A stretch of DNA of 35,774 nt from Nodosilinea foveolarum (GTDB lineage Bacteria; Cyanobacteriota; Cyanobacteriia; Phormidesmidales; Phormidesmidaceae): positions 1 through 35,774 of the forward strand of contig QBMC01000025.1 in NCBI GenBank assembly GCA_003242035.1, written 5' to 3'. Positions 1-35,774 of this stretch are shown here, one piece after another. Below the pieces are notes generated by a model. The model was not told the origin of the DNA, made no database searches, and worked only from the letters and a program-made list of their open reading frames with translations. The position numbers and the translations under genes are program-made. Numbering within the stretch: position 1 is the stretch's first letter; each line of letters starts with the position of its first letter.

Positions 1-569
1 CGTTGGAGAGGTCGCAAGGTGGACTCGGTATCGGCCTGACACTGGTGCTGCGGCTGGTCGAAATGCACGGCGGCAACATTGAAGCCCGCAGTAACGGCCC
101 CGATGAAGGCAGCGAGTTCGTCGTCCGGCTGCCGGTGTTCGTCCCACCGCCACAGGAACCGCCGCCGAAAAGTGACGGGCCAAAAGCCACAGCCTTGAGC
201 GGATGTCGCATTCTGGTAGTAGACGACAACAGGGACTCGGTTGAGAGCTTGGAGATGTGGTTGCAGCTCAAGGGGAACGACATTCGCACCGCCTATGACG
301 GCCTTGAGGCCGTTGAAGTAGCGGCGGCGTTCCTCCCCGAAGTGATCCTGCTAGACATCGGACTTCCCAAACTGAACGGCTACGAAGTCGCCCGGCGTAT
401 TCGTCAGCAGCCGTGGGGCCGAGATATGATGCTCGTCGCCTTGACCGGTTGGGGGCAAGATGATGACAGACGCCTTTCGCAGGAAGCGGGGTTCAACTTT
501 CATTTCGTCAAGCCGGTGGATCTGGACGCACTTGAAAAGTGCCTGGACGAAGAGCCGCCGCCCATCTAA
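1..569 (+). CDS. Hybrid sensor histidine kinase (3' part: end of ATPase domain and receiver)
   Basis: This is the continuation of the kinase that begins at 34312; codons are in phase from base 3 onward. It holds the end of the HATPase_c domain (G2 box GGLGIGL, then LRLVEMHGG), a proline-rich linker (VPPPQEPPPK) and a CheY-like receiver domain. The receiver shows the acidic pair in LVVDDN, phospho-acceptor aspartate in LLDIGLP (about D588 of the whole protein), threonine in ALTGW and lysine in FVKPVD. It is therefore a complete hybrid kinase in which phosphate can pass from H302 to the attached receiver. No separate regulator or output gene follows; the next 500 bases have no convincing gene. 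The stop is TAA at 567-569. Confidence 0.9.
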   Translation, partial: LERSQGGLGIGLTLVLRLVEMHGGNIEARSNGPDEGSEFVVRLPVFVPPPQEPPPKSDGPKATALSGCRILVVDDNRDSVESLEMWLQLKGNDIRTAYDGLEAVEVAAAFLPEVILLDIGLPKLNGYEVARRIRQQPWGRDMMLVALTGWGQDDDRRLSQEAGFNFHFVKPVDLDALEKCLDEEPPPI

Positions 570-665
570 AAACTCACCGGACGCGCGATCTCCGTCATGA
601 TGACTATGCTGAAAAGCTGCGCTGGTCTGTCGAGGCGATTCAGGAATACAATGCAGACCGATACT

Positions 666-915
666 GGCCTTTGAGTAGTTTTGGAACAGTAACGTACGCT
701 AAGGCTGAAAACATTGATATATAAATGCTTCAGAGATAGTTTTTTGAACTACTTTGGACGCATCTTTCTGTACCAGTTAGACCTTGCCCTAATTGATACA
801 GGGAAACACAACGGTATATCAAGGGTTTCAGCTCCTTTCTCTCAGAGGGGTTTAATTGGTACAGCAAGCCGAAGGTGCTTAGCGTACGTTACTGTTCCGA
901 TGATACTCGTACCCC
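666..915. mobile_element. Tn3-type miniature inverted-repeat element (TIME-like), no gene
   Basis: The ends are inverted 38-bp sequences at 666-703 and 878-915. The inner 21 bp (683-703 versus 878-898) match perfectly and finish in ACGCTAAG, and the right end read inward starts GGGG. Length 38, GGGG at the tip and TAAG at the inner edge are the classic marks of Tn3-family terminal repeats. The left end starts GGCC and its outer 17 bases are only partly alike. The 250-bp size fits the non-autonomous elements called TIMEs. No 5-bp target duplication is seen (ATACT versus GTAAT), so it is old, recombined, or a fusion of two ends. The whole stretch 570-1072 otherwise shows no supportable gene. 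Confidence 0.6.
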
Positions 916-1072
916 GTAATCGACATTTTCATCTCAGTTCAAAACAAAAGCATTCGGATTTCGTACCGCTTGCAGAATGTGTCTACTCCCGTCTGATAGT
1001 TAGTACGGAGACTCACTATAGTGTCCAAATCGTTGACGCTTCTCTCTATGCCACAAGCAGGAAAAACAATCG

Positions 1073-2875
1073 ATGCCTCTTTCTTCACGGTTCGGGTTTG
1101 GTTTGGCTTTGAGCCTCATCGCTGGAGCAGGCGCAACCATAGGAGCGCTGAATCCAGCGATCGCGCAACAACAAACGTTCAGCGACGTTTCCAACGAGCA
1201 GTTCTACGCCCCATATATCAACCGCCTTTCTTCCCTAGAAATTATCAAAGGCTTTCCTGACGGTACGTTTCATCCTAACGAGCCGATTACGCGATCGCAG
1301 TTTGCTGCGATTCTTCGTCAGGCATCCTTTTCACAGGGGGGGCGCACCTCTGCTCAGTCTTTTTCAGATGTTCCGGCTAACTACTGGGCGGCGGATGCGA
1401 TTGGGGCAGCTCGGGCCAATGGGTTTCTCTCGGGATATCCTGGTAATCAATTCAAGCCAGAACAGAAGATTACTCGCGCAGAAGTGTTGGTCTCACTGGC
1501 TAATGGACTGAAGTATTCGGGTGGCTCTCCAACCAATCTCACTTACTATCGAGATGCCAATGAGGTGCCGACCTATGCGCGTAGTGCGATCGCCGCCGCA
1601 GATATTGCCAAGCTAACGAACATCAGCGGTTTCCCGAGTGCAAAGAACCCGCTCGATTTAAACCATCTGTACCCTAACCGGGCCGCCACCCGCGCTGAGG
1701 TAGCTGCTTTTATAACGCAGGTATTCACTAATCGAGGCTCTTTTCCACCTGTTCCTTCGCTGGCTTCAGAATGGCCCAGAGATCCGGTGGCGACGCTGGC
1801 GGTAAGTGCTTCGCAGGTGGGTGTTAGTGATAACGGGCAGCGAGTAGTAACCCTTTCTGATGATGGTCAGACGATTCAGGTATGGGATACAAAAACGGGT
1901 GAATCTGTTGCAAAGGTTTATCGAGATAATGGGCGCACTCATTTCGACTCTGTAGCGATTAGTGCCGATGGCTCGCGGTTTGCGGCGATTGCCCAAACTG
2001 CGCCCGTACTGACGCATCTAGAAGCGTACATGTGGAATGTGCAAACAGGAGAAGAAGGCGGCTGGTCTCAGTCGCTGGGCTATCTGCTGGGCGATAGCAA
2101 GGGCGTCATTATTGATACTACGGCAAAGGTTGCTTTTTCTCCCGATGGTCGTACCTTGTTGACTAAAGTTAGCCCAGATTCTAGTTCTAAAGACCCAGAT
2201 CCTGGTTCTAAAGGGCCTGCGAAAAACGAAATTCGCCTGCTTAATTCAGCTACTGGCGAAGTTGTTCAAACATTTGAGATGTCCGACGATCCGGGCGATC
2301 GCGATATTCGACAGTTCGACTTTAGCCCAGATGGCACCCTGCTAGCGGGCGCTGGCTATATGCCTAGCCCAAATATGCCGCCTTGGAACGGAAAGGACTA
2401 TGGCGAGTCTATTGATGTTTGGCGACTGAGCGATGGCAAACGTTTAAGTACGCTCTCTAATTGGAACTTACTCTCTACAGGTAATCCTTTTCTGTCGGTT
2501 CCCGAGACTTTGCCGGACTACGGGGGGTTTGTGTGGATGGGCTTTTTGCCAGATAACCGAGTGAGCGTAGTGACGCAGGAACAAGCTAGTCAGCAGCGCA
2601 ATATTTGGAACCCCCAGACAGATGAAGTTAGCCACGCTGAGGCTCCTTTTCCTAGTGACAGTGAGATCGCGCCTGATTACACCAGCCGTGACGGACAGTA
2701 CTTCTACATCAACGGCGATCCGAAGGGCGGAAAGCTCGCGAACTTTTCTACCTTGGAAGTTAGATATCTAAGCAACACGCCTGATAAAGCTGGAAGCTTC
2801 AGTGCTAATGGTAACTACTTGGCGATCGCAAACGATCGAGTTGTTCAAGTTTTTGCTAAGTCCAATCAGCCTTGA
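1073..2875 (+). CDS. S-layer homology domain protein with WD40-like propeller
   Basis: This 600-residue protein is predicted to be exported and tied to the cell envelope. A signal peptide (hydrophobic core GLALSLIAGAGATIGAL, probable cleavage after AIA at about residue 31) is followed by three SLH repeats (about 35-80, 96-140 and 155-215) with the usual motifs such as GFPDGTFHPNEPITR and GYPGNQFKPEQKITR. SLH repeats bind cell-wall polymers; in cyanobacteria they commonly occur in envelope proteins. Residues 240-595 form blades of a beta-propeller (VVTLSDDGQTIQVWD, FSPDGRTLLTKVSPD, FSPDGTLLAGAG). A short acidic repeat with SSKDPDPGSKGP lies around residue 365. It contains HIP1-like GCGATCGC sites, unlike the kinase upstream, and looks like native cyanobacterial DNA. 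It lies between two outward-facing Tn3-type ends (878-915 and 3108-3145). The start lacks a strong Shine-Dalgarno. What the propeller binds is unknown. Confidence 0.88.
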   Translation: MPLSSRFGFGLALSLIAGAGATIGALNPAIAQQQTFSDVSNEQFYAPYINRLSSLEIIKGFPDGTFHPNEPITRSQFAAILRQASFSQGGRTSAQSFSDVPANYWAADAIGAARANGFLSGYPGNQFKPEQKITRAEVLVSLANGLKYSGGSPTNLTYYRDANEVPTYARSAIAAADIAKLTNISGFPSAKNPLDLNHLYPNRAATRAEVAAFITQVFTNRGSFPPVPSLASEWPRDPVATLAVSASQVGVSDNGQRVVTLSDDGQTIQVWDTKTGESVAKVYRDNGRTHFDSVAISADGSRFAAIAQTAPVLTHLEAYMWNVQTGEEGGWSQSLGYLLGDSKGVIIDTTAKVAFSPDGRTLLTKVSPDSSSKDPDPGSKGPAKNEIRLLNSATGEVVQTFEMSDDPGDRDIRQFDFSPDGTLLAGAGYMPSPNMPPWNGKDYGESIDVWRLSDGKRLSTLSNWNLLSTGNPFLSVPETLPDYGGFVWMGFLPDNRVSVVTQEQASQQRNIWNPQTDEVSHAEAPFPSDSEIAPDYTSRDGQYFYINGDPKGGKLANFSTLEVRYLSNTPDKAGSFSANGNYLAIANDRVVQVFAKSNQP

Positions 2876-3107
2876 AAAATGTACTAAAATGATGCAACAT
2901 CATTACACTGTTTCGGCGATGACGATCGTTTAAGCTCGTCACCGTTCGCGGCCATTGAAATCTTGTTGCAGATTGCAAAGTACAGTTTTCGATCTCTTTT
3001 GGGGTACGGCCCCGACTACTGAAAAATCCAGCCATAGAGCTAGAAGTACTATGACAGCTAGATCACAAGCCTCGAATTTTGGTCGGCTCACAAAAAGTAC
3101 TAACTAA

Positions 3108-3145
3108 GGGGTACGAGGAGTATCCGTACAGAAAGGATCGCTAAG
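3108..3145 (+). repeat. Solitary 38-bp Tn3-family terminal inverted repeat
   Basis: The sequence begins GGGGTACGAG at 3108 and ends ATCGCTAAG at 3145, exactly 38 bp. It resembles the right end at 878-915 when that is read inward (GGGGTACGAG at the tip, ACAG in the middle, CGCTAAG at the inner edge). Its orientation places element DNA to the right, directly before the truncated HTH gene at 3195. No matching partner facing it was found downstream. The 2876-3194 interval otherwise has no gene; it includes a small inverted repeat ATGATG/CATCAT near 2889. Confidence 0.6.
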
Positions 3146-3194
3146 CCGTCCAGTTTCCTGGACAAAGTTGGAATAGGCCGATAGACTCTGGGGT

Positions 3195-3485
3195 ATGGAA
3201 TCACCAGAACGTCTGAGACAAAAGGGTTTGCAAGAAAAACGGGTGACCAATCGATTGGGGTGGGCTCAAACCCGTCTCGAAGCAGCTGAAGGAGAACGCA
3301 TCTGGGCGATCGCATCGGCCCATGCTCAAGGCTTGTCAATTCGCAAGATTGCCACGGCGACAACTTTGAGTTCGAGCCGAGTCCATCATGGGGATTTTTG
3401 CATGTGCGCCGAGCTTTGCTCGGCGCACATGCAAAAATCCCCATTTTCTACCCGAAAAACGGCGATCGCAGTCAGCTTAAACTAA
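3195..3485 (+). pseudogene. Truncated HTH DNA-binding protein
   Basis: About the first 64 codons look like a real gene: MESPERLRQKGLQEK, LGWAQTRLEAAEGER, then AQGLSIRKIATATTLSSSRVH, a helix-turn-helix of the Hin/resolvase C-terminal type (SIRKIA...LSSSRVH). Short cyanobacterial proteins of this look are widespread. After RVHH the frame runs straight into a perfect 27-bp hairpin (3388-3444), so the remaining residues are an artefact of that insertion and the native C-terminus is missing. It lies just inside the solitary Tn3-type end at 3108, which suggests it was cargo or an accessory gene of a decayed transposon. Family function is not known; DNA binding is inferred from the HTH alone. Confidence 0.6.
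3388..3444. repeat. Perfect 27-bp inverted repeat with 3-nt loop
   Basis: Arms 3388-3414 and 3418-3444 are exactly complementary, separated only by TTT. The outer part is ATGGGGATTTTTGCATG and the inner part GTGCGCCGAGC. The hairpin replaces the 3' end of the HTH gene. There is no long T run after it, so it is not a typical intrinsic terminator. It may be a mobile palindrome, a hairpin left by a resolved element end, or an assembled fold-back. Confidence 0.85.
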
Positions 3486-3509
3486 ACGTAGCTGTAAACG
3501 AACGAAGCT

Positions 3510-4316
3510 ATGACGCAAGCTTAGAAACCACAGAAAGCAGGGTATGCAAAGAGTCTTGAGCAGAAGAGTACTTGGTATTCCCCTGTTTCACAGGTTTACT
3601 ACGATGCCAGACCAGCGTATCCAGTACAGTATGTGAAGCAGGCTGCTATGATAGCTCGGCTGTCATCAGAGTCTTCAATATTAGAGATAGGATGTGGCCC
3701 TGGGAATGCAACAGTAGCCTTTGCTCAACTCGGCTATGCAATGACCTGCCTCGATCCAAATCAGGAGTTCTGTGAGCTTGTGCGCAGCAACTGTATGGAC
3801 TATCCAAAAGTTGAAGTACATCAAACTTCGTTCGAGCAGTGGAACCCGGATATAGTCAAGCCTTACGATGCGGTTCTAGCTGCTAATGCTTTCCACTGGA
3901 TAGCTCCAGAGGTTAAATATGCTAAAGCATTCGAGATGTTGAAAGAAGACGGACACTTAGTACTGTTATGGAACCTGACGCCTGAACCGGATTATGAGGT
4001 TTATAAACATCTTGAGGCGGTATACGCAGAACATGCGCCCTCATTGGTACGGTATGAGGGTAAAGCAGTCCAGGCTGAGATTCTGGAGAAGTTCGAGCAG
4101 GAGACCTTAGATTCCGGCTATTTTGAGAAACCCGTGATCGCACAAACGACTTCCACCGTCACATACACAGTAGATGACTTTCTTATTCTTCTAAGTACTC
4201 TGCGCAGGATAGAGCCTAAGAAAAAAGAAGCTCTGTTCAGAGGTGTTAGAGAACGGCTTTCAGAACGAATTACTCTTTCGTTTCTATCAGAAGTGCAGGT
4301 CGCACGCAGGATATGA
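3510..4316 (+). pseudogene. Class I SAM-dependent methyltransferase, damaged 5' end
   Basis: The body is a Rossmann-fold methyltransferase. ILEIGCGPGNATVAF is motif I for S-adenosylmethionine, CLDPN the acidic loop after strand 2, and AVLAANAFHW the motif IV region. The first start that leaves an open frame is GTG 3633, but the same frame is open from 3525 and encodes typical family sequence upstream of it (STWYSPVSQVYYDARPAYP). An in-frame ATG at 3510 gives only MTQA before TAG at 3522-3524. So either a nonsense change has removed the start, or translation begins late at GTG 3633 and loses the conserved N-terminal helix. The C-terminus seems complete at 4316, followed at once by hairpins. 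Substrate unknown; relatives are generic small-molecule methyltransferases. A short product from 3633 might still fold. Confidence 0.65.
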
Positions 4317-4329
4317 GGAGATATACGCA

Positions 4330-4421
4330 AGCCTAGTTGTAGCTGCTCACCTAGCAACTAGGCTCCAAAGTGCTTTTTAGCATCCTTGGCCGTATCTTGG
4401 CCAAGGATGCTAAAAAGCACT
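4330..4421. terminator. Tandem hairpins between methyltransferase and beta-lactamase
   Basis: Two stem-loops follow the methyltransferase stop. The first has arms AGCCTAGTTG and CAACTAGGCT (about 4330-4364). The second is a perfect 23-bp inverted repeat, 4369-4391 against 4399-4421, with a 7-nt loop, reading AGTGCTTTTTAGCATCC at the outer side. The T and A runs lie within the stem rather than after it. Blocking transcription in both directions is likely; the long perfect stem might also be a mobile palindrome like that at 3388. Confidence 0.6.
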
Positions 4422-4569
4422 CTAAAACCGTACCGAAAACGAAGGTTTTTGACACTCTGCAGTAGGTCATAGCTCTGCTTCAATAGGGCGTCTATGCGTC
4501 TGGAATCTGGCCTTCTCAAGGTGTATAGAAGTAAGCTCAAAAATTTCTAGCTCATGAGGATTAACTTTA

Positions 4570-5427
4570 GTGAGACGTGTATTTTACTGGCTCGGCGCTT
4601 TAATCATTAGCAGTGTGATCGCTACTACGATTCATTCCGCTTATGCAGCAACCGAATCGACGATTGAACCCACTGCGCAGATCGCTCAACAAACGACGGC
4701 AGCAGACTTCGCACAACACTTTCAAGACCTTGACGTAAAAGGTTCGATTCTCATCTATGACCAGAATCAAGATCTTACCTACCAGTACAACCCTGAGCGC
4801 AACGCGACCCCATTTCTACCTGGCTCTACCTTCAAAATTCTCAATTCTTTGATCGCGCTAGAAACGGGCGTTATCGAGAACGATATTGCCGTTTTAACCT
4901 GGGACGGCATCGAAAGAATTGTTCCAGCCTGGAACCGTGACCTCAACATGCGGACGGCTTTCAATCTTTCAGCAGTTTGGTTCTATCAGGTGCTTGCCCG
5001 CCGCGTCGGACACGAAAGAATGCAGCAATGGGTAGCTGATGCTGGCTATGGCAACCAGACTATTGGTAATCCTGAAGAGATTGATGCTTTCTGGCTAGAG
5101 GGTGACTTGCGAACAACGCCACAAGAACAGATTCAGTTCTTACGTCAGCTATACGATAGCGATCTACCTTTCTCTGAAGAAGCAATTACTCTGGTTAAAG
5201 ACATTATGGTAGTAGAGAAAACGCCAAGCTACACTATCCGCGCTAAATCGGGCTGGGTTGGTTTTGGTGAGCCTGAACAAGAACAAATTGGTTGGTACGT
5301 AGGCTATGTAGAGCAAAACAACAACGCTTACTTCTTCGCAACTAACATCGATATTCGTAACGACGACGATCCAAAAGCGCGAGCAACGTTGACCCGGCTC
5401 TCTTTAGAAAGCTTGGGTCTCTTGTGA
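4570..5427 (+). CDS. Class D (OXA-like) beta-lactamase
   Basis: This 285-residue exported serine beta-lactamase hydrolyses beta-lactams in the periplasm. The signal sequence (LGALIISSVIATTIHSAYA, cleavage near residue 27) is followed by the class D motif set: S86-T-F-K89 (active-site serine and the lysine that is carboxylated in this class), S134-A-V136, Y160-G-N162, the FWLEGDL segment (W175) and K226-S-G228. PQEQIQFLRQL is also typical of class D. Length is normal for the class. The start is GTG 4570, chosen for GAGGA ten bases upstream; an overlapping ATG at 4554 is out of frame. It is monocistronic, preceded by two hairpins and facing a serine recombinase. Many cyanobacterial genomes carry OXA-like genes, so this may be a native intrinsic gene rather than a recent resistance acquisition. 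The spectrum cannot be told from sequence. Confidence 0.9.
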   Translation: MRRVFYWLGALIISSVIATTIHSAYAATESTIEPTAQIAQQTTAADFAQHFQDLDVKGSILIYDQNQDLTYQYNPERNATPFLPGSTFKILNSLIALETGVIENDIAVLTWDGIERIVPAWNRDLNMRTAFNLSAVWFYQVLARRVGHERMQQWVADAGYGNQTIGNPEEIDAFWLEGDLRTTPQEQIQFLRQLYDSDLPFSEEAITLVKDIMVVEKTPSYTIRAKSGWVGFGEPEQEQIGWYVGYVEQNNNAYFFATNIDIRNDDDPKARATLTRLSLESLGLL

Positions 5428-5502
5428 TCGTATAGCAAGGACTACTGGGAGCATTCGCATAAAAAGTTGCGAATTTCCTTTGTTACAAACTGGCTCGTTA
5501 CA

Positions 5503-6081
5503 TTAGACCGTCTTCTCATTGTGATCAAGCTGTGTCGCGATCTGCCGATAGTAGGTAGAACGAGAGCATCTAACTTGCTCACAGATTTGCTTTATCGTCA
5601 GCTCGCCTGCCTTAGCGAGTGCGATCGCCACCTTCACCTGGCTCTTGTCCAGTGACTTCGGACGCCCACCCATCCGGCCACGCGCACGAGCCGCAGTCAA
5701 TCCTGCCATCGTCCGTTCTCGTATCAGGTTGCGCTCGTACTCAGCCATCGCACCTATCACCGAGAAAACCATCTTCCCTGATGCGCTAGAGGTGTCGAAG
5801 CCATCCTGCACACTAGCGAAGTCTGCGCCCTGCTGCTTCAAATCTTCGACAATACTCAACAGATGACTCAGCGAGCGGCCTAAGCGGTCAAGCTTCCAGA
5901 TAACAAGTGTGTCACCTTTACGAACATGCTCCAGTGCTTTATCCAGTCCAGGGCGATCGGTCTTTGCCCCACTCACACCGTGGTCAGCAAATATCTTCTC
6001 GCAGCCCGCCTGCTTCAAAGCGTCCGTTTGAAGGTCTAAATTTTGGTCAGCCGTCGAAACTCGGGCATATCCTATCTTCAC
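5503..6081 (-). CDS. Serine recombinase (resolvase/invertase family)
   Basis: This 192-residue enzyme has the full small-resolvase layout. The catalytic domain starts MKIGYARVST with nucleophile S9 and contains VIWKLDRLGRS and the conserved YERNLIRERT helix near residues 115-125. A GRPKSLDKS linker and a C-terminal helix-turn-helix (LTIKQICEQVRCSRSTYYR) follow. Enzymes of this length resolve plasmid multimers or transposon cointegrates at res sites. The upstream DNA at 6091-6150 carries repeated TGACAC motifs that could be its site. It converges with the beta-lactamase gene. It might be the resolvase of a lost Tn3-family transposon, given the Tn3-type ends nearby, or a plasmid multimer resolvase. 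Confidence 0.9.
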   Translation of the reverse strand: MKIGYARVSTADQNLDLQTDALKQAGCEKIFADHGVSGAKTDRPGLDKALEHVRKGDTLVIWKLDRLGRSLSHLLSIVEDLKQQGADFASVQDGFDTSSASGKMVFSVIGAMAEYERNLIRERTMAGLTAARARGRMGGRPKSLDKSQVKVAIALAKAGELTIKQICEQVRCSRSTYYRQIATQLDHNEKTV

Positions 6082-6090
6082 TGTCTCAAA

Positions 6091-6150
6091 ACTCGTAAAC
6101 CGTGTTCATTTTTGACACTTTGATTGTGACACGGTTTTTGACACACAAAT
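6091..6150. promoter_or_regulatory. Possible res site / promoter of the first serine recombinase
   Basis: Just upstream of the recombinase start there are three direct TGACAC motifs (6113, 6127, 6139), each near a T run, and an inverted pair AAACCGTGT (6097-6105) / ACACGGTTT (6129-6137). Clustered inverted and direct copies next to a resolvase gene are what a res site and self-operator look like. The rest of 6150-6369 shows no gene. Confidence 0.4.
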
Positions 6151-6369
6151 ACAGCCAATAAACCGACTTTTTTGCTTTTTTGCTCAATAGTCCCAAAAAC
6201 GGTTGTTTAAAATACATTAGTACGCTCGGCGGTGCTGGTCTGTACTATATTTTCCGAGAAAATTTTGATCTTTCCTGATCGCTCAATGCGTTTACGTTGT
6301 TTCAGGCTCCGCTTTCGCCCTTATTGCACTTCGCTGCACGTTCGCTTGTACCACCCATCATAGGGACAA

Positions 6370-8193
6370 TTAATCTAAAATACTCAGGGCTTTTTGAATA
6401 CCTGTAGCTTTTGGGAAGCAACAGGTATTCCATTGATATTTATAGTGTTCGATTAAAGGTGAAACATCTATTTCAAACTCTTTCGTGTACGTATCAATCC
6501 TTCCGTCTACTACAGCTTTACATTCCAAGATCGCAGGAAGCTTCCTGTTTTGAGCGAAGAACCCAGCCAATTGAGTAGGTTCCTTGACCTTCCCTTTTCC
6601 TTTATAAGTAATCACAATCATCATGTTTTCCTTGGGATCTACTTTAAAAGACGCACCTAAAATTCCACCTTCTTTCTTATTTATTTTCTCTCTATTTTCT
6701 AAAATTAACCAGTTTTTTGTATTTTTAGTGATACGAATTTCAATATCTTTGATAAAGATATTCTGACTGCTAGCATTAAAAACAATGACATTAGTTTTAA
6801 TGAAACATTCATCAAAGCCATACCCATTACCAATACGAAAATTTATAGAACTCTCTTCCGGAGAAATTAAATTAGTCAGAGTAGTCTTTTCTTCCTTATT
6901 AGAGATATGACCTGCCTGATTACCGTGAACAGTCTCTGCAAAGCCTCCTGAAAATTGTGCGCCTCTGAAGTCATAGCTACTTCCTTGATTTAAGCTTAGA
7001 GCTTGAATTAGTTCTTGAATTAGTTCTACGCCTGTATTTTGTTCTTTGTTCATCTCCTCAGCGTTGGGACGTTTTGAAAGTATTACTTCCAAAAGATCGT
7101 CTAACTCTTCAAGTCCCAGTCCTTCTGGGCTTTCCAGCCAAACTAACAGAGCTTTTGTTCGACCTTCTTGAGGCAGAGAGTAACTTGATATGACTCCGCT
7201 GGGAGGATCAAGTGCAAAAACAACCTCCTCAAACTGAGACAAAGGTAGAGAGTTTAGCTTTTGAAGAATAGCAAGTCTTTCCCTAGAAGAAAATCTTCTT
7301 TGGGCCGCAGAACGCTGGTTATCGTTGTTTAGAACGGTCTTCTCACCTGTAGTAGACGAACTATCACCAGGAAAGTCTGAAACAGGAGGAATTGATGAAT
7401 TAGAAACAAGAAAACCTGGTCTGAACTTAGGCTTAGCTCGCTCCTGTAAGGCTGAGGTTAGTAGATTTCTAGCCTCAGCTTGCGGCTTATCTACGAGGTC
7501 TATGTAGATGAGAGTTGATAGCATTCCCTCTAAAATACAGGGTGAAACTTTGATAGGTAGAAGTTTGCGACTGGAACCAGTAGGGTCTTGCACAAAGGCT
7601 GCTGCCCACTCTGGCTGTGTATACAACGCCTTAGTGTAGTTATCCGATAGCACCATAACTGTACACTTAGTCTCTGTAGTGGCCTTCTGCATATCGAGGA
7701 TAAAGTTGCCCCCCGGTCTGAAGTCCCAAGCCTGAATAACTACGCTGTAGCCTATCTCTTCTAGAGTCCAGGCGATCCATTCAGCCCACTCAGAATCAGC
7801 ACTGTTATAACTAACAAAGAAATCTTTGAGTTCTTTATTGTCACGACTAGAAGCTGGATGTTCTGACTTTGATAGTAATCGTTGGCCTATCTGTTCGCAT
7901 TTCTCTATTAGAGATTGCGGAGCATCTTGCATATCATCAGCCTTAAATATATCGATAAGGTCAGTGGTAAGCTTACCGACGATATGGTTAGGCTCTGATG
8001 ACCAGAAACGACGTAGGCGCTTGGCCTTTGAGTTACTATCATCACTTCGGTACTGACTACTATCGATGTCCCGCTCAACGCTATCAACTATAAAGTCTCT
8101 GAAAGTTCTGTCAGAGAAGCTTAGAACGTAGCCGCCCTCCATCTTAAAGAGCTTTTCTAAATTACGTTTCTCTATAAAGCTTAAGTCAGCCAT
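6370..8193 (-). CDS. AbiJ-NTD / TIR / effector-associated-domain protein
   Basis: This is a 607-residue multidomain conflict protein. Residues 1-88 match the AbiJ N-terminal domain pattern (GGYVLSFSDRTFRDF, then SKAKRLRRFW and HIVGKLTTDLIDIF). Residues 121-250 form a TIR domain (KDFFVSYNSADSEW, GGNFILDMQKA, VMVLSDNYTKA) with the probable NADase glutamate E195 in TQPEWAAA. Residues 303-372 are an effector-associated module of the cyanobacterial kind (LAILQKLNSLPLSQFEEVV...GLGLEELDDLLEVIL). A short module with YDFRGAQFSGG at 407 recurs in the next gene. Residues 440-607 are beta-rich, without known motifs. Bacterial TIR domains commonly consume NAD+ after phage sensing, causing growth arrest. 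The gene follows the pentapeptide gene by 88 bases and is probably co-transcribed. The 3' third (6370-6900) is visibly AT-richer, suggesting a swapped C-terminal domain. No APAZ domain is present. Confidence 0.85.
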   Translation of the reverse strand: MADLSFIEKRNLEKLFKMEGGYVLSFSDRTFRDFIVDSVERDIDSSQYRSDDSNSKAKRLRRFWSSEPNHIVGKLTTDLIDIFKADDMQDAPQSLIEKCEQIGQRLLSKSEHPASSRDNKELKDFFVSYNSADSEWAEWIAWTLEEIGYSVVIQAWDFRPGGNFILDMQKATTETKCTVMVLSDNYTKALYTQPEWAAAFVQDPTGSSRKLLPIKVSPCILEGMLSTLIYIDLVDKPQAEARNLLTSALQERAKPKFRPGFLVSNSSIPPVSDFPGDSSSTTGEKTVLNNDNQRSAAQRRFSSRERLAILQKLNSLPLSQFEEVVFALDPPSGVISSYSLPQEGRTKALLVWLESPEGLGLEELDDLLEVILSKRPNAEEMNKEQNTGVELIQELIQALSLNQGSSYDFRGAQFSGGFAETVHGNQAGHISNKEEKTTLTNLISPEESSINFRIGNGYGFDECFIKTNVIVFNASSQNIFIKDIEIRITKNTKNWLILENREKINKKEGGILGASFKVDPKENMMIVITYKGKGKVKEPTQLAGFFAQNRKLPAILECKAVVDGRIDTYTKEFEIDVSPLIEHYKYQWNTCCFPKATGIQKALSILD

Positions 8194-8281
8194 CTACGGT
8201 AGTATTTGTATAAAATAAAACAGAGGAACACAGAGCTATCTGTTCCTAGAGTTTGAGTCGTTCAAGATATCTGAAGTAAGT

Positions 8282-9880
8282 TTACTTGTCAGGAAGGTGG
8301 GGTTGCACAAACTCAATAGGTAAATCTAGGACTTCGGTCAACTCAACTACGTTGCTAGCAAAATCCTTCATGTCACTAGAGAATGTGGCAGCACCTCCTG
8401 CGATCACACCTGCTGCTGAAGCCGCGGCAACCAGTCGTTTCAGACGCCGTCCTATCTTATTAGAATCAGGCGAATCTTTCTTAATATCCATCTCTAGATC
8501 ATCAATGGTGTCAAGAACATTATCTCTATACTCGTCGGGGAACGTTTGAGCCTGTTCACGCAAGGTAGACAGTAACTGAGTAATGTCCTCAAGCTTTGCC
8601 CCGTAGTTGTTGATGGTTCCACCAACCTGATCGCCTTGAACAATCTCAGCTATACCACCTGCAAACTGGGCTCCTCTCATGTCGTATTTTGGGCCTTGAT
8701 TCTCTGCCATAGTTTTTATTATCTCCACTAATGATATTTTTTCTTGCTTCTCTACTTCAATCGTCCGTCTTGCACCCTCAATTTGAATGCCTTGTAGTTT
8801 TAGTCTTTCTTCATATTGAGTTTCGAGTACGGCCAAGCGTGATGAGTAGGTCTGCTTAAGTTCTGATTCTATAGCAGCGCGATCAGTATCAGATAGAGTC
8901 TCCAATTGGATTACAAAGGCTTCTCCTTTGCGTTCCATAGCTCGGACAGAGATATTATCTGACGGATGATGACTACAAACTTCTCGAAATGACTCGAAAA
9001 ACGCCTGCCAGTCGAGCCCTCTTTCAAAAGTTAAGTCAATCGTCTCTGAAGCACTTTCTAAAATTTGAAACCGCTGACCAAATTCTCCAAGAGCAAAGCA
9101 GCTTTCGCTATTTATTGGCAGTCGTTTTGAGAAAGTACCCTCACCATTAGTGCGAAAAATATAATCACAATTGACCTTTTCTAGATTGGTAGAGCTACCA
9201 ACCTGCCAATCTTCAATACAAGCCCCGGTGAGATTTGCTCCCGTTAGGTTCGCAAATAATAGCCGAGCACGCATTAGGTTTGCACCGCTTAGATCGGCAT
9301 AGGATAAATCAGCAGCTGTGAGATCGGCAGATGTAAAATCAACACCTCTCAGATCAGCTCCTCTTAGATCGGTTGCGATAAGTGGAATCCAAGCGAGTTC
9401 AGAGTCTCTTAGGACAGCACCACGCATGTTGAGACGACTGAAATTGACATCTCTATGAAGAGTCTCTACAAGATTTACACCACTGAGGTTTGCATCCATC
9501 AAATTGACATTTTTAAAGTCAATACCTGTCAACCTGGCACCGCTCAAATCAGCACCTGTAAAATCAGCACTAACCAAAATAGCGCCATCAAGATTTGCAC
9601 AGGTGAGAGTAGCATCGTTGAGACTGGCACCAGGCAGACTCGCATCACACAATCGCGCACTACTCAAGTTAGAGCCAGTGAGATTTGCGTCCCTAAGGTA
9701 TGTACGGCTAAGGTTTGCACTTGTCAGGTTCACGTGGCTGAGGTTAATCCCATGGAGGTTCGCGCTGTCTAGATCAATGCCACTAAGGTCTATTTCTGTA
9801 CTTTCACCAGTTTTGGTTCTCCAAGTATTCCAAGATTTCACTCCCTCCAGAAGCAAAGCATGATGAGCATTGTCTACCAT
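8282..9880 (-). CDS. Pentapeptide-repeat protein with coiled coil and shared RGAQF module
   Basis: The 532-residue protein starts with a short helical segment (LLLEGVKSWNTWR) and then about 38 pentapeptide repeats (residues 30-222, A(D/N)LxG type) that form a right-handed square beta-helix. A small globular part (230-330), a charged coiled coil (about 335-392) and a module with YDMRGAQFAGG at 399 and GTINNYG at 421 follow. The same module occurs in the TIR protein downstream. The C-terminal 100 residues contain a basic helix (GRRLKRLV) running into AAASAAGVIAGGAA (485-498), a small-residue helix that could insert in a membrane, and an amphipathic tail. The gene leads the two-gene unit. Role is inferred: a scaffold or sensor, possibly membrane-damaging, partner of the TIR effector. 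Start ATG 9880 is preceded by GAAGGG. Confidence 0.85.
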   Translation of the reverse strand: MVDNAHHALLLEGVKSWNTWRTKTGESTEIDLSGIDLDSANLHGINLSHVNLTSANLSRTYLRDANLTGSNLSSARLCDASLPGASLNDATLTCANLDGAILVSADFTGADLSGARLTGIDFKNVNLMDANLSGVNLVETLHRDVNFSRLNMRGAVLRDSELAWIPLIATDLRGADLRGVDFTSADLTAADLSYADLSGANLMRARLLFANLTGANLTGACIEDWQVGSSTNLEKVNCDYIFRTNGEGTFSKRLPINSESCFALGEFGQRFQILESASETIDLTFERGLDWQAFFESFREVCSHHPSDNISVRAMERKGEAFVIQLETLSDTDRAAIESELKQTYSSRLAVLETQYEERLKLQGIQIEGARRTIEVEKQEKISLVEIIKTMAENQGPKYDMRGAQFAGGIAEIVQGDQVGGTINNYGAKLEDITQLLSTLREQAQTFPDEYRDNVLDTIDDLEMDIKKDSPDSNKIGRRLKRLVAAASAAGVIAGGAATFSSDMKDFASNVVELTEVLDLPIEFVQPHLPDK

Positions 9881-10131
9881 CCACCAGACCCTTCACCAAG
9901 ACACACGTAATTTCCCTATATTAGGCTCTGCACCGCATTCTACTCCGCCCAGTTTACTGACATGAGCCGGAGAGGTACTCGATCTGAAAGTTGAGGAATC
10001 AAAGGTAATAGCCTCCTAAGTCTGATGGCGGCGCTAACGTTGCAGCTTGCGGTTACAAAGAACGCTCAATACTCTGCACCAGGTGACAAAGGACAACGAA
10101 TGCTTTATCCTCACGGATGCGATCGCCCCTT

Positions 10132-11475
10132 CTACAATTCCATACCCTGATCGCGCTTCTTAGCCTGCTTCTGCTGCCGCTGCTTCGACGGCTCCTGACG
10201 ATTGACCGGCTCCTGCTCTTTCTCAACGGACGGTGCTGTCTTTTTCGCCTCAGCAATTTGGGCTTGGTGACGCGCTAGGTCACGAGGGTCGATGTGTCTC
10301 AGTATCACTTCAGCAACGCCATCACTCTGCATAGCTTGTCCTCCTTCTAGCTGCTGAGGCTGGCGTAGCTTTGCATCAGTCGCAGCCTGCTCTTTACCGC
10401 CCTTCGCTAAGACCTCATCGATCTTTCCAGCAACTTCCGCTGCTGCCGCTGATAGCTCGTTCATCATCGCTGTGATTTTTCCTATTACTGCCGATAGTTC
10501 ACCGACGACTGGCGAGTTTTCTAAAATCATTTCATCCCTACGTCTGACAAGCGCCTCGCCAAAACGACGCACCAATTCTGGCTCAATAGAAGGAACTGCT
10601 GATGGCTTAACCGGCTGACTAATGGGCGCAGGTGACGACTCAATTATCGGCGTGGGTAGCACTTGGTTCAACTCGCTGCCTGACTCATTTGAAAAGATGA
10701 GTTTGGGCGCTTCAGGAATGCCTTGATCTCTTGCCGTTACTGCAAGCAGCTTTTCACGTATTGCTGCCTGCTGGTCAATGTCATAGTTGGCGGCGCTGAT
10801 GCGGCGCGACTCATCACCTACTCGTGTCTGAACGCCTCGCGATTCTATCTCCATTACCTTCGCCCCAAGATGTATCTGCGGCTCGCGTTCGATGCCTTGC
10901 GCTTCCAAGCTGCGGTGATCGATGCGCTCCTCAAATCCAGCTCGCTCTAGCGCTCGGTTCGCGTACTCCTCCCACGCCTGCCGGTGCCGCTCTATCGCCT
11001 GTCGCTTGTTCCACTCCCGTCGCTTTTTGCCAAAGCCGTCTTCGTCAACGTTGCGCATCGTCAGCATGATATGCGCATGAGGGTTATGCGAGTCGAAATC
11101 GTGGTAGCCGATGTCGGCAATCATCCCCTGGCTGACAAATTCCGCCTGCACGTACTCACGGGCTAGCGTTTCCTTTTGGCTATGGCTCAGCTCTGCTGGT
11201 AGCGCGATCATCACCTCCCGCGATAGCTGCGCATCCTTCCGCTTTTCAACCCGCTCGACTGCGTTCCACAACGTCACGCGATCGCTCAACCTTTCCGGCG
11301 CACCGACCGGCAGCAAAATCTCACTCCCATAAATATCGCTCTTCCCGGTGTAGTCATGCACCTTCCCCGTCCGCTCATCCCTCACCTCCTCACCAGAGCG
11401 ATACGCAGCCGCAGCCGTCGCGCTTCTACCAGCGCTCCGTCCGATTACCTGCATTCGCATACTGAAGATTGCCAT
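10132..11475 (-). CDS. MobQ-type relaxase (MobA/MobL family)
   Basis: This is the DNA-nicking enzyme that starts plasmid transfer. The start was set at ATG 11475 because the protein then opens MAIFSMRMQVIGRS, the standard N-terminus of MobA/MobL relaxases; a frame open 19 codons further upstream adds non-conserved residues. Y25 in ATAAAAYRSG is the likely catalytic tyrosine, and H130, H133 and H135 in HNPHAHIML form the metal-binding three-histidine motif. DAQLSREVMIALPAELS is also typical. The C-terminal half (about 290-447) is low-complexity and charged, with no primase motif. The oriT lies immediately upstream, and the accessory genes are divergent from 11829. Length 447 aa is normal for the family without a fused primase. 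Confidence 0.93.
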   Translation of the reverse strand: MAIFSMRMQVIGRSAGRSATAAAAYRSGEEVRDERTGKVHDYTGKSDIYGSEILLPVGAPERLSDRVTLWNAVERVEKRKDAQLSREVMIALPAELSHSQKETLAREYVQAEFVSQGMIADIGYHDFDSHNPHAHIMLTMRNVDEDGFGKKRREWNKRQAIERHRQAWEEYANRALERAGFEERIDHRSLEAQGIEREPQIHLGAKVMEIESRGVQTRVGDESRRISAANYDIDQQAAIREKLLAVTARDQGIPEAPKLIFSNESGSELNQVLPTPIIESSPAPISQPVKPSAVPSIEPELVRRFGEALVRRRDEMILENSPVVGELSAVIGKITAMMNELSAAAAEVAGKIDEVLAKGGKEQAATDAKLRQPQQLEGGQAMQSDGVAEVILRHIDPRDLARHQAQIAEAKKTAPSVEKEQEPVNRQEPSKQRQQKQAKKRDQGMEL

Positions 11476-11505
11476 ATTGCTCAGGGACTCTTCTCCAAGG
11501 GGTCT

Positions 11506-11622
11506 AGGGGCTTCGCCCCTGCGCACTGTCACGCAGTGACGTATAAGTGCGCCCTTCCGTTCTGGGTGAACGAAAGGGCTGGGGGCTGGCTGGGATGACT
11601 TAGGGGTTGTTCACCCAGAACG
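11506..11622. other. oriT region with RSF1010/pSC101-like nic sequence
   Basis: TAAGTGCGCCCT at 11544-11555 matches the nic-region consensus of MobQ plasmids such as RSF1010 and pSC101, where cleavage occurs just before or within the GCGCCC part. Directly upstream are short inverted repeats (GTCAC-GCA-GTGAC at about 11528-11540), as expected for relaxase binding. AGGGGCTTCGCCCCT (11506-11520) forms a further hairpin. A 14-bp inverted repeat, 11558-11571 against 11609-11622 (GTTCTGGGTGAAC type), brackets the other side. Position between the relaxase and the divergent accessory genes supports it. The remainder to 11828 shows no gene. Confidence 0.78.
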
Positions 11623-11828
11623 CGGCTACCGTCAGGTGGCCAGATCGGGATGTTCTAGGCTTAGGGAGAAAGGGCAATCACTCGCTAACCAAATTCAGCA
11701 TATCCAAGACTCAGCAGTCTGGATGTCCGGATGCCTGGACGGTGTGTGCCGTTCCCTGACTTCGGCGCTAACCTGATCTGTGATCTGAGTCATTTCTGTT
11801 TCTGGCTCAGCCCTGATGGAGGTAGGTC

Positions 11829-12251
11829 ATGGCCACAAAACTAGACAGGCTCATTGAAAAGGAAGCTCAGCTTAAAGCTCAAATTCAGCAGGCTAAGGCC
11901 ACTGAACGAACGCTGGAGAAGAAAAGGGATACTCGCCGTAAAGTGCTCATCGGCGCGGCGGTCATGGCTCGTGTTGAGTCCGGACGCTGGCCCCAAGCTG
12001 ACCTATTGAAAATGATGGATGGCTTTTTAACTCGGCCTAATGAACGGGAATTATTCGAGCTAGATGTTGCTGAGACGGCTAGCACTGAGGCTTCGGGTAA
12101 ACCTGCGACTGAGAAAAAGCAGCAGGCAAAGGCGATCACAGATAAGGGTCGCTCTGATAGTGATGGAAAGAAGCGGCCTCAGGCAAGTCGGCAAACGGCA
12201 AGCCAGCTTCCTGAGAGCGACCTCGATATCGAAAAAGAATTCAATCTATAA
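11829..12251 (+). CDS. TraD/MobC-like relaxosome accessory protein
   Basis: This 140-residue charged protein has an N-terminal coiled coil (IEKEAQLKAQIQQAKATER) followed by DTRRKVLIGAAVMARVESG and a short helix ending KMMDGFLTRPNERELFEL. That layout recalls the small TraD/MobC-type proteins of MobQ plasmids, which help the relaxase at oriT. The C-terminal 50 residues are Lys/Gln/Ser-rich and probably disordered. A strong GGAGGT Shine-Dalgarno lies seven bases before the ATG. It heads a plus-strand group with the ATPase at 12266 and the protein at 12969. Family assignment is by pattern recognition only. Confidence 0.7.
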   Translation: MATKLDRLIEKEAQLKAQIQQAKATERTLEKKRDTRRKVLIGAAVMARVESGRWPQADLLKMMDGFLTRPNERELFELDVAETASTEASGKPATEKKQQAKAITDKGRSDSDGKKRPQASRQTASQLPESDLDIEKEFNL

Positions 12252-12265
12252 CACGGTACTTTTTC

Positions 12266-12979
12266 ATGACGGCTATTCATTGGTTCGGCGGCGAGAAGGG
12301 CGGCGTCGGTAAGTCTTTCGTCTGCTGCTCTGCGATTGAGTATATGCAGGCAAACAAGCTCGACTTCATCGTCTTCGATACTGACAGAAGTAATCCTGAT
12401 GTTCTGCGGTTGTATAAACAGGCGGCGGGCTGTCGTCCCGCTATCCTCTCTGAGGCGGAGAAGTATGAGGTCGCTGCTGGCACTATCTACAATGCGGCCC
12501 TCAATGAAAAGAAGCCGGTGTTGGTTAATCTCGGCGCGGCTTCTTTTCGCTCGCTCAAGCTTTGGATTGAGAAGAACTATGTCCTGCGTTCGGCCAAGCT
12601 CAACGGCATCACCTTCTACAACTGGTTCGTCTCGAACGGCGGCTCTGATTCTCTGCGGCAGTTCAAGGAGGCGTTGGATTACTTCGGTGACTCCGTGCAG
12701 CATGTCTTCGTTAGGAACTTCGGTATAACTGATGACTGGAGTGCGCTCGATGAGGATAAGAAGCTGAGGGCAAGGATGAAGAAAGCGGGCGTGATTGAGA
12801 TCGACTTTCCGCGCTTCGTCGGCAATCGAGATCGCAATCGCATCAAAGATCTAGGGCTGACGTTTGCAGCAGCGCAATCGCATCAGGCGTTCGATACCCT
12901 CGCGCAGCAGCGCATCAAGTTCTACCTCGATGATGTCTTTGATGAGTTCAATCGGGCGGGGGTGTTCAATGGCGACTAG
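12266..12979 (+). CDS. ParA/MinD-type ATPase, mobilization-associated (MobD/TraL-like)
   Basis: This 237-residue P-loop ATPase has a deviant Walker A motif (GGEKGGVGKS, near residues 8-17) and an FDTDRSNPD motif following strand 2, as in the ParA/MinD superfamily. It opens MTAIHWFGGEKGGVGKS, very like MobD/TraL proteins encoded next to relaxases. It is distinct from the plasmid's true parA at 22567: it has no neighbouring centromere repeats or RHH partner and lies between two transfer genes. It may position the relaxosome or coupling ATPase at the membrane. It starts 14 bases after the upstream stop and overlaps the next gene by 11 bases, so the three form one operon. Confidence 0.8.
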   Translation: MTAIHWFGGEKGGVGKSFVCCSAIEYMQANKLDFIVFDTDRSNPDVLRLYKQAAGCRPAILSEAEKYEVAAGTIYNAALNEKKPVLVNLGAASFRSLKLWIEKNYVLRSAKLNGITFYNWFVSNGGSDSLRQFKEALDYFGDSVQHVFVRNFGITDDWSALDEDKKLRARMKKAGVIEIDFPRFVGNRDRNRIKDLGLTFAAAQSHQAFDTLAQQRIKFYLDDVFDEFNRAGVFNGD

Positions 12980-13688
12980 GCGTAGAGACCCTGAGCAGAT
13001 CTATCGCGATGTCATGGCGAAGTTTGATGCCCAGACTAGAGATAGGATTCAGGGCGTCATTATTGACTATGGCATCGAGAAGGCTGATCCATTCTTTCTC
13101 ATCTTTTTAGCGATGGGCCATCTGCTAACGCTGGTGCAGACGGCTCCTGAAAACTGGCAGGTACTCTTTGATGAGTTCAAAGGAGATTTAGATGCATGGA
13201 CGACTCAAAATCTCAGAACCCTGGAGGCGATCAATCAGCAGAGTCTGATTTCAGAGCGGTTGATCCGAAGCTTTCAAGCGCTATCGAACTTAACGACCTC
13301 ATCGAACGGCGAAACGCAGAAGCTGCACAAAGAATTGACGAGATTGAATACCGAATTAGCCGCGTTCAAGGGCAGCTTGATTCAGGCGGTGAACCAGAAC
13401 ACGGCCAACAGCCAGACGCTGCTCAATCGCGTTCAAACCAACGAGGAAAAAGTCGCGCTGCTCGAAAGTCAAATGACTTGGACTTTGGCTTGTAGTGCGC
13501 TGACGCTGGCGGCGGTGGTGATCGGCGGGGCGATCTCCTATGGGCGCTTAGCGAAGGAGGTTGAGTTTGCTCAGGTGTTGCTAATGCAGGAGCGCAAGCG
13601 CAGTATCTGGACGTTGGAGAAGGCGAACCGGGCGGAGTGTTTCTATGGAATTAAGCCGCAGAGCGATCCGCAATGTCAGCAGTTTTAG
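12969..13688 (+). CDS. DUF6753-like membrane-anchored plasmid protein
   Basis: Start ATG 12969 overlaps the stop of the preceding ATPase gene; a longer frame reading from 12864 lies inside that gene and was discarded. The 239-residue product opens MATRRRDPEQIYRDVMAKFD and has a conserved-looking helical domain (GIEKADPFFLIFLAMGHLL, then APENWQVLFDEF). A coiled coil (about 90-155), one transmembrane helix (CSALTLAAVVIGGAISYG) and a short cysteine-containing tail follow. This order resembles the DUF6753 proteins common on cyanobacterial plasmids. The function is not established. Location suggests a part of the mobilization apparatus that bridges relaxosome and membrane. Confidence 0.72.
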   Translation: MATRRRDPEQIYRDVMAKFDAQTRDRIQGVIIDYGIEKADPFFLIFLAMGHLLTLVQTAPENWQVLFDEFKGDLDAWTTQNLRTLEAINQQSLISERLIRSFQALSNLTTSSNGETQKLHKELTRLNTELAAFKGSLIQAVNQNTANSQTLLNRVQTNEEKVALLESQMTWTLACSALTLAAVVIGGAISYGRLAKEVEFAQVLLMQERKRSIWTLEKANRAECFYGIKPQSDPQCQQF

Positions 13689-14219
13689 TCAGGGAAAGAC
13701 GCTCGATGCGGGCCATCACCCAGGGAGAATAACGTTTGATGGGTTGGCTACGGCGGTAGGTGCATTCCCCCTGGATGGGCCAAGAGCTTAGCGATGAGTC
13801 GCCCGTCAAGGGGTGCGCTACGCCCATGAAAACTTATTTAGACTCGGGCTGGCAGGGTGGGCGCGATCTTAGTTTTCATGGCCCCTAGACTTGATAGCAG
13901 TAGGTAGACAAAGCGCTAGCGGCCACGAGGGGAATGTTCCGTAATCACTTCGGCCCTAGCCAGTACGCTTTAGCGTACCAGACACCACATCGTATGAGAT
14001 TTGATTTTGTGCGCCTATGCCTTGCATTGAGGTTCGTATCTCCCCTGGAAAGGCGTTCATGGTTCTCTGTGGGTTGTGATGGTTGCGACCGCGTCGTGAT
14101 GCTGTTGTGATGGCGCTACACGATGAACGACGGTAGATTCAGCCCTTTTGTTGTGATGGTTGTGGCGGTTGTGATCAGCGCCTGGAGGGCCGTTTTAGAC
14201 CGCTTTTTTCTCACAACAA
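13689..14219. other. 531-bp non-coding interval with inverted and direct repeats
   Basis: No supportable gene is present. There is an 11-bp inverted repeat CCATGAAAACT (13824-13834) / AGTTTTCATGG (13871-13881) spaced by 36 bases, and GTACGCT-TT-AGCGTAC at 13963-13978, a compact hairpin. The right half carries the GTTGTGAT repeats listed separately. It lies between convergent transfer genes, so it may combine terminators with a binding site or origin. Confidence 0.5.
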
Positions 14220-14226
14220 TCACAAC
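14073..14226. repeat. GTTGTGAT repeat cluster (iteron- or operator-like)
   Basis: Direct copies of GTTGTGATGG lie at 14073, 14104 and 14150, with GTCGTGATGC at 14093 and GTTGTGATCA at 14168. Inverted copies (CACAACAATCACAAC, 14212-14226) sit against the stop codon of the next gene. At least five units in 150 bases is more than chance for an 8-mer. Possible roles are a replication iteron set, a ParR or relaxosome binding site, or an operator; spacing is uneven. Confidence 0.45.
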
Positions 14227-15488
14227 ACGGTGTCGCTCAGCAGGTAGTCGCCATTTTCAGTCTCGGTAATTTTCTCGGCATCCAGCAGTGGCGCGAGCGC
14301 GGCCATCATCGAGCGTTGTGAGGTCAGCCCCTCGCGACGGGCAAAGCTTGCCTGGGTCAGTTGTCGTAAGCTAACGTGTTCGCGGCTACGACTGCTGAAG
14401 TAGCTCAGCACTTCCCGTGACTGCTGGCTCAAACTCGGTTCGCGCTTTGCTTCGGCGGCGCGATCGCTGTCTTCTGGCTCATTGGACTGCCGGGTCACTT
14501 CAAACGGGGCGGCATAGCCCCATTCGCCGTCGAGCATTTGCAGGTAGCCAGTGAGCGCGGCGGAGGGCGTTTCTATTTGCATCGAGCGCTTCAGTGAACT
14601 GTACCAGGACTTCTCAGTGCGCTTAGCGTGGCCAACGGCGCACAGTCTGAAGCTGGCTTTGTTGCCGCTGGTCATCGCTAGGTCTTCTACCGTTGAGGCT
14701 TGAGCCATGATCCAGACGAATTTGCCTTTGCTGGGGCCAACGCTGCAAATCGTAGAGAGCCTGCCCATGAATGCTTTGTAGGCTTTTGGCGTCATCCCCT
14801 TCGATAGGCCGGGGGAGCATTCGTCAACGATTAGCAACTTCGGTCTATCGGCTGAGCTGGGGGCGAGTAGGAACTGCTCGAATAGTCCTGTGACTTTGGC
14901 AGTTACCGCGTCAGGTTCTAGCGTGGTCACGTCAAACCTTGCCCGCTGGCGCACGGGGATGCGCGACCAGTAGTAGGACTCGTTTGGATCGTCTTTCGGG
15001 TCGATTAGCCACAGGTCTATGTTGGCGGGGAGCTGCTGCACCGCGCGGGCGATCGCATACCCTTTTCCGGCTCTCGGTGCGCCTAACATCACCGTGCTCT
15101 TCAGCGTTTGGCTGATCGTGTGGCTCAGGTTATGAACCGGCAGCGATGCGGGCAGCTCGGCGGCTGTGGTTGCCTCGGCTGACTTCATTAGCTGTTTTGG
15201 GGCCAGGGCTTCGTAGATCAGCTGCTGGCGCTGGTTATCGCTGATGTCTCTGAAGTCTTGCAGCACTCGGTCATGGGTGGCCAGATTGCCTGCGGTGGCT
15301 CTCGATACGGCAGTCATCCCACAGCTGGCGAATATCAGCACGGCTTTAGCGATCGCATTACTGCGAATACTCGGGGCCAGGGCAAAGGCAATCAGCAGGA
15401 TGCTCGCGGCCCAGGTGCCTAAGCTGATGACGCGGGCTTGATTGGCTAGCCGTTCACGGTCGGCGACTTCGGTGAGGATGTAGGTCAT
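14220..15488 (-). CDS. Membrane-anchored P-loop ATPase, coupling-protein/FtsK-like
   Basis: The 422-residue protein has two N-terminal transmembrane helices (about 20-40 and 47-66). An ATPase core follows with Walker A GAPRAGKG (136-143), WLIDPKDDPN after strand 2, Walker B KLLIVDE (217-223) and MAQAS in a sensor position. The IDPK(D/G)D stretch is characteristic of FtsK/VirD4-type DNA motors, and the two anchoring helices fit a type IV coupling protein, though it is shorter than typical VirD4/TraG. The C-terminal 80 residues resemble a winged helix. It heads the downstream end of a minus-strand operon with 15491 and 15874. On a mobilizable plasmid it probably couples the relaxosome to a type IV secretion channel, but no channel genes are present here. 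Confidence 0.72.
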   Translation of the reverse strand: MTYILTEVADRERLANQARVISLGTWAASILLIAFALAPSIRSNAIAKAVLIFASCGMTAVSRATAGNLATHDRVLQDFRDISDNQRQQLIYEALAPKQLMKSAEATTAAELPASLPVHNLSHTISQTLKSTVMLGAPRAGKGYAIARAVQQLPANIDLWLIDPKDDPNESYYWSRIPVRQRARFDVTTLEPDAVTAKVTGLFEQFLLAPSSADRPKLLIVDECSPGLSKGMTPKAYKAFMGRLSTICSVGPSKGKFVWIMAQASTVEDLAMTSGNKASFRLCAVGHAKRTEKSWYSSLKRSMQIETPSAALTGYLQMLDGEWGYAAPFEVTRQSNEPEDSDRAAEAKREPSLSQQSREVLSYFSSRSREHVSLRQLTQASFARREGLTSQRSMMAALAPLLDAEKITETENGDYLLSDTVL

Positions 15489-15490
15489 GG

Positions 15491-15868
15491 CTACAGAACA
15501 GCGATCCCACCGCCGATAAACAGCAGAAAAAACCGCACCACTCCATCAAACCGCAAGCTCTTGCGGCGCTGGCAGGTATCGGCCAACATCACGCAGAAGA
15601 TAGACAGCGGTACGCCTGCGCCTAACAGAATTGACCACAATGGCAGCGGCGAAAGGATGGCCAGCTTCACCAGGGAAAAGAAACCCGATGAATAGATTAG
15701 CCACTGCGAACAATCTACCCACAGCCCACGGCTAGACAGGGCGATGAAGTTAGCCATGCGGCTACTGGTTTCGCCCTTGATATTGACGCGGTTAGTGTCG
15801 AGCGTGACCTGCTCGACGTTTCGACCTAGAGCGTTCTGGTTCTCGATCAGGACTTTAGGGGCGGACAT
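15491..15868 (-). CDS. Small multi-pass membrane protein
   Basis: The 125-residue product has a 45-residue polar N-terminus and three hydrophobic stretches: WLIYSSGFFSLVKLAILS, SILLGAGVPLSIFCVML and FFLLFIGGGIAVL. A basic loop (CQRRKSLRFDGVVR) sits between the last two. The family is not recognised. It precedes the coupling-like ATPase by only two bases, and its ATG is followed upstream by the 155-residue gene stop at 15874. Translational coupling and a shared role in transfer are likely. It may be a membrane partner that anchors the ATPase. Confidence 0.62.
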   Translation of the reverse strand: MSAPKVLIENQNALGRNVEQVTLDTNRVNIKGETSSRMANFIALSSRGLWVDCSQWLIYSSGFFSLVKLAILSPLPLWSILLGAGVPLSIFCVMLADTCQRRKSLRFDGVVRFFLLFIGGGIAVL

Positions 15869-15873
15869 GGGGA

Positions 15874-16302
15874 TTACTCCACACGGATGAATGAACGGGT
15901 TTGGTTAGTGCGCTCTACTGAGTTGCTGTAGGACGTGAGGCCAATGGAAAACATGCTGGCGGCGACTAGGAAGCACAGGGCGATCACTGCTGATAGCGTC
16001 AGCGATAGCGCGGTCGGCAGCTTTGGTAGGTTGATAGTCTGCGGGGGGATGCCTCGGCTTTGGGCGGTTTGGTAGTGACTCGGAGGGCGATCTCTGTGCT
16101 GGGTGATGGGCTGATGAGCAATGAGCTGCACCTGATAGCGTTTGCCGTCGATGGTGACGGTGCCTTGCTGAGGGAGCTGGCTGAGCTGGTGCTGCGGAAT
16201 TTCGGTGAGCGCGTACTGTGGTTTGGGCATGGGCGAAAGGGGGCGCAGCTGCACCCCGATAAGTTTGGGCTCAGGGGCTATGCTTTCCAGCGCTGTGACC
16301 AT
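15874..16302 (-). CDS. Single-pass membrane protein of the transfer operon
   Basis: The protein has a proline- and glutamine-rich cytoplasmic part with a short beta segment (QQGTVTIDGKRYQVQLIAHQ). One transmembrane helix near the C-terminus (ALSLTLSAVIALCFLVAASMF) and a short tail of polar residues follow. The frame is open up to ATG 16341 (155 aa), but an internal ATG at 16302 gives 142 aa and a shorter overlap with the gene before it; neither has a good Shine-Dalgarno, so the start is uncertain. The family is not recognised. It belongs to the same minus-strand operon as 15491 and 14220. Confidence 0.55.
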   Translation of the reverse strand: MVTALESIAPEPKLIGVQLRPLSPMPKPQYALTEIPQHQLSQLPQQGTVTIDGKRYQVQLIAHQPITQHRDRPPSHYQTAQSRGIPPQTINLPKLPTALSLTLSAVIALCFLVAASMFSIGLTSYSNSVERTNQTRSFIRVE

Positions 16303-16466
16303 TCCAACGTGGCGCGTTCTCGCTGTTCCTTCGGCAGGCATTTGACGCCAGCGCGGATCGCCTGCTGGTCTGAAGCGGGCAGCTGCGCCATCGTCTGAGA
16401 CAGCTGCTGTTTCTCTACGGGCGTTAGCGGCCCCGTGCCAAAGTTGGTACTGAGTTCTCGTGACAT
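16278..16466 (-). CDS. Small helical protein, unknown function
   Basis: The 62-residue polar protein opens MSRELSTNFGTGPLTPVEK and is predicted helical throughout (QQLSQTMAQLPASDQQAIRAG). It lies upstream of and overlaps the membrane protein gene in another frame, as in tightly packed operons. An AGGAC sequence lies about ten bases upstream. No family was recognised. Position and compact overlap are the main support. Confidence 0.45.
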   Translation of the reverse strand: MSRELSTNFGTGPLTPVEKQQLSQTMAQLPASDQQAIRAGVKCLPKEQRERATLEWSQRWKA

Positions 16467-16546
16467 AATTTCGATAGTCCTGCTTGTTTGTGATGATTCG
16501 GGCGGGATAGAGGCGGGCTAATAGTTGGTAGCTGTAGTCCGCTTTG

Positions 16547-16672
16547 CTATGGCTTCAGCGCTTTCAGCCGGTCTGCGATGACCGCGTGATAACTCTGAGG
16601 CGTTTGCGACTTGATGGCCGTGCCGGTGGCCGCAAGCTGGTCGAGTTGGGCGCGAATGTCGGCGGCATTCAT
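16547..16672 (-). CDS. Small 41-residue ORF with strong Shine-Dalgarno
   Basis: ATG 16672 is preceded by AAAGGAGA ten bases upstream, the best ribosome binding site of this part of the plasmid. The product begins MNAADIRAQLDQLAATGTA and ends YHAVIADRLKALKP, giving two short amphipathic helices. It is the first gene of the minus-strand group leading into the membrane and ATPase genes, with about 80 bases before the next start. No family is recognised. The 233 bases upstream (16673-16905) show nothing else convincing. Confidence 0.5.
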   Translation of the reverse strand: MNAADIRAQLDQLAATGTAIKSQTPQSYHAVIADRLKALKP

Positions 16673-16905
16673 CGGTTAAATGTCTCCTTTACGTGATTGC
16701 AATTGCCGTCTAAAGGTGGGGTTATCGGTGATGTTGGCGGGGTTGAGGTTGTCGATGGGGTTAGCGCATTACCGCATCCATTGCTAGGCAAAGACGCGGC
16801 GACCGTCAGCACTGTGCAGGAATGGGATCTTGCTCCACACGGGGGAGAACTTAAATGCGGAAGTGTTCAGCCCTGGCCCTTCGGTCTTTGTTTCAGAGGT
16901 CAGTG

Positions 16906-17235
16906 TTACCAGTCATCACCGTTGTTTTCGATGCCGCCAATTAGCGCGGGCTTGGCGATGGACGGCGACATTTTTACAGGTTGAGAATGCACAGGTGTCG
17001 CTGTGGCTGGTTGGATAGTGACGACAGCAGTGGACAGCAGTTCGTGACTGGCGAGCAGTCGCCCTAATGCTTGCGATGGGTTGGGATCTAGTTCAGTTAG
17101 GGCGATGAGGATGTGGCGCTGCTGCTGCCAGTCGCTCAGGATGCGGTCTAGCAATTCGGTATTGCCTTCCCCTGCTTGCCGCCAGCTCTCCCACTGTTTG
17201 CTATCGACGCGAACGCGGATCTGTTCTCGGCTCAT
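16906..17235 (-). CDS. ParR-like DNA-binding partner of the actin-type partition protein
   Basis: The 109-residue protein starts eight bases after the ParM stop and is clearly its operon partner. The N-terminus MSREQIRVRVDSKQWESWRQ has the strand-then-helix pattern of a ribbon-helix-helix fold. LLDRILSDWQQQ gives the second helix. The C-terminal 40 residues are proline-rich and probably disordered (KMSPSIAKPALIGG). In type II partition systems, the small gene after parM encodes ParR, which binds the centromere and caps the actin filament. Sequence similarity to known ParR is not visible by eye, so the call rests on position, size and fold pattern. Confidence 0.55.
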   Translation of the reverse strand: MSREQIRVRVDSKQWESWRQAGEGNTELLDRILSDWQQQRHILIALTELDPNPSQALGRLLASHELLSTAVVTIQPATATPVHSQPVKMSPSIAKPALIGGIENNGDDW

Positions 17236-17243
17236 CGCGATTC

Positions 17244-18236
17244 CTACCTCTGCGCTCTGGCCAATAGCTGATCGGCAGCATCTGCCAGGGCGGTCAAGTT
17301 AGCCCACTGCGGATTCTTGATGACCTTGGCGTTTAGCGTCTGCTCGATGCCGGGGAGTTTGGCTCCACCGCCGATGATGTACCGGGCGCTGTCGTCGTCG
17401 ATGGCGGCGAGAACCTCACCCATACAAGCGGCAACGTCAGGGGCAATCTGCTCAATGACTTCAGCACCATGTGCTTGGTCTAGCAAATAGTTGATGATGC
17501 TCTGAGGGCTAGGGGTCTTGAGCCTGGGCGCTAAGCTGTCGCGGTAGACGATGCGCTCGGCTAGGCTGTACACACCGCAAGCATCGAAGGCGCGGCGTTT
17601 GAGAATGCGTCCGGTTTCGCTGACCTGGGTCAACAGGATGGTGCGGTTGCCGATGTCGATGATGGTGGCGTGGCCTTTGACTTTGCTCTGAATGTGTTTG
17701 AACGCTTGGTAGCCTTCGAGCTGCGGGATAGCCGTGTGGATGGTGACGCTGTGCGTGGTAGCGCGTGATTCGATCACCTCAGCATCGGCGGGAATGCCGA
17801 CTGAGTGTTTACCCGTCAGTTGCTCGGCAATCTGCGGGCCATAGGCTTTGACTGATGGGCTGGTGAAAATGACATCGGCGTGGATGGTGTCGGCGCTGAA
17901 GCCGATCATCTGGCGCAGCGCATGGATCAGCAGGGCGCGGGCGTTAGTTACTTTGCCCTCGGCGCTGCTGCCGGTGCGCGAGCAGGGGTGAGCTTGCGCT
18001 GGCCTGCCAACTAGAAAGTTTTTGAAGCCTTGGGCAGTCGCTAGCGTCAGGCAGTCGCTGTTTGACTCGGGCGTGAGGGTGACGTGAGATGGGAATTGAG
18101 CGGTGACCCATTTCTGCGTACCGGGCATCCGGCACATGGCGTTGACGTCACCGTTGCCTAAGTCAATCAGGACGGTCGCTCTAGCCGTTTGAGCGGTCGA
18201 GTTTGTTACCTGTCTTTGTTTGAGAGTAGTTGCCAT
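17244..18236 (-). CDS. parM: ParM-like actin-family plasmid partition ATPase
   Basis: The 330-residue protein has the actin/Hsp70 ATPase signatures in order: phosphate-1 loop VLIDLGNGDVNA near the N-terminus, phosphate-2 loop ATIIDIGNRTILL, and adenosine loop YIIGGGAKLPG near the C-terminus. ParM polymerises with ATP and pushes plasmid copies apart. The start was set at ATG 18236, which has AGGTG eight bases upstream; an ATG at 18269 is in frame but adds 11 non-conserved residues. The ParR-like gene follows by eight bases. This is a second segregation system beside ParA at 22567, which is unusual for a 36-kb plasmid. The actin-like family also includes Alp proteins, so the exact subfamily is open. 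Confidence 0.85.
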   Translation of the reverse strand: MATTLKQRQVTNSTAQTARATVLIDLGNGDVNAMCRMPGTQKWVTAQFPSHVTLTPESNSDCLTLATAQGFKNFLVGRPAQAHPCSRTGSSAEGKVTNARALLIHALRQMIGFSADTIHADVIFTSPSVKAYGPQIAEQLTGKHSVGIPADAEVIESRATTHSVTIHTAIPQLEGYQAFKHIQSKVKGHATIIDIGNRTILLTQVSETGRILKRRAFDACGVYSLAERIVYRDSLAPRLKTPSPQSIINYLLDQAHGAEVIEQIAPDVAACMGEVLAAIDDDSARYIIGGGAKLPGIEQTLNAKVIKNPQWANLTALADAADQLLARAQR

Positions 18237-18385
18237 GCAAGCACCTAGAAACGTTGGGGCGTATGGCATTGCTTACTTCTGACTCAAAAAGCGCGTCATC
18301 TGAGCGCTAAACGCTGTCGAGTCAAAAGCAAGACGTTAACGAGTGTTAAGCGTTTTTGCTCGTTTGCCATGCTCTAAACATAACT

Positions 18386-18466
18386 CAAATATGTATTCAT
18401 TATGTACTCATATTTGGTGAGTAAAACTTATCAAAAATACTGTATTAAATAAGAAAAGTGTATTCA
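18386..18466. promoter_or_regulatory. Candidate operator/origin region upstream of the RHH and rep genes
   Basis: The AT-rich 290-bp gap between divergent parM and the RHH gene has CAAATATG (18386-18393) and CATATTTG (18409-18416) as an inverted repeat. TGTATTCA-like units occur at 18392, 18403 (TGTACTCA), 18441 (TGTATTAA) and 18459. These could be operators for the RHH repressor, or replication iterons. TATATAAA near 18498 may be the -10 region of the plus-strand transcript. Confidence 0.45.
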
Positions 18467-18527
18467 CTTTCGGGATGGGCTAGTTTAGACTTCCTATGTA
18501 TATAAACCTTTAAAGAGTAGAATCAGT

Positions 18528-18755
18528 ATGTTTTTTCAAGCTCCAGCGATGCCAAGGAAGAGACGCAGTTACAAAATAGATGAGCGCGTTATTGAGGCGA
18601 TCGCCCGAGCAGCGCAAAAGAGTAATATGAGTGCAAACAAGTACCTAGAGAACCTTCTGTTCGTGCACAGTAAGCAAGTAGGTGAACTTCCTATGAATGC
18701 AGAACCCTTGGGTGAAACTCGTGGAGGAGCTAATCAAGAAAAAGCACATGTCTGA
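18528..18755 (+). CDS. Ribbon-helix-helix (Arc/CopG-like) DNA-binding protein
   Basis: The 75-residue product contains RRSYKIDERVIEAIARAA (strand plus helix A) and SANKYLENLLF (helix B), the ribbon-helix-helix fold of Arc/CopG repressors. An acidic, probably disordered tail follows. Translation could start at ATG 18528 or at the internal ATG 18549 (MPRKRRSYK), which gives a more typical N-terminus; the first has AAAGAG upstream. It precedes rep by about 200 bases on the same strand, the usual place for a copy-number repressor, and the repeats upstream could be its operators. That role is inferred from position. Confidence 0.68.
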   Translation: MFFQAPAMPRKRRSYKIDERVIEAIARAAQKSNMSANKYLENLLFVHSKQVGELPMNAEPLGETRGGANQEKAHV

Positions 18756-18800
18756 GCTGAATCTCAGATGAGCAAAGGCAATAGGAAAAATAGATAGTAA

Positions 18801-18899
18801 AAAGCGGCTCAAACCTGAAGGTCTAAACCGCTTTAAAAAAAGTAAACCCCAAAGGATTCAAAATCTAGTAGCTGCACTTCTTGGCGGGAGACGGCTACT
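18801..18899. terminator. Hairpins in the rep leader
   Basis: AAAGCGG (18801-18807) pairs with CCGCTTT (18828-18834), followed by a run of seven A. A second pair AGTAGC (18867-18872) / GCTACT (18894-18899) follows. The 200-base untranslated leader could hold an attenuator or antisense-RNA target for Rep synthesis. At 18954 a tiny ORF (MNHVTRF) overlaps the rep start, which might couple translation. All of this is suggestive only. Confidence 0.35.
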
Positions 18900-18959
18900 G
18901 ATTTTCAACAAAACCAATGGGATTCACAAATGCTTCCCTAGCGGGGGCACACATGAATC

Positions 18960-20858
18960 ATGTTACCCGATTTTAGTGAGCTGCGGCAGCAGTCCGGTGA
19001 TGGAGAAGATCTACGTTCTCTAGAACACACATCAGACAGCCATCTCAGCCCATCGCAGAGTTTCCAACAATTTGAAACAAAGCGCGATCGCAAAGCCCTC
19101 CAAGGGAATCGCACCGCCTCCAGCGCGAAAAAGCAATCTGCCCCTCTCTTCATCTACGTCGAGGAAACGCTCAACGAGTTCCTCGACCTCTGGCCCCATC
19201 GCTTCGACTATCTCTTCGCTCCTCATCCCGACCCCGGTACCAAGCCCGACTGGAAAACCGAAACTAGCCATCCTCTCTCCGACCGGCTCATCATTCAGGG
19301 GACTTACCTCTACGGCGTTCGCCCTGGCCCTCAGACTGCTTACGGCCTGCTCGATATTGACAAGGGCAGTCCCTACCACCCCAAACACGATCCGCTCGCG
19401 CTCAACCGCATCTGTGAAGCCCTCGAATCGTTGGGCCTCGTTGACCATATCTCTATCACTAGCTCAGATAGCCAAGGGCTACACATCTACCTGCCTTTCT
19501 CTGGCCCCTTACCCTCCTGGCAGCTCGCGATCGCCATCACCGCGCTGCTAGAAAACGCTGGCTTCAAAATTAGACCGGGCTGGCTAGAGGTTTTTCCTAA
19601 CCGCAAGCCTTTCGCCGCTGACGGTAGCATTAGCCTTTTCAATGGCCATCGCCTGCCCCTTCAGCAAGGCTCCTACCTGCTCAACGACGACTTGCAGCCC
19701 ATTGCTAGCTCTCAAGCAGCATTCGTCCGACAGTGGCACTCAGCCGCTAGCCGTAACGACATCAATGCAAAAGTTCTTAAGCGAACCGTCCGACAGGCAC
19801 GGCGCGAAATTTACCGCATCACCGGCAAAGCTGATAAGTTCCTCAATGACCTCAATGCTGAGATCGAATCTGGCTGGACGGGGAGAGGACAGACGAACCA
19901 TATACTTGGGCGGATCGCCATGCGCTCCTACATCTTTGGTCATACCCTCTATGCGGATACCCCTTTAAGCGGTCAGGCACTCATCGACGACATCGTGAGG
20001 GTTGCTAGGGCGCTACCGGGTTTTAAGGACTACTGCGGTCATCGGCGCGACCTCGTGAAGAAAGCGACGGAATGGGCGCACTCTATCGAAGCGAAAGAAA
20101 AATATTTCCCCTACGGCATTGGCAAGGCAGCTAAAGCACCTATAGAGCGCACTGGCCCCACCTGGAACCAGCAGCAGCAGGCAGAAGCACGCGAGAACAT
20201 TCAGCAGCTTGTAGTCGCCTTCTGCCATCAGGACGTATGGCCTGATGGCATCACGCCTCGATACGATCTGCTCTGTGCTGCTGGCATCTCTGGTAGTACC
20301 CTCTACAACCACAAAGACCTCTGGCATCCCGTCTTCATCACCGAACGACAGCAACGGACTGCGGAAAACCCCCCAGTCCCCCCAGTTCTTCATAAGAGAG
20401 AGGCCAAGGCTAGCGCTAGAGGCGCAACCTTGGCCTCTTCTCACACAAGCTTATTGGGGATAGTAGGCTGTAATAGACCAGATGACAAAGGTTTCAGCGA
20501 TCTGGCAGGGCAAATAAACAGCGTAGAAACGGAAGCAGGCCGTAATAACCCGCCAGCAGGGGCTTCTGAGCTATCCGAGGGTGAACAGCGACTGTTAGAA
20601 GCTGAGGGAACAGCTCCACCTGAGCAATTAGTCCTAAACATTCAGTGGGCCTTGCAGGTCGTTAAAGCGAATCAGCAGGCGCAAGCAGAGGAAAATAGGC
20701 AGCGGCAGCAGCAAGCCCAGCAGCGGCGCTCTCAGGATGCGCATAGAGCCCAGTTGCTGGCATGGGTGGACTCGGGCGACCCTATCCTAGAAACAGAGGC
20801 GAGGCGGCAGTTGAGCCGGATGGATGCCTCCGCTCAAGCACTGGTCGGGTCGGGATGA
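18960..20858 (+). CDS. Plasmid replication protein with primase-polymerase (AEP-like) domain
   Basis: The 632-residue protein shows the archaeo-eukaryotic primase signature in order: YGLLDIDKGS (D132 and D134, metal ligands), TSSDSQGLHIYL (168-178, second motif with H175), and GHRLPLQQGSYL (R231). These are the three sites of prim-pol enzymes, which make primers or copy DNA. A helical domain (about 260-370, GRGQTNHILGRIAMRSY) follows. Next come a possible winged helix (YDLLCAAGISGSTLYNHKDLW), a low-complexity linker and a Gln/Arg-rich C-terminus. Large AEP-containing proteins act as Rep in many plasmids. No other Rep candidate exists here, so this is the likely initiator. The linker DNA at 20392-20440 contains a GAGGCCAAGG/CCTTGGCCTC hairpin within the coding sequence. 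The start codon lacks a strong Shine-Dalgarno. Confidence 0.75.
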   Translation: MLPDFSELRQQSGDGEDLRSLEHTSDSHLSPSQSFQQFETKRDRKALQGNRTASSAKKQSAPLFIYVEETLNEFLDLWPHRFDYLFAPHPDPGTKPDWKTETSHPLSDRLIIQGTYLYGVRPGPQTAYGLLDIDKGSPYHPKHDPLALNRICEALESLGLVDHISITSSDSQGLHIYLPFSGPLPSWQLAIAITALLENAGFKIRPGWLEVFPNRKPFAADGSISLFNGHRLPLQQGSYLLNDDLQPIASSQAAFVRQWHSAASRNDINAKVLKRTVRQARREIYRITGKADKFLNDLNAEIESGWTGRGQTNHILGRIAMRSYIFGHTLYADTPLSGQALIDDIVRVARALPGFKDYCGHRRDLVKKATEWAHSIEAKEKYFPYGIGKAAKAPIERTGPTWNQQQQAEARENIQQLVVAFCHQDVWPDGITPRYDLLCAAGISGSTLYNHKDLWHPVFITERQQRTAENPPVPPVLHKREAKASARGATLASSHTSLLGIVGCNRPDDKGFSDLAGQINSVETEAGRNNPPAGASELSEGEQRLLEAEGTAPPEQLVLNIQWALQVVKANQQAQAEENRQRQQQAQQRRSQDAHRAQLLAWVDSGDPILETEARRQLSRMDASAQALVGSG

Positions 20859-20885
20859 GTTTGGGGCAATCTCAACGCTTCAAAC

Positions 20886-20914
20886 GAAAACCGCAGACGG
20901 TGTCTGCGGTTTTC
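20886..20914. terminator. Rho-independent terminator after rep
   Basis: GAAAACCGCAGAC (20886-20898) and GTCTGCGGTTTTC (20902-20914) form a perfect 13-bp stem with a 3-base loop, 28 bases after the rep stop. The stem has T and A tracts at its base, so it can act in both directions. Confidence 0.85.
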
Positions 20915-20966
20915 AAACCCTGGCTCTATATTCGCTGAAGCAGTTACCTAGATAGGGACAGAGCCC

Positions 20967-21038
20967 CTATTAAGCGATAGGGATACCCACCGCTTAATCA
21001 CTTATTCGCTTAACCGCTTACTCGCTTAATCACTTAAT
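20967..21038. repeat. Array A of 8-bp repeats (consensus near CGCTTAAT)
   Basis: Read in steps of eight from 20991, the DNA is CGCTTAAT, CACTTATT, CGCTTAAC, CGCTTACT, CGCTTAAT, CACTTAAT. Upstream in the same phase, 20967 gives CTATTAAG and then two weaker units. The last unit overlaps the stop of the DUF1016 gene. The same unit returns in arrays at 22210, 22804 and 23173-23451, all near parA and its partner. They resemble the contiguous 7-bp heptads bound by the omega protein of pSM19035, here with an 8-bp period. Confidence 0.8.
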
Positions 21039-22179
21039 CAATCTGCTGCTGACTATCAATTTCATTCTCAGCTCTAGCCTCAAGGAACTGGCGTGTCCTT
21101 TTCAACTCCGCAGCTAAAGTCTTTTCATCTGGCAGTGTCATCTGGTACTCAGATGCTAAGACTTTATTCGGCAATCCACCCAAAGCGTACTTAGCAACGG
21201 CTTCATCCTTCTTATCGCAAAGGATCAATCCTACTGGAGGGTTCTCCCCTGGATAAGCCCAGTGCTCGCGAGCATAGTTGAGATAGAGGTGCATTTGACC
21301 TGCATCTGCATGTGTAAATTCTCCCAATTTGAGATCCACAATCACGAGGCAAGACAACCGACGATGAAAAAACAGTAAATCAATCCGAAACCACTGATCA
21401 CCGATGCGCAATCGGCGCTGACGGCCAAGGAAGGCAAAGTCATTGCCTAGCTCTAATAGAAAGCTCTCGATGTGCTGGATTAGACCTTCCTCCAAGTCAT
21501 TTTCTGAATACTCATCTTTGAGGTTCAAAAACTCTAGGACAAAGGGATCTTTTATTTCTTCCTCGGGTAAAGCCGCTTCCCCCGGCTGCGGGTGAGCCCC
21601 TTTATTCAGCATTGATGCCTTATTACGCGATAGCAACGTTCGTTCGTAAAATTTCGTAGCAATCTGGCGGTTGAGCTGGCGTAGAGACCATCCGTTTCTA
21701 AGCGATTCAGATTCATAGAACGTCCTGGCCTCTTCTGAGCGCACAGACATAAGCTTGACGTAGTGCGACCACGGTAGCAGAAAGTATTGGCTCAGCAGCT
21801 CAAAATCAGCATCTGTGGGCACCTCCTGCGGAATTGGCCAAAGCGAATAGAATCAGCGCATCTGCTCTAGATTTCGCTCCGAAAACCCTCGTCCTACCTT
21901 CTGCTTCAGGTCTGCCGATAAACGCTTAATTAGGGATTCTCCATAGATAGCTCGCCCTTCACCTTGCTGTTCAGACTCAATGATGCACCTGCCAATCTTC
22001 CAGTAGCTAACCGTCATGATGGAGTTGACAGAACGCGCAGCCGCCTGACGACCAGCTTCTAGCAGCTCAATCACATCACCTAGTACGCTTAGGTACTGGC
22101 TGTCATCCGTTAGCGCACCGTCGCCTTCAATAGAAAGCTGTTCTGCATCATTTCGGGGCTCGTCGTCGGAGTTGCTCAT
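21034..22179 (-). pseudogene. PDDEXK nuclease family (DUF1016/YhcG) gene split by an in-frame TGA
   Basis: Two open frames on the minus strand are halves of one protein. The N-terminal half (108 aa from ATG 22179) has the DUF1016 N domain (RSVNSIMTVSYWKIGRCI, then GFSERNLEQMR). The C-terminal half has the continuation FYSLWPIPQE, a helical region and the PDDEXK nuclease domain (FRIDLLFFHRRLSCLVIVDLK, with D, D-x-K and the hydrophobic strands). The stop at 21853-21855 is TGA, and the frame stays open and in phase on both sides. A single base change (for example CGA to TGA) explains it. Unless TGA is read through, no intact nuclease is made. Proteins of this family occur near restriction systems and on mobile DNA. 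8-bp arrays lie directly upstream and across the 3' end. Confidence 0.8.
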
Positions 22180-22209
22180 GGAGGAAGTAGAAAGTTTTCT
22201 TATGCCAAT

Positions 22210-22265
22210 CGGTTATTCGATTAAGCGATTAACTGAATAATCAGTTAATCGCTTAACCAATCAGT
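22210..22265. repeat. Array B of 8-bp repeats
   Basis: Units are CGGTTATT, CGATTAAG, CGATTAAC, TGAATAAT, CAGTTAAT, CGCTTAAC and CAATCAGT from 22210. The array covers the last codons of the RHH gene (stop at 22245) and the promoter region of the DUF1016 gene, so it may act as operator for that gene as well as a partition site. Confidence 0.78.
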
Positions 22266-22583
22266 CAGCAATTCTGCAACTAGATCGCTAAAATCTCTAG
22301 AATCCTCTACCAATTTGACTTTGACCTTATTATTTAGGGCGCGGGGCAAATAGCATCCGACTTGCGTGTAGGTAGGGTCTGAGCGCTTTCCAGTCTTGGC
22401 CCGACTCCGGAGCTGCTTAGATAGATCTAAAGACTCACTAGCCACCAGAGCCTCCTTAGATTTCAAGTCAGCCGCGATTTCCAGTACTGAAGGCGCTGCT
22501 CCATCTGGCTGTACTCGCTTCGCTGTCTTCTTTGCGAGTGTGTCAAACATGGTTGACTGCCTAGCTCTAGACTCCTTGGTCAT
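22245..22583 (-). CDS. RHH-type partner of ParA (ParG/omega-like)
   Basis: The 112-residue protein has an unstructured basic N-terminus and a C-terminal YTQVGCYLPRALNNKVKVKL followed by FSDLVAELLTDWL, the strand-helix-helix of ribbon-helix-helix DNA-binding proteins. Its start overlaps the end of parA by 17 bases, as in type Ib partition operons where a small RHH protein binds the centromere and stimulates ParA. The mobile N-terminus would hold the arginine-finger-like part. It is the most likely reader of the 8-bp arrays. Assignment rests on context and fold pattern rather than identity to a known family member. Confidence 0.72.
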   Translation of the reverse strand: MTKESRARQSTMFDTLAKKTAKRVQPDGAAPSVLEIAADLKSKEALVASESLDLSKQLRSRAKTGKRSDPTYTQVGCYLPRALNNKVKVKLVEDSRDFSDLVAELLTDWLSD

Positions 22584-23172
22584 ACTTTAATACCTCCTCA
22601 CCAACTGCTCGATATTCTTTCCAGGCGATACTCGCCATGCGATCGCCTGACCCCTGAACAGGGACACCAGCTAATGCTGCCTTCTCATATGCAGTTAGCT
22701 GACGGATGACCTGATCGAAAACGGGAATGTCCTGACTTTCTAGCATGACCCTAGCTTGCTCAGCGGTAGCCATTTTTCGGCTGTCAACTTTAGTTAGTAG
22801 CACTGAGTAAGCGCTTAATCGCTTAAGCGCTTCAGTAGTGTTTAGGAGTGCCTCTAATCCCAGTGCGTCAGCGGTAGTAGGTAGTATCAAAAGGTCACAG
22901 CCATCTGCCAAGGTTTCTAAGGTTTCATTGTCAGGATGAGCCTCTGTATCGACCACTATATGGTCGGCGGCTCTGCTAGCTTTCACACTGGCCGCAAAGT
23001 CACAGACGGCGAAGGGTAAGTTACCACGCTCAGCCCAGCCCATAGAAGAACGATTTGGATCGCCGTCAACCAGCAGAGTCTTTCCATCTAGACCTGCAAA
23101 AAAGCAGGCTAAGTGAACCGCCGTCGTGGTTTTTCCTACTCCACCTTTGAATCCAGCCACAGTCACGATCAT
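22567..23172 (-). CDS. parA: ParA family partition ATPase
   Basis: The 201-residue protein is a small type Ib ParA. Its deviant Walker A is GFKGGVGKTT (near residues 8-17), LLVDGDPNRSS is the A' motif, and HIVVDTEAHP is Walker B. VLLTKVDSRK matches the later strand. ATP-bound ParA dimers coat the nucleoid and move plasmids through the centromere complex. There is no N-terminal HTH, so autoregulation should fall to the RHH partner. The ATG directly abuts an 8-bp repeat array with no room for a Shine-Dalgarno, so the message may be leaderless. Four array units (22804-22835) lie inside the coding sequence and encode a stretch with ALKRLSAYS. Confidence 0.9.
   Translation of the reverse strand: MIVTVAGFKGGVGKTTTAVHLACFFAGLDGKTLLVDGDPNRSSMGWAERGNLPFAVCDFAASVKASRAADHIVVDTEAHPDNETLETLADGCDLLILPTTADALGLEALLNTTEALKRLSAYSVLLTKVDSRKMATAEQARVMLESQDIPVFDQVIRQLTAYEKAALAGVPVQGSGDRMASIAWKEYRAVGEEVLKYDQGV
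22804..22835. repeat. Array C: four 8-bp repeats inside parA
   Basis: TGAGTAAG, CGCTTAAT, CGCTTAAG and CGCTTCAG follow each other without gap inside the parA coding sequence, on a stretch between conserved strands where length is likely flexible. The units are the same family as the intergenic arrays. Confidence 0.7.
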
Positions 23173-23451
23173 TGGTTAAGCACTCCATCGCTTAATCGAT
23201 TAACTGATTAATCGGATAAGCAACTAAGTGGGTAAGCGCCTATTCGCCATTGTATTCTACGGCTAAGCGGTTAATTGGTCATTCGATTAACCGCTTAATC
23301 GGATAAGCAACTAAGCAGCTAGCAACCGAGTGAGAGCGAACCCCCTATGCTTGGTCTGATCCGTAAGCAGCAAGCTTTCTGATGGAAGGATTAATTGAAT
23401 AAGTGGTTAATCGATTATCTGGTTAGGCGCTTAGCCACTTATTCAGTTAGC
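23173..23451. repeat. Arrays D-F: three blocks of 8-bp repeats upstream of parA
   Basis: Block D (23173-23252) has ten units, including CGCTTAAT, CGATTAAC, TGATTAAT, CGGATAAG and CAACTAAG. Block E (23260-23323) has eight, and repeats the same four-unit order CGATTAAC, CGCTTAAT, CGGATAAG, CAACTAAG. Block F (23388-23451) has eight, including TGGTTAAT, CGATTATC and CACTTATT. The phase shifts between blocks. All units fit C/T-R-N-TTAA-N in the same orientation. Directly upstream of parA, this is the likely centromere and operator. 23452-23623 has no gene. Confidence 0.82.
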
Positions 23452-23623
23452 AATGGTAATCCTCATTCCTGATAGTTGGAAGGCATGATCACACTGCTTC
23501 CCGCTTACTCTTAGGCACCTTCTCAAACAGATATTTACAGCGGCATACCCAAGACGCATCTCAAGCCTTAGACTTCTATAGAATCTCACTTGATGCTAGT
23601 TGGGAACGTGCTCCCGTCACCAG

Positions 23624-24244
23624 ATGAATTTTTCCTTGCCCCCGGAAGTCACTGTTCAAAGTCAAGTTCTGAATGACGGCAAGATCTACCAGTTTCATCA
23701 TCCAACCCTGGGCTTACTGGGCCGCATTGTCTTGCAGGACAACCCTGATGGGCTATGCCATATCTCTAGCGAGGTTGCAGGTGATCCGAATGACCCAATG
23801 ACCGAAACCCGAGCACAGATTTTTGAACCGCTTAGTCAGCAGCTTTGCGCAGCCGTAGAAGCGGCGCTGGGCAAAGGGAGACAGACAGGCGCTGGTAAGC
23901 CCAACACAGGGATATCGCCTACGGCACCGAAAGAAAGAATCGCCAGCCAACAAATCCCTTGTCCGAAATGTGGTGAGATCGCGGCTTTACTCATCTTTGC
24001 CAACCAGGCAAAAGAAATCGCCGAGATGGAAGACTGCGCTCGCAAGACGTACAGCATCTACGAAGAACTAGACGTTGTAACTTGGATTATTGGCGCAACT
24101 GTCGGCACACTCAAAGGTGACCCAATCGCCCCCATATTGAGAGTGTGGCCCCAACGTCACGCCATAAAATATGGCTCGCCAAAGATGTTCGATGCGGAGT
24201 TGAATGCGATATTGCCGCGTCATTGTGGAGGAAGATTGCCTTGA
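23624..24244 (+). CDS. Conserved hypothetical protein with CPxCG motif
   Basis: Start was set at ATG 23624, as the longer frame from TTG 23600 adds eight unlikely residues; no clear Shine-Dalgarno is present. The 206-residue product has a beta-rich N-terminal half (QVLNDGKIYQFHHPTLGLLG) and a linker. A knuckle follows with CPKCGEIAALLIFANQAKE, then EDCARKTYSIYEELDVVTWIIGA and a tail DAELNAILPRHC. The single CPxCG pair plus later cysteines could bind zinc. The pattern looks like a cyanobacterial hypothetical family; no function can be given. The IS element begins about 160 bases after its stop, and 24245-24403 is otherwise empty. Confidence 0.6.
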   Translation: MNFSLPPEVTVQSQVLNDGKIYQFHHPTLGLLGRIVLQDNPDGLCHISSEVAGDPNDPMTETRAQIFEPLSQQLCAAVEAALGKGRQTGAGKPNTGISPTAPKERIASQQIPCPKCGEIAALLIFANQAKEIAEMEDCARKTYSIYEELDVVTWIIGATVGTLKGDPIAPILRVWPQRHAIKYGSPKMFDAELNAILPRHCGGRLP

Positions 24245-24403
24245 CCATGACGTAGCCTTAGCCTTAGCGTGGCTTTCTGTTCCAAAACTTCTCAGCGGAA
24301 ATCACCGCAAAACGCTCCCTATATTTGAGCGATCGCGAGCGGTGAAACGAGCTATGGGAGGCGATCGCCCTCTCATCCGCCGTTCAAACCCCAAATAAAT
24401 TAC

Positions 24404-25913
24404 TGCCGAGTCTTGATTAATCGTGCCGCCCCTCAAAACAGCAAAGATTTGAAAAGTCATGCCGCTAGTAATTCGGCGTAGGCGATCGCCCGCCACGTTT
24501 CGGCTGACCACGGCAGAGAAAGCTGAAAGTCAGGCAGACGTTCAAATACGGACAGCTCACCCATTAACTCTGCTTCGCTGAAGCCTTGCAAAGGCACCCG
24601 CATCGGCGACTCGCTTCCGCCTTCGAGGGTGCAAACCAGCGTTACAGTCTGTGCGTCAAAGGTAATCTCAACCATTTGAGAGTGCCATCGCCAACACGTC
24701 CGGTAGGAATAGCCGCCGAGTGAGAAATTACCGCCCTTGTTCATCCGACGGAACCAGCGCCCTGACTCCAGATAGCTATAGATTCTGTTGAGCTGTAGCA
24801 TCTCCTGCTCCCAAGCAGTCTGATAGGGTCGCTGAGAGTGAACCGCAGTTGGATACGCTAGCAGGGGTGATTGCCTGTCGAGGGTGCGCACTGGCAAATG
24901 CGCGTTGAGCATCTCCCTACGTCGGTCTAGCCCTTCCCATAACGCTTCCGGGTCTGACCACGTTTGGCCCTTCAGTGCTTGCCCGTCCATCGTTTGATGC
25001 ATTCGTTCGACGCGAGCATGGTCAGTCGGGCAGCGCTTCCGGGTAAAGCTCACCTCAATGCCTAAAGCTATCAGCCATAGATGCAGTTTGGTTGGCCAAG
25101 GCGAAGGGCTGGTGTTGTCGTAGAAGACCGTGCCATGGTCAAAGGTGATGCGCTCGGGTAAGCCAAACTTCAAGAAGGCGCGTCGTAACGTGAGGTAGTA
25201 CTCAGGCGTCGATGGATTGCGTTGATTCAAACAAGGATAGCTTTCTACCTTCAAAGAACTGAACACATCGATGATGTTGATCAGCGAGATAGCGCCTACG
25301 CCTTTCACCTTCTGGTCGCCCATCGCATCTAGCTCCCACTCCTGATGCGGCTTGGTTATCGTCTGCTCTTCTGGTTCGGGCAACGGGGAGCTGTAGCCAT
25401 ACTGTTTGGTGAGTCCTGATTGCTTGAGAAAGGCGGCAATGCTTGAACGGCTCGGGAGTTCGGCTAGGCTCCAGCCTTCATCCCAGATCAAGCTAGCTAG
25501 AATCGAGTCAGCCCCCCAGCCGGGATGGGCTGCTCTGACGCGACGAATGACTGAACAAATGGTGGCTGAGAACGTACTGAGTGCGCCTTTCACAGGCCGT
25601 CCCATCGTAGAGACTAGACCTGCTTTCCCTTGTTGTTGGAAGCGTCGCCGCCACTTGCGCACCGTCCAATAGTTGTCACCTAACTCGACGGCGATCTGCG
25701 CATCTGTCTTACCTTCGTTCGCCAGCTCGCCAATCTTCACGCGGACTGCGTATGGCGTGGTTTGGCCTTGTCTTTTCATCGAACCTCCTAGATACAGACT
25801 GTGTGGTCTATTCCAGTTGTCCTATCTAGCGCCCTTTATCGCTTAACGAAGGCGGCATGACTTTTCAAATCTTTGCTGTTTTGAGGGGCGGCACGATTAA
25901 TCAAGACTCGGCA
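24404..25913. mobile_element. Insertion sequence with 62-bp perfect terminal inverted repeats
   Basis: Bases 24404-24465 are the exact reverse complement of 25852-25913, starting TGCCGAGTCTTGATTAATC at the tip. They bracket a single transposase gene. The perfect match of long ends indicates recent activity or recent arrival. Beyond the tips the flanks are also loosely inverted (CCAAATAA on the left, TTATTTGG on the right), so the true ends might lie further out. No clear target duplication was found. Confidence 0.85.
24457..25779 (-). CDS. DDE transposase (HTH plus rve core, IS481-like)
   Basis: The 440-residue enzyme begins with a helix-turn-helix (TDAQIAVELGDNYWTVRKWRRR) used for binding the ends. 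A second HTH-like region and the retroviral-integrase-type core follow. The probable triad is D151 (WELDAMGDQK), D214 (TFDHGTVF) and E258 (DHARVERMHQT). The C-terminal part is a small beta domain (GYSYRTCWRWHSQMVEI). The gene is intact and reads inward between 62-bp ends; its stop at 24457 lies within the left terminal repeat. IS481 is the closest family by architecture, but the terminal repeat is much longer than usual for it, so the family is not certain. Confidence 0.85.
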   Translation of the reverse strand: MKRQGQTTPYAVRVKIGELANEGKTDAQIAVELGDNYWTVRKWRRRFQQQGKAGLVSTMGRPVKGALSTFSATICSVIRRVRAAHPGWGADSILASLIWDEGWSLAELPSRSSIAAFLKQSGLTKQYGYSSPLPEPEEQTITKPHQEWELDAMGDQKVKGVGAISLINIIDVFSSLKVESYPCLNQRNPSTPEYYLTLRRAFLKFGLPERITFDHGTVFYDNTSPSPWPTKLHLWLIALGIEVSFTRKRCPTDHARVERMHQTMDGQALKGQTWSDPEALWEGLDRRREMLNAHLPVRTLDRQSPLLAYPTAVHSQRPYQTAWEQEMLQLNRIYSYLESGRWFRRMNKGGNFSLGGYSYRTCWRWHSQMVEITFDAQTVTLVCTLEGGSESPMRVPLQGFSEAELMGELSVFERLPDFQLSLPWSAETWRAIAYAELLAA

Positions 25914-26044
25914 TCCCATTATTTGGAGTCCGCCAAAAGTCCGACTAAAGCAGTCAGTCAGTCATCAAAAAGGCTTGATATCAGGGGTTGTACGTAAGGA
26001 ACAGGCATTGCTTATACTAGCGCTTAGCCTTTCTCAGGATCTCT

Positions 26045-26569
26045 GTGTCTCGTATCAACGCCCCGGCAGCTTATTCGTTTTATAAGCAGTTTATCCTTGA
26101 CTACAGCCAGGACAAGTCAGCCATCTATCAGCAGTACGGCTTTACGTTGCAGGGCAGCATTGGCTCGAAGGATTGGGAGGTCTTTGCCGCTATTCTGATG
26201 GGAGATCGCGCTAGCCTTGGTGATGGAGCTGACTTGGAAAACTTTGAGGTCAAGTCAGCTCTCATCGGGAACAGCTTTGAGTACCAATATCATCGGAATC
26301 GAGGGCTAGAGAAGCTCCAAGATGAGCGTGCGGTCGATCATCTATTCGTGGCTAGAAGCAGCACCTATCAAAATGTCGAGGTTTGGCTCGTAGACCGCGC
26401 TGAGCTACTGACGACCTTTGACAGATGGTTACCTGAGCTTCAGGAAAATTACCGCGCTGAATCTCGCCAACGATTTCGACGCTCTGTGACCTACAGGTTC
26501 GTTGCAACACAAGGGATTAAGCTGATAGAGATTAGGAATGGAACTTTGATTGAGGTAGCAGAAGCGTAG
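26045..26569 (+). CDS. Probable type II restriction endonuclease
   Basis: The 174-residue protein starts at GTG 26045. It has GDGADLENFEVKSA (59-72), where D63 and E68-x-K70 fit the PD-(D/E)xK catalytic motif of restriction enzymes. EYQYHRN and VEVWLVDRAELL are further core strands. It converges with a C5-cytosine methyltransferase and their 3' ends overlap by 38 bases, the usual packing of a restriction-modification pair. It would cut unmodified DNA at the site protected by the methyltransferase; the site is unknown. No controller (C) protein is visible. Confidence 0.75.
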   Translation: MSRINAPAAYSFYKQFILDYSQDKSAIYQQYGFTLQGSIGSKDWEVFAAILMGDRASLGDGADLENFEVKSALIGNSFEYQYHRNRGLEKLQDERAVDHLFVARSSTYQNVEVWLVDRAELLTTFDRWLPELQENYRAESRQRFRRSVTYRFVATQGIKLIEIRNGTLIEVAEA

Positions 26570-27722
26570 CAGCCAATGGGTTCAATATGTTTTCGCCTAT
26601 CCAGGTGATGACGGGGACGCATACTGCATCACCAAACCCTGTCAGCGCTTGGTTGATTCTCTTCGGTAGGGGGTAATCGTCCGGGACGCCTTGCAGCCGC
26701 GCGTATTCACGTGGGGTCATCAGCCGCATTCTAATGCTGCCAGTCTCAACTCTGACCAGCATCTGTCGGCTGCTGCCCCCTCGCGCCGTCCTTAAACAGC
26801 CTGCAATATTATCTTTGCGAAGTTCTGCTCGCTGTTGGCCATTACGAACACGGCGGTACATTGTGCGATAGGAATAGCGGTAGCGGTGTTGCAATTCGTC
26901 AATGTAAGCGATGTTGATAGCGCTCATCATCTGTAGATGACGCTCAACTTCTGAGGCTGGCCACCACCGCTCATCGTCTTCTGATAAGTCTTCCACAATG
27001 CTGTCTAGCGATCGCGATAGTCCTTCGGGCAGTGGGGGAATATCCAAGAAGTTCCAGGTTAAGTCGCGATTGGAGGCGATCGCTCGGTCTAACGTTTTTG
27101 TCGTCAGAGACGTTGACCTTTGAGCTAACGTCAGCACGTCATCATTAGGTTCAGCAGTTTGTACGCCTACTACAAACACTCTGAGCCTACTCTGCGGGAC
27201 GAAACGAGCAGCGTCAATAGCAAAGACATCACAGGCATAACCTAGTTCGTTAAGTGCCTTAATTGTGAGGCGAAAGTCTTTCCCTTGATTCGATGTCAAC
27301 CAGCCGCCAACGTTCTCAAGCATCACTAAAGGGGGTCTGCGCTGTTGACGCTTGAGAACTTCAATGAACCCCCAGAAAGCGCCTGAGTGACGACCGCTAA
27401 TGCCTTCTAGGTTGCCTGCTAAGGAAAGGTCGATACACGGGAAAGAAGCCGTTGCCAGTAGAGAGGGCGGAACGTCCGTTTGGCAAAGGTCGAATACGTT
27501 TTCGAGGGCGTAGTGATCTTCAGCTTCCTGGAAATAGGCAGCGTACATATCGAACTTCTCACGCGCCCAATCGTTGGCGAAGATGATGTTCCAGCCAGCT
27601 CTTTCAAGCCCCAACCGCACTAGGCCAATCCCAGCAAAGTATTCGGCGCAGGTTCTATAGCTGGACGTTCGCTCAACAGTATTGAGCGGTAAGACTGACT
27701 GCATTGCTGTAGAGGTAAGCAT
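26532..27722 (-). CDS. DNA (cytosine-5-)-methyltransferase
   Basis: All key motifs of C5-methyltransferases are present in the 396-residue protein: motif I EYFAGIGLVRLGLERAG (27-43), motif IV FPCIDLSLAG (94-103, catalytic C96), motif VI ENVGGW (136-141), motif VIII QSRLRVF (177-183), then a target-recognition region of about 130 residues. Motif IX RLMTPREYARLQGVPDDY and motif X QALTGFGDAVCVPV follow. PCIDLS instead of PCQ(P/A) occurs in one branch of the family. It protects plasmid and host DNA from the convergent endonuclease. Start could be ATG 27722 or the internal ATG six codons later. The pair can also stabilise the plasmid through post-segregational killing. Confidence 0.92.
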   Translation of the reverse strand: MLTSTAMQSVLPLNTVERTSSYRTCAEYFAGIGLVRLGLERAGWNIIFANDWAREKFDMYAAYFQEAEDHYALENVFDLCQTDVPPSLLATASFPCIDLSLAGNLEGISGRHSGAFWGFIEVLKRQQRRPPLVMLENVGGWLTSNQGKDFRLTIKALNELGYACDVFAIDAARFVPQSRLRVFVVGVQTAEPNDDVLTLAQRSTSLTTKTLDRAIASNRDLTWNFLDIPPLPEGLSRSLDSIVEDLSEDDERWWPASEVERHLQMMSAINIAYIDELQHRYRYSYRTMYRRVRNGQQRAELRKDNIAGCLRTARGGSSRQMLVRVETGSIRMRLMTPREYARLQGVPDDYPLPKRINQALTGFGDAVCVPVITWIGENILNPLAATLLLPQSKFHS

Positions 27723-28071
27723 AGGCGGGGGCTACTCGCAGAATAGGTGCTGGCTTGAACCAACCCCTTTAAGAATGGCGTCTCAATACGTTTGTATCAT
27801 AATTTGAGAGCTGACACAGAGTATCAGCTCTACTCTACTTCAGTGCTATTCACTAACTCCTGTAACCCGTAATCGACTCCAGCTTCACAAGTTGCGCAGC
27901 CGGTGCCGGGAAAATAGCAAAGAAGAGTAGGCAAACACTACATATAGCGGACACATGATTTTATTATCGGCAATGTATGTCCATATCTAGTGTTTCAGCC
28001 TTGCCGATCTTGTCAGTCTCTGCTAATTTAAACGAGAATCGCAAGAATCCCTAAGCATTAAGGGAAATGAA
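27723..28071. other. 349-bp non-coding interval with two inverted repeats
   Basis: AGAGCTGA (27807-27814) pairs with TCAGCTCT (27824-27831), a compact hairpin. A longer imperfect inverted repeat has arms 27933-27957 and 27974-27995 (AAACACTA...TAGTGTTT) around a short AT-rich centre. TAAGGGAAATGAA just before 28072 supplies the ribosome binding site of the next gene. No gene is visible. Confidence 0.5.
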
Positions 28072-28560
28072 ATGGCACTATCCCTTGAGCAAAAGCGCAA
28101 AGCTATCGAAGCTGACATAATTCAACGCAAAGAGCAGTTGGCTCAAAAAGAGGATGAACTGATGCACCTTCAGATACTGATTCCTCAGCTCAAAGCTGCA
28201 ATCGCAAACCATGAGTCCATGCTTAAATCCCTAACAAGGGGAGTAGAAGAGAGTACTGACACACTCAACTTAGAGCAGACCATACACCGAAGCCCTATGG
28301 ATATGCTTCGGAACGAGTTCAAAGGAATGAGGTTAGGTAATATTGCAGCTCAGGTCTTGGATGAGCACTCGATATCGTTGACAACGACTGAGCTAGCTCG
28401 CCTCATCTACGAAACTAAGAATAGCGATGAGTTTAGTCGAGCTAGAAACTCCCTTTCCGCCGAACTTCGTACTGGTGTGAGAGATAGCCATCCTAGATGG
28501 AAAAAGATTGGCCGAAATGCCTACGCAAGCTTGCAATACTCTCAGGAGGAAGCTGCCTAA
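28072..28560 (+). CDS. Coiled-coil protein with C-terminal winged-helix (HARE-HTH-like)
   Basis: The 162-residue protein has a long N-terminal coiled coil (about 3-60, QKRKAIEADIIQRKEQLAQ). A winged helix-turn-helix pattern follows: GNIAAQVLDEHSISLTTTELARLI, then ARNSLSAELRTG and WKKIGRNAYA. HARE-HTH modules have this shape and are often attached to or encoded near restriction and chromatin proteins. The ATG has AAGGGA nine bases upstream. It lies between the restriction-modification pair and the TRADD-type membrane protein on a separate transcript. A role as regulator or DNA-end sensor is inferred, not shown. Confidence 0.6.
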   Translation: MALSLEQKRKAIEADIIQRKEQLAQKEDELMHLQILIPQLKAAIANHESMLKSLTRGVEESTDTLNLEQTIHRSPMDMLRNEFKGMRLGNIAAQVLDEHSISLTTTELARLIYETKNSDEFSRARNSLSAELRTGVRDSHPRWKKIGRNAYASLQYSQEEAA

Positions 28561-28725
28561 AGCCTAATAAAACAATCAGATCAAGCCCCAATAAAATAGC
28601 CCGACACCCGTATCGAGCGCCGAGCCGTCTTTTTTTCGTACTTCTAGACTAGCACAAGCCTCAAAAGTGACTACGTAGGGTGTCGGCTTATCTCCGAGCG
28701 AACAATTACCTTTTGAGGAAATTCA

Positions 28726-29031
28726 ATGAGAATTCAGAAAAATAAGCCCCCGAGCACATACCAAGATATTGAGCTAGATGCTTACAAGGAAATGCTACGT
28801 CAGGCGAGACATACCTTTAACCTGCACTGTCTTGGGGTAATCGTCTGTGCCGCAATCACTGCGGGAGGCGGATATGCGTTTCTGTCTACTGGTCGGACAG
28901 TAGAAGGAGCTGTTACAGGGGCCGCAGGCACAGGGGCTATTGCTTGCTTCAGTAAGTTAGCAAGAGACTCTATAAAAGACTCAGAACGAAAGCTAAACAG
29001 AATCGTCAAGCAAGTAAAAACACCGTCATAG
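28726..29031 (+). CDS. CyanoTRADD-associated two-helix membrane protein
   Basis: The 101-residue product has YKEMLRQARHTFNLHCLGVIVCAAITAGGGYAFL-type first helix and a second helix region EGAVTGAAGTGAIACFSKLA, ending KDSERKLNRIV. RQARxTFN, the small-residue glycines and the final KDSxxxLxxI match the TRADD-N-associated membrane domain seen in cyanobacterial immune effectors. In those systems it is usually joined to or next to death-like adaptor domains and is thought to act at the membrane. Here it stands alone. GAGGA lies eight bases before the ATG. An inverted CCGACACCC / GGGTGTCGG (28601-28609 / 28678-28686) lies in its leader. Confidence 0.65.
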   Translation: MRIQKNKPPSTYQDIELDAYKEMLRQARHTFNLHCLGVIVCAAITAGGGYAFLSTGRTVEGAVTGAAGTGAIACFSKLARDSIKDSERKLNRIVKQVKTPS

Positions 29032-29064
29032 AGGATACGATTCCTAACTTGGCTGCGACGGTGG

Positions 29065-29093
29065 CGACTGTGTGATAGTCTCTCGCACAGTCG
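29065..29093. terminator. Hairpin between the convergent membrane-protein and pAgo genes
   Basis: CGACTGTG (29065-29072) and CACAGTCG (29086-29093) form an 8-bp stem between two convergent genes. There is no T run, so termination is only likely by position. Confidence 0.4.
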
Positions 29094-29223
29094 TTGAATT
29101 ATTGTGCATCTGCGTCAGCAAGACTGAGTACCCTTTGCGTAGGATGCTATTGGCTAACCTCTCTAGACCATAAGAAAAACGACCGTTTTTTTGATAGTCA
29201 GAGTGCGATTTATGCTCAGCAGC

Positions 29224-30660
29224 TTATGTGTAATATCTGAAGTTTGGCTGTGGCGACTGCCCTTCCGGAATTTCACGAAGTATGTCACCTACCAGTTTAG
29301 AAAACCGTAGGTCTATAGGCGAGGAGCCTGCATAGTCGGCAGAATTGAAATTCATCTTGGTCAGTAGCAGTATCTCTTTCTTAATTTGAGCATCTGAAGC
29401 ATCCCCTACGTGGTCAGCTATCTGAAGGGGTGAGGGAACATGACCATGAGGATATTTGCCCATCTCCGGAATATATCCAGTCGTATACAAGTAAGATATG
29501 TCCCCTGCGGTGAAGCTTGAACCTCTTAGAGGAGGATACTGACCTGCCCGAATCAAGCGCACGTTATTGGAAAAGCGAAGTGAAACTAAGTCATACTGCT
29601 CCACATCAGAAGAACATAGAGCCTGCTCAAACCCTGAACGCTCTTCTGGCTCGAATCGAGAGCTTTTGTGAACCACAACACGACGCGGGAGCTGTCGTCG
29701 TTCGCTACGATAGCGTCTTAGCACCATTTGCAATAGTTCATGAGCGGTGTCTTCGGGTAAGTGAGGAGAGCGACTCTCCTGCTGACTATCCCAACGAAAG
29801 CTAGGCCCTCTTAGAATGAGACCTTCCCCATTGTGGTCGAATGCTTGCACAACGCTGCTTCTTAGTGTACTTGCACTACCAAGAGGACGGAAAAAGCTTA
29901 TACCTATGAAACAAGTCCCTGGGTTTAAACCGACGGGTGCCCACGGTAACCCTTCGACCTTAAAGTACAATCCTGTAAAAAGATTCCAAGCAATCTTAGA
30001 ACGATGGTCGAGCTTTCGACGCGAATTGACTAATCCGATAGTAGTCTCTTGCAAGATCTGCGTCGGCTTGCGAAACTGCATCGCTGATGCTTTAAAGGCA
30101 CGTCGTAAGTCGCGATGAACATCAATTTTATTATCCTTGTAATTAGCAACGCGGCATCCCTTCAGAAGATCATTAGGAGGAACAAAGACGATATAGTCAA
30201 GCGGGTAGTCTCTCTGCGTTAGTAGCTCCAACTTGTCTTCTAAGATCTCTAGAAACCGTTCAAAACGCTCGCGCTGGCTTCTGATTCCTGAAACTTCAAG
30301 GATCTCCCTCCTGGTGATTGATTCACATATATTCTCGTCCATACGTAACTCGCAGCGAAAACCCCGATCTGCACGACATCCTGGAAAGGCTATCTGATCG
30401 TTCTCGCTATCGACACCATCAGCCAAGTCAGAATAGAAATGTCTAGCCGCGTCCATCCCCTCTGCTGAACCAATGAATCCAACATGAACTTCTTGCTTAT
30501 GACGGCTAGTACCCAACGAGCGAGGGCCATATAGCGCGATTCCAATCTTTGGATGGCAGTGCGCTCCGTCTTCCGCAAACAGTAATTTGGGCTCCTCATA
30601 GTATTGAGCAGAAAGTTCAGGGGAGTGTAGCTGAAGCGGACTGATTTTTCCTATTGTCAT
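29224..30660 (-). CDS. Short prokaryotic Argonaute (MID-PIWI, catalytically inactive)
   Basis: The 478-residue size and layout fit a short pAgo: no N, PAZ or linker domains. The MID part has the guide-5'-phosphate pocket pattern of short pAgos (VHRDLRRAFKASAMQ with KPTQILQET, 181-206). The PIWI part contains CFIGISFFR (250-258), FDHNGEGLILRG, RVVVHKSSRF (327-336) and a C-terminal MNFNSADYAGSSP (436-448). Positions usually holding catalytic aspartates carry serine (GIS, HKSS), so it should bind guide and target but not cut. It follows the HNH-APAZ gene by six bases. In related systems target recognition by the pAgo activates the partner. Ends in GRFSKLVG-like helix typical of PIWI. Confidence 0.85.
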   Translation of the reverse strand: MTIGKISPLQLHSPELSAQYYEEPKLLFAEDGAHCHPKIGIALYGPRSLGTSRHKQEVHVGFIGSAEGMDAARHFYSDLADGVDSENDQIAFPGCRADRGFRCELRMDENICESITRREILEVSGIRSQRERFERFLEILEDKLELLTQRDYPLDYIVFVPPNDLLKGCRVANYKDNKIDVHRDLRRAFKASAMQFRKPTQILQETTIGLVNSRRKLDHRSKIAWNLFTGLYFKVEGLPWAPVGLNPGTCFIGISFFRPLGSASTLRSSVVQAFDHNGEGLILRGPSFRWDSQQESRSPHLPEDTAHELLQMVLRRYRSERRQLPRRVVVHKSSRFEPEERSGFEQALCSSDVEQYDLVSLRFSNNVRLIRAGQYPPLRGSSFTAGDISYLYTTGYIPEMGKYPHGHVPSPLQIADHVGDASDAQIKKEILLLTKMNFNSADYAGSSPIDLRFSKLVGDILREIPEGQSPQPNFRYYT

Positions 30661-30666
30661 GTTGGC

Positions 30667-31965
30667 TTAGATCTCATCTAGTTCGTCATTTATCTCTTCG
30701 TAGCCCTCCTCTTCTCCATCCAGTACCTGCATTAGCTCGCTGTAGCTGAATAAGTCATGGGTATACACTTGGTTTTTGAAAGGCTTTACGTCTCCAGCTA
30801 CACCAGGCCAGTCAATATCAAAGGTCAGAAGCTGTGCAGTGCTAACTACGGCTGACTGACTGCCAAAATTGAGAATGATTTGTGGTTTGCCGCTACTAAG
30901 ATAGTCTCGCCAAAAATGAACTTCATTTAGGTATAGATCGTTGTACATACGAGCTTTTAGCTGCGTCGAACGCGGGCCAATCTGCTTAGACGGCAAAGGC
31001 ATTTTACCGTCTGATGTGAAGTGGCGCTCAGGTCTGATGCTTAGACACCACTGTAACGGAGCTACCTCATGAAATCTAAGAGAGGTAGCTAGATGAATCC
31101 AGAGATTCTTGAGTTCTCCAGTATCCTTTCGCCTCTGAGGCCATGCAACCTTTCTGTCGGAGCGCCTTTGGTTTGGAGGTCGATAAGTTACAGAACGCTC
31201 TTCGGTATCGTTGATAGCAGGGAAGAAGTAGCGATAGTGCTTAGGATCGTATTGCATTGAAAGGCGACTCGTAAACTTATACAAAGAACGATTCAGCAAT
31301 GTTTGATAACGACGCTTCCCTTCAGCAGACTCCCATAGCTCCTGAGCCGGAATCATTTGAATATCACTACTAGAGGAAACTGAACGGAACGGGTTATTCG
31401 ATTTTCTGAGGTCGTGAAACGTATACAGCCGACTTTCCTTCAGTATAAATGGTGTAAGCTCCCACTTATCGAATGGATAATGCAACGCCATCTTCACTTC
31501 GCCATCTTCGCGATCGCCATATCCAGTAGGAGCCGAAAAGACAAATGCAGGAAGATGTGAGACAGCTAGCAAGCTGCTGTGCAAGCTATCTTGAATCATT
31601 GCCTCGGGCGAGTCAGTATCCTGCTTATTCAAAGCGCGAATCTTCTCTTCGTGAGCCTGCTTCATTGCGTGTAACACAGGCACACCGTATGTTCGCCATT
31701 GTGCATCGACTAGCCTGTGGTGATCGCGGCATAGCAGAACCAGGTTAGTATGCTTATTGCGCTCTTCTTCTGGAAAGGAATCATCTCCCCGAGGCCCATC
31801 TGATTCATAGGCCACAATATGAGCTATCTCACCTGTTACGACAGAGTCGTCTAGCTCTGTGCCTTCTTGCACTAATGACTGACTACAATTGTGAAAAGCG
31901 CACATGCCGCCAGAGCGTAGGCAGAGCAATTTAATTTCTTTTTCCGATATCTTCTTCCGACTCAC
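30667..31965 (-). CDS. HNH-APAZ effector of a short-pAgo system (SPARHA-like)
   Basis: Residues 10-105 are an HNH endonuclease: a zinc-type C22/C27 pair in CAFHNC, H49 in GEIAHIVA, N74 in NLVLLC, and DHHRLVD (H82/H83). Residues about 130-420 look like an APAZ domain, with the signature run YRYFFPA, WIHLATSLRF, WCLSIRPERHFTSDG and YNDLYLNEVHFW. APAZ replaces the missing N/L/PAZ part of the short Argonaute and forms the heterodimer. The gene is first in a two-gene operon with the pAgo. Start is GTG 31965. Systems pairing short pAgo with Sir2, TIR or DREN effectors are well described. An HNH version (SPARHA) is known more recently, where activated HNH degrades DNA. The C-terminus is an acidic tail (DGEEEGYEEINDELDEI). 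Confidence 0.85.
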   Translation of the reverse strand: MSRKKISEKEIKLLCLRSGGMCAFHNCSQSLVQEGTELDDSVVTGEIAHIVAYESDGPRGDDSFPEEERNKHTNLVLLCRDHHRLVDAQWRTYGVPVLHAMKQAHEEKIRALNKQDTDSPEAMIQDSLHSSLLAVSHLPAFVFSAPTGYGDREDGEVKMALHYPFDKWELTPFILKESRLYTFHDLRKSNNPFRSVSSSSDIQMIPAQELWESAEGKRRYQTLLNRSLYKFTSRLSMQYDPKHYRYFFPAINDTEERSVTYRPPNQRRSDRKVAWPQRRKDTGELKNLWIHLATSLRFHEVAPLQWCLSIRPERHFTSDGKMPLPSKQIGPRSTQLKARMYNDLYLNEVHFWRDYLSSGKPQIILNFGSQSAVVSTAQLLTFDIDWPGVAGDVKPFKNQVYTHDLFSYSELMQVLDGEEEGYEEINDELDEI

Positions 31966-32092
31966 AAAGCAACCTACGATAACTACGCTGAAAGGAAATG
32001 CCTCACAATCAGTCTTAAGGATTGACGGCTATAAAGCATCTTCTACCAGGCTCAGATTCGCAACACGTCTGTACTAGCAGTCATTGTAGAGT

Positions 32093-32122
32093 AGTTATGT
32101 GTGCTGTACAGCACACATAACT
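32093..32122. promoter_or_regulatory. 30-bp perfect palindrome between the pAgo operon and the recombinase
   Basis: AGTTATGTGTGCTG, TA, CAGCACACATAACT is perfectly self-complementary over 30 bp. Outer arms GTAGAGT (32086-32092) and ACTCTAC (32136-32142) extend it. It lies about 130 bases upstream of the HNH-APAZ start and 180 upstream of the divergent recombinase, the right place for an operator; it could also be a recombination site. The rest of 31966-32304 has no gene. Confidence 0.55.
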
Positions 32123-32250
32123 TTGTTTTGTCAATACTCTACTCTTTTTGAGAGTCTTAGCATGTGTCAGAAACGCTCGTTTGCAACACAAAAACACAGC
32201 AAGCGATTCTCAACCAAGGCAATAGATCTTTAGCGTCTTACAACCCATCT

Positions 32251-32279
32251 TATAATCTATGTGTTATAACTTAGTTATA
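32251..32279 (+). promoter_or_regulatory. Probable -10 box and operator of the second recombinase
   Basis: TATAAT at 32251-32256 is a consensus -10 hexamer about 50 bases before the ATG. TATAAC-TTA-GTTATA (32265-32279) is an inverted repeat over the likely transcript start, so it may be a repressor site. No good -35 was found. Confidence 0.4.
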
Positions 32280-32304
32280 CAAATGAGTTGCGAGACAAAA
32301 GACT

Positions 32305-32859
32305 ATGCTGATTGGATATGCCCGCGTTTCGACTTTCGAGCAGGACTTAAATTTACAAATTGACGCGCTAGAGAAGGACGGGTGCGATCGCATATTCCTA
32401 GACAAGGGTGAGAGCGGCTCAAAGGATTCGCGGCCTGAGTGGGATAAATGTTTGGAGCATCTGCGCAAAGGTGACACGTTGGTAATTTGGAAGCTTGACC
32501 GCGCTGGTCGTTCGACCAAGCATCTGATTGAGCTATCAGATAAATTAGAGAAGCGCGGTATAGAGCTGCGCAGCCTGCGAGAGCAGATTGATACATCTAC
32601 AGCTATGGGGCGATTTTTCTTTAGAACGATGGCCAGCATTGCCGAGCTGGAGCTAGACATCATTCGCGAACGCACTATGGCCGGTTTGGCTGCTGCCAAG
32701 GCAAGAGGCCGCAAAGGTGGGCGCAAAAAGTCCATCACCAAGGGTCAAGAACTGGAGGCGAAGCGGCTCGTTGCAGCAGGTGGGCTGAGCGTCACTGATA
32801 TCTGTGAGCAGGTGGGAATCAGCCGCGCAAGCTATTACCGGCTGATTCCCCAAAAATAG
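32305..32859 (+). CDS. Serine recombinase (resolvase/invertase family), second copy
   Basis: The 184-residue protein has the same layout as the one at 5503: MLIGYARVST with nucleophile S9, VIWKLDRAGRS, LDIIRERTMAG and a C-terminal HTH (LSVTDICEQVGISRASYYR). The two differ over much of their length, so they are not recent duplicates and probably use different res sites. A GTGTCAGAAACG stretch with nearby inverted AACAC elements (32165-32200) could be its site. IS982 has inserted ten bases after its stop without harming it. Likely roles are plasmid multimer resolution or a remnant of a Tn3-type element. Confidence 0.9.
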   Translation: MLIGYARVSTFEQDLNLQIDALEKDGCDRIFLDKGESGSKDSRPEWDKCLEHLRKGDTLVIWKLDRAGRSTKHLIELSDKLEKRGIELRSLREQIDTSTAMGRFFFRTMASIAELELDIIRERTMAGLAAAKARGRKGGRKKSITKGQELEAKRLVAAGGLSVTDICEQVGISRASYYRLIPQK

Positions 32860-32869
32860 ACCTAACCTA

Positions 32870-33853
32870 ACGTCAGTTCGGGATAAGAAAAACGCCACAA
32901 GCCAAAAAAAGGAGGGCTAGGTACGCTGAAATTACAAACCAATCAGCCCTGGCCCTCCACTATGTCTAGCTTAGAAGAACTCTTTTGCCACGTCGATGAC
33001 TTTTGCCAGTTTTTCGAACCCCAATGGCGGCAGCAGTTGCTTAGCAATGGCCTAAAAACCCGTCAGCGAAAGCGGTCGCTTTGCCTGAGTGAAGTAATGA
33101 CTATCCTAATTGGCTTTCACCAAAGCCACTACCGAGACTTCAAACACTACTACGTGCATCACGTCTGTAGGTACTGGCGCAAGGCGTTTCCTAAGCTGGT
33201 GAGCTATACCCGCTTTGTCGACTGGACACCGTCATGCCTGCTGCCGCTATGCTGCTACTTGAAGACTTGCTTCGGTGAGTGTACCGGCATCAGCTTCATC
33301 GATGCGACGAGCTTGAAAGTTTGTCACAACCGTCGAATCTCCCAGCACAAGGTGTTCAAGGAGATGGCGGCTCGCGGTAAGACTTCAGTTGACTGGTTTT
33401 ACGGCTTCAAACTTCACCTGGTAGTCAGCGAATGCGGTGAGCTACTGGATATCACGATTACACCGGGCAATACAGACGATCGCAAACCCGTCGTAGACTT
33501 GCTCAGCGGCTTGAGTGGCAAAGTCTTTGCCGACCGAGGCTACGTCAGCGCGAAGCTGGCAAAGCAATTGCTCGAAACCTTTGATATTGAGTTCTTTGCC
33601 AAACCCCGGCGCAATATGAAGAACCACCTGATGCGACTGACTGACAAGCTGCTCACCCGCAAGCGTTCTATCGTGGAGACGGTGATTGACCAGCTCAAGA
33701 ACATCTCGCAGATTGAACATTCGCGTCACCGCAGCCCGACCAATTGCTTTGTCAACATTATCTGCGGCCTCATCGCCTATTGTCACCAGCCGAAAAAGCC
33801 TGGACTCCATTTAGAATGGGCCTTGCCGCCTGCGGCTTAACCCGAACTGAGGT
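32870..33853. mobile_element. IS982-family insertion sequence
   Basis: The 984-bp element has imperfect ends ACGTCAGTTCGGGATAAG (left) and ACCTCAGTTCGGGTTAAG (right, read inward). It is flanked by a 7-bp target duplication TAACCTA at 32863-32869 and 33854-33860. One intact transposase fills it. The duplication is perfect, so the insertion is complete and probably fairly recent. Confidence 0.92.
32962..33840 (+). CDS. IS982-family DDE transposase
   Basis: The 292-residue enzyme opens MSSLEELFCHVDDFCQ and has the IS982 pattern: FIDATSL with D114, KVFADRGY with D191, and SIVETVIDQLKN with E239, which together form the DDE triad. DWFYGFKLH and ITPGNTDDRK are typical of the family. It ends just inside the right terminal repeat. 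It is full-length without frameshift, so the IS should be mobile. Only one copy is present on the plasmid. Confidence 0.95.
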   Translation: MSSLEELFCHVDDFCQFFEPQWRQQLLSNGLKTRQRKRSLCLSEVMTILIGFHQSHYRDFKHYYVHHVCRYWRKAFPKLVSYTRFVDWTPSCLLPLCCYLKTCFGECTGISFIDATSLKVCHNRRISQHKVFKEMAARGKTSVDWFYGFKLHLVVSECGELLDITITPGNTDDRKPVVDLLSGLSGKVFADRGYVSAKLAKQLLETFDIEFFAKPRRNMKNHLMRLTDKLLTRKRSIVETVIDQLKNISQIEHSRHRSPTNCFVNIICGLIAYCHQPKKPGLHLEWALPPAA

Positions 33854-33884
33854 TAACCTAGCCTAACCTCCCAGCCCCAAACAA

Positions 33885-33916
33885 AAGCCCGCGCACTCAG
33901 ATGAGTGCGCGGGCTT
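33885..33916. terminator. Strong hairpin downstream of IS982
   Basis: AAGCCCGCGCACTC (33885-33898) and GAGTGCGCGGGCTT (33903-33916) form a 14-bp perfect stem with a 4-base loop, followed by TAAAGCTTTTTAG. This is a strong rho-independent terminator, probably that of the recombinase gene before the IS inserted, and it also lies beyond the HicA-like gene's stop. Confidence 0.8.
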
Positions 33917-33959
33917 AAAGCTTTTTAGTAGGGTGAGCGTGTCCCAGATTTTCTATAGC

Positions 33960-34139
33960 TCATGCCAACCGCTTAAGCTGTGCGATCGCGTTTTGAATAG
34001 TGCGGGCCTTTCCTGGTGTGCTGGGCAATGGGATTCTATTGCCGCTTAGGCTTTGCCATATTTCATGCTTGCCATTCTGCCTGACGAGCTGCCAGCCTAG
34101 CTCGACGGCTATGGTGCGGATGCGTTTGGATTCTGTCAT
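33960..34139 (-). CDS. HicA-like toxin (orphan, 59 aa)
   Basis: This short minus-strand gene encodes MTESKRIRTIAVELGWQLV, then RQNGKHEIWQS, GNRIPLPSTPGK and ARTIQNAIAQL. The dsRBD-like pattern GWxLVRQxGxHxIW plus P-x-P is that of HicA mRNA interferases, where the histidine (here in KHEIW) is catalytic. GAAGG lies six bases before the ATG. HicA is normally encoded with the antitoxin HicB, which is not found on either side. It may be a HicA-like DNA/RNA-binding protein, an orphan toxin, or one whose antitoxin is elsewhere. It is convergent with the terminator that follows IS982 and divergent from the kinase. Confidence 0.65.
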   Translation of the reverse strand: MTESKRIRTIAVELGWQLVRQNGKHEIWQSLSGNRIPLPSTPGKARTIQNAIAQLKRLA

Positions 34140-34311
34140 GGCTTGCCTTCATCCTCAAGAATCAGAGTGCCTGCTGTAGCTTAGTAGGCTCCATTGTCAG
34201 CATCTTGGCTGAACTAACGAAAGCTCGTTGGCTCCGCATCAAAATTTAGTTCGCCAACAGTGTCCATTACTACTCAAGAGTCAAGACGAAGAAGCAAGGT
34301 GGACAGCTATT

Positions 34312-35774
34312 ATGAACGAAGATATAGAGGCAGGGCAGATGCTTGACCGTTCACCAGAGGATATCGAAGGGGTGCAGGACCAGCGGCATTGGCTGATGGT
34401 TACGCTTTCCAGTATTGGCGATGCCGTCATCACGACGGACGCCGAATTGCGGGTCACGTTCCTGAACCCGGTTGCCGTGGCCTTGACGGGGTGGACGGAG
34501 CAAGAGGGCGTGGGGCAATCGCTCGACAGCGTGTTCCGCATCATTAACGAGGAGAGCCGTCAGCCGGTCGAACCCCCGGCCGTGCCAGCCTTGCGGGAAG
34601 GTCGCACTTGTAAGCTGGAGACCCACAGCATCCTTGTCGCCAGAGATGGCACTGAACGACCGATGGACAGCAATGCCGCCCCGATTCGCGACGAGGGCAA
34701 CGTAGTCGCCGGTGTCGTGCTGGTCTTTCGGGACATCACTCAACGCCGGACGGCGGAAGCGTCATTGGAAAAAGCCTTAGCCTACACGGACGACATCATC
34801 TCGACGTTGCGAGAACCGTTCTTGGTTCTCAACGTCGATTTGCGAGTGCAGACGGCGAACCGTGCCTTCTACGAATCGTTTCAGGTCTCGAAGGGGGAAA
34901 CGGAAAACCGCTTGGTGTATGACTTGGGCAACGGCCAGTGGGACATTCCCGGCCTGCGGACTTTGCTGGATGAAGTCCTATCAAAAAACAAATCTGTTCA
35001 GGACTTCGAGGTTGAACACACCTTCCCGTCTCTCGGTCGAAAGACCATGTTGCTCAACGCCCGGCCATTTCCTCCAGAGTCGAAACACCCTGAGCTAATC
35101 CTGCTGGCCGTGCAAGACATTTCCGCCTTACGGGCGCGGGCCGACGAACTGGCCGAAGCCAACAAACTGGCCGAAGCCAACCGCAACAAGGACGAATTTC
35201 TGGCGACGTTAGCCCACGAACTAAGGAACCCTCTGGCCCCGATCGGCAACGCCGCTCATTATCTCGGTATGGATGACTTGGAGATCACGGCCGTGAAGTC
35301 GGCCAGCGCTGTCATCGCACGGCAAGTGGCGGTGATGATTCGCCTCGTTGATGACCTTCTCGACGTGTCCCGTATCAGCCGCAAAAAGTTGGACATCCGC
35401 AAGGAACGGGTTGAACTGGCGACGGTGTTGGATAGTGCCGTGGAAAGTAGCCGCCCGCTGATCGACAAGTCGGGCCACGAACTTACTGTCAGCCTGCCGA
35501 CAGAGCCGGTTCTACTGGACGCCGACCCTATCCGGCTCGCTCAGGTCTTCTTAAATCTCCTAAACAACTCTGCTAAGTACACGAATCGCGGAGGGCGAAT
35601 ATGGCTCACCGCTACACGGCAAGGGAGCGATGCAGTCATCAGCGTGCGAGACAACGGCGTCGGTATTCCTGCGGACATGCTGGCCCGTGTCTTCGACCTG
35701 TTTACACAGGTTGGTGGACCGTTGGAGAGGTCGCAAGGTGGACTCGGTATCGGCCTGACACTGGTGCTGCGGCT
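34312..35774 (+). CDS. Hybrid sensor histidine kinase (5' part; continues at 1-569)
   Basis: This is the N-terminal and kinase part of a 658-residue protein completed at 1-569 once the circle is closed. It starts at ATG 34312, with AAGGTGG about ten bases upstream as ribosome binding site. Two PAS-like domains (about residues 25-150 and 158-275) precede a HisKA helix with the H-box AHELRNPLAPI (phospho-acceptor H302) and an HATPase_c domain with N box NLLNNSAKYT (about N418), G1 box DNGVGI and G2 box GGLGIGL. No membrane segment or signal peptide is visible, so it should be a soluble sensor. The ligand of the PAS domains cannot be told. Its GC-rich codon choice and lack of HIP1-like octamers differ from its neighbours. 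Similar PAS-PAS-kinase-receiver proteins are common in Planctomycetes and other bacteria, so an outside origin is possible but not shown. Confidence 0.9.
   Translation, partial: MNEDIEAGQMLDRSPEDIEGVQDQRHWLMVTLSSIGDAVITTDAELRVTFLNPVAVALTGWTEQEGVGQSLDSVFRIINEESRQPVEPPAVPALREGRTCKLETHSILVARDGTERPMDSNAAPIRDEGNVVAGVVLVFRDITQRRTAEASLEKALAYTDDIISTLREPFLVLNVDLRVQTANRAFYESFQVSKGETENRLVYDLGNGQWDIPGLRTLLDEVLSKNKSVQDFEVEHTFPSLGRKTMLLNARPFPPESKHPELILLAVQDISALRARADELAEANKLAEANRNKDEFLATLAHELRNPLAPIGNAAHYLGMDDLEITAVKSASAVIARQVAVMIRLVDDLLDVSRISRKKLDIRKERVELATVLDSAVESSRPLIDKSGHELTVSLPTEPVLLDADPIRLAQVFLNLLNNSAKYTNRGGRIWLTATRQGSDAVISVRDNGVGIPADMLARVFDLFTQVGGPLERSQGGLGIGLTLVLR
35720..35774. repeat. 55-bp terminal overlap, identical to 1-55 (circular contig)
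   Basis: Bases 35720-35774 repeat 1-55 exactly. The kinase reading frame passes through the copy in the same phase at both ends, so the molecule most likely closes into a circle of 35,719 bp and the second copy is an assembly overlap. A real direct terminal repeat on a linear element is possible but would not be expected to sit in phase in the middle of a conserved ATPase domain. Confidence 0.93.

Follow-up and report, generated by a model that had tools for sequence, protein, structure and literature searches.

The window analysed here, a 35,774-nucleotide stretch of Nodosilinea foveolarum DNA that is a closed circle as judged from its 55-bp terminal overlap, carries an operon whose best explanation, which we hold tentatively, is a sequence-directed, relaxase-independent DNA translocase that resembles the TraB/clt system of Streptomyces and would serve transfer or spread along the filament. 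The operon occupies positions 14,220–18,269 of the minus strand, with a ParM gene at its head and the gene of a membrane-anchored P-loop ATPase, the proposed DNA translocase, at its tail. A sequence-only reading of this DNA had described a six-gene operon at 14,220–16,672; the operon itself stands, but these coordinates hold five ORFs and the unit continues to 18,269.

The ATPase gene (14,220–15,488; 422 aa) is followed towards the operon head by genes for two small membrane proteins, one of 125 aa with two hydrophobic segments (15,491–15,868), which has relatives in loci L004–L007, and one of 155 aa with a single hydrophobic segment near its C end (15,874–16,341), which probably starts later because its L004 relative has 126 aa. 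Beyond them lie a 62-aa protein (16,278–16,466), recognised from its ORF and from selection against L004, a 41-aa protein (16,547–16,672), whose frame shares 100% amino acid identity with that in L004, and a doubtful 47-aa frame (16,669–16,812) with three synonymous and two non-synonymous changes. A 109-aa protein (16,906–17,235), ParR-like by its position and by reading of its N end, and an actin-like ParM homologue (17,244–18,269), which matches the partition proteins of PHROG 691 at 2.4e-8, complete the unit; all of these genes are on the minus strand. The gene order from the ATPase through ParM is identical in L004. The longer ORFs of the operon are under purifying selection, with non-synonymous changes far below synonymous ones between the window and L004: pN/pS is 0.09 for the ATPase, 0.11, 0.10 and 0.12 for the 125-, 155- and 62-aa proteins, 0.12 for the 109-aa gene and 0.07 for the ParM gene. 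The 41-aa frame differs by one synonymous change and no other, which is too few for an estimate of selection.

For the ATPase and both membrane proteins, searches of Pfam, NCBIfam and PHROGs returned nothing but a few matches at E 0.16 or worse; the 109-aa protein had no family match, and all matches of the 62-aa protein are sub-threshold. Profile comparison of the small membrane proteins across lineages gave probabilities below 2%, at which homology is undetectable; among these proteins, only the order membrane-membrane-ATPase and the hydrophobic segments are common to the lineages.

The ATPase was read from the letters as a P-loop protein with two N-terminal helices, and this is borne out by two hydrophobic segments (15,306–15,431, minus strand; residues 20–38 and, weaker, 43–61) that form a hairpin in the predicted structure. 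The Walker A stretch GAPRAGKG (15,060–15,083, minus strand; residues 136–143) was located by alignment, and its G141 and K142 are invariant across the 23 aligned family members. The prediction places an N-terminal helical hairpin before a RecA-like core (pLDDT mostly 80–90) and a C-terminal winged helix (14,235–14,426, minus strand; residues about 355–418), which is the proposed reader of the repeat array described below. When the C-terminal 78 residues are folded alone, they again form a winged helix (pLDDT 88.6), which superimposes on the Zur-DNA complex 4mtd with a Z of 9.6 and an rmsd of 2.2 over 73 aligned residues. The core superimposes on FtsK (6t8b; Z 12.1, rmsd 3.3, 176 aligned), on HerA (8woc; Z 11.7, rmsd 3.7, 181 aligned) and on TcpA (6o1x; Z 11.5, rmsd 3.4, 179 aligned, 14% identity), but Rho chains reach equally high scores; the TcpA score is tied with those of FtsK, HerA, EssC and Rho and reflects the nucleotide-binding domain fold. 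By prediction, the ATPase is membrane-anchored and shares its fold class with coupling proteins, FtsK and HerA. The likeness to coupling proteins that had been proposed for it holds for this fold class and fails for sequence family: the window ATPase has no coupling-protein match, and TrwB_AAD_bind reaches 0.011 in 2 of the 23 members. Likewise, the window ATPase has no Pfam and no relevant NCBIfam match that would place it among the FtsK_SpoIIIE/TraB sequences, and the best FtsK_SpoIIIE match in the family has an E of 0.01, in 3 of the 23 members. Of the 22 rows that the search of the phylum gave outside the source genome, 12 weak ones (E 7.5e-11 to 8e-4) were dropped; several of these (L046 and L052 by reading) look like RecD-type helicases. 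The BFVD matches, which include one Nodularia phage, have 12–14% identity and low TM-scores among the first three rows.

Among known systems, Streptomyces TraB (TraA, Tra) shares the architecture predicted here, namely an N-terminal membrane hairpin, an FtsK/HerA-type motor core and a C-terminal winged helix (PMC3583192, PMC4170104, PMC3218068). TraB reads 8-bp repeats through its C-terminal winged helix, and the clt of pWTY27, as reported in PMC3583192, comprises 16 bp within traA and an adjacent 159 bp that contains 7-bp repeats; the window likewise has short repeats at and just behind the 3′ end of the ATPase's own gene. Further likenesses, as the TraB sources present that system, are small membrane proteins of the same unit that are unrelated to one another, as the Spd proteins are with TraB, an action that needs no relaxase, which we propose here, and an additional occurrence on integrating elements that have a primase-type replication gene. 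In contrast to TraB/clt, the window ATPase lacks an FtsK_SpoIIIE match, the host is a diderm, an actin-like gene heads the operon and the repeats lie on both strands. TcpA of the Clostridium plasmid pCW3, an FtsK-like coupling protein, is also a membrane-anchored FtsK-like ATPase, but it acts together with a type IV-like system (PMC5365140, PMC12857230). TdtA of Thermus thermophilus is an FtsK-HerA ATPase that acts in DNA donation outside classical conjugation; unlike the window ATPase, it is described in PMC5365140 as having no detected DNA-binding domain, and its partners are a restriction enzyme and the nuclease NurA.

The repeats form an array of GTTGTGA(T) units of 7–8 bp (14,073–14,226, both strands) that overlaps the last bases of the ATPase gene and is the proposed recognition site; the sequence-only reading did not mention it. 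The array is the sole place in the window with an 8-mer in five copies within 200 bp, and dinucleotide shuffles of the window yield such a place in 2 of 100. All five window copies of GTTGTGAT fall inside the array, as do all eight AP018200 copies of GGTGTGAA inside the array of that plasmid. In the relatives, where an array was scored when one 7-mer occurs at least five times within a 250-bp stretch at the 3′ end of the ATPase gene, arrays are found at 14 of 40 loci (the window and 13 of the 39 others) and in 8 of 21 clusters, a count by best member that favours the array claim. The background is 33 of 1,054 regions and 10 of 195 other ORF ends, so that ATPase ends are enriched with a Fisher p of 1.2e-6 for loci and 4.8e-5 for clusters. 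By the same measure, arrays are absent from 26 of the 40 loci and 13 of the 21 clusters. Distant relatives have arrays at the same place with a different repeat sequence, and since those arrays that lie inside the gene occupy both strands and more than one frame, they are not simple protein repeats. The single-strand folding of the window array has a z of -2.1, which was not used as evidence; nor was the conservation of the motif (46/74 against 74/188 identical columns, p 7e-4), as the alignment was anchored on the motif.

The array motif tracks the C-terminal domain of the ATPase. L061 and L080, with C-terminal domains 79% identical, have CTGAACC in common (3 and 8 copies), whereas L009, whose C-terminal domain is 41% identical to that of L061, has a different motif, CGAAACG, and L085 has another motif and a C-terminal domain that cannot be aligned to that of L009 in spite of a core at 60%. 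In the window clade, the copy number falls from 7 in the window to 6 in L004, 4 in L005, 2 in L006 and 0 in L025; the cores of L006 and L025 are alike (73 and 72%), and their C-terminal domains stand at 53 and 38%. For L061, this correlation is not cleanly separable from that with the core, because the core of L061 is nearer to that of L080 (65%) than to that of L009 (56%). At the level of sequence, then, motif and domain co-occur, and the winged helix is the putative reader of the array.

FtsK itself is a segregation motor, and the operon can also be read as a segregation module, in which ParM, the ParR-like adaptor and the FtsK-like membrane ATPase position plasmid copies or draw them out of the closing septum, with the array as loading site or centromere and without any intercellular transfer. 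We consider this somewhat improbable, but a close rival of the translocase reading. An actin-like gene is found upstream, on the strand of the ATPase, in 12 loci including the window (one copy is broken), and two of the ParM homologues that precede this ATPase family in the relatives match ALP_N. Where at least about 3.5 kb of upstream sequence was covered (31 loci), arrays occur at 9 of the 11 loci in which an actin gene was found and at 4 of the 20 others (p 0.0014), an association that suits segregation or a centromere and counts against transfer. An actin-like protein, a small adaptor-like gene and DNA repeats are also the components of ParMRC and AlpAC, and a prophage actin/adaptor pair with repeats has already been described in AlpAC (PMC4446434). 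Unlike these systems, the window operon has a membrane ATPase, and its main repeats are at the opposite end of the operon, about 2.7–3 kb away from the genes of the 109-aa protein and the actin homologue; the AlpA sites, by contrast, lie beside the protein's own gene (PMC4446434). Two 11-bp copies are located upstream of parM (18,390–18,411), in a stretch that is poorly conserved in L004. Against segregation, L009, L027, L082 and L085 have arrays and no actin gene in the stretches examined, and L061, which lacks one in the 33.4 of 39.1 kb examined, has the motif and C-terminal domain of the actin-bearing L080. Moreover, a ParA-type gene is already present on 17 of 19 plasmids with the module and in the window (22,567–23,172), which counts for the translocase and transfer reading.

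The window does contain the MobQ relaxase named in the sequence-only reading (MobA_MobL, 1.3e-76), and that reading took the ATPase for a minimal module that adapts the MobQ relaxosome to a channel encoded by the host. A MobQ relaxase was found in none of the 19 module-bearing plasmid records, no ATPase copy was found on the other MobQ contig of the source genome, and the window relaxase is accompanied by a divergent gene trio of its own (11,829–13,688), which leaves the proposed coupling to MobQ without support. Relaxases of other types are frequent: MOBF, MOBP-type or MOBV matches occur in 15 of the 19, five of them weak (PF03432 matches in W10–W14, 1e-11 to 2e-6, in short frames), a count that weighs against a relaxase-independent role. 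None of the five relaxase families searched, of which PF01076 and PF13814 covered 5 of the 19 records, was found in the remaining four, which include circular plasmids of 24 and 17 kb, or in the genomes G023, G232, G329 and G396 (the last two with one contig each), all of which have the ATPase. As far as five families tell, the module therefore occurs on relaxase-free plasmids, which the sequence-only reading itself had given as grounds for abandoning it, and a partner relaxase on the same element, though present in the window and on the 15 plasmids, is not general.

A broader form of this idea, in which the ATPase hands a relaxosome to the type IV channel of another element, agrees with the 15 relaxase matches and the compatible TcpA-like fold, with the five relaxase plasmids of 35–98 kb (W05, W16–W19) that have no canonical coupling protein, and with the TrwB-type coupling proteins on other contigs of the source genome (C288, C253). 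We nevertheless regard it as unlikely, given the plasmids and genomes without the five families and the TrwB-type coupling protein that ten of the 19 records, all of at least 158 kb, also have. VirB4 (PF03135) was found in 0 of 12, among them G000 and 8 plasmids of 13–98 kb; this family may miss cyanobacterial VirB4, and because G000 has TrwB-type coupling proteins, the result marks a limit of the family and not the absence of a channel. A CyRepA1 query for a plasmid-mobility baseline was swamped by Klebsiella and other non-cyanobacterial records. A figure of 45 mobilizable or conjugative records among 57 was set aside, as it includes many that match the N-terminal domain only; the three of these that were examined have a second ATPase type.

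The module, which seems to be confined to filamentous genera, is also found in integrated elements, where transfer is not an obvious need, a point in favour of segregation. Three have a phage terminase large subunit 13–19 kb from the ATPase on the same contig (G008:C5, G014:C3, G323:C9), and tape-measure proteins lie about 7 kb from the ATPase in G396 and, as a weak match (1.7e-5), about 4 kb away in L028. These neighbours raise the idea that plasmids took over a function of phages, for instance the positioning of genomes for replication, competitor exclusion or packaging. We judge this very unlikely: tblastn of 50,697 phage records with two family members returned no match, three single-protein scans of IMG/VR yielded no confirmed relative, and the gene tables of the small complete plasmids AP018303 and AP018200 list no phage structural gene. 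An inovirus or packaging ATPase, an idea that arose from the tiny membrane proteins and an M23 peptidase beside the L011 and L028 relatives, was rejected, as no capsid or coat gene was recognised in the window by reading and a scan of part of its proteins, and the phage-record and viral-contig searches gave no confirmed relative.

The sequence-directed translocase that we tentatively favour would be a membrane-anchored member of the FtsK/HerA superfamily and would recognise the replicon that encodes it. Its N-terminal hairpin would anchor it in the membrane, the RecA-like core would assemble into a ring, presumably a hexamer, that pumps double-stranded DNA, and the C-terminal winged helix would read the 7–8 bp repeats found at the 3′ end of the ATPase gene. 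Both small membrane proteins may contribute to completing the membrane complex, to which the ParM filament would bring the plasmid. Such a translocase would need no relaxase, and the occurrence of the module where no relaxase was detected leads us to propose relaxase-free transfer of double-stranded DNA. Its likeliest use would be to move plasmid DNA through the membrane or septum into the adjacent cell of the filament, in the way that TraB acts with clt and the Spd proteins, with active partition at division a close second. Against transfer stand, besides the actin association, the integrated copies and the frequent relaxases, the missing FtsK/TraB sequence match, the arrayless majority of loci and the unrelated membrane proteins of different lineages.

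By the standard model, a survey of cyanobacterial plasmids judged 374 of 424 to be immobile; it also mentions an earlier proposal that cyanobacteria may conjugate by an unknown mechanism (PMC8600333). A bolder reading, which we think rather doubtful, is that filamentous cyanobacteria transfer or spread DNA without a relaxase by a system of the TraB/clt type. In it, one membrane ATPase with an address label in or beside its gene would have an actin filament as partner and would be common to plasmids and to integrated elements in a host that is both diderm and multicellular; TraB/clt-type systems have so far been described from actinomycetes. Under either reading, the array offers a simple binding test. 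If the operon is a segregation motor instead, it would join an actin filament to a membrane DNA pump in a single partition system. If the translocase reading is true, the unknown conjugation mechanism would have a concrete candidate in a relaxase-free translocase with a cis site, and plasmids typed as non-mobilizable, such as AP018303 and AP018200, would become testable as mobile.

The window is circular and closed, as indicated by a 55-bp overlap of its ends, and is part of a 4.75 Mb genome (contig C177); the nearest named records by ATPase comparison are those of Phormidesmis. Five minus-strand ORFs lie within 14220–16672, encoding the P-loop ATPase (14220–15488; 422 aa) and proteins of 125, 155, 62 and 41 aa, and the run extends on that strand to 18269, adding a frame of 47 aa, which is doubtful, and the genes for a 109-aa protein and an actin-like protein. 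This replaces the six-gene operon of the sequence-only reading. The gene order is retained in a relative from P. priestleyi ULC027 (locus L004), with a divergent replication gene adjoining, and substitutions between the two indicate strong purifying selection on the longer operon genes. Neither the ATPase nor its membrane partners match a family above noise in Pfam, NCBIfam or PHROGs, as had been supposed for the partners, and the actin-like protein matches PHROG 691, a partition protein. A separate ParA gene with a 112-aa partner (22245–23172, minus strand; CbiA 2.2e-17) is a candidate second partition system of the plasmid. The available text of the open-licence literature searched for TraB-/FtsK-like transfer or actin-like plasmid genes in cyanobacteria (PMC8600333 and PMC12645912 included) does not describe the module. 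According to PMC12645912, a further actin-like protein, FcmB, descends from partition actins and is encoded by filamentous cyanobacteria at a separate locus on the chromosome.

The structure model of the ATPase, built from 23 members (mean pLDDT 69.5), predicts an N-terminal hairpin and a C-terminal winged helix on either side of a RecA-like core, the core being modeled with good confidence. The modeled core resembles FtsK, HerA, TcpA and EssC, and Rho scores equally, so the fold comparison fixes the superfamily and not the branch; the proposed likeness to a coupling protein holds for the predicted membrane anchor and for the fold class, which also takes in FtsK and HerA. Folded on their own, the last 78 residues give a confident winged helix (pLDDT 88.6), with 4mtd, a regulator solved with DNA, as a best match (Z 9.6, rmsd 2.2, 73 aligned). 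The relatives share the motifs GxPGxGKG, IDPKxDPKE and LLIxDE, and, behind them, conserved S, G, W and Q residues. At loci L058, L059 and L060 the same N-terminal domain is fused to another type of ATPase domain (NQRGGKGT ... VVLHGK), with identical gene order; this type was found on all three Nostocales plasmids examined among those matching the N-terminal domain only.

A search of 72,556 plasmid records with one ATPase family member matched 57 plasmid records from nine cyanobacterial genera, including plasmids that match the N-terminal domain only. We take these genera to be filamentous, a restriction that shared ancestry could explain. Nineteen plasmid records were examined whole for relaxase, coupling-protein and ParA genes. 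MOBF relaxases are present in 3/19 and PF03432 in 11/19 (five of them weak), MOBV in one of five records tested, and MobQ in none of the 19, which argues against the suggestion that the module adapts a MobQ relaxosome. All five relaxase families are absent from four of the 19 (AP018303, NZ_CP050446, whose operon is decayed, NZ_AP023442 and AP018200), so the gene set does occur on plasmids lacking these families. None of the five was found in four ATPase-bearing genomes, G329, G396, G232 and G023 (the last 87% complete). A TrwB-type coupling protein is additionally present on ten of the 19 records, each at least 158 kb. Integrated copies also occur: at L025 an integrase and tRNA-Pro adjoin, the other side ending at the contig end, and L028 carries integrase, primase-type, actin-like and M23 genes. 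Further integrated copies have a phage terminase 13–19 kb from the ATPase, on three contigs, or a tape-measure gene about 7 kb from it, in G396.

The MobQ relaxase of the window shares the interval 10132–13688 with a divergent trio of a 140-aa protein, a ParA-like protein and a DUF6753 coiled-coil membrane protein. Relatives of the ParA-like protein also lie near MOBP (L061) and MOBF (L033) relaxases, which makes the trio look more like the relaxase partner set than the ATPase does. Elsewhere, at 29224–31965 (minus strand), a short prokaryotic Argonaute (PADLOC pAgo_I 1.7e-140) precedes a protein that combines an HNH domain (HNH_2 1.3e-4) with a region resembling Argonaute-partner PNTD domains; the two are a candidate pAgo defence pair in which the HNH protein would be the effector. 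At 6370–9880 (minus strand), a TIR-domain protein (TIR_2 7e-31) and a protein that by eye is rich in pentapeptide-like repeats have a similar C-terminal stretch (RGAQF-GG-AE, likewise by eye) and are perhaps a conflict system.

Immediately behind the ATPase gene, and overlapping its final bases, the interval 14073–14226 holds GTTGTGA(T) copies in both orientations. All five window copies of GTTGTGAT fall inside this array, and no other 8-mer in the window has five copies in 200 bp. Arrays of differing sequence occupy the same place in distant relatives: TGCTACA at L040 (9 copies), GGTGTGAA on AP018200 (8 copies), CGCCACA on AP018303 (7 copies) and GTTCCCA at L058, and, within the gene towards its 3′ end, CGAAACG (L009, L082, L083), CTGAACC (L080), CCTTCCG (L028) and CGATACC (L060). 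Defined as one 7-mer at least five times per 250 bp between −450 and +250 of the stop, arrays are found at 14/40 loci and 8/21 sequence clusters (by best member), compared with 33/1054 other regions and 10/195 other large-ORF ends (p 1.2e-6 for loci and 4.8e-5 for clusters against the ORF ends). Of the high-scoring control ends, two are those of primase-type genes (L028, L025), and their arrays are read as replication iterons. Iteron-like arrays lie at primase/replication genes of L028 (near 16381), L091 (near 8581) and L025 (4406–6013); those of L028 and L091 differ in sequence from the array that the element carries at its ATPase gene.

Across relatives, the array motif tracks the ATPase C-terminal domain. 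L061 and L080, with C-terminal domains 79% identical, both carry CTGAACC (3 and 8 copies), whereas L009 (41% to L061 in that domain) carries CGAAACG and L085 carries neither. Of five CTGAACC copies in 33 kb of L061, three fall inside the 700 bp that were tested, with a chance probability of about 1e-4. In its core, too, L061 is more similar to L080 (65%) than to L009 (56%), which leaves domain and core incompletely separated in this pair. L006 and L025 separate them better: their cores are equally close to the window (73 and 72%), with C-terminal domains at 53 and 38% and 2 and 0 motif copies. Counting against this, arrays are also commoner with the actin-like gene (9/11 loci versus 4/20 without it; p 0.0014, for the 31 loci in which about 3.5 kb or more of upstream sequence was available), which makes an actin adaptor a possible reader besides the ATPase. 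The actin-like gene is present in L080 and absent from the 33 kb of L061, while the motif is common to both, and the ATPase is preferred as the putative reader.

The combination of a membrane-anchored motor, a putative DNA-reading domain of its own and an array that matches at the end of its gene is, by analogy, the anatomy of Streptomyces TraB/clt, although the ATPase is not a TraB family member by sequence. In pWTY27, TraB reads 8-bp repeats via a C-terminal winged helix, and the clt extends over 16 bp within the tra gene and a neighbouring 159 bp with 7-bp repeats (PMC3583192). Streptomyces plasmids differ from one another in many of their spd genes (PMC4170104), a dissimilarity paralleled by the module membrane genes. 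The module might instead serve segregation, a somewhat less probable reading that stays close because the arrays are linked to the actin-like gene; ParA-type genes are usually present already (17/19 plasmid records) and the array is located at the ATPase gene, and for these reasons transfer or spread is ranked above it. We tentatively propose that the operon encodes a sequence-directed, relaxase-independent DNA translocase that may serve transfer or spread.
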